From: Candidatus Gastranaerophilales bacterium
GTDB lineage: Bacteria; Cyanobacteriota; Vampirovibrionia; Gastranaerophilales; Gastranaerophilaceae
Direction of reading: 5' to 3'
Length of the DNA stretch: 58,270 nucleotides
Assembly: GCA_944327225.1 (NCBI GenBank)
Contig: CALVGZ010000013.1
Coordinates: forward strand, 1 to 58,270
Positions 1-58,270 of this stretch are shown here, piece by piece (positions within the stretch are counted from its first letter, which is position 1; each line of letters opens with the position of its first letter). Position numbers and translations under genes: made by a program. The notes beneath the pieces are model-generated. The model searched no databases, was not told where the DNA came from, and saw nothing but the letters and a program-made list of their open reading frames with translations.

Positions 1-19
1 GCTCTAAATTTACCAAAAA

Positions 20-48
20 GAACTCGGATATTTTCCGAGTTCTTTTTT
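20..48 (+). terminator. Intrinsic terminator of a gene left of the window
   Basis: GAACTCGGA (20-28) pairs with TCCGAGTTC (34-42) around a 5-base loop and is followed by a T run to 48. This is a textbook rho-independent terminator. The gene it serves lies outside the window. Confidence 0.85.
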
Positions 49-129
49 ATGTATATAATTTAAATATGTTATTAAATATCTTTTATTAACATGTTATTTG
101 CATATTTGAACTAGTCTATATGACTTATT

Positions 130-157
130 TTGTTTTTTTATTTTTATGTGATATAAT
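130..157 (+). promoter_or_regulatory. Candidate housekeeping-sigma promoter for the 66-residue gene
   Basis: TATAAT at 152-157 is preceded by TG at 149-150 (extended -10). TTGTTT at 130-135 lies 16 bases upstream and is a reasonable -35. It would give a leader of about 60 bases before the start codon at 226. Confidence 0.55.
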
Positions 158-225
158 GCTTATGTAAAAGCAATTTTTGCTTTTCAGTTGTTTTGTTAAT
201 TGTGTGTTGTAAGGAGAATGCTTCA

Positions 226-426
226 ATGATTTCCAAGGTGAATTTGTCTTCTTTAAGTTTTAAAGCAAATGACTCTATGTCAGTGAGAGATGCTTATAAA
301 GCTGAATTAGACGAAAATATTAAAATCGCACAAGGACAAAACGGTGTATCAACAAGTAATATTGGCAACCAAGTAAAAAATCAAATTCCTATGCAAGGTG
401 GTCAAAAACTTGATGTCATCGCATAA
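226..426 (+). CDS. Small hypothetical protein (66 aa)
   Basis: I do not recognise this protein. The ATG at 226 is chosen over an in-frame TTG at 193 because AAGGAG (211-216) sits at ribosome-binding distance and the family-like N-terminus would be short. The 66 residues have no signal peptide, membrane segment or cysteine. They begin with a Ser/Leu-rich stretch ending in SFKA, then a polar, Gln/Asn-rich, probably disordered tail. It stands alone behind its own promoter, convergent with the glycosyltransferase gene. Good promoter and ribosome-binding site argue that it is expressed. Function is unknown. Confidence 0.65.
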   Translation: MISKVNLSSLSFKANDSMSVRDAYKAELDENIKIAQGQNGVSTSNIGNQVKNQIPMQGGQKLDVIA

Positions 427-435
427 TTTGTGTTG

Positions 436-1416
436 TTAAATTTTAATTAATTTATGTGCAAGGGTTTTTATAACTTTTGCACATATTTTTAAATTTATAC
501 AAAAAATTACGTGATAAAACATTTTAATATAATTTAATTTATTGTATTTTTTAATAAAATCTTTTTTGTGAGATATGAACATATAAATAGTGTCTAATCT
601 TAATTTTTTATTCCAGTTTATTAATGTGTTTATATATTCTTCATTTAGATATTTTTTATGTCCGGTTGTTAATGTTGTTTTAGAATTATTTTTTTTATGA
701 TGTCTGTATAAGTAACATACAGCTGATGTGTTTATCGAACCGCCGATTAAATGTGCTAATGAAAATAGAACTTTGTCTGCTCCTGTTTTCCAATAGCTTT
801 TATCCGGATAATATTTTAATATTTCAAGTGATGTTTTTCTAAACATGGCTGAAGTTGAAGGATTCCATCCCCAAAGTCCAAAAGGACATTTTTTTATATT
901 TAAATATTTAATTATAAAATTTTTATTTGCCTGAAATATGTTTTGTATTTCATTATCGGAAATTTCGGTTTCAATTTCTTTTATTGGATTGTTTACATAA
1001 TTTAGAGAAACTACTTCGTTTTTATCATTAATTTCTCCGCAAGATGATGAAACAAAAGCTGCATTATTTCTTAGATGTATGTATAGCAGAGTGCTTAAAT
1101 AATTTGGAAGCAATATGTCATCTGCATCTACCATACATATAAATTCGCCTTTTGCATAACTTAAACCCTTCATAAAGGCAATAAGTTGACCTTGGTTTTC
1201 TTTTAAATTAATAATTTTAATTTTTTCGTGGGATATTCTGTTTACAATTTTTGAATTTTCTTTATCTGAACCGTCATTTACAATAAATAGTTCCCAATTT
1301 GTGTATTCTTGTTTTAAAATGCTTAAAACACAATCAAAAATATATTCTCCAAGATTATAATAGGTTATTATTATAGATATTTTTGGTTTTTTTAATACGC
1401 TATTCTTTATTGTCAT
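436..1416 (-). CDS. Family 2 glycosyltransferase (GT-A fold)
   Basis: A 326-residue inverting glycosyltransferase that should move a sugar from an activated donor to a surface glycan. The N-terminus has the GT2 start (KISIIITYYNLGEYI), then VNDGSD near residue 48 and the metal-binding MVDADD near residue 96, all in the expected order. The C-terminal third is lysine-rich and basic, compatible with peripheral membrane binding. There is no signal peptide. It is monocistronic and lies about 2 kb from the nonulosonate operon, so a role in the same surface polymer is plausible but not shown. Donor and acceptor cannot be read from the sequence. Confidence 0.85.
   Translation of the reverse strand: MTIKNSVLKKPKISIIITYYNLGEYIFDCVLSILKQEYTNWELFIVNDGSDKENSKIVNRISHEKIKIINLKENQGQLIAFMKGLSYAKGEFICMVDADDILLPNYLSTLLYIHLRNNAAFVSSSCGEINDKNEVVSLNYVNNPIKEIETEISDNEIQNIFQANKNFIIKYLNIKKCPFGLWGWNPSTSAMFRKTSLEILKYYPDKSYWKTGADKVLFSLAHLIGGSINTSAVCYLYRHHKKNNSKTTLTTGHKKYLNEEYINTLINWNKKLRLDTIYMFISHKKDFIKKYNKLNYIKMFYHVIFCINLKICAKVIKTLAHKLIKI
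454..489 (+). terminator. Possible terminator hairpin inside the end of the GT2 gene
   Basis: ATGTGCAA (454-461) pairs with TTGCACAT (477-484) around a 15-base loop, followed by ATTTTT. It could end the 66-residue gene. The loop is long and the hairpin also lies in the 3' coding end of the convergent gene, so this is weak. Confidence 0.3.
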
Positions 1417-1448
1417 AGAATAATCTTAACATGATTATAAAAAAATGC

Positions 1449-1477
1449 TTGATTATTTTTTTTGTTTAATATACTAT
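1449..1477 (+). promoter_or_regulatory. Promoter of tRNA-Ala
   Basis: TTGATT (1449-1454), a 17-base spacer and TACTAT (1472-1477) form a near-consensus housekeeping promoter about 55 bases before the mature tRNA. Position and spacing fit well. Confidence 0.7.
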
Positions 1478-1532
1478 CATAATTGCTCAAGGACGCTGGT
1501 TAGCAAAGTGCGTGAGCATGAAAATCAAATAT

Positions 1533-1608
1533 GGGGAATTAGCTCAATTGGTAGAGCACCTGCTTTGCACGCAGGGGGTTAGGAGTTCGAGTCTCCTATT
1601 CTCCACCA
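1533..1608 (+). tRNA. tRNA-Ala (anticodon TGC)
   Basis: A complete 76-base cloverleaf with encoded CCA. The acceptor stem GGGGAAT pairs with ATTCTCC and contains the G3:U70 wobble that identifies alanine tRNAs. The anticodon loop at 1564-1570 holds TGC (1566-1568) between CCTGC and GCAGG. The D arm (AGCTCAATTGGTAGAGC) and T loop (TTCGAGT) are canonical. It stands alone, with its own promoter and terminator, and is not part of an rRNA operon. Confidence 0.97.
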
Positions 1609-1609
1609 T

Positions 1610-1638
1610 AAAAAGACTTCTTCAAAAGGAGTCTTTTT
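1610..1638 (+). terminator. Intrinsic terminator of tRNA-Ala
   Basis: AAAAAGACT (1610-1618) pairs with AGTCTTTTT (1630-1638), extended by T-G and C-G pairs, around a short A-rich loop. The T run is part of the stem. It starts 2 bases after the tRNA CCA. Confidence 0.85.
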
Positions 1639-1751
1639 AATTAGAAGTTTAATTTGTTGTTATTTGCAATTTAAAAAATATTTATAATATACTTGACTTG
1701 TTAATTAACTTTGTTAACATAAAATTATGTTTGGATTTTAAGGGTTTATTA

Positions 1752-2432
1752 ATGAAAAAATTACTTATAGCTATTTATGTGTTGTGTATTATGCCTTGCT
1801 TTGCACTTATGATTGACTATACTACAGATGGTTCTCAGCAAGCGTTAGTGTATAAAATTGGTTTTAGAATTTTGAATGCAAATAATATACATCATAGAAT
1901 GGTATTTTATGCAAGACCTGAAAAGAAGATGACAAGTGCTCATACAAATCTTTTAGATAGACAAATTGTTATATATGGCGGAATTATAACCTATGCTGAT
2001 AGCGAAGAAGAACTTGCCGCGATTATTGCACATGAAATTTCACATGTAGTCGATTCATATAATGGTATCTTTAGGGGATATTTTTCTTTAGTAGCGAGTA
2101 TTCTTGCTCCTAAAAAATATGATTATTTAGCAGATAAGCGAGCTATTGACTATATGGTGAATGCGAATTACAATCCTTTAGCTTTCATAGTTATGATGAA
2201 TAAAGTTGGAACGCAGTTTCGTTATGATATGTTAAGTATGCATCCTTTAACATCAAGAAGACTTATGGCAGCATACGAATATATCTATATGAAATATCCC
2301 GAATATTTGGTCCAAAATAAGTATAAAGATAATGTTTATTATCAAAATTTTCTTTTGACTTCTAAGGAAAATAGGCGAAAATTTCAGGAAAAAATTAAGA
2401 ATAATTCTAAAAAACAAGTTAGATATTTGTAA
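1752..2432 (+). CDS. Secreted M48-like metallopeptidase
   Basis: A 226-residue exported zinc peptidase of the M48 (Ste24/HtpX-like) type. The ATG at 1752 is chosen over an upstream in-frame start at 1698 because AAGGG lies 8 bases before it and it begins a clear signal peptide (MKKLLIAIYVLCIMPCFA). The zinc motif HEISH is at residues 94-98, followed after about 25 residues by YDYLADKRA. M48 enzymes usually have Glu where Asp124 stands here. A conserved MHPLTSRRLMAA stretch follows, as in the family. There are no membrane segments, so it resembles the periplasmic BepA/LoiP class rather than HtpX. It is followed 9 bases later by an envelope protein gene, probably co-transcribed. Confidence 0.8.
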   Translation: MKKLLIAIYVLCIMPCFALMIDYTTDGSQQALVYKIGFRILNANNIHHRMVFYARPEKKMTSAHTNLLDRQIVIYGGIITYADSEEELAAIIAHEISHVVDSYNGIFRGYFSLVASILAPKKYDYLADKRAIDYMVNANYNPLAFIVMMNKVGTQFRYDMLSMHPLTSRRLMAAYEYIYMKYPEYLVQNKYKDNVYYQNFLLTSKENRRKFQEKIKNNSKKQVRYL

Positions 2433-2441
2433 AAACAAACT

Positions 2442-3140
2442 ATGAAAAGACTTATTTCTTTATTTTTATGTTTAGGTTTTATTATTTCTCCTTGTAGTAT
2501 TTATGGTGAAATCATAGAAGATGAGTTTGCCAATTTGACTTTAGATAAAAATTTAAGCATAAATATAAAAAAGCAAAAACCGTTAATTGATGATTTTGCA
2601 CTTAAAACCTTGGATTCTAATTTAAAAATACAAAAAAGATTTATTAAGCCAATTTATGATGATTTTGCACTTAAAACCTTGGATTCTAATTTAAAAATTT
2701 CAAAACATGAACAAAATTTTTTGCATTTTGAAAATATTAATAGATTTTTAATTAAAGTTTCACCTGTTGAATATTTATCCACTAAGAATAATGCACAAGA
2801 AGGGCAATATGTTGATTTTAGAGTTATTCAAGATGTTAATGATGAAATTATAAAAATAAATAAAGATACTTTTATTAGAGGAAGGGTTGAAACAGTTTCT
2901 AAAAATGATATATATGGCATCCCTGCTGATATGATAATTGATAATTTTGTAATTGACAATAAATATAAATTATTTGGGCAATTAAAAATTGTGGGTGCAA
3001 AGCGTTATTATTGGATTTATCCTTTAAAATATATTCTTAGCTCGCTTTTTTATGCCGGTTTTGTTGTTATGCCAATAAGAGGCGGACATGCCAAACTTAA
3101 ACCAGGTAAAATTTATGAAATATATTTTGAATTTGAATAA
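2442..3140 (+). CDS. Secreted envelope protein with internal repeats
   Basis: A 232-residue protein of unknown function. Residues 1-22 form a signal peptide. Residues 49-63 and 72-86 are identical copies of DDFALKTLDSNLKI with flanks, 23 residues apart, and residues 25-40 are a diverged third copy. The C-terminal part (about 105-232) has a pattern of beta segments ending in PAG/PGK-type turns: a segment with GQYVDFRV, then FIRGRVETV, a hydrophobic patch (YILSSLFYAGFVVMPI) and a final KPGKIYEIYFEFE. A similar arrangement closes the SLH protein at 29162-31054, so this is probably a shared envelope domain. No ribosome-binding site is obvious; it follows the M48 gene by 9 bases and may be coupled to it. 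Confidence 0.7.
   Translation: MKRLISLFLCLGFIISPCSIYGEIIEDEFANLTLDKNLSINIKKQKPLIDDFALKTLDSNLKIQKRFIKPIYDDFALKTLDSNLKISKHEQNFLHFENINRFLIKVSPVEYLSTKNNAQEGQYVDFRVIQDVNDEIIKINKDTFIRGRVETVSKNDIYGIPADMIIDNFVIDNKYKLFGQLKIVGAKRYYWIYPLKYILSSLFYAGFVVMPIRGGHAKLKPGKIYEIYFEFE
2588..2698 (+). repeat. Tandem direct repeat inside the envelope protein gene
   Basis: Two identical stretches of about 42 bases (2588-2629 and 2657-2698) repeat with a 69-base period, in frame, encoding the same 14-residue unit. Complete identity at synonymous positions in such a copy points to recent duplication or gene conversion. Confidence 0.85.
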
Positions 3141-3142
3141 TA

Positions 3143-3895
3143 TTATTTCAAAATGTTTTTTATATTTTTAAATACTAAATTGTAATTTGAATATTTTTTA
3201 TAAAAATATTCAGCTATAATTTGCATTAAATCACTATCTTCGGGATTATCTATATCAATTACCGCACTATCTTTCATTTTATATATTTTGATATTTCCAT
3301 CGAATAACTTGCCTTTGCTGTTTATTAAGAAATTTGGTCTGTAAACATAAATAGAAGCGTTCATATCATATACAATTGGGGCTTGTTGTCTTGCTGTAAC
3401 TCCTCTGTTGATTACAGGTTTATAATATCCTTGTTCGTTTATTTGAATTTGGTTAAAATATGGGGAACGTCTTGAGTCGGTGACGGAAACGCATAAATTT
3501 GCTTCAGGGTTATTTATAAGCTCATCCAATGTTCCTTTTATATCCTCCGGCGTTCTTAAAGGTGAAGTTAAGTCTAAATCAATTATAAAATCATAAGTTT
3601 TGCCCATTTTCTTGTATGTATCTTTTATAACATCAATTTTTCCTACAATATCACCTGCTAATTCTTCGGTTCTTTCAATATGGGTAAAATTAATTTTAGT
3701 CAGTTTTACTTGTTTTAATAATTCTTCGCTATCTGTATTTATTGCTAAATCACAGTTATAAGAATATTTTTCTTTAAATAATTGATAAGCTGATAAAGTA
3801 AAATATGAAATAGGATAGTTGCAAAAGTTAGAAATATTTTTATTTTTTAGACCTTTTGAACCTTTTCTTGCACATATTGTAAATAAAATATTCAT
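3143..3895 (-). CDS. CMP-nonulosonate cytidylyltransferase (LegF/PtmB/NeuA type)
   Basis: A 250-residue cytidylyltransferase that should activate the nonulosonic acid made by this operon with CTP to the CMP-sugar. The N-terminus MNILFTICARKGSKGLKNKN is the family signature for the nucleotide-binding loop; a DLDLTSPLRTPEDI segment follows near residue 105 and a DIDNPEDSDL segment near residue 215, as in legionaminate and sialate CMP-synthetases. AGAGG lies 8 bases before the ATG. It is the last gene of the operon read from 14354. Whether the substrate is legionaminic, sialic or another nonulosonic acid cannot be read from motifs; the neighbours favour legionaminic type. Confidence 0.88.
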   Translation of the reverse strand: MNILFTICARKGSKGLKNKNISNFCNYPISYFTLSAYQLFKEKYSYNCDLAINTDSEELLKQVKLTKINFTHIERTEELAGDIVGKIDVIKDTYKKMGKTYDFIIDLDLTSPLRTPEDIKGTLDELINNPEANLCVSVTDSRRSPYFNQIQINEQGYYKPVINRGVTARQQAPIVYDMNASIYVYRPNFLINSKGKLFDGNIKIYKMKDSAVIDIDNPEDSDLMQIIAEYFYKKYSNYNLVFKNIKNILK

Positions 3896-3907
3896 TTTAT
3901 ATACCTC

Positions 3908-4783
3908 TTAGTTAATTAATGCTAATTCGACACTTTTAAGGGCTTCTTGCGGCATATTGTAATACAATTTTGGTTTTTGTTCTATTAAATCAAAAAAGTA
4001 ATTCATTTCCCTGTAATACATTTTAGATGTATCGGATTTTAACAAATCAAAAACTTTTGTTTCATTTTCGCCAAATACTTCTATTTCTCTAATTGTTTTT
4101 CTTCCGAAATAATCTATGTGCAATGAACCGATTACACTGTTATTTTCTAAAATATATTCTGCAACATCATTTGAAGTAATTTGAAGATTAGATTTTTTGG
4201 CAGAAATTCTTTTAACCTTATCAAACGGCCCAAATAACCACTTTATATAATCTATTTCATGTATTAAATCAAGCTCTACACCGCCGCCCATAGAACTTTT
4301 TGCACTATAACATTTTGTATAATCACTATTTTTTCGCCAATCAGGCAAATAAGATGAACAAATTGCTCTAAAGGAATATATTTTATTTTTTTCTATGTAT
4401 TCTTTTAATTCAATAATGCTTGAATTAAACCTAAGAGGGCATGCTACATAATTTATGCCTTTTGAAAATTCACAATCATATTTTTTTTCAAAAATCGGCT
4501 TTTCGATGAAAAAATTTTTTGTTTTAGCACTTAAATTTTTAATTGCTTCTATGTGTAATGTTGTAGGATTTGTAACAAAAACAATATCATAATCACAAGG
4601 AACATCACTATAATTTAAATAAACATTATCAATTCCTTTGAAAGGTTCGTTTTTTGTTCTTAGAGCGTCTATTTGACAATCTATTTTTCTTTCTTTTAAT
4701 ATTTTTATAACATTATTTAAGTGTTTTTGCCCGATTGATCCTAACCCTGTAAATAAAATCTTATATTGCACTCCAACCCCCAT
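3908..4783 (-). CDS. Gfo/Idh/MocA family oxidoreductase (PtmF-like position)
   Basis: An NAD(P)-dependent sugar oxidoreductase of about 290 residues. The N-terminal Rossmann fold shows KILFTGLGSIGQKHL, followed by FVTNPTTLHIE, an IEKPIF motif with the family EKP near residue 95, and GGGVELDLIHEIDY near residue 168, where His fits the usual catalytic region. The start is uncertain: ATG at 4783, TTG at 4786 or GTG at 4771, the last being closest to the family N-terminus and preceded by GGGGG. All overlap the end of the upstream SDR gene, so translation is coupled. The same gene set, with SDR and nucleotidyltransferase, accompanies legionaminate loci such as the Campylobacter ptm genes. Its exact step is not known to me. 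Confidence 0.8.
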   Translation of the reverse strand: MGVGVQYKILFTGLGSIGQKHLNNVIKILKERKIDCQIDALRTKNEPFKGIDNVYLNYSDVPCDYDIVFVTNPTTLHIEAIKNLSAKTKNFFIEKPIFEKKYDCEFSKGINYVACPLRFNSSIIELKEYIEKNKIYSFRAICSSYLPDWRKNSDYTKCYSAKSSMGGGVELDLIHEIDYIKWLFGPFDKVKRISAKKSNLQITSNDVAEYILENNSVIGSLHIDYFGRKTIREIEVFGENETKVFDLLKSDTSKMYYREMNYFFDLIEQKPKLYYNMPQEALKSVELALIN

Positions 4784-5477
4784 CAACCATAAGGTTATGC
4801 CCTGTTATATAACTTGCTTCATCTGACAATAAAAAACTAACAGCAGGGGCAATTTCATAGGGTTGCGCAAGACGCTTTAAAGGAGAACGATGTGAATAAT
4901 TTTCAATAAATTTAGGATGTTGTTGTTTTCTGTCAATTACTCCGCCAGGAGATACACAATTTGCTCTAATACCTTTGTGTCCGATGTAAGAGGCTAAATA
5001 TTTAGTGAAATTTATAATTCCGCCTTTTATTGCAGGATAAGCAGCAGGAGAAGTTCCGCCTGTACCTTCATATATTGTAAAATCGTTTCCTCTAACACCA
5101 TATATAGAGCCGAAAAATACAAACGAAGAGCCTTTTTTCATATATTTAACACCTTCTTGAGATATAACAAGAATAGGATTTAATTGCATGTCAACATTTT
5201 TTTTCCAAGAATTAAAATTTATATCTTCAAATTTATTTCCCCAATCTTTCGTTCTCGGATAAGCACAATGAACAATGCCGTCTATTTTTTTATATTTTTC
5301 ATATATGTTTTTTAATAAGTTTTTTATGGAATCTTCATTTGTTATATCTGTCGGATAAGCTTCAGAATTAATATCGGCGTTTATTGCAATTCCGTTCTTT
5401 TTTTCAATATCTTTAACTATTTCCCTACCTATTAAACCGCAACCGCCAAATACAATTATAACTTTATCTTTTAGCAT
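4761..5477 (-). CDS. Short-chain dehydrogenase/reductase (PtmA-like)
   Basis: A 238-residue SDR enzyme. The N-terminal cofactor loop is GGCGLIGREI near residue 11, followed by the YPTD/TN region that usually selects NAD, SSFVFFGSIYG near residue 120, and the catalytic Tyr-Lys pair in SPAAYPAIKGGI near residues 147-151. The C-terminus ends in SYITGHNLMVDGGWSAI, the classic SDR ending. It overlaps the next gene and follows the nucleotidyltransferase gene by 9 bases. In Campylobacter legionaminate loci a homologous SDR (ptmA) sits beside the CMP-synthetase, and that is the likely role here. The precise substrate is unknown. Confidence 0.85.
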   Translation of the reverse strand: MLKDKVIIVFGGCGLIGREIVKDIEKKNGIAINADINSEAYPTDITNEDSIKNLLKNIYEKYKKIDGIVHCAYPRTKDWGNKFEDINFNSWKKNVDMQLNPILVISQEGVKYMKKGSSFVFFGSIYGVRGNDFTIYEGTGGTSPAAYPAIKGGIINFTKYLASYIGHKGIRANCVSPGGVIDRKQQHPKFIENYSHRSPLKRLAQPYEIAPAVSFLLSDEASYITGHNLMVDGGWSAI

Positions 5478-5486
5478 ATTCTCTCC

Positions 5487-6548
5487 CTAAAACTTAATAT
5501 ATCTGATATCATCCTGTGCTTTAGCATAATTTTGCGCATTTCCGATATCAAGCCAATAACCACGTATTGGGAAATGTGTAACTTTTTTATTTTCTTCGAT
5601 TAATTTATCCATTAAATCTGTTGAATCATATTTTTGATTTTTTGGAATATAATTCAACATTTCTTTTTGAATTAAATAAATACCTGCATTTGAATAATAA
5701 GTATATGACGGTTTTTCAATCAAAGAATTAATTTTCTTGTCGGTTGTATCTAAAACAGCATAAGGTATGTTAATTCTTATATTAAATGTAGCGATAGACA
5801 TATTATCGTTATGATTTTTATAGTTTAAATAAAAATCGTAAAAATCAATATTAGTTAAAACATCGGCATTCATAACAAGAATATCGTTATTTATAAAATC
5901 ATCAACAAGCCCGATTGAACCTATTGTTCCTAATGGAGAATTTTCTTCGATAAATTGAATATTATAGTTAGAATAATTTTCCTTAAGATAATTGATTATA
6001 TGTTCTTTAAGGTGATTAACGGAAATATAGATGTTTTTAATGCCATAACTTATTAATCTATCCACATTATGAGCTATAATTGGTTTTCCTGCTAATTCAA
6101 GCATAGGTTTTGGAATATCATTTGTATATGGCTTTAATCTTAACCCTTTGCCACCTGCCATAATAACAGCATCAATTGGCAAAAGTGCTTTTAATTTAGT
6201 TAAATCGATAAAATCAATCAATTCAAAATTATCATTTACATAAGGAACAATTTTTAAATCCAATTTTTTATATTCATTAATTTTTTTATAATCAGTTAAA
6301 TTTGTAATATATTTAAAATTTTTATTCGCTATTGTTAAAATACAATCATCTAAGCTTACACCATTTACAAGCCCTCTTCTAATATCTCCATCGGTAACGG
6401 AAGCTACAACTTGAGCTTTTGAATTGATAACAAATAAAATTAAGGGCATGCCCGTTTGAAAACTGTTTATTTTTTCAAGAGCATATTTTATTGTTTTGTT
6501 TTCTAAAATTGTGTATTTTGAATTTTGCATATATGTATTATTATACAT
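5487..6548 (-). CDS. CBS-domain sugar-1-phosphate nucleotidyltransferase (PtmE-like)
   Basis: A 353-residue two-part protein. Residues 1-120 form a CBS-domain pair (VTDGDIRRGLVNG). Residues 125-353 form a nucleotidyltransferase with AVIMAGGKGLRLKPYT, the phosphate-binding KPMLELAGKPII, VMNADVL and a final GYWLDIGNAQNYAKA. This architecture is that of PtmE, which in Campylobacter makes a GDP-activated glucosamine precursor for legionaminic acid. The CBS pair probably senses an adenine nucleotide. It starts 4 bases after the stop of the deacetylase gene, without an obvious ribosome-binding site, so it is likely translated by coupling. Nucleotide specificity (GTP or UTP) is an inference. Confidence 0.85.
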   Translation of the reverse strand: MYNNTYMQNSKYTILENKTIKYALEKINSFQTGMPLILFVINSKAQVVASVTDGDIRRGLVNGVSLDDCILTIANKNFKYITNLTDYKKINEYKKLDLKIVPYVNDNFELIDFIDLTKLKALLPIDAVIMAGGKGLRLKPYTNDIPKPMLELAGKPIIAHNVDRLISYGIKNIYISVNHLKEHIINYLKENYSNYNIQFIEENSPLGTIGSIGLVDDFINNDILVMNADVLTNIDFYDFYLNYKNHNDNMSIATFNIRINIPYAVLDTTDKKINSLIEKPSYTYYSNAGIYLIQKEMLNYIPKNQKYDSTDLMDKLIEENKKVTHFPIRGYWLDIGNAQNYAKAQDDIRYIKF

Positions 6549-6552
6549 AAAA

Positions 6553-7215
6553 TTACTTATTTATATATTTTAAAATTAAAAAAACTTCTGCATAATCACA
6601 ACAAATGCTTGCACCGTTAAATGAGGCTTGTGCTTTAATTTTTTCTATACTTCTTGGCAGAGGATTATTTTGTATTTCGCTTTCATAAATTTTTATTATT
6701 TTTAATTTGTCATTCATAAAATCAGAAATATCATTAAAATAATTAGGTATAAATTTATCAAATAGAGAATAACTTGTTTCGGAAATTGTTTCATAACATA
6801 AAATTTGTTTTATAAAATTGTATCTGAATGTTTTAGTACAAGCTGATGCTGCTTCAAAAATAATCCTGTGATCCGAATGAATATCTCCATAAAACGGTAA
6901 ATAAATTATCTCTGGAGTTATTTCATTAAAAATACAAGAAAAATCCCTAATGAGTGATGAAACATCATTTTGTGTTAATTTTGCAGCAGGATAGTTTAAA
7001 CAAAAATATTTATCAAACTTATATTCTTTAGAAACAAGTTTTATTTGCTCTTGCCTTTTTTCAATAAATTCTTTCGAATATTTGCAAGAATTTATAACAT
7101 TTGTAACAAACACACAAAAAACCTTATCTCCTTTAGATTTATGTTTCAACAAAGTCCCGCCGCAGCCTAAAGTTTCGTCATCGGGATGAGGTGCGATTAC
7201 TACAATATTTTTCAT
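6553..7215 (-). CDS. PIG-L/LmbE family N-deacetylase
   Basis: A 220-residue zinc-dependent deacetylase of the PIG-L/LmbE family, which removes N-acetyl groups from GlcNAc-type sugars. The N-terminal metal motif is IAPHPDDETLGCGG, with His, Asp and Asp in the expected places, and the third ligand is in HSDHRII near residue 111. GGAAG precedes the ATG. It lies between the frameshifted formyltransferase gene and the nucleotidyltransferase gene. Classical legionaminate loci do not need a deacetylase, so it may expose an amine for formylation or another acyl change in a variant sugar. That role is an inference; LmbE proteins also act in cofactor and thiol pathways. Confidence 0.85.
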   Translation of the reverse strand: MKNIVVIAPHPDDETLGCGGTLLKHKSKGDKVFCVFVTNVINSCKYSKEFIEKRQEQIKLVSKEYKFDKYFCLNYPAAKLTQNDVSSLIRDFSCIFNEITPEIIYLPFYGDIHSDHRIIFEAASACTKTFRYNFIKQILCYETISETSYSLFDKFIPNYFNDISDFMNDKLKIIKIYESEIQNNPLPRSIEKIKAQASFNGASICCDYAEVFLILKYINK

Positions 7216-7276
7216 AAATATCTTCCAAACATTTATTAATTTATAATTTTACCAGACATCAATTATTTTAACATAT

Positions 7277-8159
7277 TTATAAATATTCTCCTATACTTGG
7301 CAATGTATCGAATTCATGTTCAACAAGATTAATCGCCCCATCAGGAGTTTTAACTGTTATTATATTATTTTTAACATTTATAATTTTACCATATTCAATG
7401 TTATCCAAATCGCACTTGGTAATTTCTGTTTTCCAAATTTTAATATTTTTATCTTTATATTTAATCTCAGCTCCGATATACGGTCCGGTTAATGCTCTTG
7501 TAAGATTATATATTGTTTCTGAATTCATCTTAAAATCTATAATTCCATCAATTTGATTTCTTTTTTTCCAAGTATTTGCTAAATTATGATTTTGAGGAAT
7601 TCTTTTATAGGTACCGTTTTTTAAATCAAAATAAAATTTGGAAACTTGTTTTTTAGCAATTTCAACAACTTTGTTATATAAAGTAAAAGCATCATCGTCA
7701 TGAGTTATTTCAAAAACTTCTTGCGATAAAATATCGCCGCTGTCCGCACCTTCATCCATAAAGAAAAATGTTGAAGCACTTTCTTTTAATCCCAATGCCA
7801 AAGCCCAAATTAAAGGATGACGACCTCTATTTTGCGGCAATTTAGCGGGATGAAATCCAATTATTCCGAGCGGACATAAATTTAGTAATTCTTTTTTAAT
7901 TAAACTTGACCAACCGAAACAAAAAATTACATCAGCTGATAAATCTTTAATCCATGATATGGTTTCTGGCGAATTAATATCTTTTGTATAGTGATAAGGA
8001 ATTGTATTTTCCTTGCATAGCGGAGTTAAATCGGCAAAATCAGAATTAAACTTTGAAAATTCTTTTGTAACAACACCTGCGATTTCAGCTTTAATATTAA
8101 TTAGACATTCAAGGATTTTTTTTTGAAAATTCTACTGTTCCGACAAATACTACTTTCAT
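7277..8159 (-). pseudogene. Sugar formyltransferase, frameshifted at an A9 run
   Basis: A formyltransferase-fold gene split by one base. Translation from ATG (8159) gives MKVVFVGTVEFSKK and then hits TGA just after nine A residues (T run 8116-8124 on the plus strand). Removing one A restores a continuous 293-residue protein: the second part contains GFHPAKLPQNRGRHP, DEGADSGDI and a normal C-terminus. The ATG shares one base with the stop of the preceding gene (TAATG), so the true start is clear. A product starting internally at TTG 7840 would lack the folate-binding N-terminus. Formyl donor would be N10-formyl-tetrahydrofolate. It may be a phase-variable or slippage-rescued gene, a fresh mutation, or a sequencing error. 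Confidence 0.85.
8116..8124 (-). repeat. Homopolymer A9 tract (coding strand) at frameshift
   Basis: Nine consecutive A residues on the coding strand, codon 12-15 of the formyltransferase. Eight would leave the gene in frame. Tracts like this are typical slipped-strand or transcriptional slippage sites. It is the longest homopolymer I noticed inside a gene of this window. Confidence 0.9.
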
Positions 8160-9283
8160 TATTTAACCTCTATATTATAAAATTCTTTGTTTAATATATT
8201 ATCCAAATTATAATTTTTTATTTTATTTAAAATATTAAGAGCAGTGTTTTCTTTTTTGTATGGATTAATTGTTTTTGAAAAATCCTCTATGTATATTTTA
8301 TTAATTGCAGACAGTATATCATTTTTTTGAGGATTACAATTTATAATTGAACTTGCCTGTTTTCTTCCTTTTTGCCTATTTCCAATATTTACTGTTGCAA
8401 TATTAAAAGATGGAGCTTCATATATTCCGCTTGATGAATTACCTACAACAGCATCAACATATTGCATAGCAGATAAATACCTCAACATTCCCAATGATTT
8501 ATAAACTTTAGCATTTTTATTTTTTTTCTCAAATTCAATAATTTGATTAAATATTTCTTCATTCCCGCTATCAGAATTAGGACAAGTAATAATAAAATTA
8601 GTATCTTTTAGCTCACTCAAAGCATCTAATAATTCTTTTATCTGCCCTTTGGTATCACCTTCTAGTGTTACAGGATGAAAAGTAATAAGTAAATTCTTTT
8701 TATTAAATTTAAAATCAAGGGATTTTTCAAGTTCATCTTTCTTTAATAAATCAATATATTTTATATTCTCTAGTGCCAACGCTCCAACATTAAACACCCT
8801 AGAAGGATTTTCTCCTAGTTGAATTACTCTTTTTTTAGATTGTTCACAAGATACAAAATGCAAATGACTCATTTTGGTTATAGAATGTCTTATAGCTTCA
8901 TCAATAGCCCCTTGCGTAGTATCTCCGCCATATAAATGCGCAATAGGAATATTATTTAACATTGCTGCTTGAGCTACACCCATAATTTCATATCTGTCAC
9001 CCAATAAAACAACAATATCAGGCTTTAATTCCCTAAAAGCACAACTGAATTTTTCAATAGTTAAAGCTAGAGAATGTGCTGGATGCGCTTCTATTTCAAT
9101 ATCAATTTCTTTATATATTTTTTGTTTAATTTCGTTTTTAGTTAAACCAAATTTTTCTGATAAATGCATGCCTGTAACAAACAAATAAAAATCAACATCA
9201 GAATCTTTATCAAGCAAATCAATTAATCTTGACATTATGCCGTATTCAGCTCTGGTTGAAGTTACAAGCGCTATTTTTCGCAT
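8159..9283 (-). CDS. Hydrolysing sugar-nucleotide 2-epimerase (LegG/NeuC type)
   Basis: A 374-residue enzyme that epimerises C2 of an activated GlcNAc derivative and releases the nucleotide, giving the free mannosamine-type sugar for condensation. Signature segments: KIALVTSTRAEYGIMSRLI at the start, LLGDRYEIMG near residue 95, HLYGGDTTQGAIDEAIRHS near residue 115, TFHPVTLEGD near residue 205 and VGNSSSGIYEAP near residue 280. These match NeuC/LegG. It overlaps the end of the synthase gene by 13 bases and ends one base into the formyltransferase start. In the legionaminate route the substrate is a 2,4-diamino-2,4,6-trideoxy sugar nucleotide. Confidence 0.92.
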   Translation of the reverse strand: MRKIALVTSTRAEYGIMSRLIDLLDKDSDVDFYLFVTGMHLSEKFGLTKNEIKQKIYKEIDIEIEAHPAHSLALTIEKFSCAFRELKPDIVVLLGDRYEIMGVAQAAMLNNIPIAHLYGGDTTQGAIDEAIRHSITKMSHLHFVSCEQSKKRVIQLGENPSRVFNVGALALENIKYIDLLKKDELEKSLDFKFNKKNLLITFHPVTLEGDTKGQIKELLDALSELKDTNFIITCPNSDSGNEEIFNQIIEFEKKNKNAKVYKSLGMLRYLSAMQYVDAVVGNSSSGIYEAPSFNIATVNIGNRQKGRKQASSIINCNPQKNDILSAINKIYIEDFSKTINPYKKENTALNILNKIKNYNLDNILNKEFYNIEVK

Positions 9284-10263
9284 ATTATTTCATCCTCTAA
9301 ATAATCTTTTGTAGCAATCTTGCCTATAATTTCATCCCATTTCATAGGTGAAATTCCATTTCCGGGGCGTTTTGCGGTTAAATTATTTTCAGTGAATATT
9401 TCGCCTTTTTTAATATCACATTTTGCAACTATTGATTTTCTTACTATTTCAATATTTGATATTTCACTCTTTTTAGGTTCTTTGATACCATTACCAAGAG
9501 CTTTTTCAATATTTCTTATTGATTTTACCATTTGAGCCAATTCATCAGGCTCTAAGCTCGCCTTATGGTCGGGTCCTTCCATATTTTTATCCAAAGTAAA
9601 ATGTTTTTCAATTATTTCAGCACCCATTGCAACTGCTGCAATTGGAATTTCTAACCCTTGCGTATGATCAGAATATCCAACAGGCAGATTAAATTCTTTT
9701 TTTAATGTTTCCATTGCTTTTAAATTAACATCTTCATAAGGTGTTGGATATTGAGTTGTGCAATGCAAAAGGGATACTTTGCAATCTTTTAAAACTTTAA
9801 GAGCATTTTTAATTTCTTCAAGATTTGCCATGCCTGTCGATAAAATAATATCTTTTTTAAATGAATTAATTTTTCTTAGATAAGGCAGATTAGTTATCTC
9901 ACCTGATGGAATTTTAAAAATTTCCATACCCAATGAATTTAAGAAATCGCAGCTTTCAAGGTCAAAAGGTGTAGATAAAAACATTACATTTTTGCTTTCG
10001 CAATATTTTTTTAATTCTATAAAATCATCTTTTTTCAATTCAAGTTTTTTAAGCATTTCTAATTGAGTTGAATTTTTTTTAAGATTTTCTTTTTGATATT
10101 GTGCCATTTGAGCATTTTTATTAACCAATTCTTCGCTCTTAAAAGTTTGAAATTTAGCACAATTACACCCTGATGAAGCAATAACATCAACCATTTTTTT
10201 AGCAAGCTCAACTGAACCATTATGATTTACACCGATTTCTGCTATTATAAATATATTTGCCAT
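9271..10263 (-). CDS. Nonulosonate synthase (LegI/NeuB type)
   Basis: A 330-residue enzyme that condenses phosphoenolpyruvate with the free 6-carbon amino sugar to make the 9-carbon acid. The NeuB barrel (about 1-250) shows IAEIGVNHNGSVELAKKM, KFQTFKSEELV, FSTPFD-type and GYSDHTQGLEIPIAAVAMGA with HFTLD following. Residues about 270-330 form the SAF/antifreeze-like lid (RKSIVAKCDIKKGEIFTENN). Lengths and order match LegI and NeuB. It follows a formyltransferase gene by 15 bases. The neighbouring LegB- and LegC-like genes favour legionaminate over sialate, but this enzyme's own substrate is not certain. Confidence 0.92.
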   Translation of the reverse strand: MANIFIIAEIGVNHNGSVELAKKMVDVIASSGCNCAKFQTFKSEELVNKNAQMAQYQKENLKKNSTQLEMLKKLELKKDDFIELKKYCESKNVMFLSTPFDLESCDFLNSLGMEIFKIPSGEITNLPYLRKINSFKKDIILSTGMANLEEIKNALKVLKDCKVSLLHCTTQYPTPYEDVNLKAMETLKKEFNLPVGYSDHTQGLEIPIAAVAMGAEIIEKHFTLDKNMEGPDHKASLEPDELAQMVKSIRNIEKALGNGIKEPKKSEISNIEIVRKSIVAKCDIKKGEIFTENNLTAKRPGNGISPMKWDEIIGKIATKDYLEDEIICEK

Positions 10264-10278
10264 CTTTCCTCGTTTTAA

Positions 10279-11157
10279 TTATTTTAATCTTGAACCAACA
10301 CAAAATTTACCGTTAAAATAATATTCAGTAACTCTTAATATCGAATCTTTTGTTTTAACTATAAAGCCATCATTATCTTTTTTCAATATTTGACCTTCTA
10401 TACCTTTGTAAATTGGTGCATTTTTTATCATTTCAGCTTTATTAATATAAAAAGGAATATTATTTATACTTGTTTTAGCCATAGGTCCTGGCTTTGATAT
10501 AGCACGTATAAAATTAAATAACTCTCTTGAAGTCTGATTCCAATTAATATATTCGTCGCCAACCATTCTTTTTCCGCAATACATCCCAACAGGATCAATA
10601 GTATCTTGCTTAATTCTTTTTGCTGTATTGTTTTTTATTTGAATTAATGCTTCATGCAACAAAAAGGCACACTCTTTATGCGCGAGCTCCAATAGTGTTG
10701 CGTAATTGTCATTATCTGTTATAGAAAATATTTTTTGTAAAATAATGTCACCTGTATCAATACCTTCATCAACATAATGAACAGTAATTCCGAACTCTTT
10801 TTCATCATTAATCAAGACCCAATTTAAAATATTACGTCCACGATACAATGGCAGTTTACCGGCATGGCAATTGATTACATGATACTTTGATAAAATAGGC
10901 GCTTTAAAAATTTGATTAAAAGACATAGAAACCAATATATCACAATTATATTTCTCGATTTGTTCCAAAAATTCTTCAGAATTAATATTTCTATTTTTTA
11001 TATAATCAATCGAGTTTTCATATGCAAAATTTTGTAGCGTTAAATCAGTTGTATCAAATCTAGGACATATAAATTTTATATTAAAATCTTTATCAGAATT
11101 AATTAATTTAAAAGCATTATGCCCCCATATACCATCAGCAAAATAACCTATATTCAT
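10279..11157 (-). CDS. Sugar N-formyltransferase
   Basis: A 292-residue formyltransferase-fold protein that should transfer formyl from N10-formyl-tetrahydrofolate to an amine. The catalytic segment VINCHAGKLPLYRGRN carries the family Asn and His near residues 106-108, and the aspartate lies in VDEGIDTGDIIL about 36 residues later. The C-terminal half (about 200-292) matches the small OB-like domain of ArnA/Fmt-type enzymes. It overlaps the aminotransferase gene by 4 bases (ATGA), the tightest coupling in the operon, so the 4-amino sugar made by that enzyme is the obvious substrate. I saw no LegH-type acetyltransferase in this operon, so N-formyl may replace N-acetyl. The link to this substrate is inferred. 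Confidence 0.85.
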   Translation of the reverse strand: MNIGYFADGIWGHNAFKLINSDKDFNIKFICPRFDTTDLTLQNFAYENSIDYIKNRNINSEEFLEQIEKYNCDILVSMSFNQIFKAPILSKYHVINCHAGKLPLYRGRNILNWVLINDEKEFGITVHYVDEGIDTGDIILQKIFSITDNDNYATLLELAHKECAFLLHEALIQIKNNTAKRIKQDTIDPVGMYCGKRMVGDEYINWNQTSRELFNFIRAISKPGPMAKTSINNIPFYINKAEMIKNAPIYKGIEGQILKKDNDGFIVKTKDSILRVTEYYFNGKFCVGSRLK

Positions 11158-12242
11158 AATTTAACTCCGCTCGGGATATTAACTAACCTTTCTTCAATCC
11201 ATTTAGCATTTGATAAATCACCGCATTCGCAATTTTTAAACATTTCAAGCTCGTTCATCAAACACCAACAAGGTCTTGTCATAACATTATTATCATTTGT
11301 ATATTTCAAAAATTCATCTCTTTGAGCTCTGTTTTCTAACATTATTGCTTGAAGCCAATAGTTAGAACGGGCGTTTTTTGGTTCTTTTACAAAACTATCA
11401 CCAAAAAATGCTTCATATTTTTTTGCTAGTTCTCTTTTCTTTTCTAAAAATTTATTTAATTTTTCAAACTGAGCCAAGCCAAGTGCAGCATTAATATTAG
11501 GCATTCTATAATTATAGCCTGTTTCAGAATGTCTAAATTCCCATCTATGAGGAATTTTTGCTTGAGTTGTTAAATGTTTTGCATAATCAGCCAATTTTTC
11601 ATCATTAAATAGCAGCATTCCACCACCGCCTGTTGTAATTATTTTATTACCATTAAAACTTATAGCGCTTCCCTCTGCCCAATTGCCGGTATGAGTACCT
11701 TTATATAAACTTCCAAGGCTTTCTGCACAATCTTCGACAAGTTTTACATTGTATTTATCACAAACTCGTTTAATTTCATCAATTCTGCAGGGATGTCCAA
11801 ATGTATGCATAGGCACAACCGCTTTTATGTCATTATGTTTTTTAAGATAATCTTCAAGTTTTTCAGGGCTTAAACCGAGAGTATCTCTGTCGACATCTAC
11901 AAAAACAGGTTCAGCATTACAATATCTAATAGCATTAGCTGTTGCAATAAATGTTAAAGGCTGAGTTATAACTTTATCACCTTCTTTAACACCTGCTAAT
12001 TTTAAGCCTAAATGAAGTGCATTAGTACCATTAACACAAGCAACAGCTCTTTTAACTTTACAAAAAGATGCAATTTTTTCTTCAAATTCCGTTACGAACT
12101 TACCAACGCTTGAAACAAAAGTTGAATCAATGCATTCGGCAGTCATTTCTTTTTCTCGATTATCAAAAAACGGCTCGTGAAGTGCTATAAAATCTTCAGT
12201 GTTATAAATTTTTCTTATAAAGTCAACGGTTCCTTTGTACAT
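11154..12242 (-). CDS. PLP-dependent sugar aminotransferase (LegC type)
   Basis: A 362-residue DegT/DnrJ/EryC1 aminotransferase that should put an amine on C4 of a 4-keto-6-deoxy sugar nucleotide. Family segments in order: IALHEPFFDNREKEM near residue 18, STFVSSVGKFVTEFE near residue 40, ACVNGTNALHLGLKL near residue 67, VEDCAESLGSLYKG near residue 167, and SFNGNKIITTGGGGML near residue 190 with the PLP lysine. This N-terminal pattern is typical of LegC. It overlaps the amidotransferase gene by 28 bases and the formyltransferase gene by 4 bases. Confidence 0.9.
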   Translation of the reverse strand: MYKGTVDFIRKIYNTEDFIALHEPFFDNREKEMTAECIDSTFVSSVGKFVTEFEEKIASFCKVKRAVACVNGTNALHLGLKLAGVKEGDKVITQPLTFIATANAIRYCNAEPVFVDVDRDTLGLSPEKLEDYLKKHNDIKAVVPMHTFGHPCRIDEIKRVCDKYNVKLVEDCAESLGSLYKGTHTGNWAEGSAISFNGNKIITTGGGGMLLFNDEKLADYAKHLTTQAKIPHRWEFRHSETGYNYRMPNINAALGLAQFEKLNKFLEKKRELAKKYEAFFGDSFVKEPKNARSNYWLQAIMLENRAQRDEFLKYTNDNNVMTRPCWCLMNELEMFKNCECGDLSNAKWIEERLVNIPSGVKL

Positions 12243-13356
12243 TCACTCTCCCAGATTGGATTTTTGAGTCTCCAGCTACCTCTTACCTTTTCAAAATAAT
12301 CCTTATTATATAATTTGTCAATGATTGACCAAAATTCTTCTTTAGTATAACCTAAAAATTCACAAAAATCTCTAACGCACAATGGATCTAAATACGCATC
12401 ATGGTGTCTTACAAGTTCAATTGCTTCATCTCTTGTAATTAGACCATATCTTACCATTCTTGAAGCATAATCTGTCGCAAATTGGTGAGCAAATTTAGGA
12501 TATTTTAGCCAAGAATGAACAAGATAAGCTCTTGAATCTACTTGGTCAAAATCTTCAATATGATGAGACCTTCTCCATTCATCTTCTAAATCTTTAAATC
12601 CAAATTTTTTTGCTACTTCATAATTTTTAAAACTATCCCAAGGAATAAAATATGAAATATATATAGGATCAATCTCATCTAATTCTTTTTCGGATAGTGC
12701 AACCGTTAATTCAAGTTCTTTTCTTGAAACTCCAGTATTTTTGATTAATTCATCTAAATCCATGTCGGATGCTACACCGTTTTTTAATATACCTCTTGCT
12801 GAATATGTGTCAAAACTATCACTTCCGCCATATTCATAGCTAACATTTTCACCGTATACCAAAAGCGGAGTATTGAATTTTTTAGCCATTAATAAAGGAT
12901 ATGTATAAATTAATCTATCAATATACCAAGTGGGTTTTCCGTATTTTTCGAAAGTGTATCTCATTATTTTTTTTGAGCTCTGATGTTCGGTTTTAGAGAA
13001 ATTACATCGCAACCAAAAGCCTCTGATATATTTTTAATATTGTGTTTGCTGGCTTCAGTCATCGGGAAATTATCTTCAACAGAAAATAATATTGGATTCA
13101 TTCCTAATTTATTTTTCATTAAATCAACTTGATAATGTGAATCTTTTCCACCGGAAACGGCAATAGCACAATCATAACTGTTTCCGTTAGAGCCTCTGTA
13201 TTTATCGCATAAAGCTTCTAATTCTTTGTATCTTTTATCCCAATCTATGGTTTTTCTTTTTTCGTAGGTTTGGCAAGCAGAACAAACCCCGTTACTGCCA
13301 AACACTATTCCTGGTCTTGAGTTTGGCATAACGCACTTTTTGCAGTATTTAATCAT
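12215..13356 (-). pseudogene. N-acetyl-sugar amidotransferase, frameshifted at an A8 run
   Basis: A PP-loop amidotransferase of the WbpG/PseA/Cj1324 family, which turns an acetamido into an acetamidino group. The first frame (13356-12964, 130 aa) has a zinc-type N-terminus (CKKCVMPNSRPG, CSAC) and the ATP-binding AVSGGKDSHYQ, then stops directly after eight A residues. The second frame (from 13012) continues with MRYTFEKYGKPTWYIDRLIY and the rest of the family to 12215. Adding one A would give one normal 380-residue protein. Partners HisH/HisF-like ammonia suppliers are not in the window. As with the formyltransferase at 8159, phase variation, slippage, decay or read error are possible. Confidence 0.85.
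12967..12974 (-). repeat. Homopolymer A8 tract (coding strand) at frameshift
   Basis: Eight A residues on the coding strand immediately before the premature TAA of the amidotransferase. Nine would join the two frames. It is the second such tract in the operon. Confidence 0.9.
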
Positions 13357-13364
13357 TTTTTCTC

Positions 13365-14354
13365 CTATAAGTTATAAATATTTGGTTTATATTTTTTGAG
13401 GTTATTTATATCTTTGAACCATTCAACGGTTTCTTTTAAACCTTCTTCAATAGTGTATTTTGGTTTAAAGCCCGTTAATTTTTGAATTTTTGTATTATCG
13501 CACCACAAGCGGTTAACTTCAGAATTTTTAGGTCTTATACGTTGACTATCAACGACAAATTCAACGTCACTATTCATTATTTTTTTAATTAATTCCAATG
13601 TATCTTTCATTGAAATTTCATAATTTGAACCTATATTAATTTCTTCACCGTTAATATTTTCACAATTTGCAATTTTAACAAAGCCTTCGCAAGTATCTTT
13701 AACATAATTAAAATCTCTTGTAGGGGTTAAATCGCCTAATTTTATTTCTTTTTTACCTGATGCAATTTGAGTAATAATTGTAGGTATAATTGCTCTTGCC
13801 GATTGCCTTGGCCCGTAAGTATTAAAAGGACGAGCTATAACAACAGGCAATTCAAATGCGTTATAAAAACTTTTTGCAATAGCATCAGCACCGATTTTTG
13901 TTGCACTATATGGCGATTGGGGTTGTTTCGGATGATTTTCATCAATAGGAACATATTTTGCCGTTCCATATACTTCACTTGTTGAAGTTATTATTGTTTT
14001 TGAAACATTATTATCTTTTGCAGCCTGGCAAACATTCAATGTACCTTTGATATTGGTATCTATATAACTATCCGGAGCAACGTAAGAATAAGGTATCGCA
14101 ATTAAAGCCGCAAGATGAAAAATTATATCAACTCCTTTAGTAATTTCTCTGATATAATTAGGGTCTCTCACATCACCGGATAAAATTTCAATGTCATCTT
14201 TGCAATCAACATCTTCAAGCCAGCCCCAATTATTAAACGAATTATATTGAGATAAAGCTTTAACAATAGCTCCTTCTTTAGCTAATCTTTCGGTCAAATG
14301 AGAACCTATAAAACCATCTGCACCTGTAATTAAAACTTTTTTATTTTTTAACAT
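13365..14354 (-). CDS. NAD-dependent sugar-nucleotide 4,6-dehydratase (LegB type)
   Basis: A 329-residue extended SDR enzyme that should convert an activated GlcNAc to the 4-keto-6-deoxy intermediate, the first committed step. The NAD loop is VLITGADGFIGSHL near residue 6; the catalytic Thr/Ser and Tyr-Lys are in ITSTSEVYG near residue 125 and SPYSATKIGAD near residue 150; ARPFNTYGPRQSARA and LGDLTPTRDFNYV follow. These are typical of LegB-type dehydratases. It is the first gene of the nonulosonate operon, about 93 bases behind the predicted transcription start. UDP- or GDP-sugar specificity is undetermined; the PtmE-like gene suggests GDP. Confidence 0.9.
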   Translation of the reverse strand: MLKNKKVLITGADGFIGSHLTERLAKEGAIVKALSQYNSFNNWGWLEDVDCKDDIEILSGDVRDPNYIREITKGVDIIFHLAALIAIPYSYVAPDSYIDTNIKGTLNVCQAAKDNNVSKTIITSTSEVYGTAKYVPIDENHPKQPQSPYSATKIGADAIAKSFYNAFELPVVIARPFNTYGPRQSARAIIPTIITQIASGKKEIKLGDLTPTRDFNYVKDTCEGFVKIANCENINGEEINIGSNYEISMKDTLELIKKIMNSDVEFVVDSQRIRPKNSEVNRLWCDNTKIQKLTGFKPKYTIEEGLKETVEWFKDINNLKKYKPNIYNL

Positions 14355-14453
14355 CTTTTCAACTTCCCAATTTTATTATCAAAATGTGTTAGCAAAAACT
14401 CAATATTACTTTATAACTTGGTATCACTGTTTATTTCCATATCTTTTCGTTTC

Positions 14454-14482
14454 ATTATATCACCAATTTACCTATACAACAA
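14454..14482 (-). promoter_or_regulatory. Promoter of the nonulosonate operon
   Basis: On the minus strand TTGTTG (14482-14477), a 17-base spacer and TATAAT (14459-14454, with TGA before it) form a strong housekeeping-type promoter. It lies in the 182-base gap that separates the two glycan operons and would start a transcript near 14447. The rest of the gap is AT-rich with no other feature I can support. Confidence 0.7.
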
Positions 14483-14536
14483 TTATCTCATATAACTACC
14501 TTACTATTATCTAAATGTATAATTTTAATTATTTTT

Positions 14537-15166
14537 TTAACATCTTTCCCATTCTTTTGTTTCAAAATTGTATCTTTTGACAACTCTTGCAGGATTGCCG
14601 ACAGCAACGGAATAGCTGGGAATATCTTTTGTTACAACACTTCCTCCGCCTATAATGCAATGATTACCTATTTTTACTCCCGCAAGAATAATTACATTAT
14701 CTCCAATCCAGCCGTTATCACCAATTATAATATCTTTTGAAGTATTTCCCTGAAATTTAACAGGTTGAGAAATATCAGAATAATTATGATTAGAAGCAAG
14801 GATTTTTATATAACTTGCAAGAAGAGCACCATTTCCAATTGTTATATTTCCCCCTCCAACAATTACGTTATCGTGGCCAATACAACAATTGTCACCAATA
14901 ATAATTTTATTTTCAGGGTAACTTGCAATAATTTGGTTGTTTTCACCGATATCTGTTCCTCTGCCTATGATGCATCCATCTTTAACTTTGGCAAATATTT
15001 TAGTATTTTTATCAATTTTATTTCCGCCTAATAATTTTGTATTTTTAATTTTTGCAAAAATACTTATTTTATTTCGTTTAAACTTGTTTCTATCATAAGT
15101 ATAAGAAAAACCTAATATTTTTATTGTTCTTAGTTGACCATCTTTTACTTTTTCAAAAAATTTCAT
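14537..15166 (-). CDS. Hexapeptide-repeat O-acetyltransferase (WbbJ-like)
   Basis: A 209-residue left-handed beta-helix acyltransferase, probably acetylating a sugar hydroxyl with acetyl-CoA. Imperfect hexapeptide repeats run from about residue 45 to 190 (IIGDNCCIGHDNVIVGGG, ITIGNGALLASY, IIIGDNGWIGDNVIILAG, IGNHCIIGGGSVV). The catalytic His lies in LASNHNYSD near residue 135, and the family ending SYSVAVGNPARVVKRY is present. The N-terminal 40 residues are not typical. It lacks the N-terminal Rossmann domain of PglD/LegH N-acetyltransferases, so it is unlikely to be the missing legionaminate N-acetyltransferase. It is the last gene of the second glycan operon. Confidence 0.8.
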   Translation of the reverse strand: MKFFEKVKDGQLRTIKILGFSYTYDRNKFKRNKISIFAKIKNTKLLGGNKIDKNTKIFAKVKDGCIIGRGTDIGENNQIIASYPENKIIIGDNCCIGHDNVIVGGGNITIGNGALLASYIKILASNHNYSDISQPVKFQGNTSKDIIIGDNGWIGDNVIILAGVKIGNHCIIGGGSVVTKDIPSYSVAVGNPARVVKRYNFETKEWERC

Positions 15167-15206
15167 ATTTTACCTTCTTGATTCCAGTCTTAAAAATTTC
15201 ATCTTT

Positions 15207-16586
15207 TTATTTTCTTAATTTCAATCCTAAAAATTCTCCTTCGTTATGAGATTTTGCATGGTAATATTTATAATTATCCCCATAAACTTCATTATAATAT
15301 CCGTAAGGATATGCTTCTTCTTTTGGTTTTGGTGTTAAATTTTTATTATCTATTAATTTATACAATTCTTCCATTGAGTGTGCATTATAAACACAATCGA
15401 AATCATCATAAGGAGCTTTTCCTGCTAAAATTGATACCTTGCCCCAATAAGTTGCTTCGCAGCCTATTGTTGAAAATGAAGTTATAACTTTAGATGCAGC
15501 TTCAATTAAAGCATAAGTATCGATTTTTTCGTCAGGTTCAATTACAGTTAAATTTTTATATAATTTTTTAAATTCGTTTATTTCTCTAATTTGAGTAGCT
15601 TTTTTCTTTTTTGCTTTGGTTAAATTAGGATGAATTCTTAAATAAAAATGTTTTGTTTCATCATTTTTATAGTGTTCAAATAAATTTTTCAAAATTTCAT
15701 TTTCATTTTTTGCAAACGGATGTTTCCAGCTATCAAAAGCATAAACCTCATCAATGGATGAATTAAAGAAAACAATATTTTCCTTGGTCTCATCCCAATT
15801 TTTAGGTAAAGAATCTTTTATTTGGTCTTTTGTATAAGATTCTAGTGCTTGAAATTTTCCTGCACGTCTATCTTTGAACCATTTGTTTGCTAATTCGATT
15901 TTATTTTCATCATCTTTTTGCCAATACTCGCTTACTTCCTTTCTCCAATTGTTGAAATCATGAGGAACACTGCCTATTATTGTTCTTAATTTATTTATGT
16001 TTGCTCCTCTTTCATATACCACATAAGGAATATTATGTCTTTTTGCAAAGGAAACAGCAGGGTATAGAGACGGCATTCTTCCGTTAAAAGTATGGATTTC
16101 ATCAAATTTTATTTCATTATGAAACTTTTCAATATTTTTTAATATTATATATTCTGTTTCAAAAAATTTTTTAATATCTTTATTCCATTTTTTAATATCA
16201 AAGTCATAATCTCTTGTTAAAGTCATTATGCAACTTATAGGGCCAAGTCCTAAATTATAACCTTCGATTTCATAATTTATCGCATCTTGTATTGTCGTAA
16301 AATTTGGAAATTTTGGACATTTTATTTTTTCCATTTTTAAAATTTTAGCCGAGCTAATTCCTGCAATATTTGCGATTTTTTGACAAACTTTATTACATTT
16401 ATTGCAATACCCGATATGATTTCTACGATTTAAACCGCACCATCCTTTTATTTTGTTATTGCAATCTAGTATGTAAATTTCATTTTCTTTATTTTCAAGC
16501 AGTCGCTTTAAAACTTCACCAACCAACCCCCACTTAAATGGTGAACGTGAATGCCCATATACATATAATATTTTCTTGCTATTCAT
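15207..16586 (-). CDS. Capsule-type polysaccharide biosynthesis protein
   Basis: A 459-residue soluble protein, probably a glycosyltransferase of the capsule polysaccharide biosynthesis (GT-B-like) class. The C-terminal half has KHFYLRIHPNLTKAKKK near residue 310, then KIDTYALIEAASKVITSFSTIGCEATYWGK, the usual donor-binding end of this class. The N-terminal region contains a CGLNRRNHIGYCNKCNKVC cluster near residues 50-70, as found in related surface-glycan transferases. It overlaps the fusion gene by 8 bases, so translation is coupled. Donor and linkage are unknown. Confidence 0.7.
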   Translation of the reverse strand: MNSKKILYVYGHSRSPFKWGLVGEVLKRLLENKENEIYILDCNNKIKGWCGLNRRNHIGYCNKCNKVCQKIANIAGISSAKILKMEKIKCPKFPNFTTIQDAINYEIEGYNLGLGPISCIMTLTRDYDFDIKKWNKDIKKFFETEYIILKNIEKFHNEIKFDEIHTFNGRMPSLYPAVSFAKRHNIPYVVYERGANINKLRTIIGSVPHDFNNWRKEVSEYWQKDDENKIELANKWFKDRRAGKFQALESYTKDQIKDSLPKNWDETKENIVFFNSSIDEVYAFDSWKHPFAKNENEILKNLFEHYKNDETKHFYLRIHPNLTKAKKKKATQIREINEFKKLYKNLTVIEPDEKIDTYALIEAASKVITSFSTIGCEATYWGKVSILAGKAPYDDFDCVYNAHSMEELYKLIDNKNLTPKPKEEAYPYGYYNEVYGDNYKYYHAKSHNEGEFLGLKLRK

Positions 16587-19563
16587 TTATATCTCCCTTT
16601 AATTCAAGATTTTTATCAATATTTAACATATAAGATTCTCTCTTTTTATTATATTTCGTAGGTTTTACTAAAGTTTTATTTCCTTTGATTGCGTATTTCA
16701 TAGGAACTTTTTTTATAAGAATAAGTTCTGATTTTATTTTTTCAAAAAATTCTTCACCCTTTTTATTGTTTATAAGCAATAGTGATGTTCCTTTTTTATC
16801 ATCTAATTTTTTTTCAAATTTCTGAATTTTCCAAAAGTCACCAATCGTTATATCTCCTTGTCTTGGTATTTTTTGAAATTTACATGAAAAACAGGATTTT
16901 CTTAATGAAAAATTTTTTAAAAAAGCCCTCATAAATGAATTTTTGCTACTTTCAATATAATATTCATTTGAATTTGTCTTAAGTGAAAATAGTAACTCAG
17001 AAGACCATCCTTGTTTCTTACTTCTAAAATTAATTGACAATATTTTTTCATTTTTATCAACAATTGTATCTAAAAATTTTTTAAAAACTTTATAAGATGG
17101 AACTCCATGACAAACAATATCAACTACAATTAAATTTTTATAGTCCTTTTTAAGATAGCAGTTCAAACCTGCAACTTGACAAGGAGTACCAACAAATAAG
17201 ACTTTTTTATCCTCATTTAATAATTTTTTAATTTCTTGATATACATTTAAAGTATTACTTTGATAATATTTTGAACCTTTGAAACTATCGAGGTCTTTTT
17301 CGTTATCTGAAATTTTATGAACAATTTTCCATTCTTCGTCATATACCGCACCAACTATATAACCCCCATTTTTTATGAAATTATCCATCATCACATAGGA
17401 CGCACCACCAGAGGAGGATGTATATCTTACTTCATTATTTGCCATTACTGCGTAGCAAGTTGGCGTTTTTTTATTTTTATTGTTGCATATATTATTTGGA
17501 CAAGTCTTTTTACATAAATTGCAATTTGTGCAAAGGGCAGAATCCACAACAGGATACAAGAAACCTTCAAAATTTTCTTTCATTGTAATGGCATTATTTG
17601 GGCAAACATTATAGCAAGCAGAACAACCCGAACAATTATCCGTAATAAAATTTTTTCTTTTTGTTTTTAGCTCGTATTCTAATGTATTCAAAGCTTCTTT
17701 TTTCAATTCAGCAATTTTATTGTTGATTTTTTCCCAATTTAAATTCTGAAAATCGTTTTTGATTAACTCGCTTGCTTCCTCGAAAATAGGTAATTCTTTA
17801 TCGATTAATTGTTTTAATGTTTCAAACCTTGTTTTTCCTCTTTTATTGTTACTTAAAGCTAAAAATGGTTTATTAAAAAGAATAGCAAAACAAACGCCAT
17901 GATATGAATCTGTTATTATATATTTTGCCTCAATAAAGCATTTTAGCCAAGTTTCAACAGAAACACCACTATTTGCTAAATTAATAATCTTTTTTTTATT
18001 TTTTAATTGCAGACCATTTAAACAATCATCTAAAATTTTATTTTTGTCTAAAATATATGAAACTATTTTATCTTTACAATCTATATAGCTTGAATTTTTT
18101 GCCAACTTTATAAAAATATTTTTATCTGCTAAAAACACGGGGTCTAATACTTGCTCTGCATATATCTCAAAATTATTTTTGCAAATTTCAACACCCGATA
18201 GTTCCCTTGAAGACACAAAATCAAAACCTTTTAGTTCTTTTTTGATTTTATTGATGGTTTTTTTATATTTCTTTTCTTGTTCCAAGTTGTCAATTCCAAA
18301 ACTTGCACTTAGTGCAATCTTTTTAACATTTTTATTTGTAAATTTAAGCAAAAAAATGTCTGCATAATTCTTTTTTGATAAATATTTAGGTCGCAAAACT
18401 TGATCTGAACCAGATATAAAATTTTTCGCTCTTTTTCCTGCTTCTTTTAAGGAATTAAACTTAGGCATTAATTTTAAAAATCTATTAGCAAATTTTTTGC
18501 TAAATGAAGTTTTATATTTATTTTTTATATTAAATTCATTGACAAAAGCCGGTTTTAAACCAAAAGATTTTATAATTTCTTGCAGGGCATAAGCAGTCAA
18601 ACAAGCTCCATAGTTTTGAGTGAAATAAAAATTAACTATCCCTACATCATAAAATTGTTTTGGGTATTTATTTTTGGTAAAGTACTTTTTTCTAATATCT
18701 CTTAAGGTATATTTTATTAAATTTTTCGGCAATCTATCAATATATTCTTGGTAAATATCAGGAACCCATTTTCTTTGCCACGGTTTTCCAAGCTTTCCTG
18801 CATAATGTATTATAGTAGGATTATTTTTAGCAATAATTAACTCCTCATCAGAATACATAGTCTTTAATTTTTTATATTCAGGTATATCTTTTATATTTGT
18901 ATATTCATACAATGTTTCAAATGCACAATAATTAAGTGGCAATTCTTTGATTTTTGTATATGTTAAATTAAAAACATCCATATCGAAATATATAAGTCTT
19001 TTGTTAAAAATTTTGATAGTTTCAAAAATTTTTTTAACTAAATTTTCTTCTGAAGCTTTTTTATTATTAAAAATAATGAAACCAGAAACAAAGTTTAATT
19101 TATTTTTATTCTCTTTAAAGTATCTTTCAGGTTGCAATTCTTTTAGACATTCTACTGTGCAAGTTGGCACTGCTGCCGCCTCATAATTATCAAGGTTTGT
19201 ATTGAATACTTCTTCTAAATCCCCCCTAAATAAAACATCAACATCAGAATAAATAACTTTATCGTATTCTTTTAAGATTTCGGGGATTAACAATCGATAA
19301 TAGACAATTTCTGTCCAAGACCCTTTATTTTTAGGTGTGTTTTTAAATATATCGGGATTAATATAATGAAAAGCGATGTTGTGTCTTGTGTTTTCTGCTA
19401 ATTTAGAGATATTCATTTGGTCTTTTAGATTGATATCGGAATGAAGTATTCTAATATCATAAGTTGTGGTATTTTTAGCACAATCAATCAAACTTTTAAT
19501 TGCAACGGACGCTCCTAAAATTATTCTTGAATCGAAACAAAAAACAACAGGAATATTAGTCAT
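16579..19563 (-). CDS. Three-enzyme fusion: GT8, pyruvyltransferase, FrhB-like
   Basis: A single 994-residue protein with three complete domains. Residues 1-270 are a GT8 retaining glycosyltransferase (CFDSRIILGASVAIKSL, metal motif YSDVDVLF at 105-112, HYAGKLGKPW near 253). Residues 304-620 are a polysaccharide pyruvyltransferase-family domain (FYFTQNYGACLTAYALQ, ISGSDQV at 383-389, DSYHGVCFA near 552). Residues 640-994 are an FrhB-type domain with two 4Fe-4S clusters (CSGCSACYNVCP at 643-655, CTNCNLCKKTCP at 678-689), SSGG and GTPCQVAGL. The last two are often adjacent genes in capsule loci; adding GT8 in one chain is unusual. It overlaps both neighbours by 8 bases. The fusion suggests one enzyme adding and decorating a sugar, which is an inference. 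Confidence 0.88.
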   Translation of the reverse strand: MTNIPVVFCFDSRIILGASVAIKSLIDCAKNTTTYDIRILHSDINLKDQMNISKLAENTRHNIAFHYINPDIFKNTPKNKGSWTEIVYYRLLIPEILKEYDKVIYSDVDVLFRGDLEEVFNTNLDNYEAAAVPTCTVECLKELQPERYFKENKNKLNFVSGFIIFNNKKASEENLVKKIFETIKIFNKRLIYFDMDVFNLTYTKIKELPLNYCAFETLYEYTNIKDIPEYKKLKTMYSDEELIIAKNNPTIIHYAGKLGKPWQRKWVPDIYQEYIDRLPKNLIKYTLRDIRKKYFTKNKYPKQFYDVGIVNFYFTQNYGACLTAYALQEIIKSFGLKPAFVNEFNIKNKYKTSFSKKFANRFLKLMPKFNSLKEAGKRAKNFISGSDQVLRPKYLSKKNYADIFLLKFTNKNVKKIALSASFGIDNLEQEKKYKKTINKIKKELKGFDFVSSRELSGVEICKNNFEIYAEQVLDPVFLADKNIFIKLAKNSSYIDCKDKIVSYILDKNKILDDCLNGLQLKNKKKIINLANSGVSVETWLKCFIEAKYIITDSYHGVCFAILFNKPFLALSNNKRGKTRFETLKQLIDKELPIFEEASELIKNDFQNLNWEKINNKIAELKKEALNTLEYELKTKRKNFITDNCSGCSACYNVCPNNAITMKENFEGFLYPVVDSALCTNCNLCKKTCPNNICNNKNKKTPTCYAVMANNEVRYTSSSGGASYVMMDNFIKNGGYIVGAVYDEEWKIVHKISDNEKDLDSFKGSKYYQSNTLNVYQEIKKLLNEDKKVLFVGTPCQVAGLNCYLKKDYKNLIVVDIVCHGVPSYKVFKKFLDTIVDKNEKILSINFRSKKQGWSSELLFSLKTNSNEYYIESSKNSFMRAFLKNFSLRKSCFSCKFQKIPRQGDITIGDFWKIQKFEKKLDDKKGTSLLLINNKKGEEFFEKIKSELILIKKVPMKYAIKGNKTLVKPTKYNKKRESYMLNIDKNLELKGDINE

Positions 19564-20689
19564 TAATTAATCCTCTTAAATTATCTAGCGAACGATTGTA
19601 AAAATCATTGGTGTATACTTTTAAATTTTCTTGTAATTTTAAATATTCATCCTGCGACATATTTATAGCTTTTTCCATTGCAAGAGGATATTCATTGTCT
19701 TTATTGTATAAAATTGAGTTGTTATCGCCAAAGCCATTGATAGGTGCAAAGCTATCTAAAATTATACAAGGTTTTAAAAAACCATAAACAAGTTGAAAAT
19801 TTCCGCTTGTTCCTGTTGTATTATATCTTTGATGAGCGGGATTATCAGCGTTATATGATGTTAGCATAAAATCAGCTTTTTCAATTTCATCATACATTTT
19901 ATCAAAAGGTAATCTGCCTTTTATATCTATATAGGGTCTTAATTCCTTATCAAATGCTTTCAAAGTACCCTTTCCAATAACCGTTACTTTAAAATTTTTA
20001 TAGCCTTTTTTGTATAATTCTTCAATAGAATTTATGATTTGCTCATTATTTTTTCTTTTATCTCTTATAGCACCAACTGTTACAAAGTTTGTTATATCTT
20101 GGTTTTTGGGAGTGATTTTTATTTCACCAAAATAATGAGGATTAATTACAATCGATTTTGCACCTTTGTAATTTAGCTCTCTAAGAGTAATTAGGTTGTC
20201 TTTCCAAATTCCTTTATCAACAGCATATTTTGCTTCATGTTCAACAAAGAATATTTTTGATTTATCAACATTTTGGTTAAAAGTATTGTAGATTTCATCA
20301 TAATTAACTTCATCATATAACTTTCCAACTGTAGTAACCAAAAGTCCTTTGACATTTGATAAATCAGAATTTTTAAAATATTTTCTTATTTGTTTTTGAC
20401 TTAATTTATTAAATGAAATATTTTCGTTATTATTAAATCTTGAAAATAAGCCTTCTTTATATCTATCGGGAGTAATCAAAACACTAACGTGATATCCTAA
20501 ATCCAATAAATATTTACAAAAGCCGGGGACAACTTCAGCATGGCTTTTTGAGCATGGCTCCCAAACTAAAAAAGTGTTTTCTTTAATAATGGGTATCCTT
20601 TCTTTAAAAATTGAAAATAAATTTAAAAGTTTATATATTTTATAACCTTTTATTTTATCTTCTATTAAAGAAAATATATTTTTATTCAT
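19556..20689 (-). CDS. GT-B glycosyltransferase (GT1/GT4-like)
   Basis: A 377-residue glycosyltransferase of GT-B type. The N-terminal domain includes FLVWEPCSKSHAEVVPGFCKYLLDLGYHV, the usual start of a GT-B acceptor domain. Near residue 178 TNFVTVGAIRDKRKNNEQIINSIEEL starts the donor domain, followed by VTVIGKGTLKAFDKELRPYI, KGRLPFDKMYDEIEKADFML and a final NTTGTSGNFQLVYGFLKPCII. These fit GT4-like enzymes, although the key EX7E motif is not clear. It overlaps the fusion gene by 8 bases and starts 5 bases after the LeuC-family gene. Substrates are unknown. Confidence 0.75.
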   Translation of the reverse strand: MNKNIFSLIEDKIKGYKIYKLLNLFSIFKERIPIIKENTFLVWEPCSKSHAEVVPGFCKYLLDLGYHVSVLITPDRYKEGLFSRFNNNENISFNKLSQKQIRKYFKNSDLSNVKGLLVTTVGKLYDEVNYDEIYNTFNQNVDKSKIFFVEHEAKYAVDKGIWKDNLITLRELNYKGAKSIVINPHYFGEIKITPKNQDITNFVTVGAIRDKRKNNEQIINSIEELYKKGYKNFKVTVIGKGTLKAFDKELRPYIDIKGRLPFDKMYDEIEKADFMLTSYNADNPAHQRYNTTGTSGNFQLVYGFLKPCIILDSFAPINGFGDNNSILYNKDNEYPLAMEKAINMSQDEYLKLQENLKVYTNDFYNRSLDNLRGLIND

Positions 20690-20694
20690 TTTAA

Positions 20695-21942
20695 TTAATC
20701 CCAGTCATTATTACAAATGTATCCGGCTATTGCTGATTTTGCCGCTGTATAGGGGCTTGAAAGATATATAAATCCGTTTGTGTTTCCCATACGTCCTTGA
20801 AAATTTCTGTTTTGGGTTGTAAGGCAAATTTCCCCGTCTCCTAAAATTCCGCCATGAACTCCAACGCAAGGTCCGCAACCCGCAGGAATTAAATTAGCTC
20901 CAGCATTTAAAAATATTTCCAACAGCCCTTCTTTTGCAGCTTGGATATAGATTTCTTTACTTGCAGGAGCAATAATAAGCCTTACATTTGGTGCTACTTG
21001 TTTATTTTTTAGTACATTAGCTGCAATCCTTAAATCTTCAATTCTGCCATTGGTACAAGTTCCTATAAATACTTGATTTATTTTAATTTTTTCTAATTTA
21101 GAAATTTCTTTAACGTTATCGACTGTATGCGGGCATGCTACCATGGGTTCAATCATTGAAGCATCAATTTTAATAATTTTTTCGTAAATGGCATCATCAT
21201 CCATCTTAATTTCTTTATATTTGTCGCCTCTGCCTCTTGAAATTAAGTATTTTTTTGTTTTTTCATCCGTTTCAAAAAGTCCTGCTTTTGCACCTGCCTC
21301 AACTGCCATATTTGCCAACGTAAAACGTTCAGACATTTTCATATTTTTAATTGTTTCACCGCAAAATTCTAATGCTTTATAGGTAGCTCCATCTGCTCCG
21401 ATTAAGCCAATTAGATATAACATTAAATCTTTAGCATATACGTTTTCTTTAAATTTTCCGTTGACTTCGATTTTAAATGATTCCGGAACCTTAAACCAGG
21501 TTTTTCCAAAGGCCATCGAAACGGCAATATCGGTTGAGCCCATGCCGGTTGCAAACGCACCCAATGCACCTGATGTACAAGTATGAGAGTCTGCTCCAAC
21601 AAGAATTTCACCGGGATTTACAAAGTCTTCAACTAATCTTTGGTGGCAAACCCCGCAGCCTATGTCTGATAAAACGGCACCATATTCATTTGCAAAATCG
21701 CGTATTATATTGTGAGCATTTGATAGTTCTTTTCTTGGAGAAGGTGCAGCATGGTCAATAAAAAGAATTGTTCTTTTTGGATTAAATAATTTTTTATTTA
21801 ATTTTTTAAACTCTTTAATAGCTAATGGACCGGTGCCATCTTGAGTGGCACAAACATCAATATTTGCTACAATTAGTTCTTTAAATTTTACATTATGCCC
21901 TGCGTGAGATGATAATATTTTTTGAGCTAAAGTTTGTCCCAT
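20695..21942 (-). CDS. Aconitase-superfamily dehydratase large subunit (LeuC/HACN type), copy 1
   Basis: A 415-residue 4Fe-4S hydro-lyase large subunit of the isopropylmalate/homoaconitate (HACN) type. Cluster and active-site segments: ADSHTCTSGALGAFATGMGSTD near residue 117, VFIGTCTNGRIEDLRIAA near residue 290 and GCGPCVGVHGGI near residue 355, giving the three cluster cysteines, then NRNFQGRMGNT and IYLSSPYTAAKSA. Length matches the family. It needs a small LeuD-like subunit, which is not in the window. It is the first gene of a glycan operon, 5 bases before a glycosyltransferase gene, an odd place for a leucine gene. A second copy lies at 26357-27646. Substrate could be isopropylmalate or a related 2-hydroxy acid. 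Confidence 0.85.
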   Translation of the reverse strand: MGQTLAQKILSSHAGHNVKFKELIVANIDVCATQDGTGPLAIKEFKKLNKKLFNPKRTILFIDHAAPSPRKELSNAHNIIRDFANEYGAVLSDIGCGVCHQRLVEDFVNPGEILVGADSHTCTSGALGAFATGMGSTDIAVSMAFGKTWFKVPESFKIEVNGKFKENVYAKDLMLYLIGLIGADGATYKALEFCGETIKNMKMSERFTLANMAVEAGAKAGLFETDEKTKKYLISRGRGDKYKEIKMDDDAIYEKIIKIDASMIEPMVACPHTVDNVKEISKLEKIKINQVFIGTCTNGRIEDLRIAANVLKNKQVAPNVRLIIAPASKEIYIQAAKEGLLEIFLNAGANLIPAGCGPCVGVHGGILGDGEICLTTQNRNFQGRMGNTNGFIYLSSPYTAAKSAIAGYICNNDWD

Positions 21943-22078
21943 AATTAACCCTATAACTTCCTTACTGAATTATAAAACAAAAAAGCTTTAAAAGATAGTT
22001 ATTTTTCGTTTAATTATATGATAACAAATGCCTTGTTTTTTATGATAATAAAGCAATAAATTAGGAGTTTTATAACTT

Positions 22079-22849
22079 ATGGATATAGCAGCGTTAATTG
22101 GTACATTTTTAGGTATAGGTTTTATACTGGCCGGACAAGCACTTGAAGGCGGTAATATTGGTCAATTACTTCAAATTACAGCAGCTTTTATTGTAGTTGG
22201 CGGTACAGCAGGGGCAGTTTTTTTGAGTTTTCCTGTTGAAGATTTTAAAATTGCAGGAGAATGTATCGGAGTTGTTTATTTCGGAAAAGCACCGAAATTG
22301 GAAACCTTAATTCAAGAAATTATAGGTTATGCTCAAAAAGCCCGTAAAGAAGGGGTTATTGTTCTTGAAAAAGAAGCAAAAAATGCTTCACATCCTCTTT
22401 TAAAACTAGGTTTAGAAGCAGTTGCAGATGGTGCTGATCCTACTTTAGTTAAAGATATGATGGAAACTCAATTATCTCAACTGCAAGAAAAAATTGCTGC
22501 CGGTGCAAAAGTTTTGGAGTCAGCCGGCGGTTATTCTCCGACATTGGGTATTATTGGTGCTGTATTGGGCTTAATTCAGGTTATGCAAAATCTTTCCGAC
22601 CCTTCAAAGTTGGGGGCCGGTATTGCAGTTGCGTTCGTTGCAACAATATATGGTCTTGTTGTAGCTAACCTTATTACAATACCTTATTCAACAAGAACAA
22701 AAAGGAAATATGCGAGAATATTCACTTCCATGGAACTTATGATTGAAGGAATTTTATCAATTCAAGCCGGTGAATCTCCTGCTTTAATTGAAAGAAAACT
22801 TGAATGTTATATAGTTGATAAAAAATCTAAAAAAGGAAATGACGCTTAA
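22079..22849 (+). CDS. motA: Flagellar stator protein MotA
   Basis: A 256-residue inner-membrane stator subunit that conducts protons or sodium with MotB to drive the flagellum. Four hydrophobic segments are visible: about residues 1-20, 30-50, 150-170 and 180-205. The cytoplasmic loop between the second and third carries KARKEGVIVLEKEA, the usual MotA charged region. The conserved GxxxA-like end SAGGYSPTLGIIGAVLGLIQVM is present near residue 150. AGGAG lies before the ATG. The stop and the next ATG share one base (TAATG), so motA and motB are coupled. Ion type cannot be decided. Confidence 0.93.
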   Translation: MDIAALIGTFLGIGFILAGQALEGGNIGQLLQITAAFIVVGGTAGAVFLSFPVEDFKIAGECIGVVYFGKAPKLETLIQEIIGYAQKARKEGVIVLEKEAKNASHPLLKLGLEAVADGADPTLVKDMMETQLSQLQEKIAAGAKVLESAGGYSPTLGIIGAVLGLIQVMQNLSDPSKLGAGIAVAFVATIYGLVVANLITIPYSTRTKRKYARIFTSMELMIEGILSIQAGESPALIERKLECYIVDKKSKKGNDA

Positions 22850-23841
22850 TGGCAAAGAAAAAACCGGCAGAAGAACATGAAAATCTGGAGCGTTGGCTGG
22901 TTTCTTACGCTGACTTTATGACGTTACTTTTTGCAACGTTCGTTGTTTTGTATGCTTTAGCTCAATCAGATGTAAATTCTTTTAAAGGTATTGAAGAAGC
23001 TTTAAGAAAAGCCTTTAGTCAAAGTATATTTAATGACAATACAAATATAATGGAAGGGCAAGATTCTATTTTAGAAGGCAATCAAGGAGCAATGAATCCA
23101 TTAATGCTTGAATATATGAGTACCAAATATGAACAAAGTTCTTATGAAGATATAAAAGATGAAATCGAAAAATTGAAAGAAGACGGTGTCAGTGCGGAAA
23201 TAGATGACAGAGGTCTTGTTATAAGATTAAATGAGCATGCAATTCAATTTGCACCCGGCGGTGCTGAATTAACACAAAAATCTTATGAAACGCTTAATAA
23301 AGTAGCAAAAATTATTAAAGATAAATTTTCAATTCATTATATACAAGTTGAAGGGCATACGGATTCAGATCCGATTTCAAATCCTAAGTATCCTTCAAAT
23401 TGGGAATTGTCTAGTGCAAGAGCTTCCAGAGTTGTAAGATATTTAATTAATTCACAAGGTTTTAATCCTAAATTATTTATTGCAACAGGTCTTGCTGATA
23501 CTATTCCAATTGTTTCAAATACTACAATTCAAAATAAGGCAAAAAACAGACGTGTTGAAATAATTATTTTAAGAAATAAAAATAAACACTTATCAAAAAA
23601 GAATATGCAAGAAATTATAAAAGAAGTTCAAATTGATCAAAAAAGAGCTAAGATTCAAAAACAACCCTCAAAAGCTATCGAAGGTCTTGTCGGAAATGAT
23701 AGAGAATTGTTGCAAAATGTTATAGATCTAACCGATCAATACGAAAATGAAAATGAAAGATTGGATTCGATAAAAAAAGAAAATTATACACATGACGGTA
23801 TAAAACCTGATTTTATGGAGCAAAATAATGACAAAAAGTAA
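22849..23841 (+). CDS. motB: Flagellar stator protein MotB
   Basis: A 330-residue stator subunit. After a short cytoplasmic N-terminus it has RWLVSYADFMTLLFATFVVLYAL, a single membrane helix with the ion-carrying Asp at residue 22. A plug-like linker precedes an OmpA-like peptidoglycan-binding domain (about 130-245) with IQVEGHTDSDPISNPKYPSNWELSSARA. A charged C-terminal tail of about 85 residues follows and is longer than usual. It partners MotA and anchors the stator to peptidoglycan. Its end overlaps the patatin gene by 14 bases. Confidence 0.93.
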   Translation: MAKKKPAEEHENLERWLVSYADFMTLLFATFVVLYALAQSDVNSFKGIEEALRKAFSQSIFNDNTNIMEGQDSILEGNQGAMNPLMLEYMSTKYEQSSYEDIKDEIEKLKEDGVSAEIDDRGLVIRLNEHAIQFAPGGAELTQKSYETLNKVAKIIKDKFSIHYIQVEGHTDSDPISNPKYPSNWELSSARASRVVRYLINSQGFNPKLFIATGLADTIPIVSNTTIQNKAKNRRVEIIILRNKNKHLSKKNMQEIIKEVQIDQKRAKIQKQPSKAIEGLVGNDRELLQNVIDLTDQYENENERLDSIKKENYTHDGIKPDFMEQNNDKK

Positions 23842-25009
23842 TTATTTTGCAGTTTTTGGCGGTGGCGGGATAAGAGGAATAGCATATTGCGGTGCGTATA
23901 AGGCTTTAGTTGAAAATAATATAAGTTTAACCGGATTTGCAGGCAGTTCAATCGGTGCTGTGTTTGCAAGCTTGCTTGCAATTGATTATTCTTATGATGA
24001 AATTTATGATATTTTGTCAAATACCGGATTTGAAATGTTTATTGATATAAATATTGATTTTAAAAAAGAATTAGCATTATCCAAAGGAAAAATTTTTCTT
24101 GATTGGATGAGAGAAAAAATTGAAAAAAAGTTTTACAGAGAAGATTATCAAAAAGGAAAGATGCCGCCTGTTAAATTTGGTGATATTAAATCAAAATTGA
24201 TTATTTATTCGGTTGATTTAACAAATTTAAAATTTTTTGAATTTTCTAAAGAAAAAACGCCTGATTTTGAAATTGCTTCAGCCATAAGAGCAAGTGTTTC
24301 TATGCCGGGACTTTTTGTGCCTTTGGAGTATGAAGGTAATTTAATCGTAGATGGTGATTTATTAAAATCAATGCCTTTGTGGAGAGTTACTAATTCAATT
24401 AAAAATTTAGAGGAAAGAATTTTAGAATTTAGATTAGAAGATAATGAATCTCCTAAAAAGATAACAAATTCTCTTGAATATATTAATCGTGTATATAATG
24501 CTATTTGCGGATTTGCAACTGATTATATCGTTGATTTGTACAGAGAAAAGGATAAGTTTGATTATATAAAAATAAATACCAAAGATGTTTCTGTTGTTGA
24601 TTTTTTAATTCCAAAAGAAAAGAAAAAAGAGTTATTTGATGTCGGGTATGAAACTACAAATAATTATTTTAAGACTTTCTTTCCCGAAAAAAAGAAAAAG
24701 TTATTTATAAAGTATGAAAAACTGTTTAAATATTTAAACAGTTTTCAGAAAGAATTTAATAAAAGGAATATAGTTAATTCTTATTTGAAGCTTTGTGAGT
24801 TGTTTGTTTTTTTATGTGAAGAAAAACAGTACCTTGATTCCAAGATTTTTCAAATGATAATCGATTTTAAAAATGAATTTATGAGAAATTACAAGTCAGT
24901 TAGCATTTTGGGTTTTAAAACGGCAATAAGTATCAACAAAGAAAAAATGTCAAAAGAAATACTTGAAATTATTAAAATAACAGCTTTAAAAATGACGGAA
25001 TTAAATTAG
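23828..25009 (+). CDS. Patatin-like phospholipase
   Basis: A 393-residue patatin-family lipid acyl hydrolase. The oxyanion-hole loop is GGGGIRG (residues 11-17), the nucleophile elbow is GSSIG (39-43, Ser41) and the catalytic Asp lies in a DGD motif near residue 175. The C-terminal half is charged and helical with no recognised domain. There is no signal peptide, so it acts in the cytoplasm, on the inner membrane, or is exported by another route. It overlaps motB by 14 bases, so it belongs to the mot transcript. A link between the stator operon and a phospholipase is not one I know. Substrate unknown. Confidence 0.85.
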   Translation: MTKSNYFAVFGGGGIRGIAYCGAYKALVENNISLTGFAGSSIGAVFASLLAIDYSYDEIYDILSNTGFEMFIDINIDFKKELALSKGKIFLDWMREKIEKKFYREDYQKGKMPPVKFGDIKSKLIIYSVDLTNLKFFEFSKEKTPDFEIASAIRASVSMPGLFVPLEYEGNLIVDGDLLKSMPLWRVTNSIKNLEERILEFRLEDNESPKKITNSLEYINRVYNAICGFATDYIVDLYREKDKFDYIKINTKDVSVVDFLIPKEKKKELFDVGYETTNNYFKTFFPEKKKKLFIKYEKLFKYLNSFQKEFNKRNIVNSYLKLCELFVFLCEEKQYLDSKIFQMIIDFKNEFMRNYKSVSILGFKTAISINKEKMSKEILEIIKITALKMTELN

Positions 25010-26355
25010 TAGTTCTTATAAATTATTCCTATAAGACCATTTTCAAAGTTCTTTATTATCGCCATTCTTTTGGGAGAGTTTTGAATCATTATTGAAAAAA
25101 CAACATCTCTTTTTTTCTTTGTTTTCATGGTTCCTGTTATGCAAGAAATTTGAGAAAGTGTACCGGTTTTTGCTCTTAAATTATTTTCTAAAAATAAAAG
25201 CCTGTTTTTTAAGGTTCCTTTTTTAGGAGTCGCCATAAGATTTTTAAAGTTTTCATCTTTGCACAATTCTTTTAATACCTTGGCACAAAATTCGGCATTT
25301 ACCAGATTATACCTTGAGACACCGCTGCCGTCTTTAATTGTTATTCCATCAGTATAAAATTTTTCAAATTTTTCTTTAAACATATCAATTGCGTCATCTA
25401 ATGTTGCAGGGTGTTTGTAATTTATATATTTTGCTGCGGCGACTTTAAAGACTGTTTCCGAAGTAAAGTTATCGGATTGAATCAAGACTTCTTTTGATAC
25501 ATCTTCGATTGAATGAGATATGGTAACGATTTTTTCTGCATCTTTTGGCAGTTTTTTTCTTTTTATTTTTTTATCATAGCTTATTTCATTTTTTGAAATT
25601 GCCTTTAGTAATTTTATGTTAAAGTTGAGTTCAGGGTCAGGAACAGGTAATTTTATTGTTTCATCTTTTGAAATTGTTCCTTGGAAATTTATAATGGAAG
25701 AATTTTCACCGTACATCTTTTTTATTTTAATTTCTTGTACGTTTGAATCTGCGGGTGCGAGTTCAAGTTCGTTTATTACAGGTAATTTATAATCGTCATT
25801 TTGAATTATATCAACTTTAGTTGCAAGGCTTGAGCGATTTATTGTTATGTCAATGTAGTTTTTATCAATTATATAAGGACTGTGAGGTCTTGAGTTTGGC
25901 CACATATCACCTGACATCCAACCATCAGGATATGGCACTTTATCTATAATTGTGTCATCTATGTATATGCCTTGAATTTTGGATGTATCAATTTTTGATT
26001 TTAGTTCTTTAAAAAGATTATTTAAATCATTTTGGCTAAGTAAAGGATCTGCACCAAGTTTTAAATATAAATGATTTTTTGAATCTTTGTAGACGGCTGT
26101 TTCAAAGCGATAATCTTTTCCTAACTCTAAATAGCTTGCACCAAATGTTAAAACTTTCATTGTGCTTGCCGGATTAAGAAGTTTTTGTTCATTCCTTTTG
26201 TATAGAACTTTATCTGAATTTTTTTTAATTATATATATGCCAACTGTAGAAGATGTACCAAAACCGGATTGTTTTATATGTTTTTGTATTTCATTTGCAA
26301 AAATCGGCATACTTATAAAAAGCGATATAAATATATATAGGATAATTTTTTTCAA
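25006..26355 (-). CDS. dacB: D-Ala-D-Ala carboxypeptidase/endopeptidase PBP4 (S13)
   Basis: A 449-residue periplasmic penicillin-binding protein that trims peptidoglycan peptides. The three active-site motifs appear in order: STMK (about residues 64-67), SGVSRYN (S-x-N type) and KTGT near the C-terminus. I chose TTG at 26355 because GAGGAG lies 8 bases before it and it begins a good signal peptide (MKKIILYIFISLFISMPIFA). The upstream ATG at 26379 would add eight poorly fitting residues and overlap the previous gene. It is the last gene of the nfnA operon and ends 4 bases into the convergent patatin gene. Confidence 0.88.
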   Translation of the reverse strand: MKKIILYIFISLFISMPIFANEIQKHIKQSGFGTSSTVGIYIIKKNSDKVLYKRNEQKLLNPASTMKVLTFGASYLELGKDYRFETAVYKDSKNHLYLKLGADPLLSQNDLNNLFKELKSKIDTSKIQGIYIDDTIIDKVPYPDGWMSGDMWPNSRPHSPYIIDKNYIDITINRSSLATKVDIIQNDDYKLPVINELELAPADSNVQEIKIKKMYGENSSIINFQGTISKDETIKLPVPDPELNFNIKLLKAISKNEISYDKKIKRKKLPKDAEKIVTISHSIEDVSKEVLIQSDNFTSETVFKVAAAKYINYKHPATLDDAIDMFKEKFEKFYTDGITIKDGSGVSRYNLVNAEFCAKVLKELCKDENFKNLMATPKKGTLKNRLLFLENNLRAKTGTLSQISCITGTMKTKKKRDVVFSIMIQNSPKRMAIIKNFENGLIGIIYKNY

Positions 26356-26356
26356 T

Positions 26357-27646
26357 TTATAACTCCTCGGGACTTCCAATTCTTCCTAAGACAGCACTTG
26401 CTGCTGCTATATATGGACTTGCTAAATATATTTTTGAATTAACATGCCCCATGCGTCCGACAAAATTTCTGTTTGTTGTGGATATACAAATTTCACCTTC
26501 GGCCAATATACCGCAATGACCGCCAAGACAAGGGCCACAGGTTGGGGTTGAAATAGCTGCTCCTGCTTTAATTAATGTTTGATAATAACCCAGTTCTATT
26601 GATTTTAATATTATTTCTTGTGTAGCGGGAAAAATAATCAAACGGACATCGGGATGCACTTTTCTATTTTTCAGGATTTCCGCTGCTGCTTTTATATCTT
26701 CTAATCTTCCGTTCGTGCAGCTCCCGATTATAGCTTGATCTATTTTAATATTGTCCTTGATTGCTTCATTTATTGAATGAGTATTTTCCGGCAAATGAGG
26801 ATAAGCGACTGTCGGTTCTATTTTTGATACATCATATTCAATTATACGTTCATATATAGCATCTTTATCACTTTTTAAAATAATCGGTTTTCTGATATAA
26901 TTTGCTTCAGGAAAACTATTAATATAATCCATAGTGGTATCATCCGGTTCTATAATTCCGTTTTTAGCCCCAGCTTCGATTGCCATATTACATATAGTAA
27001 AACGTCCGTCCATATCCATAGATTTAATTGTATCGCCACAAAATTCAAGTGTTTTGTATAAAGCACCATCAACACCAATATCACCTATTAAATGTAAAAT
27101 TAAATCTTTGGCCGTAACGTATTTTTTAAGTTTTCCGTAAAATATTACCTTAATGGCAGAGGGAATTTTAAACCAAGTAGAACCAGAAGCCATGGCACAA
27201 CCAAGGTCAGTTGAGCCTACTCCTGTTGAAAAAGCACCCAACGCCCCATAAGTACAAGTATGTGAGTCTGCACCAATAATCAAGTCTCCGGCTGTTACTA
27301 TTCCTTTTTCAGGTAATAAAGCATGCTCTATTCCCATTGTGCCAACATCAAATTTATGGGTTAAATTTTTTGATTTAATGAAGTCTCTTAATATTTTTGC
27401 TTGTTGTGCCGATTTGATATCTTTATTTGGTACGAAATGATCGGGTATTAGTACAACACCTGCCTTATTAAATACATTTTTGGTACCGATTTTATTAAAA
27501 ACATCTATTGCAATGGGGCCTGTTATATCGTTTGCAAGTGTAATATCTATTTTTGCTTCAATCAAATCACCCGCTTTAACATATTCTTTGCCGCAATGAA
27601 GTGCAAAAATTTTTTCCGTAATTGTCATTGGGTGATTGGTTTGCAT
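26357..27646 (-). CDS. Aconitase-superfamily dehydratase large subunit (LeuC/HACN type), copy 2
   Basis: A 429-residue paralogue of the protein at 20695. It shows VGTMGIEHALLPEKG near residue 100, GADSHTCTYGALGAFSTGVG near residue 128, AIIGSCTNGRLEDIKAAAEI near residue 302 and the cysteine pair in TPTCGPCLGGHCGIL near residue 368, then NRNFVGRMGHVNSKIYLASP. The HALLPEKG segment resembles bona fide LeuC enzymes more than copy 1 does. No LeuD-like small subunit is nearby. AAGGA precedes the ATG. It follows the 61-residue protein gene by 1 base and is followed at once by PBP4. One copy probably serves leucine synthesis; the other's substrate is open. Confidence 0.85.
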   Translation of the reverse strand: MQTNHPMTITEKIFALHCGKEYVKAGDLIEAKIDITLANDITGPIAIDVFNKIGTKNVFNKAGVVLIPDHFVPNKDIKSAQQAKILRDFIKSKNLTHKFDVGTMGIEHALLPEKGIVTAGDLIIGADSHTCTYGALGAFSTGVGSTDLGCAMASGSTWFKIPSAIKVIFYGKLKKYVTAKDLILHLIGDIGVDGALYKTLEFCGDTIKSMDMDGRFTICNMAIEAGAKNGIIEPDDTTMDYINSFPEANYIRKPIILKSDKDAIYERIIEYDVSKIEPTVAYPHLPENTHSINEAIKDNIKIDQAIIGSCTNGRLEDIKAAAEILKNRKVHPDVRLIIFPATQEIILKSIELGYYQTLIKAGAAISTPTCGPCLGGHCGILAEGEICISTTNRNFVGRMGHVNSKIYLASPYIAAASAVLGRIGSPEEL

Positions 27647-27647
27647 C

Positions 27648-27833
27648 TTATTTTCCTTGTTTTAATTTAATATCCAGAACGTTATTATGTCCTATTACAT
27701 ACGCTACACATGTTTTAGTGCTTGAAACGTACCAGGCACAATTTTCCTGTAAACATATTCTATAATCATTATTGCCTGCTGACAGCAAAGGACAAAACGG
27801 TATTTTCTTTTTTGGTGTGTTCATTTCAACCAT
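27648..27833 (-). CDS. Small cysteine-containing protein (61 aa)
   Basis: A 61-residue protein I can only describe. It has four cysteines, in PFCPLLS, RICLQENCAWY and KTCVAYV. The arrangement C-x(13-14)-C-x4-C-x9-C suggests a metal or Fe-S site. There is no signal peptide or membrane segment. GAGGG precedes the ATG, which lies right after the nfnA stop, so it is co-translated with nfnA and the LeuC-family gene, an Fe-S enzyme. A role in Fe-S handling would fit this context but is speculative. Confidence 0.75.
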   Translation of the reverse strand: MVEMNTPKKKIPFCPLLSAGNNDYRICLQENCAWYVSSTKTCVAYVIGHNNVLDIKLKQGK

Positions 27834-27834
27834 A

Positions 27835-28695
27835 TTAAACCCTCGTTTTTTCTAATTCTATACCTTTTTTTATAAGATTACATTTTGTTTCATCACATCT
27901 TTTTTCTTCATCTTTATAAATTTTTGAACGATTTATAACTTCATCAAAGTCAATTAAGTGAGCATCAAAATCCGGACCGTCAACGCAAGCAAACTTAACT
28001 TTTCCGCCGACCGTTACTCTGCATGCTCCGCACATACCAGTGCCATCTACCATAATCGGATTCATAGATGCTTCCGTTTTAATTTTGTATGGACGAGTTA
28101 ATTCTGCAACAGCTCTCATCATTGGCATTGGACCAACCGCTATAACATAGTCAACTTTCTCATTGTTTATGATTTCTTGTGCGACATTTGTTGTGAATCC
28201 TTTAATTCCGTAACTTCCGTCATCTGTTGTTATATGCAGTTCACTTACTGCATTTTTCATTTTATCTTCCCAAAAAATTAAATCTTTTGTTCTTGCACCC
28301 ATGACCATGTGAACTTTATTTCCTGCTTCTTTGAATGCTTTTGCAATTAGATAACATGGTGCTGCACCGTAGCCACCTGCAACGCAGATAACTGTACCGT
28401 ATTTTTCAATATGAGTAGGGACACCTAAGGGGCCTACAATATCTTCTATACAGTCGCCAACTTCGAGCGAAGCAAGTTTTTTTGTTGTATAACCAACCGC
28501 CATATATACTATTGTTAAAATTTCATTTTTTCTGTCATAGTCGGCTATTGTTAGAGGAATACGCTCAGAATTTTTATCTGTTCTTAAAATTATAAATTGA
28601 CCTGCTTTTGCATTTTTTGTTATAAATGGGGCTTTAACCCTTATTTCATACTGATTTTTGCATAATTCTTTTTTATATAAAATTTCATATCCCAT
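27835..28695 (-). CDS. FAD/NAD(P)-binding flavoprotein, NfnA type
   Basis: A 286-residue flavoprotein of the sulfide dehydrogenase/ferredoxin-NADP reductase alpha-subunit type. The FAD-binding beta barrel comes first (GQFIILRTDKNSERIPLTIAD near residue 37), followed by the NAD domain (VICVAGGYGAAPCYLIAKAF near residue 102). The C-terminal 2Fe-2S motif is GTGMCGACRVTV...KFACVDGP, then FDAHLIDFDE. In NfnAB this subunit carries out NADH-linked electron bifurcation with a glutamate-synthase-like NfnB. No NfnB gene is in the window, so the partner lies elsewhere or it is a related standalone reductase. GGAGG lies before the ATG; promoter at 28730-28758. Confidence 0.88.
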   Translation of the reverse strand: MGYEILYKKELCKNQYEIRVKAPFITKNAKAGQFIILRTDKNSERIPLTIADYDRKNEILTIVYMAVGYTTKKLASLEVGDCIEDIVGPLGVPTHIEKYGTVICVAGGYGAAPCYLIAKAFKEAGNKVHMVMGARTKDLIFWEDKMKNAVSELHITTDDGSYGIKGFTTNVAQEIINNEKVDYVIAVGPMPMMRAVAELTRPYKIKTEASMNPIMVDGTGMCGACRVTVGGKVKFACVDGPDFDAHLIDFDEVINRSKIYKDEEKRCDETKCNLIKKGIELEKTRV

Positions 28696-28729
28696 TATCT
28701 TACCTCCGGTTAGTTATTATATAAATATT

Positions 28730-28758
28730 ATAATATAGCAAAAATTACTCTTTGTCAT
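28730..28758 (-). promoter_or_regulatory. Promoter of the nfnA operon
   Basis: On the minus strand ATGACA (28758-28753), a 17-base spacer and TATTAT (28735-28730) give a good housekeeping-type promoter about 35 bases before the nfnA start. The surrounding gap to 28858 is AT-rich and otherwise featureless. Confidence 0.55.
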
Positions 28759-28858
28759 TTTTTTAATTTTATATTTTTTATTCAAATTATAATTTATTTT
28801 ATAATTTAATTTAGCGAACTTTTTAAATATAATATTCTATTAATATAGTATTATTAGA

Positions 28859-29104
28859 ATGAAAAGTTATTATATTTATTATATGTTATATAACGTATTT
28901 AAAAAATTAGTGTGTTATATTAAAAATATGGAAACAGTTAAGATATGTTTTAACAATAAAGAATATTATCCGGATAAAGAAAAAGTGCTTTATATCATTA
29001 ATCTTTTGAAAAATATTGAGCGTAATGAAAAAAGCATATACAAAATGCTCAAAAGAAGAGGATTATTGGATAAGACATTTTTAGAAAAGCTAAGCAAAAT
29101 ATAA
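28859..29104 (+). CDS. Possible small protein (58-81 aa)
   Basis: An open frame of 81 codons, or 58 from the ATG at 28928, with no ribosome-binding site at either start. The C-terminal 58 residues are lysine/glutamate-rich and helical (IINLLKNIERNEKSIYKMLKRRG). It lies alone on its strand between divergent and convergent genes and is followed by a hairpin at 29116-29144. I do not recognise it. It may be a real small gene or a chance frame in AT-rich DNA. If it is not a gene, 28696-29161 holds only the nfnA promoter and the terminator. Confidence 0.35.
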   Translation: MKSYYIYYMLYNVFKKLVCYIKNMETVKICFNNKEYYPDKEKVLYIINLLKNIERNEKSIYKMLKRRGLLDKTFLEKLSKI

Positions 29105-29115
29105 AATATATTAAA

Positions 29116-29144
29116 AAAGCTGCAAACTTTTAGTTTGCAGCTTT
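29116..29144 (-). terminator. Terminator of the SLH protein gene (possibly bidirectional)
   Basis: AAAGCTGCAAACT (29116-29128) pairs perfectly with AGTTTGCAGCTTT (29132-29144) around a TTT loop. On the minus strand it is followed by a run of six T residues, 18 bases after the SLH stop codon. On the plus strand the T tail is shorter, so it may also stop the small gene at 28859. Confidence 0.85.
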
Positions 29145-29161
29145 AAAATCAAGATATGATT

Positions 29162-31054
29162 TTATTGACCAAAAGCAATTGTAACTTTTTCTTTTGGGTT
29201 AACTTTTGAAATAGGATTTCCTGTCGGGTCAACAAGATAAGCAATTTCATCACCTGTTGTTTGGAATAAGCCCATTGTGCCTGATAATGCTGTTCTTGTT
29301 AAGTCAACGGGAGCCTTAACAACGGTTTTTAAACCATCTTGATAGCTTCTTCCCGCAGCTTTAAATTTACCCGAAAGAAGTTCGGACGTACCGACACCGG
29401 TTTGATCAAGCAATGCTTCCGCAGCATTTGAAATACCTATAGCGGCACCACCTATTGTTCTTCCTGCAGTACCTATTAAAGAACCTGTCCAAGTAAATGG
29501 CATTTGAACAAGCCTTAAAAGACCGTTGATTTCTTTTTGTCTTTCAACACGTGCTGTTAGAATTTGTTGTGGAAGTTGTGCTTTACAGCCATCACAATTA
29601 ATAATTTCATTGAATGAAAGTTTTAGCGAACCTTGTTCGTTTTTAGAAGGACGAGTAACTTCTGTTACTTTACCTCTTACAGTTGAACCACAAGGGAAGG
29701 TTTGACCGTTAATTGTAATTTCATTTAATGTAGTAGCACTAAACTGTTCTCCAACGTTGGCATGCTTTGCGTTGATTATATCATTCATAGATAATTGAAG
29801 TGTAGGAATTGTTACCCTTGTTTCTCTTTCCATAAATGTTTTTCCGCCAAGGTCTTGAGACGCGGTTTTTGTTGATTTATCATATCCGCCTGCGACTCTT
29901 ATATTTTGCAACATAGCACTTGCTTCTGCACGAGTTGTTTTATCGTTAGGTCGAATATAATCTTGGTTTCTTTCGTTTTTTAAAGCACCATTGTCAATAG
30001 CTTTTGCAACACATTCTCTTGCCCAGCATGGTACTTGAGAACCGTCTTTATATTTTGACAATATTTCATTTGCTTTTGTTTCATCCATTGGACAGCTTAG
30101 GCCTTTTGACATGATGGTTAATGCTTCTGTTCTTGAAATGTTTTCGTTAGGTTTAAACATATCATTACCTTTGCCTGCTATCATATTTTCAGATACGCCT
30201 TTTGATATATAGCTGTGTGCCCAGTGGTTTTCGGGAACATCTTTAAATGTTAAATTATCGCAACCTGATGTCATATCAAGGTTGTATCCTTTAACAATCA
30301 TAGTTGCCATTTCGGCTCTTGATACTTTTCTGTTGGGTTTGAATAAGCCGTCAGGGTATCCTTCAAGAACACATGCTTCTGTTAAACGGTTAATATCCGA
30401 GCTTGCCCAATAACTGTCAAATACATCCGGATATTGTTGAGCGGTAATATCAGCAGCAGCACCTGTAAAACCTAAACATGCACAAGGTTCCGTTGTTTTT
30501 TTGATGATATCCATAGTGGTTGTGGAATGTACATTTGGAGCAGCGTCGCAATCGTATTTTGGCATTGCATCTGCATCAATAACAGGTGCAGCTCCGCCTG
30601 TCGGACATCCGCAATCAACGGGAACGCCTTTGTAGCAAGGTTTTAATAGTGAATCGTTAATTTGAGCGTTGTTATTGCTTTCTCCGACTTGTGCTTGGTT
30701 GGAGTTAGAATAAATTGCATTTGGGTAAGCGTAAGTTTGTTGATTCATTGGTTTACATTCTACGCATGGTGCAGCTCCGCCTGTCGGGCAACCGCAATCG
30801 GATTTTTGTTCTTCACATCCGCAATCATTTTTTTGTGTTTCGCAAGGATCGCATTTGCTTTTTTTCTTTTTGCAATCACAATCAGCTTTTTTACATTTTG
30901 AACAAGTTGCATTATCGGGGGTTACAATTTCAGAATTATTGTTGCAACCGCAATCTTCTGCAACAGGACAAGCAGCAAATGTCATAGGAACAGTTAAGGC
31001 TAATGCACATAAGCTGATTGTGGCACTTTTTAATAGTTTTCTTTTGATAGTCAT
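29162..31054 (-). CDS. Cysteine-rich SLH-domain envelope protein
   Basis: A 630-residue exported protein. The start at 31054 is set by AGGAGG 4 bases upstream; an earlier in-frame start would precede the signal peptide (residues 1-27). Residues 28-150 hold about 18 cysteines, mostly as CGC, CxC or CxxC, with DCGCPTGGAAP occurring twice (86-96 and 147-157). Three SLH repeats follow (about 210-258, 268-318, 332-388; e.g. YPDGLFKPNRKVSRAEMATM), which bind cell-wall-linked polymer. Residues 415-630 form an envelope domain with FPCGSTVRGKVTEV and a hydrophobic glycine-rich helix-like stretch (about 515-545). Unlike cyanobacterial SLH porins it has no obvious beta-barrel. Likely an abundant surface or periplasmic structural protein, disulfide- or metal-linked. 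Confidence 0.85.
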   Translation of the reverse strand: MTIKRKLLKSATISLCALALTVPMTFAACPVAEDCGCNNNSEIVTPDNATCSKCKKADCDCKKKKSKCDPCETQKNDCGCEEQKSDCGCPTGGAAPCVECKPMNQQTYAYPNAIYSNSNQAQVGESNNNAQINDSLLKPCYKGVPVDCGCPTGGAAPVIDADAMPKYDCDAAPNVHSTTTMDIIKKTTEPCACLGFTGAAADITAQQYPDVFDSYWASSDINRLTEACVLEGYPDGLFKPNRKVSRAEMATMIVKGYNLDMTSGCDNLTFKDVPENHWAHSYISKGVSENMIAGKGNDMFKPNENISRTEALTIMSKGLSCPMDETKANEILSKYKDGSQVPCWARECVAKAIDNGALKNERNQDYIRPNDKTTRAEASAMLQNIRVAGGYDKSTKTASQDLGGKTFMERETRVTIPTLQLSMNDIINAKHANVGEQFSATTLNEITINGQTFPCGSTVRGKVTEVTRPSKNEQGSLKLSFNEIINCDGCKAQLPQQILTARVERQKEINGLLRLVQMPFTWTGSLIGTAGRTIGGAAIGISNAAEALLDQTGVGTSELLSGKFKAAGRSYQDGLKTVVKAPVDLTRTALSGTMGLFQTTGDEIAYLVDPTGNPISKVNPKEKVTIAFGQ

Positions 31055-31126
31055 CTTTCCTCCTTTTATGTTGCATTTTTTTACAAATAGACTATGCTTC
31101 GTAAAATTTGCATTTTGTTTTAAAGA

Positions 31127-31165
31127 CAAAATAAAACGCACAATTTTATTCTAAAATTATGCGTT
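31127..31165 (-). terminator. Terminator between HEAT-repeat and SLH genes
   Basis: In the minus-strand transcript AACGCA-U-AAUUUUA (31165-31152) pairs with UAAAAUU-G-UGCGUU (31148-31135) around GAA, with a U-G wobble, followed by UUUUAUUUUG. It lies 50 bases after the HEAT-repeat gene stop and upstream of the SLH leader, so the SLH gene must have its own promoter in 31055-31134. Confidence 0.75.
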
Positions 31166-31215
31166 CTATTAAGTTTGTATTCATTACCATAAAAGGTTAT
31201 CTAAATTGCTAATTA

Positions 31216-31521
31216 TTATATTTCAGATAATAGGTAATCTGCCATCCACTGATATTCACTATTTTCAGTAGCAAGAGCTTTAAGAGGAACAACAGCACTT
31301 TCTCCGATTCTGATTAAACTCATTGCAACAATTCCTCTTTGAATCCCCGTTAAAGTTATCAGTTTTTCAATAAGAGCATTGACTGCACGTGCACCCATTG
31401 CAACAATTGAATTTTCAACATCATTTTTTGTTGTTGAATCGACATCTGAAAGTAAAAAGTCTAATTTTTCAGAGATATTATCTTGTTTAACATTTAAATT
31501 TGAATCAATAACAGCTTGCAT
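31216..31521 (-). CDS. Small HEAT-repeat protein (101 aa)
   Basis: A 101-residue soluble protein made of two to three short helical repeats: DVENSIVAMGARAVNALIEKL and GIQRGIVAMSLIRIGESAVVPLKAL are HEAT/PBS-lyase-like units, with the Gly-x-x-Ala-Val-x-x-Leu pattern. The family mediates protein contacts. It starts 85 bases after the 508-residue orphan gene on the same strand and may share its transcript. The partner is unknown. Confidence 0.7.
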   Translation of the reverse strand: MQAVIDSNLNVKQDNISEKLDFLLSDVDSTTKNDVENSIVAMGARAVNALIEKLITLTGIQRGIVAMSLIRIGESAVVPLKALATENSEYQWMADYLLSEI

Positions 31522-31606
31522 TATTTTTCCTCAATTTTCCTGTTTGCTTTTTAAAGTATACAAGATAAAAAACTTTTTTTTCGATTTCCTTATACAATCT
31601 TTATAT

Positions 31607-33133
31607 CTATTTGAAATTATTTTTTAAATATGGTTCAAAAAAGCTTAAAAATATTCTTTTTGCTTTTTCTGATCCATCATACTTTTCTTTATATTCTTGT
31701 GCAATTTTATCTATTTTTTCCATGGCTTTCTTGTTATCATTTTCTATAAAATGTAATAAAACATCTAACAATTTTTCAATTTCATCAAAAGATATAAATT
31801 TAAAAGCTGCCATCTTTTGGAGTATTTTTATATTTTTTTCATTATAATTTGATTGAGCAAAACTTAAAATTTCATATATTTTTTCATGTTTATCTTCAAG
31901 ACTGTCATGCTCTTTTTGAATTAAAAATCGAACTAAATCAAGCATATCTTCTTCAAAATAATGGTCTTCGGTATCTATTAAATTAATTATATTGTTTAAA
32001 TATTCAGGATTTAAAAGTTCAAATGTCCAATCTTTAGTTTGTTCTAAAATATAGGTTATTGCCTCTGCAACATTCATGTTAAAGACACCATTTCTGACAC
32101 AGTTTAAAATCATTTCTAAGGGAAAACCGTTTTTTAACAATTCGCTTGCTTCTTTGTCATTTTCTAAAAATCTCGCAAGAGTATTTAATGTACTTTCATC
32201 AGTATTTTCAATAAATTTAATTGTCATTTCATTTGATCTTAAGGAGTGTAGGTTCGAGTCCAGTAATTTTGATAAATAAAAAACAGGACCGCTTAATCCT
32301 GTAGGATCAATATAAAAAATCGGATTTCCTTGTGAGTTATAGTAATCACAAATACTTTCTTCAATTAAATCTGTTTTAGTATCGTTTTTTTGTATAAAAC
32401 TACTTTCTGAAGTATAAGAATATTCAAAACCATCTTCTGCAGGAAATGTTATAATAAAATCACCGGTTAATTTTTTATTTAACATGGAATATAGAAAATC
32501 TTGCGGTGAAAATGATATAGTATAATTTCCTTTATTTATGTCAATGTATTCGCAAACCTTTTTGCCTTCTTGATTTTTTGTTTTTGATATGGCCACCCTA
32601 TATTCCGGTAATTGTTCCATTATACATTTAGCATAAGCTTGAACCAAAGGAGACATTGTTTCTTTTGATTTTTCATAATCGGTATTAAAATAATCATAAT
32701 CTTCTAATAATTCATGCTTTAAGACCTTTTTCTCGTCTATAAGTCCGTCGCGAAAAAAGTTTCTTATGTTTGTTAAACTTCCAAAATCAACCGAATTAAA
32801 ATCTTTTTCAAAAGATTTAGCAATTTCTAAAGCTCTTTTAGGGATATCTTTTAATTTTCTTGCACTGATGTAGTAATTTAAAATACTTTGTCTAATTTGA
32901 TTTGGGGTTGCTTTTATATCATTTTCAATACAAAATTCCATAAGTTTTTTTGAATCAAGCTCAAGATTAAAAAGCATACTTTTGGTTTGTAAAAATTGCA
33001 AGGGAATAATTTCTGCATTTTGTTGATTAGAACCGTTAATAACTGTATTATTTTCTGGTTGCTTTATTTCTTTTGCAGGGTCTAGTGAACGATTTTTTAA
33101 TGTATCAAATGCGATTATTTTTCCTATGGCCAT
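31607..33133 (-). CDS. Hypothetical protein (508 aa)
   Basis: A 508-residue soluble protein that I do not recognise. It has no signal peptide or membrane helix. The N-terminal 45 residues are polar and probably disordered. The middle (about 100-290) mixes strands and helices, with the segment SQGNPIFYIDPTGLSGPVFY near residue 270. The C-terminal 220 residues look wholly helical with repeated Glu/Lys-rich amphipathic segments (FLENDKEASELLKNGFPLEM, EEIEKLLDVLLHFIENDNKK), perhaps HEAT-like, matching the small HEAT protein that follows. There is no convincing function. Confidence 0.75.
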   Translation of the reverse strand: MAIGKIIAFDTLKNRSLDPAKEIKQPENNTVINGSNQQNAEIIPLQFLQTKSMLFNLELDSKKLMEFCIENDIKATPNQIRQSILNYYISARKLKDIPKRALEIAKSFEKDFNSVDFGSLTNIRNFFRDGLIDEKKVLKHELLEDYDYFNTDYEKSKETMSPLVQAYAKCIMEQLPEYRVAISKTKNQEGKKVCEYIDINKGNYTISFSPQDFLYSMLNKKLTGDFIITFPAEDGFEYSYTSESSFIQKNDTKTDLIEESICDYYNSQGNPIFYIDPTGLSGPVFYLSKLLDSNLHSLRSNEMTIKFIENTDESTLNTLARFLENDKEASELLKNGFPLEMILNCVRNGVFNMNVAEAITYILEQTKDWTFELLNPEYLNNIINLIDTEDHYFEEDMLDLVRFLIQKEHDSLEDKHEKIYEILSFAQSNYNEKNIKILQKMAAFKFISFDEIEKLLDVLLHFIENDNKKAMEKIDKIAQEYKEKYDGSEKAKRIFLSFFEPYLKNNFK

Positions 33134-33230
33134 TTTTCTTCTCTTTGGTTTGTATAAATATAAATATCGAAAATAATTTTTTTTGCGTTTTAATTTTTTA
33201 AATAAGAAATTTTTGTAGTAGAATAAACTT

Positions 33231-34586
33231 ATGTTTGATAATTTATCCGAAAGATTACAGGAAATAATAAGAAAAACAAGTGCAAATGCAACTTTAACAG
33301 AGGAAAATATGCAAGATGCACTAAGAGAAATAAGACGTGCTTTATTGGGTGCGGATGTTTCTTTGAATGTTGTTAAATCTTTTATCTCATCAATTAAGGA
33401 TAAAGCGGAAGGTGAAAATGTTGTTCAATCGACTAATCCTTCACAAACTTTAATTAAAATTGTAAATGACGAGTTAACCAAACTTTTGGGTGAGAAACAA
33501 TCACCTCTTAATTTAAATACTAATCCTTCAATTATTATGATGCTCGGACTGCAAGGTTCAGGTAAAACAACAAGTGCTGCAAAACTTGCACTAAAATTAA
33601 AAAAAGAAGGGAAAACACCTCTTTTGGTTGCACTTGATGTATATCGTCCGGCTGCAATATTACAATTAAAAACTTTAGCAAATGAAAATAAAATTGATTT
33701 TTTTGCAATAGAGGAAGAAAAAGATGTTATTAAAATTGCAAAAAAATCTTTGGAGTTTGCAAAAGAACACAATAATACAATTTTGATTTTTGATACAGCC
33801 GGAAGATTGCAAATAGATTCTGATATGATGGCTGAATTAATGCTTATTAACCACAGCTTTAATATTAATGAAAAATTGCTTGTTGTGGATTCAATGATAG
33901 GTCAAGCAGCAGTCGAAGTTGCCGTTAATTTTAATGAACAATTAGGGCTTGACGGAGTTATTTTAACAAAATTAGACGGAGATACCAAAGGTGGTTGTGC
34001 TTTAAGTATAGTATATGCTACAAATAAACCTATTAAGCTAATAGGTGCGGGTGAAAAAATTGAGCCTTTGGAAGATTTTTATCCCGATAGAATGGCAAAT
34101 AGAATTCTTGGCATGGGTGATATTGTTTCGCTCGTCGAAAAAGCTCAGAAAAACATTGATGTTAAAGAAGCTAAAGAACTTGAAAAGAAAATGTTAAAAG
34201 CTGAGTTTAGCTTTGAAGATTTTTTAAAAATTCAAAAGCAAATTAAAGCCCTTGGGTCTTTTGGCGGTATTTTATCTATGCTTCCATTGGGAATTTCTAA
34301 AAATGATACAGAAAAAATTTCTCATGAAGGGGAAAAACAGTTTAAAAAAATTGAAGTATTTATTCAATCTATGACACCTGAAGAAAGAAAAAATCCGAAT
34401 ATCCTGAACGCTTCACGCAAAAAAAGAATTGCAGCAGGTTCGGGCATGGATATTAATGAATTAAATAACTTTATAGCACAATTTGAAACTATGAGAAAAA
34501 TGATGAAAGGTCTTGGGGGTATAAAGAATCAATTTAAGGGTAAAAAAGGTAAAATGCCTATTATGCCTCCTAAGTTTCCATTTTAA
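33231..34586 (+). CDS. ffh: Signal recognition particle GTPase Ffh
   Basis: A 451-residue SRP54 protein that binds signal sequences and SRP RNA and delivers ribosomes to FtsY. The N domain is residues 1-95; the GTPase domain shows MLGLQGSGKTTSAAKLA near residue 104, DTAGRLQ near residue 186 and LTKLDGDTKGG near residue 245; the methionine-rich M domain (about 325-451) has SMLPLG, MTPEERKNP and the RNA-binding SRKKRIAAGSG. Length and order are normal. It heads a plus-strand run with trkA, trkH and others, with short gaps, so it may share a transcript. TAGAAT just upstream is a possible -10 but lies very close to the ATG. Confidence 0.95.
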   Translation: MFDNLSERLQEIIRKTSANATLTEENMQDALREIRRALLGADVSLNVVKSFISSIKDKAEGENVVQSTNPSQTLIKIVNDELTKLLGEKQSPLNLNTNPSIIMMLGLQGSGKTTSAAKLALKLKKEGKTPLLVALDVYRPAAILQLKTLANENKIDFFAIEEEKDVIKIAKKSLEFAKEHNNTILIFDTAGRLQIDSDMMAELMLINHSFNINEKLLVVDSMIGQAAVEVAVNFNEQLGLDGVILTKLDGDTKGGCALSIVYATNKPIKLIGAGEKIEPLEDFYPDRMANRILGMGDIVSLVEKAQKNIDVKEAKELEKKMLKAEFSFEDFLKIQKQIKALGSFGGILSMLPLGISKNDTEKISHEGEKQFKKIEVFIQSMTPEERKNPNILNASRKKRIAAGSGMDINELNNFIAQFETMRKMMKGLGGIKNQFKGKKGKMPIMPPKFPF

Positions 34587-34601
34587 TAAGGAAAGAATTT
34601 T

Positions 34602-35948
34602 ATGAAGATTGTAATATACGGTGCAAATGAAATGGCCTCTGCAATAGCTGCGGATTTATTTGAAGACCATGACGTTATTATAATAGATCCTTGTCAAAAA
34701 AAATTAGATAGCTTTTCAAGATTGGATATAGGACTTATTTGTGCCGATGCTTTAAACATAAATACATTAAAAAATGCAGATATAGAAAGTATGGATGCTT
34801 TCGTAGCTTTAACGGAAGATGATGAGATAAATATTATTGCCTGTCTTATGGCAAAGCAAGTTTCTGATGCTCAAACAATTTGCTTTGTAAGTAAAAAAGA
34901 ATCTATGGAGTCGGTTAATTCTTTAAAAGATGAATATAAGACTTCTTATGCTAATTGTATAGATAATGTTATTTGGCCACAAGGTTTATTGGCACAAGAA
35001 ATTTTTAAAATAATTGCCGTTCCGAACGCGGTGGACGTTGAAAATTTTGCTCATGGTCGAGCTAGATTGTTCGAGTACAGAATTAAAGAGGATTCGGAAT
35101 TATTAAATAAAAAATTAAAAGATTGTTATTTTAATTCGGAAGTTCTTGTAGTTGGAATTGTAAGAGATGATGAACTTTTTATTCCAAATGGCAATAGTGA
35201 ATTTATGTTAAATGATAAGGCTATTCTAATGGGGACACCTATCGGGCTTGATATAGCAGCGAGTGAGCTTTTTGAATCAAAAGGAAGAGTTAAAAAAATT
35301 GCAATTATAGGCGGCGGTTCTGTTGGTTTTGAATTGGCCTCAGCTCTTGAAAAAACTGCAATGAATTTAAAATTAGTTGAAAATGATTATGAAAGATGTG
35401 AAATGCTTTCTCAGAATTTGAAGAAAACTTTAATTTTAAATGAATCTGGAACGAGCCTTGAATTATTGGAGCAGGAAGAAATTGGAAAATCTGATGTAGT
35501 TATTGCAATTACAAATAATGATGAAAAAAATCTTTTGTGTTCGTTACTAACCAAGCAACTCGGAGCAAAAAAAGTTATAACAAGAGTTTCACAGGGAATA
35601 ACGGCAAATTTATTTGAACATGTCGGTGTTGATGTCGCTATTTCACAAAGAGAAGCCTGTGTAAATGAAATTAAAAATAGAATTATTGAATCTCGAGAAG
35701 GTATAATTGCGACAGTTGAAAGAGGACAAGGGGAGATTCTTGAAATCCAATTAAATAAAAATTTTCAATCAAAAACTCTTGCAGAAATTAAAATGCCAAC
35801 CCCTTGCGTTATAGCAATAATAAGGAGAGGCTCAAAAGTGATTATACCAAAAGGGCAAACTGTTATTAAAGCAGGAGATATTCTCCTTATTTTTACTAAA
35901 ACTGATGATATTATTAAGGTTAAGGAATATTTAAGTAATGCGGTATAA
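34602..35948 (+). CDS. trkA: Trk potassium uptake regulatory protein TrkA
   Basis: A 448-residue peripheral protein with two RCK units that bind NAD(H) and gate TrkH. The first Rossmann domain begins MKIVIYGANEMASAIAADL, lacking the usual GxGxxG glycines, so nucleotide binding there may be weak. The second has the full IAIIGGGSVGFELASAL near residue 232. Each is followed by a TrkA-C domain (e.g. IATVERGQGEILEIQLNKNF and the ending GDILLIFTKTDDI). Length matches typical TrkA. Its end overlaps trkH by 11 bases. Confidence 0.92.
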   Translation: MKIVIYGANEMASAIAADLFEDHDVIIIDPCQKKLDSFSRLDIGLICADALNINTLKNADIESMDAFVALTEDDEINIIACLMAKQVSDAQTICFVSKKESMESVNSLKDEYKTSYANCIDNVIWPQGLLAQEIFKIIAVPNAVDVENFAHGRARLFEYRIKEDSELLNKKLKDCYFNSEVLVVGIVRDDELFIPNGNSEFMLNDKAILMGTPIGLDIAASELFESKGRVKKIAIIGGGSVGFELASALEKTAMNLKLVENDYERCEMLSQNLKKTLILNESGTSLELLEQEEIGKSDVVIAITNNDEKNLLCSLLTKQLGAKKVITRVSQGITANLFEHVGVDVAISQREACVNEIKNRIIESREGIIATVERGQGEILEIQLNKNFQSKTLAEIKMPTPCVIAIIRRGSKVIIPKGQTVIKAGDILLIFTKTDDIIKVKEYLSNAV

Positions 35949-37389
35949 TCTTATTTTTAATATTCTTTCAATGACTTTAAAATATATAGGGATTTTATTT
36001 TTAATACCTGTTGTTGCTGCTTTTTTGTTGCACGAAAACAAAGAAATTATACCATTTATTGTTACAGCTTTTGTTTCAATTATAATAGGTTTTATTTTTT
36101 CATTGAATGACGCTGATAAAAAAGATATAGATAATATTAAAAAAACAGAATCGCTCGTAACGGTTTTATTTGCTTGGTTATTATTTAGTTTAATCTGCTC
36201 TATACCATATTTATTTTATGGATTTAGTTTTACTAATGCTTGTTTTGAGGCGGTTTCTGGAGTTACAACAACAGGCGGAAGCGTTATACAAGATTTTAGC
36301 TTATATCCTAAAACTTTTTATTTTTATCGTTCTTTAATTCAATGGATAGGTGGAATGGGGATTGTTGTACTTTTTATTGCCGTTCTTCCTAAAATTTCAG
36401 TTGCCGGAAGACAGATGTTTTATGCGGAAGCTCCTGTTCCCACTGAAGATAAGGCAACTCCAAGAATACGCTATACTGCAAGTTGGCTTTGGGGTTTGTA
36501 TTTAGCATTTACTACTGTTGAAACTATTGTTTTAAAATTTTTGGGACTTGATTTTTATAATGCAACGGTTACTTCTTTATCAACTATTGCAACGGGAGGC
36601 TTGTCGCTATTGCCTAATAGTATACTTGGCTATAACAGCACGGCTGTGAGTGTTTGTGTAATGATTTTTATGTATATAGCCGGTATAAATTATATTTTAA
36701 TATATAGAACAATAAAAAATAAAAGCTTTGCATCGTTATTCAGAAGTGAAGAATTTAAAGTTTATACCGGTTTAATTCTTATTTTAAGTCTTTGCTTAAC
36801 TTTAAGTCTTTGTATAAATTCAAATTATGAATTTAGAACTGCTATTTTAAATTCAACTTTTGAAATTGTATCAACAATGACAACAACCGGCTTTGCAATA
36901 GATAATTATATCAATTGGGATACTGCATCAAAAGTAATTTTATTTTTGGCTTTTTTTACCGGTGGCTGTGCCACGTCAACATCAGGCGGTATAAAAATAA
37001 TAAGATGGGTATTTATATTTAAATATTTAAAGAGAGAATTAAATAAAATTTTACACCCCAAAGGAGTTTATCCTCTAAAACTTGAAAATAGTGTTATAAA
37101 TGCAGATATTATAAGCCAAATGATTGCGTTTGTAGTTTTTTATTTTGTAATCCTTGCTTTTGGTGCATTTTTAATAGCAATAATAGAGAAAAATTCAATA
37201 TTAGCTATAAGTACTTCTGTAACTGCCATTGGAAATGTTGGCCCGGGGTATAATATTATTGGTCCTATGGATAGTTTTTTTACTCTGCATATTGGCTCTA
37301 AATGGATTTTAATATTTTTGATGTTAATAGGACGTCTTGAAATAATACCTTTTCTTGCAATTTTAAATAAGGATTTATGGAAAAATTAA
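35938..37389 (+). CDS. trkH: Trk potassium transporter membrane subunit TrkH
   Basis: A 483-residue inner-membrane potassium channel-like transporter with four pore-loop units. The filter-like segments are visible in order: SGVTTTGGS near residue 106, STIATGGLSLL near residue 215, TMTTTGFAID near residue 317 and SVTAIGNVGPGYN near residue 430. Hydrophobic segments of TrkH type fill the rest. It overlaps trkA by 11 bases and is followed 2 bases later by a formyltransferase gene, so all are probably one transcript. Confidence 0.93.
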   Translation: MRYNLIFNILSMTLKYIGILFLIPVVAAFLLHENKEIIPFIVTAFVSIIIGFIFSLNDADKKDIDNIKKTESLVTVLFAWLLFSLICSIPYLFYGFSFTNACFEAVSGVTTTGGSVIQDFSLYPKTFYFYRSLIQWIGGMGIVVLFIAVLPKISVAGRQMFYAEAPVPTEDKATPRIRYTASWLWGLYLAFTTVETIVLKFLGLDFYNATVTSLSTIATGGLSLLPNSILGYNSTAVSVCVMIFMYIAGINYILIYRTIKNKSFASLFRSEEFKVYTGLILILSLCLTLSLCINSNYEFRTAILNSTFEIVSTMTTTGFAIDNYINWDTASKVILFLAFFTGGCATSTSGGIKIIRWVFIFKYLKRELNKILHPKGVYPLKLENSVINADIISQMIAFVVFYFVILAFGAFLIAIIEKNSILAISTSVTAIGNVGPGYNIIGPMDSFFTLHIGSKWILIFLMLIGRLEIIPFLAILNKDLWKN

Positions 37390-37390
37390 A

Positions 37391-38317
37391 ATGGAGAAAT
37401 TAAGAATAATTTTTGTAGGCATTCCTGATATGGCAACAATTTGTTTAAGTAACTTATTAGCCTCTAAATTTAATATTGTAGGGGTTGTTCCGCCTAAAAA
37501 AAACCATGAAACTTATAGTTTTTTTAAAAAAATTGTTTTAGATAAAAATTTAAATTTTATTGAATTTGAAAAAAGTCCGAATGATAATGATTGTTTGGAA
37601 AAAATCAAAGCACTTGAGGCAGATGTCGGGGTTGTTTGTTCGTATAATAATCTTTTATCTAAAGAGTTTTTAAATACAACAAAAATGGGTTATATTAATT
37701 GCCATCCATCACTTTTACCTGATTACAGAGGACCAAATCCATATTTTAACATTATATATAATGGAGAAAAAAAATCGGGTATTACTTTGCATTTTATGGA
37801 TGAGACTTTTGATACGGGAGATATAATTTATCAAAAGGAATTTGAGCTTATGCCATCTGAAACAATGGGTACGTTGTTTAATAGAACCACCTATATGATT
37901 TCTGATGCTTTAATAGAAGTTTTAAATGAAATTCAAAAAACGGGAGAAATAGAAAGAATTTCTCAAAAGGATGGTATTTTTAAAACTGCACCAAAGGTTG
38001 ACGGTAATTTTAAAATAAGGTGGAAAACCTCAAATGTATTTGAAATTGAACGATTGATAAGGGCAAGTAATCCTTTTTACAATGTTTTAACTGATTTTAG
38101 AGGTGTATGTGTAAAAATAATAAAAGCGTCAGCCATTAAAATCAAACATAATTTTGAATTTGGACGAATTATTAAGGCAAATGAAAAATGCCTTATTGTC
38201 GCAGCAAAAGAGGGTGCTTTATCGATAGAAGTTATACAGGTTGGAACTTGGGGATGTTTTATACCAAAAGATTTTTATTATACTTTTAGTCCAAAAACTG
38301 ATGAATATTTGATTTAA
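37391..38317 (+). CDS. Formyltransferase (Fmt-like)
   Basis: A 308-residue formyltransferase-fold protein using N10-formyl-tetrahydrofolate. The catalytic segment INCHPSLLPDYRGPNPYFN has Asn and His near residues 109-111, with DETFDTGDIIYQ about 35 residues later, and a C-terminal OB-like domain follows. This is closest to methionyl-tRNA formyltransferase, yet its LLPDYRGPNP differs from the usual LLPxxRGAAP, so another amine substrate is possible. It starts 2 bases after trkH and is followed 12 bases later by a TIM-barrel gene. No def (deformylase) gene is adjacent. I am sure of the family, less of Fmt itself. Confidence 0.75.
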   Translation: MEKLRIIFVGIPDMATICLSNLLASKFNIVGVVPPKKNHETYSFFKKIVLDKNLNFIEFEKSPNDNDCLEKIKALEADVGVVCSYNNLLSKEFLNTTKMGYINCHPSLLPDYRGPNPYFNIIYNGEKKSGITLHFMDETFDTGDIIYQKEFELMPSETMGTLFNRTTYMISDALIEVLNEIQKTGEIERISQKDGIFKTAPKVDGNFKIRWKTSNVFEIERLIRASNPFYNVLTDFRGVCVKIIKASAIKIKHNFEFGRIIKANEKCLIVAAKEGALSIEVIQVGTWGCFIPKDFYYTFSPKTDEYLI

Positions 38318-38328
38318 GGAAAACAATA

Positions 38329-39144
38329 ATGGAAAAATTAAATTTTTTAACAGCTGGGATACCCACAAAAGCGAGCGATTATACTAATGCTTTTGATGTT
38401 TTAGATAGCATAGGGCTTGACGGGCTTGAAGTTGAATTTGTGCATGGAGTAAGGTATAGCGAAAAAACAAGAGAGGCAATATTAAATAGGGGAAATTTTT
38501 TAATTACCCATCACGGGCCATACTACATAAATTTGAATGCTAAAGAACAAGATAAAAAAGAAGCGAGTATAAAAAGAGTTTTAGATACAATAAGAGCAGC
38601 AGAAGACCTTGGGGCATATTCTATAACGTATCATGCAGCTTTTTATTTGGGGGAAGATTCAAGCACTGTAACTAAAAAGCTTATAGATTGTCATAAGGAA
38701 ATTATTGAAATTGCAGAAAAGGAAAATTTAAAAACTTGGATAAGACCTGAAACCACAGGTAAAAAAAGCCAATGGGGTACGTTGGATGAGATAATTGAGT
38801 TGTCGAAAAATTTTAAAAAAGTATTACCTTGTATTGATTTTGCTCATATTCATGCAAGAGAAGACGGAAAATTTAATACATATAACGAATTTTGTCATAT
38901 TTTAGAAAAGTTAGGCAATAATCTTGGAGAAACTGCACTTAATAATTTTCATGGACACGTCGCAGGAATTGAATACGGTGCAAAGGGTGAAAAAAAACAT
39001 TTAATTTTTGAAGAAAGTGATTTTAATTATAAAGATTTACTTAAAGCTATGAAAAAATTTGATATTAAAGGGGTACTTGTGTGTGAAAGTCCTAATATTG
39101 AAATTGATACAAAAATTTTAAAAGATTACTATGAAAGTTTATAA
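38329..39144 (+). CDS. TIM-barrel AP endonuclease family 2 protein (Nfo-like)
   Basis: A 271-residue xylose-isomerase-like TIM barrel of the endonuclease IV type. Metal-binding residues appear in order: THHGPYYINLNA near residue 60, TYHAAF near residue 102, RPETTG near residue 142, IDFAHIHAREDG near residue 174, FHGHVAGIEYG near residue 208 and CESPNIE near residue 252, as in short endonuclease IV enzymes that cut at abasic DNA sites. Three-metal enzymes of this kind repair DNA; other sugar isomerases share the fold. It follows the formyltransferase gene by 12 bases. Confidence 0.75.
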   Translation: MEKLNFLTAGIPTKASDYTNAFDVLDSIGLDGLEVEFVHGVRYSEKTREAILNRGNFLITHHGPYYINLNAKEQDKKEASIKRVLDTIRAAEDLGAYSITYHAAFYLGEDSSTVTKKLIDCHKEIIEIAEKENLKTWIRPETTGKKSQWGTLDEIIELSKNFKKVLPCIDFAHIHAREDGKFNTYNEFCHILEKLGNNLGETALNNFHGHVAGIEYGAKGEKKHLIFEESDFNYKDLLKAMKKFDIKGVLVCESPNIEIDTKILKDYYESL

Positions 39145-39212
39145 TCATCTTATTAATTGAACTTTTTTATAAAAATTGTATAATGGTTTAAAAGTTATAA
39201 AAGGATTTAATT

Positions 39213-39620
39213 ATGAAAGAAAGATTTTTAAATGTACTAAAATGGTTTTTTATTATATTGGGTGTTTTATTTTTAATGCAAATATTACTCGTAGCGGGAG
39301 CATTTATAGGTCTTTCAAGTTTTGCAAAAGCAGATATTGATACAATTGGAAATAAGAGTCCTAAAATTAAAGATATTCAACCTATTATAAATTATGTTGA
39401 AGATTATCAAATTAAAAATGGAAAATACCCTGAAAAAATTGAAAATGTTAAAATTAAAAAAGGTTTAAATTATAAATATGAAATTTCAAAAAATGCAAAT
39501 TGTTATACAATTACAACTAAAAAAGAAAAAGAAAATTTGACAGCTCAATATCAACATTGTAAAGTAACTTCCGAAAATTCTAACTCAAGTTCTGAAAGTT
39601 ATATTGAATTCAATAATTAA
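39213..39620 (+). CDS. Membrane-anchored pilin-like small protein
   Basis: A 135-residue protein with one hydrophobic segment (about 10-33) near the N-terminus, then an extracytoplasmic part containing IINYVEDYQIKNGKYPEKIENV, a pattern common in pseudopilins and their minor relatives (helix, then G-x-YP). A pair of cysteines (NCYTI, HCKV) may form a disulfide. A Ser/Asn-rich tail ends it. I could not see a canonical prepilin peptidase site with Glu5, so it may only resemble a pilin. AAAGGA precedes the ATG. Confidence 0.6.
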   Translation: MKERFLNVLKWFFIILGVLFLMQILLVAGAFIGLSSFAKADIDTIGNKSPKIKDIQPIINYVEDYQIKNGKYPEKIENVKIKKGLNYKYEISKNANCYTITTKKEKENLTAQYQHCKVTSENSNSSSESYIEFNN

Positions 39621-39662
39621 TTTTTAATTAAAAAAAACGATTTTTTCAAAAAAAGAGTGATA

Positions 39663-39712
39663 ATAAGACTGTAAGAAGCAGTAAGAATAAAAATTGAAAG
39701 GAGCAGTCTTAT
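39663..39712 (+). promoter_or_regulatory. Inverted repeat overlapping the hsp20 start codon
   Basis: ATAAGACTG (39663-39671) is perfectly complementary to CAGTCTTAT (39704-39712), whose last two bases are the A and U of the start codon. The ribosome-binding site (AAAGGAG, 39697-39703) lies in the loop next to the stem. In RNA this would hinder initiation, as in a thermometer. ACTG can instead pair with CAGT at 39079-39082 shifted by 600, i.e. 39679-39682, giving a shorter rival hairpin. It could also be a DNA operator. Confidence 0.5.
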
Positions 39713-40169
39713 GAAATTCTTAGTTAGAAAAGCACCGGAAAATTTTATTAGAACTGTAAATGATGAAATCAGCTCTTTATTAAACAGACATTTTGACAGT
39801 TATTTTCCTGAAGCAAGTTATTGGGATGATGTCGAAGGTAAGTATTCAATGCCTGTTGAAATTTCTGATAAAGGTCAAAAATACGAATTAAAGGCAGAAC
39901 TTCCGGGAGTTAAAAAAGAAGATTTAGATATTGATATAGATTCAAATTATGCAATAATTAATGCTAAAAAGACAGAAGAAAAGGAAGAAAAGGACAAGTC
40001 TTACACTAAAACTGAATTTAGATACGGTGAATTTTCGAGAACAGTTTATTTTCCTGAAGAGATTGATGTTGATAAAACGGAAGCAAAACTTGAACATGGT
40101 ATTTTAAAAATCGAAGCACCGAAAAAGATAATAGAAAATGAGAATAAGAAAAAATTAACGGTAAAATAA
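39711..40169 (+). CDS. Small heat-shock protein Hsp20
   Basis: A 152-residue alpha-crystallin-type chaperone that holds unfolding proteins. The crystallin domain spans about residues 40-140 with MPVEISDKGQKYELKAELPG, VKKEDLDIDIDSNYAIINA, FRYGEFSRTVYFPEEIDVDK and AKLEHGILKIEAPKK, all in the family order. The short N-terminal arm is normal for bacterial forms. A strong ribosome-binding site lies inside the predicted hairpin. Followed by a good terminator, so it is a single-gene unit. Regulation by temperature through the leader is an inference. Confidence 0.92.
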   Translation: MKFLVRKAPENFIRTVNDEISSLLNRHFDSYFPEASYWDDVEGKYSMPVEISDKGQKYELKAELPGVKKEDLDIDIDSNYAIINAKKTEEKEEKDKSYTKTEFRYGEFSRTVYFPEEIDVDKTEAKLEHGILKIEAPKKIIENENKKKLTVK

Positions 40170-40174
40170 TTATG

Positions 40175-40199
40175 AAAACGGGGTAAATTGCCCCGTTTT
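40175..40199 (+). terminator. Intrinsic terminator of hsp20
   Basis: AAAACGGGG (40175-40183) pairs with CCCCGTTTT (40191-40199) around a 7-base loop. It begins 6 bases after the hsp20 stop. Confidence 0.85.
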
Positions 40200-40265
40200 A
40201 CTTTAAAAGGATGAATAAAAATTATTTTGACTCTGCTAAAATGTTCATGATTTAGGAGAAAATGG

Positions 40266-41303
40266 ATGCTTAAATATTTTACAGGGTCATATATTTTTAC
40301 GTTAGCAAGTTTTATTCTTGCGTATTTTTGGGCTGAGCATATACATTTAGGAAGCGGGTTAGCTTCATTATTTATTGTATTTGTGCTTAGTGTATTAGAA
40401 GTTAGTCTTTCATTTGACAATGCAGTAATTAATGCGGGAAAATTGGAAAAAATGTCCCCCAAGTGGCAGCATAGGTTTTTGACTTGGGGTATTTGGATTG
40501 CCGTTTTTGGTATGAGATTTTTATTTCCGATATGTATAGTTTCTATTTTCGCTAAAGTCGGCTTTTTAGATGTTATTGATATGGCATTAAATAATGCCGA
40601 TAAATATGCATATTACCTTCATGTTTCGCATCCGCCGATTATAACTTTTGGTGGTGCTTTTTTAATAATGTTATTTTTTTCTTACTTTTTTAATCATGAA
40701 AAAGATATCCACTGGATTAAAAAAATAGAAGAAAAAATGGCAACTTTAGGCCATTTTAAAAGTATAGGCATAACGATAACCTTGATTTTAGTCTGTTTAA
40801 CTCAATATTTAGCTCATTTGGATGATAAGTATGAAATTTTAATAGCTGGAGTTGCAGGTATTATTACCTATCTTGTAATAGATGGTTTTAGTCACATGCT
40901 CGAACATCATAAAATTGAAGGCAATTCTTGTTCTACCGGTTTTAGTTTGAAAAATTCCTGCTTTATTAACTTTTTGTACCTTGAATTGATTGATGCCTCA
41001 TTTTCCTTAGATGGAGTTTTGGGTGCTTTTGCACTAAGTAAGGATATTGTGATTATAACAATAGGGTTGTCAATCGGTGCTATGTTTGTTAGGTCTTTAA
41101 CAATTATGCTTGTTGAAAAGAAAACTTTAAAACAATACAGATATTTAGAACATGGTGCTCATTGGGCAATAGGAGCACTTGCTGCCATTATGTTTATATC
41201 GGCTGTACATGAAGTAAGCGAAATAATAACAGGTTTAATAGGGCTCGTATTTATAAGTTTTGCATTTATTTCTTCTTTAAAAGAAAACAAAAAAGAAGCT
41301 TAG
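40266..41303 (+). CDS. DUF475/TerC-superfamily membrane protein
   Basis: A 345-residue integral membrane protein with about nine hydrophobic segments. Conserved acidic sites lie in helices: LEVSLSFDNAVINAGKLEKM near residue 38 and ELIDASFSLDGVLGAFALS near residue 238, repeating the two-fold SFDNA/SLDGV pattern of DUF475 and TerC relatives, which are linked to metal (manganese, calcium) export or tellurite resistance. AGGAGA precedes the ATG. It stands alone, convergent with pyruvate kinase. The transported ion is not known from the sequence. Confidence 0.8.
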   Translation: MLKYFTGSYIFTLASFILAYFWAEHIHLGSGLASLFIVFVLSVLEVSLSFDNAVINAGKLEKMSPKWQHRFLTWGIWIAVFGMRFLFPICIVSIFAKVGFLDVIDMALNNADKYAYYLHVSHPPIITFGGAFLIMLFFSYFFNHEKDIHWIKKIEEKMATLGHFKSIGITITLILVCLTQYLAHLDDKYEILIAGVAGIITYLVIDGFSHMLEHHKIEGNSCSTGFSLKNSCFINFLYLELIDASFSLDGVLGAFALSKDIVIITIGLSIGAMFVRSLTIMLVEKKTLKQYRYLEHGAHWAIGALAAIMFISAVHEVSEIITGLIGLVFISFAFISSLKENKKEA

Positions 41304-41304
41304 G

Positions 41305-42732
41305 TTATGTTCCGATTTTATGAACTCTTATAAAATTGGTGCGTCCCGTAATTAATTTGGGAGCAGAACCTGTTATAATAACGTAATCGCCTTTTTTGAG
41401 TCCGATTTCATTTATTAAAAAATCATCAATATTTATAAGTAATTCAGAATTTAAAACATCATCCCATTTTTTACAAAAAGCAAAAACTCCCCAATTTAGT
41501 GCCATTCTTCTTTGGGTTTCTTCTATATCAGTTATCATAATTATGGGAACAGAGGGCTTTAATTTTGACATCAGACGGGTGGAATATCCGAAATGTGAAA
41601 AACTCAAAAGTGCTTTTGCATTTACATATTTCAACATTTTGTCGGCTCCAAAAGCAATAGCTTGGCGGGTTATTGCCATTTCTTCAGATATTTTAAAATC
41701 GTTATCAAATGTATAAAATTTACTATTTTCAACAGTTTTAGCTATTTTTGTCATTGTTTCAACGGCTTCAACTGCAAACTTTCCGACGGATGTTTCTCCG
41801 CTTAACATAACGGCATCTGTACCATCTAATATAGCATTTGCAACGTCAGAGCTTTCTGCTCTTGTTGGTATGGGTTCATTTATCATTGATTCCAGCATTT
41901 GAGTTGCTACTATGACAGGTTTTTTCTGTTTATTACATTCTTCTATTATTTTCTTTTGGCAGATTGGAACTTCAACAGGGGAAAGTTCAATCCCAAGATC
42001 ACCCCTTGCTACCATAATGCAATCAGAAACTGAAACAATACTTTCAAGGTTTTCTATTGCTTGCGGTTTTTCAAGTTTTGAAACAACAGGTATATCGGAT
42101 TTTAAATCATTTATATATTTTTTTGCCAATAAAACGTCTTCTTTTTGCCTTACAAAAGAAAGTGCAATGTAGTCTGCTTTATTTTCTATTGCGAATTTAA
42201 TAAATTCTATATCTCTTTTAGTAACGGCATTTAAACTGTTTGTGCTGCCGGGAATGTTTAAACCTTTTCTTGATTTTAAAATACCGCCGTTTGTTATTTT
42301 TACGTAGACTTTATTATCTTTAACTTCTTCAACAATGGCTTGAATTTTTCCGTCATCTAATAATATCTTGTTTCCCTTGACTACATCGTTTGCAATCCCT
42401 TCGTAATCAACGGGAATAATATTATTTTCCTTGGAATTATGGGCAAATATAGCTTTTTGTCCGGTTTTTAATTCAATATCTTTTTTTAAATTGCCAACTC
42501 TTATTTTAGGACCCTGAAGATCTATCATTATTGCTGCATTATAATCAAATTCCTTACAAACCAGTCTTATGGTTTTAAATTTTTCAAGATGGTCTTGCAT
42601 GGTTCCGTGGGACGTATTTAATCTAAAAACATTAACACCTGCTTTAAGAAGTTTTTTTATACCTTCTTTAGAATCAACGGCGGGACCGATTGTTGCAATT
42701 ATTTTTGTTCTTTTTTTAAATTTTAAATCCAT
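41305..42732 (-). CDS. pyk: Pyruvate kinase
   Basis: A 475-residue glycolytic enzyme making ATP and pyruvate from PEP and ADP. The barrel shows KIIATIGPAVDSKEGIKKL near residue 9, VFRLNTSHG near residue 34, LDLQGPKIRVGNL-type segment near residue 68, the metal-site MVARGDLGIEL near residue 240 and VIVATQMLESMI near residue 270, with AMLSGETSVGKF near residue 308. The C-terminal regulatory domain (about 345-475) is complete. NTSHG in place of the usual NFSHG is a common variant. Promoter region lies toward 42733-42800. Confidence 0.95.
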   Translation of the reverse strand: MDLKFKKRTKIIATIGPAVDSKEGIKKLLKAGVNVFRLNTSHGTMQDHLEKFKTIRLVCKEFDYNAAIMIDLQGPKIRVGNLKKDIELKTGQKAIFAHNSKENNIIPVDYEGIANDVVKGNKILLDDGKIQAIVEEVKDNKVYVKITNGGILKSRKGLNIPGSTNSLNAVTKRDIEFIKFAIENKADYIALSFVRQKEDVLLAKKYINDLKSDIPVVSKLEKPQAIENLESIVSVSDCIMVARGDLGIELSPVEVPICQKKIIEECNKQKKPVIVATQMLESMINEPIPTRAESSDVANAILDGTDAVMLSGETSVGKFAVEAVETMTKIAKTVENSKFYTFDNDFKISEEMAITRQAIAFGADKMLKYVNAKALLSFSHFGYSTRLMSKLKPSVPIIMITDIEETQRRMALNWGVFAFCKKWDDVLNSELLINIDDFLINEIGLKKGDYVIITGSAPKLITGRTNFIRVHKIGT

Positions 42733-42853
42733 AAAATACCTCTTTAAAGTAATTATATCATATAATTTTTTTTATTCTTCAGTATATAAGATATATGTTG
42801 TATTTTTTAAGTTTTATGATTTAAAATGAAATATGAAAATGAAAGGAAAAATT

Positions 42854-43363
42854 ATGATAAATGAAAAAATGGAAAAAGCTTTTCAAGAACAAATTAATGC
42901 GGAATTATTTTCTGAATATTTGTATTTATCAATGAAAGCATATTTTGCAAATTTGAATTTAGTCGGATTTGTTAATTGGATGGATGTTCAAGTTCAAGAA
43001 GAAAGAGCACACGCCATGGGTATGTTTGATTATTTATTGGAACGTGGTGGAAAAGTTGTATTGGAAAAAATTGACAAACCCGAAAGTAATTGGACAAGCC
43101 CCTTGGATGTTTTTAAAGCTGTTTTAAAACACGAAGAATATATTACTTCAAGAATTAATGCTCTTATGGATGTGGCTGAAGAAACAAAAGACAGGGCTGC
43201 TTTGGCTTTTTTGAATTGGTATTTAAAAGAGCAGGTAGAAGAAGAAGCTAATGTAAGCGGTGTTTTAGCTCAATTAGAAATGATTGGAGAAGATAAAAAC
43301 GGACTTTTAGCTTTGGATAAGGAGCTTGCAGCAAGAACATTTGTTGCTCCTGTTATAGGTTAA
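42854..43363 (+). CDS. ftnA: Ferritin
   Basis: A 169-residue non-heme iron-storage ferritin that oxidises and stores iron as a 24-mer. The ATG at 42854 is preferred to an upstream in-frame ATG at 42833, since AAAGGA lies 8 bases before it and this gives the normal length. Ferroxidase residues are visible: INAELFSEYLYLSM near residue 15, QVQEERAHAMGMFDYLLERGG near residue 46, KHEEYITSRI near residue 90 and WYLKEQVEEEANV near residue 120. Transcribed divergently from pyruvate kinase. Its stop overlaps the end of the convergent gene by 4 bases. Confidence 0.93.
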   Translation: MINEKMEKAFQEQINAELFSEYLYLSMKAYFANLNLVGFVNWMDVQVQEERAHAMGMFDYLLERGGKVVLEKIDKPESNWTSPLDVFKAVLKHEEYITSRINALMDVAEETKDRAALAFLNWYLKEQVEEEANVSGVLAQLEMIGEDKNGLLALDKELAARTFVAPVIG

Positions 43364-44172
43364 TTGATTTTAGATATAATTTTTTTAATTAGCGAGCTTA
43401 ATTTTAAGCCCGCTTTTTTACCTGTTTCAAGAACTTCCTCGTGTGAAAGTTTATTGTTTGAAATGCCGGTTGCATAGTTGGTTACTATACTAAAAGCTAA
43501 AGTATTAATTTTAAGATAATTAGATACAATAGCTTCCGGAACGCTTGACATCCCTACTACATCAGCACCTAAGATTGAAAAAGCCTTTATTTCCGCTGCA
43601 GTTTCATAACTTGGACCTGTTGTTGCGATGTATACACCTTCTTTTATATTTATATTTAGTTCGTTCGCACATTTTTTTGCCGTATTTCTTAAATTTATAT
43701 TGTAGACATTGCTCATGTCAGGAAAACGTTCGCCCAGTTTATTGTCATTTTTACCGATTAAAGGGTTTGTTCCCATAAAATTAATATGATCTTTGATTAA
43801 AATAATATCTCCGATATTGAAACTTTTATTTATTCCTCCTGCGGCATTTGTTATAATTAAGGTTTTGATACCTGCCATTTTGAGAACTTTTATTGCAAAT
43901 GTGCAATCTTGCATTGAGTTTCCTTCATAAAAATGAAAACGACCCTGCATTATTGCACAATTTTTTCCTTCAATATTGCAATAAAGCAGTTCTCCTTTGT
44001 GTCCTGCAACATTTGTTATTGGAAAGTTCGGAATATCTTCGTATTTTATTGAAATTCCTTCTAAATTATCACAAAAAACGCTCAAACCCGAGCCAAGAAT
44101 AATTGCAATTTCAGGCTCGAAATTGCCAATTTTGGCATTTAGGTAGTTGAGCGTTTCTTTTATTTTTTCCAT
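43360..44172 (-). CDS. punA: Purine nucleoside phosphorylase
   Basis: A 270-residue trimeric-type phosphorylase that splits inosine or guanosine with phosphate. Family segments: IAIILGSGLSVFCDNLEG near residue 22, GHKGELLYC near residue 58, MQGRFHFYEGNSMQDCTFAI near residue 75, ITNAAGGINKSFNIGDIILI near residue 107, GPSYETAAEIKAFSILGAD near residue 187 and MSSVPEAIVSNYL near residue 210. It follows the RpoZ-like gene by 17 bases on the same strand. An identity with methylthioadenosine phosphorylase is less likely because of the length and SVPE motif. Confidence 0.92.
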   Translation of the reverse strand: MEKIKETLNYLNAKIGNFEPEIAIILGSGLSVFCDNLEGISIKYEDIPNFPITNVAGHKGELLYCNIEGKNCAIMQGRFHFYEGNSMQDCTFAIKVLKMAGIKTLIITNAAGGINKSFNIGDIILIKDHINFMGTNPLIGKNDNKLGERFPDMSNVYNINLRNTAKKCANELNINIKEGVYIATTGPSYETAAEIKAFSILGADVVGMSSVPEAIVSNYLKINTLAFSIVTNYATGISNNKLSHEEVLETGKKAGLKLSSLIKKIISKIN

Positions 44173-44189
44173 AAACTTTATATTAATGA

Positions 44190-44435
44190 TTAACCGACAA
44201 GACCATCATCATCAGATTCTGATGCTTTAACCATTATAGCATGTTGCACGGGTTTTTCTTTTTTTACATTTGAATCAAAAGGAATTTCAACATCAAAACC
44301 AAAATCATCTCTTGGTTTTTTCATTTGAGATTCATCAACCAATCTTTTGGCAAGTTCAATCAATTCATAAACCAATTGATACCTGTTTGGGGCTTTTTCA
44401 TTTAAATCCCATGCAATTTTTGTAATTTGACTCAT
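44190..44435 (-). CDS. rpoZ: Probable RNA polymerase omega subunit
   Basis: An 81-residue protein. The segment APNRYQLVYELIELAKRLVDES (residues 14-36) matches the omega N-R-[FY]-x-L-V start and helix, and KPVQHAIMVKASE near residue 60 matches the KPV-x-x-AI stretch typical of omega, especially the cyanobacterial form. Omega helps assemble the beta-prime subunit. The C-terminus is short and acidic. It precedes purine nucleoside phosphorylase. The call rests on these two motifs only. Confidence 0.65.
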   Translation of the reverse strand: MSQITKIAWDLNEKAPNRYQLVYELIELAKRLVDESQMKKPRDDFGFDVEIPFDSNVKKEKPVQHAIMVKASESDDDGLVG

Positions 44436-44488
44436 AATTATCTCCTATAATTTTATATTACAATGAGAAAATTTTACATGCAAGAGAA

Positions 44489-45034
44489 TTAATATTCGTA
44501 TTTATAATACATTTCATCACTGTATTTTCTGTATTTTTCATATTTTTCGGGACTGACAAGCCTTAAAAATCCATCTATTAAACCTACATTATCACGTTGT
44601 CTCAGTTCAATCATATCATTTCGCATTCTTTTGGCATTTCGCTTGGAGCTTATAGAAGCAGGTAAGGCAGTTCCAATTATGGCAGTATTAGAGGATGCTA
44701 ACTTTAATCTTCTTATACGTTCTTCTTGGGGACTAAATTCCCAAACTCTGCCCATTAATTCGTATTCAAGATTTTTAATTCTTTCTTCGTCGCTAAATTC
44801 GGGGTATGTTCTTGGAAAATGTCTTTTTTCCATTATTTCTATAGCTTTCAAATCTTTAGGGGAAAAATTTACTTTATAAGGTGAAACAGGTTTAGCGTTC
44901 ATTATATCTTCTTTAGTTATTGTAACAGTTTGCACAGGTTCATAACAATAACTTGCAAGAGGTAAAAATATTGAATAAAAAATTACTGCATAAATTATGC
45001 AATATACTATTTGAAATTTTATATGTTTAGTCAT
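44489..45034 (-). CDS. Secreted hypothetical protein (181 aa)
   Basis: A 181-residue protein with a long N-terminal hydrophobic segment (residues 7-30) that is either a signal peptide or an anchor. The rest is charged: two related motifs, EERIKNLEYELMGRVWEF and EERIRRLKLAS, suggest a repeated short helix-strand unit (E-R-x-x-x-L-E) known from some cyanobacterial-lineage proteins. A Tyr-rich C-terminus (YRKYSDEMYYKYEY) follows. I do not recognise the function. It is upstream of the RpoZ-like gene on the same strand, 53 bases away. Confidence 0.7.
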   Translation of the reverse strand: MTKHIKFQIVYCIIYAVIFYSIFLPLASYCYEPVQTVTITKEDIMNAKPVSPYKVNFSPKDLKAIEIMEKRHFPRTYPEFSDEERIKNLEYELMGRVWEFSPQEERIRRLKLASSNTAIIGTALPASISSKRNAKRMRNDMIELRQRDNVGLIDGFLRLVSPEKYEKYRKYSDEMYYKYEY

Positions 45035-45056
45035 TTTAGCTGCGGTTATATTGTTT

Positions 45057-45070
45057 TATATTGCAATATA
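45057..45070. promoter_or_regulatory. 14-base perfect palindrome upstream of the 181-residue gene
   Basis: TATATTGCAATATA is fully self-complementary and lies 23 bases upstream of the gene at 45034. A direct copy of TATATTG sits at 45046-45052. A second odd-centred palindrome GTTAA-ATA-TTAAC is at 45085-45097. They may be operators in the divergent 45035-45240 region, or chance in AT-rich DNA. Confidence 0.3.
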
Positions 45071-45240
45071 GCTCATTTTAGAAAGTTAAATATTAACCTG
45101 TTAATTAAAAAATAAGTTTAGTATTAACTTTTGTAAAAAAATAATTAATATTTTAAAAAATTTTTAAAGTACAAGCCCAAAGTGCCGTTAACCCTAATAT
45201 ATTACTTACAAAGGACAATAGAATATAAATACGGTGTGGT

Positions 45241-45807
45241 ATGAAGAAAGTTTTAATAGCATTCTGTATAATATTTAGCTTAATTTTTGGCATACAAGAT
45301 TCGTTTGCAATAGATTATTCAAAAATTTCTGGTAATCAAAAAATTGTTTCGGCTCTTGCGGCTCTTGAAAGTATAAACAGAAAAGACGTTATAGCAATTT
45401 TAAACGGACATAATGCAACAAGAAGACCAATTAGGGTAATGTTTAGAGATTTGGCAATATATGGATATCAGGATTGTGAAGCTTTAACAGTTAAAACTAA
45501 AAGCAATGGTCTTGTTATATATATAAGTTCCGAACACAAAGGTGCAAGTCCCGAGTGTATTGCATGTTTAATAGCACATGAATCTCAACATCATACTTTT
45601 ACAAATTCGAAACAGGAAGAGCTCAGAGCTTGGATATCCGAAAGTCAAGCTTGGAACGAATTTATTAAAAGAAATAAAACCCTTGCTTTATCAAATGAAC
45701 CCTTGGCAAAAAGAGAAAATTATATAGCAAAAATAAGAGCTAAGGGCGGCATTATGGGAGTGCAAAAGCTTATTGCAACAAATCCCGTTTATGCAGGTTT
45801 AAATTAA
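45241..45807 (+). CDS. Secreted protein with HExxH metallopeptidase motif
   Basis: A 188-residue exported protein. Residues 1-23 form a signal peptide. The motif AHESQHHTF places His113, Glu114 and His117 as a zinc site, and EELRAWISESQAW follows 12 residues later with acidic residues that could supply a third ligand. Three cysteines (DCEAL, ECIAC) may pair. This fits a small periplasmic metallopeptidase, but I cannot name a family. It ends 2 bases from the convergent matrixin-like gene. Confidence 0.65.
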   Translation: MKKVLIAFCIIFSLIFGIQDSFAIDYSKISGNQKIVSALAALESINRKDVIAILNGHNATRRPIRVMFRDLAIYGYQDCEALTVKTKSNGLVIYISSEHKGASPECIACLIAHESQHHTFTNSKQEELRAWISESQAWNEFIKRNKTLALSNEPLAKRENYIAKIRAKGGIMGVQKLIATNPVYAGLN

Positions 45808-45809
45808 AA

Positions 45810-46598
45810 TTATTTAGATTTAAAGTTTATTTTAATATTGTTTAGTTGCATTAAATATTTCTTTAAATCGCCAATATTTTCATTTTCCTGAAGTAAATCT
45901 TTTTGAGGTGTATTTTCAAGAAGTAAATCTTTTATTTTTTCAAATTCTGTTTTATCCTCTGATATTTTTTTAATTAAACTATCAATATCGGAAGCTGTAT
46001 TTTGAGGGTACATTGCAAGTATTTCTTTTTCTGTTTTTCCTGTAGGAAGTTTGTATAACCATTGAAGAGTTTTAAGGTCATTTTGTGAAATATTTACCAC
46101 TCCGTATTCGTGCGGTACATACATTATGTCTCCTTTGGTTTGTGAATGTCCCAAACCTATTGCATGACCTATTTCGTGTAAAATTGTATGGAAAACTTCG
46201 TTTTCATCCATGTATTGGTGATGAATAATTCCGTCTGATAATCCGATTGAAAGTTCAGCAGAATAATATCTTCCAAGTTTATCGTAATTGAAAGTACAGG
46301 AACCTAAAGATTTTCTATCTACTCTTTTCCAGTCGATATTAATATTTGAATCATATAAATTCATTGCTCTTTCAAATGAAACTAATCCGCCTGAAAGATT
46401 TTCCCAAGTGTTAAATCCATCGATTATCATTTGGGTATATTTATATTCGTCGGAACTGTTGCCTTTTGATTTATACCAATTAAATTTTCCGATATAAACC
46501 TTTAAAGGCATAACATTATCCGGCCATCTGGACAATTTACCTTTACTAAAACAATTGTTTAAATAAGTAATAGTTTGCATATAAAAATATAATAGCAT
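45810..46598 (-). CDS. Matrixin-like metallopeptidase without signal peptide
   Basis: A 262-residue M10-type zinc peptidase. The motif HEIGHAIGLGH (residues 141-151) has the three zinc histidines and catalytic Glu, and the Met-turn follows in DIMYVP (Met159). Catalytic domain is about 25-175; the C-terminal 80 residues are charged and helical. An in-frame stop four codons before the ATG shows the N-terminus is not longer, and it has no signal peptide (MLLYFYMQTITYLNN), although matrixins are usually exported. There is no clear ribosome-binding site. Either export is by another route or it acts inside the cell. Confidence 0.8.
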   Translation of the reverse strand: MLLYFYMQTITYLNNCFSKGKLSRWPDNVMPLKVYIGKFNWYKSKGNSSDEYKYTQMIIDGFNTWENLSGGLVSFERAMNLYDSNINIDWKRVDRKSLGSCTFNYDKLGRYYSAELSIGLSDGIIHHQYMDENEVFHTILHEIGHAIGLGHSQTKGDIMYVPHEYGVVNISQNDLKTLQWLYKLPTGKTEKEILAMYPQNTASDIDSLIKKISEDKTEFEKIKDLLLENTPQKDLLQENENIGDLKKYLMQLNNIKINFKSK

Positions 46599-46642
46599 AT
46601 AATAGTACTAAAAGAACAGACTTTAGGGAGAAATTAATTATT

Positions 46643-46978
46643 ATGATGAATATGATGCAGGTTATGCAGCAAGCTCAAAAGATGCAAAAGAAATTTAAAG
46701 AAACTCAAAGTGAACTTGAAAATATAGAAGTTACCTCAAAATCAGGAAATGGTGCAGTTACGGCTATTTTAAACGGACAAGGAAAATTTAAATCAATAAA
46801 ATTGACCGCAGAAGCAATCAATCCGACCGACCCTTCGAGTGTTGATTCCGATACTATTGAAATGCTTGAAGATTTAATAACTGAAGCCATGGTTGATGCT
46901 ACGAATAAAGCAAACAGTCAAATGGAAGCTAAAATGAAATCTATTACTGGCGGAATTTCAATCCCCGGTTTATTTTAG
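46643..46978 (+). CDS. ybaB: Nucleoid-associated protein YbaB/EbfC
   Basis: A 111-residue DNA-binding protein that forms dimers and is usually encoded just before recR. Family segments: [19 protein letters not shown] near the start, [20 protein letters not shown] near residue 30 and [19 protein letters not shown] near residue 78. AGGGAG lies 12 bases before the ATG; an internal ATG at 46652 is also possible. Stop-to-start gap to recR is 8 bases. Confidence 0.93.
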
Positions 46979-46986
46979 AATTAAAG

Positions 46987-47583
46987 ATGGAATACACAAG
47001 ACCTCTAGCAAGATTAATTGAATATTTTCAAAAATTACCTTCGATTGGACCAAAGACAGCTCAAAGGCTTGCTTTGCATGTTATAAAAATGCCGGAAAAT
47101 GAAGTTAAAAATTTTGCAAATGCTTTAATTGAAGCAAAAACAACGATTTCATATTGTGATATTTGTTTTAATATGTCATCAACTAACCCTTGTGAAATAT
47201 GTTCAAATTCTTCAAGAAACAAAAAAATAATTTGCGTTGTAGCAGAAACAAAAGATTTAATGGCTATTGAAAAAACAAATGAGTATAACGGAGTATACCA
47301 TGTTCTGCAAGGCTTGATTTCGCCTATAGATGGTATTGGCCCCGATGATATAAGAATTAAAGAACTTTTATTCAGAGTTAATCAAAATAACGTATCAGAG
47401 GTAATTCTTGCCCTTAATCCTTCTGTTGAAGGAGAGGCAACAAGCTTATATTTAACAAAACTTTTAAAACCTTTTAATATAAAAGTTTCAAGAATAGCTT
47501 TTGGGCTTCCAATGGGTTCTGAGCTTGAGTATGCTGATGAAATGACGCTTTTAAAAGCATTAGAAGGCAGAATTGAACTTTAA
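46987..47583 (+). CDS. recR: Recombination mediator RecR
   Basis: A 198-residue protein that loads RecA at gaps with RecF/RecO. The helix-hairpin-helix is [20 protein letters not shown] near residue 16, the zinc finger is [16 protein letters not shown] near residue 56, and the Toprim domain starts [21 protein letters not shown] near residue 79 with [17 protein letters not shown] following. Length and order are normal. Directly follows ybaB, as in most bacteria. Ends 2 bases from the convergent dnaB gene. Confidence 0.95.
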
Positions 47584-47585
47584 AA

Positions 47586-48956
47586 TTACATTTCAACAAC
47601 TGGTTTCATTTTATTTTTGAATTTAGTTGTAGCTCCAAAGAACAACAAATCTACGTTTCCTGTTGGACCGTTACGTTGTTTAGCTACAATAATTGATGCC
47701 TTATTTTTCAGTTCAGGGTTTTCTTTATCGTAATACTCTTCTCTGTGAACAAACATAACAACATCGGCATCCTGCTCTATCGCACCCGATTCTCTTAAGT
47801 CAGATAACATCGGACGTTTATCAGTTCTGTCTTCTACTTTACGGGATAATTGAGATAAAGATATAATTGGTACATTCAATTCACGTGCTAATGATTTTAA
47901 ACCCCTTGAAATACCTGAAATTACTTGATTTCTGTCAAGCATTGTTTTATCTTCTATTAATTGTAAATAATCAATTATAATCAATCCCAAATCAGGATAT
48001 TTTGTCTTGACTCTTCTTGCTTTTGCTCTTATATCGGATAAAGTTATACCTGACGAATCATCTATTAAAATTGGTGCTTCATGAAGTTTATTCATAACAT
48101 CTGCTATTTTTTCCCATTCGTTTGCATTTAATTCGCCCGTTCTTGCTCTTTGAGCATCAATCTCAGCTTCTGAGCATAAAATACGTTGTGTAAGTTGTGC
48201 TGCTGACATTTCAAGTGAAAATATTAAAACAGGTACTTTTTGGATGATACCTATATTTTGAGCAACATTAAGAGCAAAGGCGGTTTTTCCCATTGAAGGA
48301 CGTGCTGCAAGAATAATTAAATCAGATTTTTGAAAACCTGCAAGTAGGGCATCAAGATCGTAATATCCGCTGGGAATACCCGTATAAGAACCTTTGTTAT
48401 TGTATCTGTATTCAAGTTGCTCAACCGTTTCCATTAATAAATTTGAAATTAGTTGAACATCTTGTGAAGTTTTTTGTTGAGCGATTTCAAAAATAGTTTT
48501 TTCTGCTACTTCAAGACTTACATTTGCTTCAGGGTTTTTAAAAACTTCTTCGATTATTATTGTTCCCGCATTAATTAATTTTCTTTTTAGGGCATTTTCT
48601 TTAACTATTTCAGCATAATATTCAATATTGGATGATAAAACGGTGTCAAGTCCTAATTCACTTAAATATTCAACTCCACCGATATCATCCAGTTTGTTTC
48701 TCGAGCGAAAATATTCGGTAAGTGATAGTCCGTCAATCGGTTTATTTTGATTATATAAATTGAAAATTGCTTCATATATCAGTTTATTTTGAGGTGAATA
48801 AAAATATTCAGCATCTAAAATTTCAACAACCCTGTTCATACTTTCGGGGTTTATTAAAATTGCACCCAATACCGCACCTTCTGCCTCTAAATTATGAGGC
48901 GGAATATGTTTTATAGGAGTTGTTGTTTTAGTTGGTGCTTTAAATGCCATAACCAT
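47586..48956 (-). CDS. dnaB: Replicative DNA helicase DnaB
   Basis: A 456-residue hexameric helicase of the replication fork. The N-terminal domain (about 18-120) has PPHNLEAEGAVLGAILINPE. The RecA-like domain has the Walker A ARPSMGKTAFALNVAQN near residue 217, FSLEMSAAQLTQRILCSEA, the Walker B region LGLIIIDYLQLIEDKT near residue 325, and QLSRKVEDRTDKRPMLSDLRESGAIEQDAD. The ATG at 48950 is an alternative start. No intein is present. Monocistronic. Confidence 0.96.
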   Translation of the reverse strand: MVMAFKAPTKTTTPIKHIPPHNLEAEGAVLGAILINPESMNRVVEILDAEYFYSPQNKLIYEAIFNLYNQNKPIDGLSLTEYFRSRNKLDDIGGVEYLSELGLDTVLSSNIEYYAEIVKENALKRKLINAGTIIIEEVFKNPEANVSLEVAEKTIFEIAQQKTSQDVQLISNLLMETVEQLEYRYNNKGSYTGIPSGYYDLDALLAGFQKSDLIILAARPSMGKTAFALNVAQNIGIIQKVPVLIFSLEMSAAQLTQRILCSEAEIDAQRARTGELNANEWEKIADVMNKLHEAPILIDDSSGITLSDIRAKARRVKTKYPDLGLIIIDYLQLIEDKTMLDRNQVISGISRGLKSLARELNVPIISLSQLSRKVEDRTDKRPMLSDLRESGAIEQDADVVMFVHREEYYDKENPELKNKASIIVAKQRNGPTGNVDLLFFGATTKFKNKMKPVVEM

Positions 48957-49125
48957 TCCAATCTTATTTGTTCATGATTTTATCACAAAATTTATACTTT
49001 AGATATAGAAAGTTCTAACTTTACTATAATTCTATTGGATTGTCAAAAAGGTTAACATAACAGTGTCAAGAGGATTAATGAACTTTTGACAAGGTTAGAT
49101 AATAAATATTGCCATTTTATTTTTT

Positions 49126-49178
49126 AACCGCCGGTTGCATGAAAGTGTTCATGGATAGATAGACAAAAAGAAAAGGAG
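49126..49178 (+). promoter_or_regulatory. Structured leader of flagellin gene 1
   Basis: Two small perfect hairpins precede the gene: AACCG/CGGTT (49126-49136) and CATGAA/TTCATG with a 4-base loop (49138-49153). A GGA follows the second stem (49153-49155), and another forms the ribosome-binding site (49175-49177). I could not identify the promoter; the 48957-49125 part holds TTGACA at 49086 without a matching -10. Confidence 0.4.
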
Positions 49179-49185
49179 TATTGTC

Positions 49186-50034
49186 ATGGCAGTAGTAATT
49201 AACACAAATGTGGATTCAATCAAGATCCAAAACAATTTGACTCAGGCAACAAGCTCATTGTCAACAGCAATGCAGAGAATGTCTACAGGTTTAAAAGTGT
49301 TGTCCGCTAAAGACGACGCAGCAGGTACAGTAATTTCGGCTCGTATGCAAGTACAATTGGACGGTAATAAAATTGCACAAAATAACGTTCAAAATGGTAA
49401 CGCAATGCTTGCAACTGCTGAAGGTGATTTGGATGTTGTTCAAGATAACTTATCGAGAATTCGTGATTTGACTCTCCAAGCAAAAAATGGTACTTATTCT
49501 GCAGAAGAAATTCAAGCAATGCAAGATGAAGCCTCTCAATTAATTGAAGAAATTGATAGAATTTCATCATCTTCAAAATATTCTTCATTGTTCTTGTTTG
49601 ATGATGTAAATTTACAGGCAAACGGTATCACTTTCCAAGTTGGTGCAAATTCTACAGAAGATAATACGATTGCTGCTAGTCAAGCATTGTTCCAAAGTGT
49701 AGAATTTTCTGAAATAACCTCTATGGCAGATTTTGATTTGACAACTATGAGTGCTGCTGATATGGTTACCGCACTTAATAATCTTGATGATGGACTGGAT
49801 AATATAACCAGCAGAAAATCAATTATAGGTTCAGCTCAAAATCGTTTGGAATCAGCATTAGCTACTTTAACTACTCAATATGAAAACTTATCAAGTGCTA
49901 AATCAATCATCACCGACGCAGATATAGCTTCCGAAGCTTCAAATTTTGTTCAAGAACAAATACTTCAACAAGTATCTACATCATTATTAGCACAAGCTAA
50001 CCAAGCGCCATCTATAGCACTAAGTTTAGTATAG
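49186..50034 (+). CDS. Flagellin
   Basis: A 282-residue filament subunit, near the lower end of normal flagellin length. The conserved D0/D1 ends are present: INTNVDSIKIQNNLTQATSSLSTAMQRMSTGLKVLSAKDDAAG at the N-terminus and the coiled C-terminus with SSAKSIITDADIASEASNFVQEQ ... LLAQANQAPSIALSLV. The central D2/D3 region is nearly absent, so the filament surface is small. AGGAG lies 7 bases before the ATG. A closely related gene starts at 58050. No export chaperone gene is adjacent. Ser/Thr-rich central residues could carry glycans such as the nonulosonate made by the operon at 3143-14354; that link is speculative. Confidence 0.93.
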   Translation: MAVVINTNVDSIKIQNNLTQATSSLSTAMQRMSTGLKVLSAKDDAAGTVISARMQVQLDGNKIAQNNVQNGNAMLATAEGDLDVVQDNLSRIRDLTLQAKNGTYSAEEIQAMQDEASQLIEEIDRISSSSKYSSLFLFDDVNLQANGITFQVGANSTEDNTIAASQALFQSVEFSEITSMADFDLTTMSAADMVTALNNLDDGLDNITSRKSIIGSAQNRLESALATLTTQYENLSSAKSIITDADIASEASNFVQEQILQQVSTSLLAQANQAPSIALSLV

Positions 50035-50068
50035 TAGAAAAATATCTAACTGGTGATGGCAATACAGT

Positions 50069-50097
50069 GGGTCGATAATAATATCGGCCCTTTTTTT
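50069..50097 (+). terminator. Terminator of flagellin gene 1
   Basis: GGGTCGATA (50069-50077) pairs with TATCGGCCC (50082-50090), with one wobble, around ATAA, followed by seven T residues. Confidence 0.9.
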
Positions 50098-50107
50098 CAA
50101 TTTTGAA

Positions 50108-50145
50108 CATAAAAAAACCAAGGTTTAAACCTTGGTTTTTTTATG
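50108..50145. terminator. Bidirectional terminator (38-base perfect palindrome)
   Basis: The two halves of 50108-50145 are exact reverse complements with centre at 50126/50127 (core AACCAAGG-TTTAAA-CCTTGG). Both strands end in a T7 run, so it can stop ahcY from the right (stop at 50156) and back up the flagellin terminator from the left. Confidence 0.85.
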
Positions 50146-50155
50146 TGGTATTTTT

Positions 50156-51439
<1,284 letters not shown>

Positions 51440-51494
51440 TCAACAATCAAAATTCTAACATAAAAAATAAAAATGATGATAAAATTATAAATAC

Positions 51495-51523
51495 TTGTAA
51501 CAGTTATTTTTTTGATATAAAAT
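51495..51523 (+). promoter_or_regulatory. Promoter of pckA
   Basis: TTGTAA (51495-51500), a 17-base spacer and TAAAAT (51518-51523) lie 39 bases before the pckA start and fit a housekeeping promoter. Confidence 0.55.
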
Positions 51524-51561
51524 AGCATTGATTAAGCTTGACAACAAAAGGAGTATTTATT

Positions 51562-53220
51562 ATGTCAACAGTAGAGTATTTTACAAATTCGGAAGAATTA
51601 AAACAATTAATGTCAGCAGCTCGTGCTACCATCACTGCACCGTTTTTCGGAAATAATGTTGAAGAAGTAAAAACAGTATCCGAAGCATACAAGCTTGCAA
51701 AGGACTCATCAGGAACTATTGAATTAACAGGAATGCCTGTTTACGAACCTGAAAAAGTGGGATTACCAAAAGGTGCTAATCAATTATTATTTAATGATGG
51801 CACCGTAGTTGGACGTTGTGCAGCTGCAAGAAAAATCGTTGGCGAACCAAATTGTGATTTAGCGTATTTACTACCGATAATCCGTGAAGCAATTTATGGT
51901 ACACGTGATAAATTAATGTACAAAACGGAAGCCGTAGTTGGTCTTGAAGAAGATTTTATGATTAAAGCTCATTTAATGATTCCTGCCGGCTTTGAAAATA
52001 TTATGTATTCTTGGATGTTAAATTTTCAATATATTAATGAAGAATACGCAAAAATGTATGATAATTCAAGACAAATCAATGAAGGTGATATATATGTATT
52101 TTCTGATCCTGATTGGTCGCATCCTGACTTCCCATACGGTTTAACGTTCTTTGATCCGGCTCATAATTGTGCTGCAATATTGGGTATGAGATATTTTGGA
52201 GAACATAAAAAAGGTACTTTAACTCTTGCTTGGGGTGCAGCTGCAAGAAATGGTTATGCTTCTTGCCATGGTGGCATGAAACGCTATAACCTTGCTGATA
52301 ATAAATCATTCCAAGTTGCGGTATTTGGTTTATCAGGTTCAGGTAAATCAACAATTACACACGCTAAACATGGCGGAAAATTTGATATAACAGTTCTTCA
52401 TGATGATGCGTTTATTATTAATGTTCACGATAAATATTCAATCGCATTAGAGCCTGCATATTTTGATAAAACTGCAGATTATCCAATCGGATGCGATGAT
52501 AATAAATATATATTAACTCAACAAAATGCCGGTGCTATACAATTAGCAGACGGTAAGGTTGTTTCGGTTACTGAAGATATTAGAAACGGCAACGGTCGTG
52601 CTGTTAAGTCAAAACTTTGGTCTCCAAACAGAGTAGATAGAATTGATCAACCAATTAATGCTATTTTCTGGTTAATGAAAGATCCTACAATTCCGCCCGT
52701 ATTAAAATTATCAGGTGCATCCTTAGGATCTGCAATGGGTGCAACTTTAGCAACAAAACGTTCTTCAGCAGAAAGATTAGCTAAAGGTGTTGATCCTAAT
52801 GCGTTAGTTGTTGAACCTTATGCAAATCCGTTTAGAGTTTATCCACTTTCAATGGATTATGAAAGATTTAAACAATTAATTGAAGATGGAGTTGACTGCT
52901 ATATTTTAAATACAGGCGAATTTATGGGTACAAAAGTAAAACCTGCTCATACACTTGGAATTATAGAAGCTATTGTTGCAGGTGAAGCTAATTTCCATAA
53001 GTGGGAAAACTTTACTGATATTGAAATTATGGATATTGAAGGATTCGATACATCATTTAACAACAAAGAATATGCTGAGCAATTCAAAGCTCGTATGTTA
53101 GATAGAATCAACTTTGTTAAATCAAGAGAAACTGAAAAAGCCGGAATTGATAAATTGCCTGCTGATGCTTTGGAAGCTCTTGAAAATGTTGTAAGACAAA
53201 CTGAAACAGCTAACGTATAA
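51562..53220 (+). CDS. pckA: ATP-dependent phosphoenolpyruvate carboxykinase
   Basis: A 552-residue enzyme interconverting oxaloacetate and PEP; in fermenters it often runs toward oxaloacetate, making ATP on the way to succinate. The P-loop FGLSGSGKSTITHAKHGG near residue 255, HDDAFIINVHDKYS near residue 282 with the metal-site Asp pair, and LWSPNRVDRIDQPINAIFWLM near residue 357 are as in the ATP-type family. The ATG at 51562 is set by AAAGGAG; an in-frame TTG at 51538 would put that sequence inside the gene. The N-terminus (about 1-90) diverges from E. coli PckA. Own promoter and terminator. Confidence 0.9.
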   Translation: MSTVEYFTNSEELKQLMSAARATITAPFFGNNVEEVKTVSEAYKLAKDSSGTIELTGMPVYEPEKVGLPKGANQLLFNDGTVVGRCAAARKIVGEPNCDLAYLLPIIREAIYGTRDKLMYKTEAVVGLEEDFMIKAHLMIPAGFENIMYSWMLNFQYINEEYAKMYDNSRQINEGDIYVFSDPDWSHPDFPYGLTFFDPAHNCAAILGMRYFGEHKKGTLTLAWGAAARNGYASCHGGMKRYNLADNKSFQVAVFGLSGSGKSTITHAKHGGKFDITVLHDDAFIINVHDKYSIALEPAYFDKTADYPIGCDDNKYILTQQNAGAIQLADGKVVSVTEDIRNGNGRAVKSKLWSPNRVDRIDQPINAIFWLMKDPTIPPVLKLSGASLGSAMGATLATKRSSAERLAKGVDPNALVVEPYANPFRVYPLSMDYERFKQLIEDGVDCYILNTGEFMGTKVKPAHTLGIIEAIVAGEANFHKWENFTDIEIMDIEGFDTSFNNKEYAEQFKARMLDRINFVKSRETEKAGIDKLPADALEALENVVRQTETANV

Positions 53221-53234
53221 AATCAATAAACTGT

Positions 53235-53270
53235 AAAAATAACGCTAAACATAAGTTTAGCGTTATTTTT
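53235..53270 (+). terminator. Terminator of pckA
   Basis: AAAAATAACGCTAAAC (53235-53250) pairs perfectly with GTTTAGCGTTATTTTT (53255-53270) around ATAA, 14 bases after the pckA stop. Confidence 0.9.
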
Positions 53271-53280
53271 TTATAAAATA

Positions 53281-53310
53281 ATATCAAAGATAAGAAATCA
53301 TCTTTGATAT
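53281..53310 (-). terminator. Possible terminator of the rubredoxin/grcA operon
   Basis: ATATCAAAGAT (53281-53291) pairs with ATCTTTGATAT (53300-53310) around an 8-base loop. It lies about 30 bases after the grcA-like stop. The T tail on the minus strand is poor (TATTTTAT), so the evidence is moderate. Confidence 0.5.
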
Positions 53311-53339
53311 TATAAACGCATTTATGTCAGTCAGTAACT

Positions 53340-53582
53340 TTAAGCACCTAATTGAGAATGGAATGTTCTTGAAATAACATCATCTTGTTGTTCTTTTGTT
53401 AATTTAATAAAATTAACCGCATATCCTGAAACTCTAACGGTTAATTGAGGATATTTTTCAGGATGAGCTTGAGCGTCTAATAATGTTTCACGATTGAAAA
53501 CATTAACATTTAAATGATGTCCGCCTTTTTCAACATAACCATCTAAAAGATTAATTAAATTTTCTTCTTGTTGAGTTGTCAT
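53340..53582 (-). CDS. grcA: Free-standing glycyl radical domain (GrcA/YfiD-like)
   Basis: An 80-residue protein equal to the C-terminal glycyl radical domain of pyruvate formate-lyase. Segments [40 protein letters not shown] (radical Gly53) and [14 protein letters not shown] match PFL and E. coli YfiD. YfiD (127 aa) carries an extra N-terminal region; this protein is almost only the domain. In E. coli it replaces the broken C-terminus of PFL cleaved by oxygen. The catalytic cysteines are not here. No PFL gene is in the window. GGGAG precedes the ATG, 21 bases after the rubredoxin stop. Confidence 0.9.
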
Positions 53583-53603
53583 GGTGTTTTTCTCCCGTTA
53601 ATC

Positions 53604-53762
53604 TTATTCTTTACTAAATTCGTCTTTACCAACGGAACATAATGGGCAAAGCCAATCGGACGGTAAATCCTCAAATTTTGTGCCTGCTTTTATATTATTA
53701 TCTTCATCTCCCAAGTCTTCATCGTATACATAACCGCATACATTACAAATATATTTTGCCAT
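53604..53762 (-). CDS. Rubredoxin
   Basis: A 52-residue iron protein with one Fe(Cys)4 site: CNVCGY at residues 6-11 and CPLCSVGKDEF at 39-49. The intervening YDEDLGDEDNNIKAGTKFEDLPSDW is the normal rubredoxin body. It carries single electrons, commonly to oxygen- or peroxide-reducing enzymes in anaerobes. AAAGGAG lies before the ATG (53762). It is the first gene of a two-gene operon with the glycyl radical domain gene, divergent from a Crp/Fnr regulator whose likely binding site lies between them. Confidence 0.95.
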   Translation of the reverse strand: MAKYICNVCGYVYDEDLGDEDNNIKAGTKFEDLPSDWLCPLCSVGKDEFSKE

Positions 53763-53790
53763 ATTTTCTCCTTTTTAATTTTCTGTTTTT

Positions 53791-53833
53791 AGTATACACT
53801 AGTTTTAACAACATTTCTGTTGTAATTACAACA
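53791..53833. promoter_or_regulatory. Divergent promoter region with Crp/Fnr-type operator
   Basis: TGTTGTAATTACAACA at 53818-53833 is a perfect 16-base palindrome. On the minus strand TATACT (53796-53791) is a good -10 for the rubredoxin gene without a -35. A start at about 53784 places the palindrome centre at -41.5, the class II activator position of Crp/Fnr proteins. A third half-site ACAACA is at 53808-53813. On the plus strand the palindrome ends 12 bases before the regulator's ATG, so binding would also affect its own gene. Confidence 0.6.
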
Positions 53834-53845
53834 AAAAGGAAAAAA

Positions 53846-54514
53846 ATGGAAAAATATTATTCTAAAATTAAAAATTCCCCGCTTTTCTGCGGTATAACAG
53901 ATGAAGAGTTAACAAGAATGCTAAAATGTTTTGGTGGTTATATTAAAAAATATGAAAATGGAGACATGATAATTCGCCAAGGGGAAACAATTTCTAAGAT
54001 ATATTTGATTTTAGATGGCGAAGTTAATATAGAAAAAGAAACATACTGGGGAAGACGCATCATAATTCAAAAGTTATATGCAAACGATAATATCGGGCTT
54101 GCCCTTGTTGCTTCAAAAAACATAGAAGCAAATATTAACGCATTATGTGTTGGACATGCACTTGTTTTAATTTTAAATTACGATAAATGTTCAACAATGT
54201 GTCAAAATGCCTGTAATCATCATAGCGTTTTAATACGTAATTTATTTAAAATTTTATCCAAAGAAAATATAGAATTAATTGAAAAAATTGAAAATATATC
54301 TCAAAAAACAATAAGAGATAAGCTTTTAACGTATTTATCAAATGAATCTCAAAAACATAAGTCAAATGTTTTTGAGATTCAATTTAACAGACAGGAACTT
54401 GCTGATTATCTTAATATTGACCGCTCGGCAATGTCTTTTGAATTGTCAAAATTGAAATCGGAAGGTTTAATAAACTATAAAAAAAATAAATTTGCCTTAA
54501 AAATAGAACTATAA
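53846..54514 (+). CDS. Crp/Fnr family transcriptional regulator
   Basis: A 222-residue regulator. Residues 15-115 form the cyclic-nucleotide-type beta-roll (ENGDMIIRQGETISKIYLILDGEV). The cysteine cluster C-x3-C-x3-C-x-HH lies at residues 115-126, at the hinge where some Crp/Fnr proteins sense redox state or metals. A dimer helix and a winged helix-turn-helix (about 181-206, ELADYLNIDRSAMSFELSKL) follow. The ATG at 53846 is set by AAAGGA; an upstream frame extension to 53642 overlaps rubredoxin and is not protein-like. It probably controls the divergent rubredoxin/grcA operon and itself. The signal is unknown. Confidence 0.88.
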   Translation: MEKYYSKIKNSPLFCGITDEELTRMLKCFGGYIKKYENGDMIIRQGETISKIYLILDGEVNIEKETYWGRRIIIQKLYANDNIGLALVASKNIEANINALCVGHALVLILNYDKCSTMCQNACNHHSVLIRNLFKILSKENIELIEKIENISQKTIRDKLLTYLSNESQKHKSNVFEIQFNRQELADYLNIDRSAMSFELSKLKSEGLINYKKNKFALKIEL

Positions 54515-54625
54515 GAAATATTAATTTTTTGACAAAAATAAAAACAAATATACTCTATATTGACCATGATTTTTATTTTTGATTTATACTATATTATACG
54601 TAAAATATTATAATTGAGAGGTGCC

Positions 54626-55921
54626 ATGACAAATACAGTTAAAATTGATGAAAAAAATATTGCAACGATAGATATAACAATTGATTCGGCCGTAGCTAAA
54701 GAAGCTTACGAAAGAACATTAAAAGCATACGGACAGAATGTCAACATAGCGGGATTTAGAAAAGGAAAAGCCCCAAATAATGTTGTGGAAAAATATGTCG
54801 GAGCTGAAAGAATTAAGGCTGAAGTTATTGACAGGCTCTTCCCTTCGGAATTTCAAAAAATTATTGATGAAAATAAATTGAATATTGCTTTTCGCCCGAC
54901 AATTGAAAATGTCAATTTTGAATTGGGTTCGGATATAAAATTAAAGGCCACTGTTGAGTTAAAACCAGAAGTTAAAATTGGAAAATATAAAGATATAGAA
55001 ATTAAATATGATGAATTTAAAAATCCTGAAGATGCCTTAGATAAAGAATTGGAAGCGACACAAAAAAGATTTGCAAAATTAGAAAAAGTGGAAAGAAAAT
55101 CAACCGATAAAGATACGGTAGTATTCGATTTCGAGGGATATATCGGAAAAGTTGGTGAAGAAAAAATTGAGCATGGAGATGCTAAAAATTATTCACTTGA
55201 TTTATCTAATTCTAATTTCATTCCGGGGTTTGCCGAAGGTTTGGTGGGGCATGCTGCCGGAGAAGAGTTTGTAATTGATGTTAGATTCCCTGAAGATTAC
55301 CATGAGGATAAATTAAAAGGAGCTCCTGCACAATTTAAAATCAATCTTCATGAAGTTAAGGAAAGAATTTTACCAAATTTAGATGATGAATTAGCAAAAA
55401 AAGCAGGAAAAGATAATCTTGAAGCTTTAAAAGAAGATATTAAAAAATATCTCGATACAATGGCTAAAAATCAAAATGAAAGAATTAAATCTGATGCTAT
55501 TTTTGAAAATGTTTTAAAAAATACCGAAATAAGAATTCAAGATACAATGCTGGATAGAGAATATCAGGCGATAATGGAAGAAGCGAGACATCAAACAACC
55601 CAACAAGGTCAAGACTTTGACAAGCTTGTTGAAGCTGAAGGTAAAGAAAATGTCGAAAAGCGTTTTAGAGAAGAGGCTGAAAAAAGAATTAAAAATTCTT
55701 TAATTGTTGAAAAAATAGCAAATGAAGAACAAATAAAAATTGAACAAAAAGATATAATGGAGCATATTAATCAAATGGCGACTATGTACGGTATGGCTCC
55801 TGTTCAGTTGTTCGAAGAATTAAGAAAAAATCCGAATGCTTTTGCTGCTATTTCTCAACAAATTACGGCAAATAAAGTAAATGAATTTTTACTTAATAAT
55901 AATAAATTTACAGCTAAATAA
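54626..55921 (+). CDS. tig: Trigger factor
   Basis: A 431-residue ribosome-bound chaperone and prolyl isomerase. The ribosome-binding tail has the signature GFRKGKAP (about residues 45-52). The FKBP-type domain is about 150-235 (DTVVFDFEGYIGKVGEEKIEHG, FIPGFAEGLVGHAAGEEFVI), and the helical C-domain follows. GAGAGG lies before the ATG at 54626; the TTG at 54614 is rejected. It begins the common tig-clpP-clpX order, with 23- and 14-base gaps. Confidence 0.95.
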   Translation: MTNTVKIDEKNIATIDITIDSAVAKEAYERTLKAYGQNVNIAGFRKGKAPNNVVEKYVGAERIKAEVIDRLFPSEFQKIIDENKLNIAFRPTIENVNFELGSDIKLKATVELKPEVKIGKYKDIEIKYDEFKNPEDALDKELEATQKRFAKLEKVERKSTDKDTVVFDFEGYIGKVGEEKIEHGDAKNYSLDLSNSNFIPGFAEGLVGHAAGEEFVIDVRFPEDYHEDKLKGAPAQFKINLHEVKERILPNLDDELAKKAGKDNLEALKEDIKKYLDTMAKNQNERIKSDAIFENVLKNTEIRIQDTMLDREYQAIMEEARHQTTQQGQDFDKLVEAEGKENVEKRFREEAEKRIKNSLIVEKIANEEQIKIEQKDIMEHINQMATMYGMAPVQLFEELRKNPNAFAAISQQITANKVNEFLLNNNKFTAK

Positions 55922-55944
55922 ATTAATTGAAAGGATAAAATTAG

Positions 55945-56535
55945 ATGAGTTTCGTGCCAGTAGTTATAGAACAATCTTCAAGAGGTGAAAGGTCTTTTGA
56001 TATATTTTCAAGACTTTTAAGAGAAAGAATTATATTTTTGGGGACTCCAATTGATGATATGGTTGCAAATTTGATAGTTGCACAAATGTTGCTTTTGGAT
56101 AGTGAAAATTCTGAAAAAGATATTATGTTATATATCAATTCTCCGGGCGGTTCTGTAACTGCAGGTTTTGCAATATATGACACTATGCAGCACATAAGAG
56201 CTGATGTTTCCACAATTTGTTTAGGGCAAGCTGCTTCTATGGGTGCGTTTTTGTTATCCAGCGGTGCTAAAGGAAAACGTTTGGCACTTCCTCATTCAAG
56301 AGTGTTAATACATCAACCTTTAGGTGGAGCACAGGGTCAAGCAACGGATATTGAAATTCAAGCTAACGAAATTATAAGGATTAAAAAGTCTTTGAATTCA
56401 ATTCTTGCTTCTAATACAGGACAACCATTAAAGAAAATTGAAAAAGATACCGATCGTGATTATATTATGACGGCGGATGAAGCAGTTGAATACGGCATGA
56501 TAGATAAAGTGATTACCTTAGAAGATAATAAATAA
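55945..56535 (+). CDS. clpP: ATP-dependent Clp protease proteolytic subunit
   Basis: A 196-residue serine protease that forms the ClpP barrel with ClpX. The catalytic Ser98 is in [11 protein letters not shown] and His123 in LIHQPLGG; the acidic residue follows near 172 in [26 protein letters not shown] and [11 protein letters not shown] are normal for the family. Length is typical. Lies between tig and clpX. Confidence 0.96.
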
Positions 56536-56549
56536 GAAGGACAGCACAA

Positions 56550-57848
56550 ATGGCTAAACCGACAGATCCTAATTTAAAATGTTCATTTTGCGGAAAAACT
56601 CAAGACCAAGTTAAAAAATTAATTGCAGGTCCTGATGTATGTATTTGTGATGAATGTATTGAGTTGTGTAATGAAATATTAGATGAAGAACTTTTTAATT
56701 TTAAACAGGATGAAAAAGAAACATCTGATGAAGTTACAATGGAAGCAATACCTAAACCCCATGAAATCAAGGCTTACCTTGATCAACATATTGTAGGACA
56801 AGATGATGCAAAGAAGGTTCTTTCAGTTGCTGTTTATAACCACTATAAAAGAATTGCACACAATATGGAGCAAAAAGAGTCCGATATTGAAATTCAGAAA
56901 AGCAATATTTTGTTGGTTGGGCCTACAGGTTCAGGCAAGACACTTTTAGCTCAAACATTAGCTAAAATGTTGAATGTTCCCTTTGCTGTTGCAGATGCCA
57001 CAACTCTAACCGAAGCAGGTTATGTTGGCGATGATGTTGAAAATATTTTATTAAGACTGTATCAAAGTGCTGATTATGATATTAAAAAGGCTGAAAAAGG
57101 TATTATATATATTGATGAAATCGATAAAATTGCAAGAAAATCTGAAAATCCTTCAATTACGAGAGATGTTTCCGGAGAAGGGGTACAGCAAGCACTTTTA
57201 AAAATGATTGAAGGGACCATAGCTAACGTTCCGCCACAGGGTGGAAGAAAACATCCTCATCAGGAGTTTATTCAAATAAATACGAATAATATTCTCTTTA
57301 TTGTCGGAGGGGCATTTGTTGGTTTAGAAAAAATTGTTGAAAGAAGAGCCGGAACAACTTCAAGTGTCGGTTTTGGTTCAGCTTCGTTGACAACCGAAGA
57401 AAAAGAGCGTGAAAGTGCTAAAATTTTAAAGAAACTTCAACCTGATGATTTGCTTAAATTTGGTTTAATTCCTGAATTTATTGGAAGGATACCGGTCTAT
57501 ACTGTATTAGATCCTCTGGATGAAGAAACGTTGAAAATGATTTTGACTCAACCTAAAAATGCAATTGTTAAGCAATATGCTTGCTTGATGGGAATGGATG
57601 GAGTTGAGCTTAAATTTGAAGATGATGCAATTGAACTTATAGCAAAAGAAGCGTTAAAAAGAAAAACCGGTGCCAGGGCATTGCGTTCAATTGTTGAAGA
57701 AATTATGCTTGACATTATGTATGAAGTTCCATCTAAGGAAGATATTAAAGAATTTGTTGTTACAAAGGATATGGTTGAAAAAAAGCAACAGGGTGTACAA
57801 GGGGAAGTTGTTAAACTTCCAACCAAGCACCGAGAAGAAATTGCATAA
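56550..57848 (+). CDS. clpX: ATP-dependent Clp protease ATPase subunit ClpX
   Basis: A 432-residue unfoldase. The N-terminal zinc-binding domain has [17 protein letters not shown] and [10 protein letters not shown] (residues 11-38). The AAA+ domain has [20 protein letters not shown] near residue 113, [13 protein letters not shown] near residue 190, [18 protein letters not shown] and [11 protein letters not shown]-type loops; the C-terminal D2 domain is complete. Followed by a strong terminator. Confidence 0.96.
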
Positions 57849-57849
57849 T

Positions 57850-57877
57850 AAAAAGCTCCGAAATTTCGGAGCTTTTT
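57850..57877 (+). terminator. Terminator of the tig-clpP-clpX run
   Basis: AAAAAGCTCCGAAA (57850-57863) pairs perfectly with TTTCGGAGCTTTTT (57864-57877), 2 bases after the clpX stop. It has essentially no unpaired loop in DNA, a usual intrinsic terminator. Confidence 0.9.
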
Positions 57878-57980
57878 ATTACTTTAATATTTTTACAACT
57901 TTAGTATAAGAAAATTTATACTTATTTTTAATTTTAATACTTTGCTAAAAATTGTATAGTAACTATGTAATAAGGATATT

Positions 57981-58041
57981 GACCGCAAGGATGACAAGTA
58001 GGGTATTTCCCCGCCCAATTGCGGTCTGGATGAATAAAGGA
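57981..58041 (+). promoter_or_regulatory. Structured leader of flagellin gene 2 with GGA motifs
   Basis: GACCGCAA (57981-57988) pairs with TTGCGGTC (58019-58026), enclosing an inner GGG-TATTT-CCC hairpin (58001-58011). CAAGGATG at 57986-57993 resembles the core of CsrA/RsmA targets, and further GGA occur at 58028-58030 and in the ribosome-binding site (58039-58041). A CsrA-type translation control is possible. No promoter was recognised in 57878-57980. Confidence 0.45.
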
Positions 58042-58049
58042 GTATTAAA

Positions 58050-58270
58050 ATGGCTGTTATTATTAACACAAACGTGGATTCTATTAAAATCCAAAATTGT
58101 CTTACAAATGCTACAAACGGCATGGCAACTTCAATGGAGAGGATGTCTACAGGTTTAAAGGTTAACTCTGCAAAAGACGATGCTGCTGGTACCGTAATTT
58201 CTGCTCGTATGCAGGTTCAATTAAACGGTAATCAGGTTGCACAAAACAACGTTCAAAATGGTAATGCATT
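58050..58270 (+). CDS. Flagellin, second copy (partial, runs off window)
   Basis: The first 73 codons of a second flagellin gene, open at the window edge. It starts MAVIINTNVDSIKIQNCLTN and continues with MERMSTGLKVNSAKDDAAGTVISARMQVQLNGNQVAQNNVQNGNA, almost the same as flagellin 1. It has a Cys at residue 17 (QNCLTN) where copy 1 has Asn, unusual for flagellin. AAAGGAG (58036-58042) precedes the ATG at 58050. It has its own structured leader. Confidence 0.92.
   Translation, partial: MAVIINTNVDSIKIQNCLTNATNGMATSMERMSTGLKVNSAKDDAAGTVISARMQVQLNGNQVAQNNVQNGNA

Follow-up and report, generated by a model that had tools for sequence, protein, structure and literature searches.

A stretch of 58,270 nucleotides from Candidatus Gastranaerophilales bacterium (hereafter the window) encodes a 994-residue protein that joins in one chain a GT8 glycosyltransferase domain, a polysaccharide pyruvyltransferase (PSPT) domain, two [4Fe-4S] motifs and an FrhB-like flavin/Fe-S domain. 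Judged from its sequence, this fusion probably equips a surface glycan with a lactyl-ether (1-carboxyethyl) sugar by GT8 sugar transfer, enolpyruvylation by a serine-type PSPT (S-type PSPT) and reduction by the FrhB domain. The domain content, the conserved PEP-site residues, the PSPT subfamily, the swapping of its reductase partners and the FrhB and PSPT pair of Escherichia coli O124/O164 are established.

Lactic-acid ethers decorate the O-antigens, capsules and exopolysaccharides of many bacteria, and E. coli O58 carries a lactyl ether of rhamnose. The open literature searched yielded no account of lactyl-ether synthesis and no earlier proposal of a route through an S-type PSPT and a reductase, which may exist in subscription reviews of Shigella/E. 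coli O-antigens.

A rare three-domain fusion and its gene neighbourhood

The features of the locus are as follows.

16579-19563, minus strand: fusion ORF, GT8-PSPT-2x[4Fe-4S]-FrhB, 994 aa (ORF and Pfam, relatives)
18772-19548, minus strand: GT8 domain, residues 6-264 (PF01501, E 1.9e-38)
19237-19245, minus strand: GT8 DxD metal motif, D107-V-D109 (from the sequence; invariant in alignment A1)
17845-18615, minus strand: PSPT domain of the serine-type subfamily, residues 317-573 (PF04230, E 1.3e-24; clades with the E. coli O124 PSPT)
18205-18207, minus strand: PSPT R453, counterpart of CsaB R148, which binds PEP (retained in 28/28 S-type and 80/80 R-type PSPTs)
17896-17910, minus strand: PSPT D-S-Y-H-G motif, residues 552-556 (S553 replaces the arginine of ketal enzymes; H555 kept)
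17488-17637, minus strand: two ferredoxin-type [4Fe-4S] motifs, residues 643-692 (PF12838, E 4.5e-10)
17242-17454, minus strand: FrhB/FdhB N-terminal domain (FrhB_N), residues 704-774 (PF04422, E 1.8e-5)
16723-17208, minus strand: FrhB/FdhB C-terminal domain (FrhB_C), residues 786-947 (PF04432, E 2.1e-27)
19556-20689, minus strand: upstream GT4-like glycosyltransferase (weak Glyco_trans_1_4 matches; 8-base overlap with the fusion)
15207-16586, minus strand: downstream 459-aa protein (weak Epimerase_2/Capsule_synth resemblance; 8-base overlap with the fusion)

The sequence-only reading had placed three domains on one chain here, and its coordinates and length proved exact; the plus strand over the same interval is full of stops and the coding frame lies on the minus strand. 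All core domains exceeded their Pfam cut-offs, with scores of 132.9 bits for GT8 (cut-off 24.3), 88 bits for PF04230 (cut-off 25.3) and 96.3 bits for FrhB_C (cut-off 23.3), and the first domain belongs to GT8 by both its match and its DxD motif. Pfam placed the Fer4 pairs at residues 635-692, where two CxxCxxCxxxC clusters begin at 644 and 678, and the FrhB region carries GTPCQ at 792 and a late CxxC at 891, while no Pfam match to a MurA or MurB domain was found in the chain. The motifs had been described as intact throughout, which holds for the DxD, both Fe-S clusters, GTPCQ and the late CxxC but not for the PSPT, where D-S-Y-H stands in place of R-x-H. The solved structures nearest to the GT8 domain were WbbM (6u4b; best PDB match, E 1e-20) and LgtC (1g9r, 1ga8); WbbM likewise holds a GT8 domain within a multidomain glycan enzyme, but without a PSPT or reductase. 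An AlphaFold prediction of the fusion from a 3-row alignment gave a mean pLDDT of 36.8 and a pTM of 0.27, values too low for a structural interpretation.

The fusion is not an assembly artefact, because a twin with 99% identity occurs in a second MAG (L004) and a 1009-aa protein of a Lentisphaeria MAG (L005) shares its architecture and aligns over the full length at 57% identity. Domain by domain the identity between these two phyla is 53-63%, and the interdomain linkers are conserved as well; a chance ORF or chimera was accordingly rejected. Scans of viral contigs found no relatives. The sequence-only reading had proposed a search for the GT8, PS_pyruv_trans and FrhB architecture, and this search found the triple only in G000 and G130 (the twin MAG) among 286 genomes of the order, with a further candidate in G052 broken by a contig end, and in 1 of the 197 genomes in the class of the Lentisphaeria MAG. 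These counts reject the possibility that the triple is common. The exact GT8-PSPT-FrhB triple is rare, whereas PSPT and FrhB pairs are common, in agreement with the earlier remark that such genes are often neighbours. The GT4-like gene also precedes the fusion in L004, L005 and L143, and the cassette at 15207-20594 was 96.4% conserved with L004, with differing flanks.

The serine-type PSPT clade and the ketal enzymes

The PEP-site arginine of known pyruvyltransferases (R337 in Pvg1, R306 in CsaB; residue roles from PMC10435577) is a serine in the PSPT clade of the fusion, and the other key residues stay. Among the 28 S-type PSPTs examined, the equivalents of CsaB R148 and H308 were kept in all, a basic residue near the K328 equivalent was usual, and the R306 position differed. 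These proteins formed one clade (28 of 29 tips) in a tree from which the motif columns were left out. The fusion falls within this subfamily as we define it here, by clade, by the S-[FYL]-H motif and by a fused or adjacent reductase. With the ketal enzymes CsaB, WcaK and Pvg1p it shares the PF04230 family and the R148 and H308 equivalents, but it has S553-Y-H555 instead of R-x-H (R306/H308 in CsaB) and lies in a distinct clade, whose members have a reductase partner in most loci.

By these residues and its place in the tree, the PSPT of the fusion is not of the ketal type, and the ketal named as product in the sequence-only reading was not borne out. The absence of that PEP-site arginine from the clade, together with its exchangeable flavoreductase partners, points instead to a reduced lactyl (1-carboxyethyl) ether. 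The PF04230 match, the retained PEP-site arginine and histidine and two R-type PSPTs that also adjoin FrhB would suit an enzyme making an ordinary pyruvate ketal, with FrhB catalysing an independent redox reaction on that sugar or an adjacent one. We consider this unlikely, given the separate clade with its lost R306 equivalent, the lack of a significant pairwise match to WcaK or to the CsaB-like PSPT that the genome also encodes, the MurB-like enzymes that serve the same clade, and the lactyl ethers with no reported ketal in Klebsiella K22/K37 and, presumably, E. coli O124/O164.

Interchangeable flavoreductase partners

S-type PSPTs were found adjacent or fused to three unrelated flavoreductases, FrhB-like, nitroreductase-like (NTR) and MurB-like, and PSPT-NTR, PSPT-MurB and PSPT-FrhB fusions were all seen. 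The MurB-like partners (Cetobacterium, Novosphingobium, Natrinema and Paracoccus aestuarii; strains with such a gene include Novosphingobium sp. P6W and Natrinema pellirubrum) matched MurB models at E values of about 1e-49, below the equivalog cut-off. A nitroreductase is the partner of the plasmid-borne S-type PSPT of L. plantarum TMW 1.1623. The partner differed even between sister PSPTs, namely Allorhizobium/Novosphingobium, Paracoccus/Marinibacterium and E. coli plasmid/Klebsiella. A reductase adjoined 8/8 S-type PSPTs in the phylum sample versus 2 of about 82 others (Fisher p 6e-10). The pairing is not exclusive to the S-type, because some R-type PSPTs also adjoin FrhB (G302:C11 and B. 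finegoldii L046) or a nitroreductase (G290:C43); in three S-type loci, those of R. albus L162, L. plantarum L163 and P. liaowanqingii L156, no reductase lay closer than about 4 kb.

MurB itself converts an enolpyruvyl ether into a lactyl ether by reduction. The proposed chemistry resembles that of MurA and MurB, in which enolpyruvyl transfer and then flavin reduction give the lactyl ether of muramic acid, and MurB-like proteins are real partners of the S-type clade; the fusion differs in using a PSPT-fold transferase and an FrhB reductase, with no MurA or MurB domain and with GT8 fused. It is improbable that the three domains serve unrelated glycans and that fusion secures co-expression only. 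GT8, PSPT and FrhB do occur as separate neighbouring genes within the order, and in L143 separate genes for PSPT and FrhB lie upstream of a fragment that joins GT8 and PSPT, as that arrangement would allow. Against it, both fusion orders exist (FrhB-PSPT in Gastranaerophilales, PSPT-FrhB in the window and Marinibacterium), PSPTs are repeatedly paired with reductases of three different folds, and two phyla retain the triple at the identities given above (53-63% per domain).

The family name and the FrhB Pfam match would suggest an F420-dependent enzyme. F420 use is nonetheless very improbable, because none of 98 genomes in the order, that of the window among them, contained the F420 ligase PF01996, while methanogen and haloarchaeal controls matched; the protein also fell far short of the NCBIfam F420 equivalog cut-offs (FpoF, 35 of 475 bits; subunit F, 38 of 444 bits). 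FrhB-family enzymes that do not use F420 include the chlorophyll reductases HCAR and BciB, which perform ferredoxin-linked flavin/Fe-S reduction, BciB on a C=C bond. They resemble the FrhB domain of the fusion in the function proposed for it and act on a different substrate.

Glycans with lactyl ethers and the proposed pathway

The O-antigen of E. coli O124/O164 carries what we take to be 4-O-(1-carboxyethyl)glucose. The prediction that this serogroup pair has an FrhB and PSPT pair was confirmed, the locus reading wzx-FrhB-PSPT-GT2-GT32. It was reached with E. coli plasmid DNA as query; blastn against E. coli with the window FrhB or the Klebsiella FrhB-PSPT pair gave no match. Chromosomal matches occurred in 5 of 5,426 E. 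coli genomes, all of them O124/O164 and possibly clonal, and the PSPT was split in three of the five. The PSPT belongs to the clade of the fusion (29% identity over about 375 aa, E 6e-41), with FrhB adjacent and glycosyltransferases next door. In contrast to the fusion, the genes are separate, and the FrhB is 23% identical to that of the window with one N-terminal cluster motif rather than two. The link between the FrhB and PSPT pair and lactyl ethers is a correlation in one serogroup pair, O124/O164, for which the chemistry is presumed.

A Klebsiella survey reported PSPT genes in the non-pyruvylated types K8, K22, K37 and K66, with nitroreductase/F420 genes not ascribed to K types. K22 carries 4-O-[(S)-1-carboxyethyl]-GlcA, according to the title of a cited paper, and K37 has sugars as in K22. 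A 1-carboxyethyl product is supported through correlation, by O124/O164 and these Klebsiella types. The cps locus of E. faecalis, with a lactic-acid-substituted Galf, contains the MurB-family gene cpsG. The serine that replaces a PEP-contacting arginine would also suit a donor other than PEP, or addition of another reduced acid such as 2,4-dihydroxypentanoic acid or another hydroxy-acid ether, and O-antigens that bear 2,4-dihydroxypentanoic acid ethers have been described (PMC10609480). Such a product or donor has a small but appreciable chance, since the R148 and H308 equivalents are kept in all S-type PSPTs and the O124 link fits lactate.

In the lactyl-ether pathway that we favour, GT8 would take a hexose from a nucleotide sugar and add it to an elongating glycan that is probably lipid-linked. 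The S-type PSPT would then move enolpyruvate from PEP onto a hydroxyl of that sugar and stop at the enol ether, with the ketal not closed. Ferredoxin may supply electrons that travel by way of both [4Fe-4S] clusters to the flavin/Fe-S domain FrhB, where the enolpyruvyl double bond would be reduced to an (R)- or (S)-1-carboxyethyl group. The whole would follow the logic of MurA and MurB with unrelated enzymes and a glycosyltransferase on one chain. The sequence-only reading had suggested successive steps on one glycan with the redox step last; the evidence supports this order, though the step from fusion to successive action is one that we infer.

With slightly less confidence, we favour the view that an S-type PSPT with any of the three unrelated flavoreductases constitutes a general lactyl-ether route for the surface glycans of bacteria and archaea, that its reductase was repeatedly replaced, and that the window protein combines sugar transfer, enolpyruvyl transfer and reduction in one chain. 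A rare fusion thereby leads to a specific and testable assignment, a recognisable PSPT subfamily with a swappable flavoreductase. If true, the labels 'pyruvyltransferase' and 'coenzyme F420 hydrogenase' would be corrected for many genes of glycan loci, lactyl-ether antigens would become predictable from genomes, and the presence of F420-family genes in the capsule loci of hosts that lack F420 would be explained. The fusion of this gut bacterium would then perform, as three steps on one chain, a modification of surface sugars that is little understood and can now be linked to a specific enzyme pair.

Authenticity and genomic setting of the fusion gene

Translation of positions 16579-19563 gave a single ORF of 994 codons on the minus strand, in which Pfam detected GT8, PS_pyruv_trans, paired [4Fe-4S] ferredoxin motifs and the two halves of FrhB, with core-domain scores far above cut-off; this bears out the three-domain chain of 994 residues described in the sequence-only reading. 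The gene overlaps its neighbour by 8 bases on each side. A second Gastranaerophilales MAG (the twin MAG) contains the fusion ORF with 99% identity, and the three-gene cassette at 15207-20594 is 96.4% identical between the window and this twin, everything outside the cassette being different. The architecture recurs, at 57% identity, in a 1009-aa protein encoded by a Lentisphaeria MAG of roe deer caecal origin (GT8, 63%; linker between GT8 and the pyruvyltransferase (PSPT), 59%; PSPT, 54%; Fer4+FrhB, 60%). A homologue of the gene upstream of the fusion also precedes it in the Lentisphaeria MAG and in genome G052, whose fusion is cut by a contig end. Given the cassette shared with the twin MAG and this upstream synteny, the cassette is a genuine movable gene set, and an artefact was dismissed.

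The GT8-PSPT-FrhB triple is rare and the PSPT/FrhB pair is widespread. An architecture search, as proposed earlier, found the complete triple in only 2 of 286 genomes of the order (this genome and the twin MAG), besides the truncated candidate in G052, and, in the class of the Lentisphaeria MAG, in 1 of 197 genomes. Separate GT8 proteins, adjacent separate PSPT and FrhB genes, and FrhB-PSPT fusions in reverse domain order (~720-870 aa) were all common among the 286 genomes, so the earlier statement that pyruvyltransferases and FrhB-like proteins are frequent neighbours holds. Two phage-filed records, MT837642.1 and OR846590.1, contain PSPT-FrhB homologues (human fecal) and a PSPT homologue (Enterococcus phage Efs 1-1-1).

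The fusion lies in a surface-glycan locus, since a legionaminic-acid-type cluster follows downstream, with LegB, LegC, NeuB, NeuC, a PseF-like cytidylyltransferase and formyltransferases.

Features downstream of the fusion
3143-15166, minus strand: legionaminic-acid-type cluster
7277-7840, minus strand: second, shortened formyltransferase, within the cluster
10279-11157, minus strand: full formyltransferase, within the cluster
12215-13012 and 12964-13356, minus strand: N-acetyl sugar amidotransferase (WbuX family) as two overlapping ORFs (profile positions 2-129 and 123-343)

The formyltransferase pair hints at an N-formylated nonulosonate, and the split amidotransferase reads as a frameshift, in the genome or in the assembly. 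Two aconitase/isopropylmalate-dehydratase large-subunit genes (20695-21942 and 26357-27646, minus strand) were also noted, with ~5 kb between them.

A serine-type pyruvyltransferase subfamily

The fusion PSPT carries the motif D-S-Y-H, and both the genome's second PSPT (342 aa, CsaB-like) and E. coli WcaK carry T-R-L-H. In the R-L-H motif of Pvg1p, arginine R337 and histidine H339 touch the modelled PEP (PMC6801904); their CsaB counterparts are R306 and H308, the PEP site also includes R148 and K328, and mutants of R148, H308 and K328 were tested (PMC10435577). We surveyed the motif column in every PSPT match from 59 genomes of the phylum. S-[FY]-H was found in all 8 Gastranaerophilales PSPTs adjoining or fused to FrhB, the fusion included, and R-x-H nearly throughout the ~82 others (variants: one F, three A). 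In a tree of this sample with plasmid and enterobacterial relatives, built with the motif columns excluded, the 28 sequences with serine at the R306 equivalent (S-type; R-type enzymes have arginine) formed one clade, the odd variant L051 being the sole intruder. Judged by sequence, the fusion PSPT belongs to a distinct subfamily. Since the equivalents of R148 and H308 are kept in 28/28 S-type PSPTs, with serine for R306 and mostly R or K at the K328 position, it is plausible that these enzymes still use PEP, in an altered site.

Occurrence with lactyl-ether glycans

We hypothesized that an S-type PSPT would add enolpyruvate and a flavoreductase partner would reduce it to a lactyl (1-carboxyethyl) ether, by a MurA/MurB-like logic; organisms whose glycans contain lactyl-ether sugars should then have the pair. 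E. coli O124 carries 4-O-[(R)-1-carboxyethyl]-D-glucose. This residue is also given for Shigella dysenteriae (PMC10609480). On the E. coli chromosomes to which the search led, the locus reads galF, 'O124/O164 family' wzx, FrhB, PSPT, GT2, GT32 and 'O124/O164 family' wzy. With the O124/O164 FrhB-PSPT pair as blastn query, matches were obtained in 8 of 5,426 E. coli genomes, five of them full and chromosomal, all O124/O164, and three partial, on plasmids. A single serogroup pair links FrhB to the phenotype, and its genomes could be clonal. The PSPT gene (loci L042, L045) is annotated in two pieces in 3/5 genomes and intact in 2/5, and in FrhBs of O124 type the N-terminal CxxCxxC...C set is single, not double as in the fusion. 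Small E. coli plasmids (pBDSF8-3_3, L044; also L038, L043) hold chopped flippase-reductase-PSPT-GT cassettes among IS elements, and within this set one plasmid bears both FrhB and nitroreductase versions.

Further points are correlations. A Klebsiella survey lists four non-pyruvylated types that have PSPT genes (K8, K22, K37, K66); across its entire set it counts one 'coenzyme F420 hydrogenase' and two nitroreductases, which its available text does not tie to types (PMC4616057). The K22 glycan contains 4-O-[(S)-1-carboxyethyl]-D-glucuronic acid according to a cited title (PMC3857182), and K37 shares its sugars (PMC7246685). For an E. faecalis capsule with lactic-acid-substituted Galf, the source locus includes the MurB-family gene cpsG (PMC2766626, PMC3060912).

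Reductase partners of serine-type pyruvyltransferases

No F420 ligase was found in 98 genomes of the order, and methanogen and haloarchaeal controls did match. The two ferredoxin motifs suggest that the fusion's electrons come from ferredoxin. To survey partners, plasmids were searched with the O124 PSPT and the neighbour genes of S-type PSPTs were read.

Partners adjacent or fused to S-type PSPTs
FrhB-like: Klebsiella aerogenes p35_D; B. finegoldii (L161); Marinibacterium (fusion, 1018 aa)
Nitroreductase-like: E. coli p30COLEC-2; L. plantarum pL11623-1; Allorhizobium; Paracoccus alcaliphilus (fusion, 849 aa)
MurB-like: Cetobacterium; Novosphingobium; the haloarchaeon Natrinema; Paracoccus aestuarii (fusion, 845 aa)

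Stand-alone MurB-like partners matched MurB models at E ~1e-49 to 1e-51, yet below the equivalog cut-off. The Natrinema pellirubrum plasmid (L167) comes from a haloarchaeon without peptidoglycan and encodes a MurB-like protein that adjoins a serine-type PSPT.

Three S-type loci had no reductase within ~4 kb, and the pairing is not fully exclusive. In the phylum sample, where positions were compared by eye, no R-type PSPT lay within ~2 kb of MurB, one neighboured a nitroreductase (G290:C43) among the matches listed, and one an FrhB (G302:C11). PSPTs of R-M-H (arginine) type adjoin FrhB in the latter locus (L142) and in B. finegoldii (L046), a second kind of pairing left unexplained by the hypothesis. 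Some 20 further FrhBs of the sample, away from PSPTs and all within larger cyanobacterial genomes, are presumably the chlorophyll enzyme BciB.

Sister PSPTs had unlike partners in Allorhizobium (nitroreductase) and Novosphingobium (MurB-like; support 1.0), in Paracoccus (nitroreductase) and Marinibacterium (FrhB; support 1.0), and in the E. coli plasmid (nitroreductase) and Klebsiella (FrhB; support 0.94). Such exchange of unrelated flavoreductases around a constant transferase suggests that they share one reaction, and MurB is known to convert enolpyruvyl ethers into lactyl ethers by reduction.
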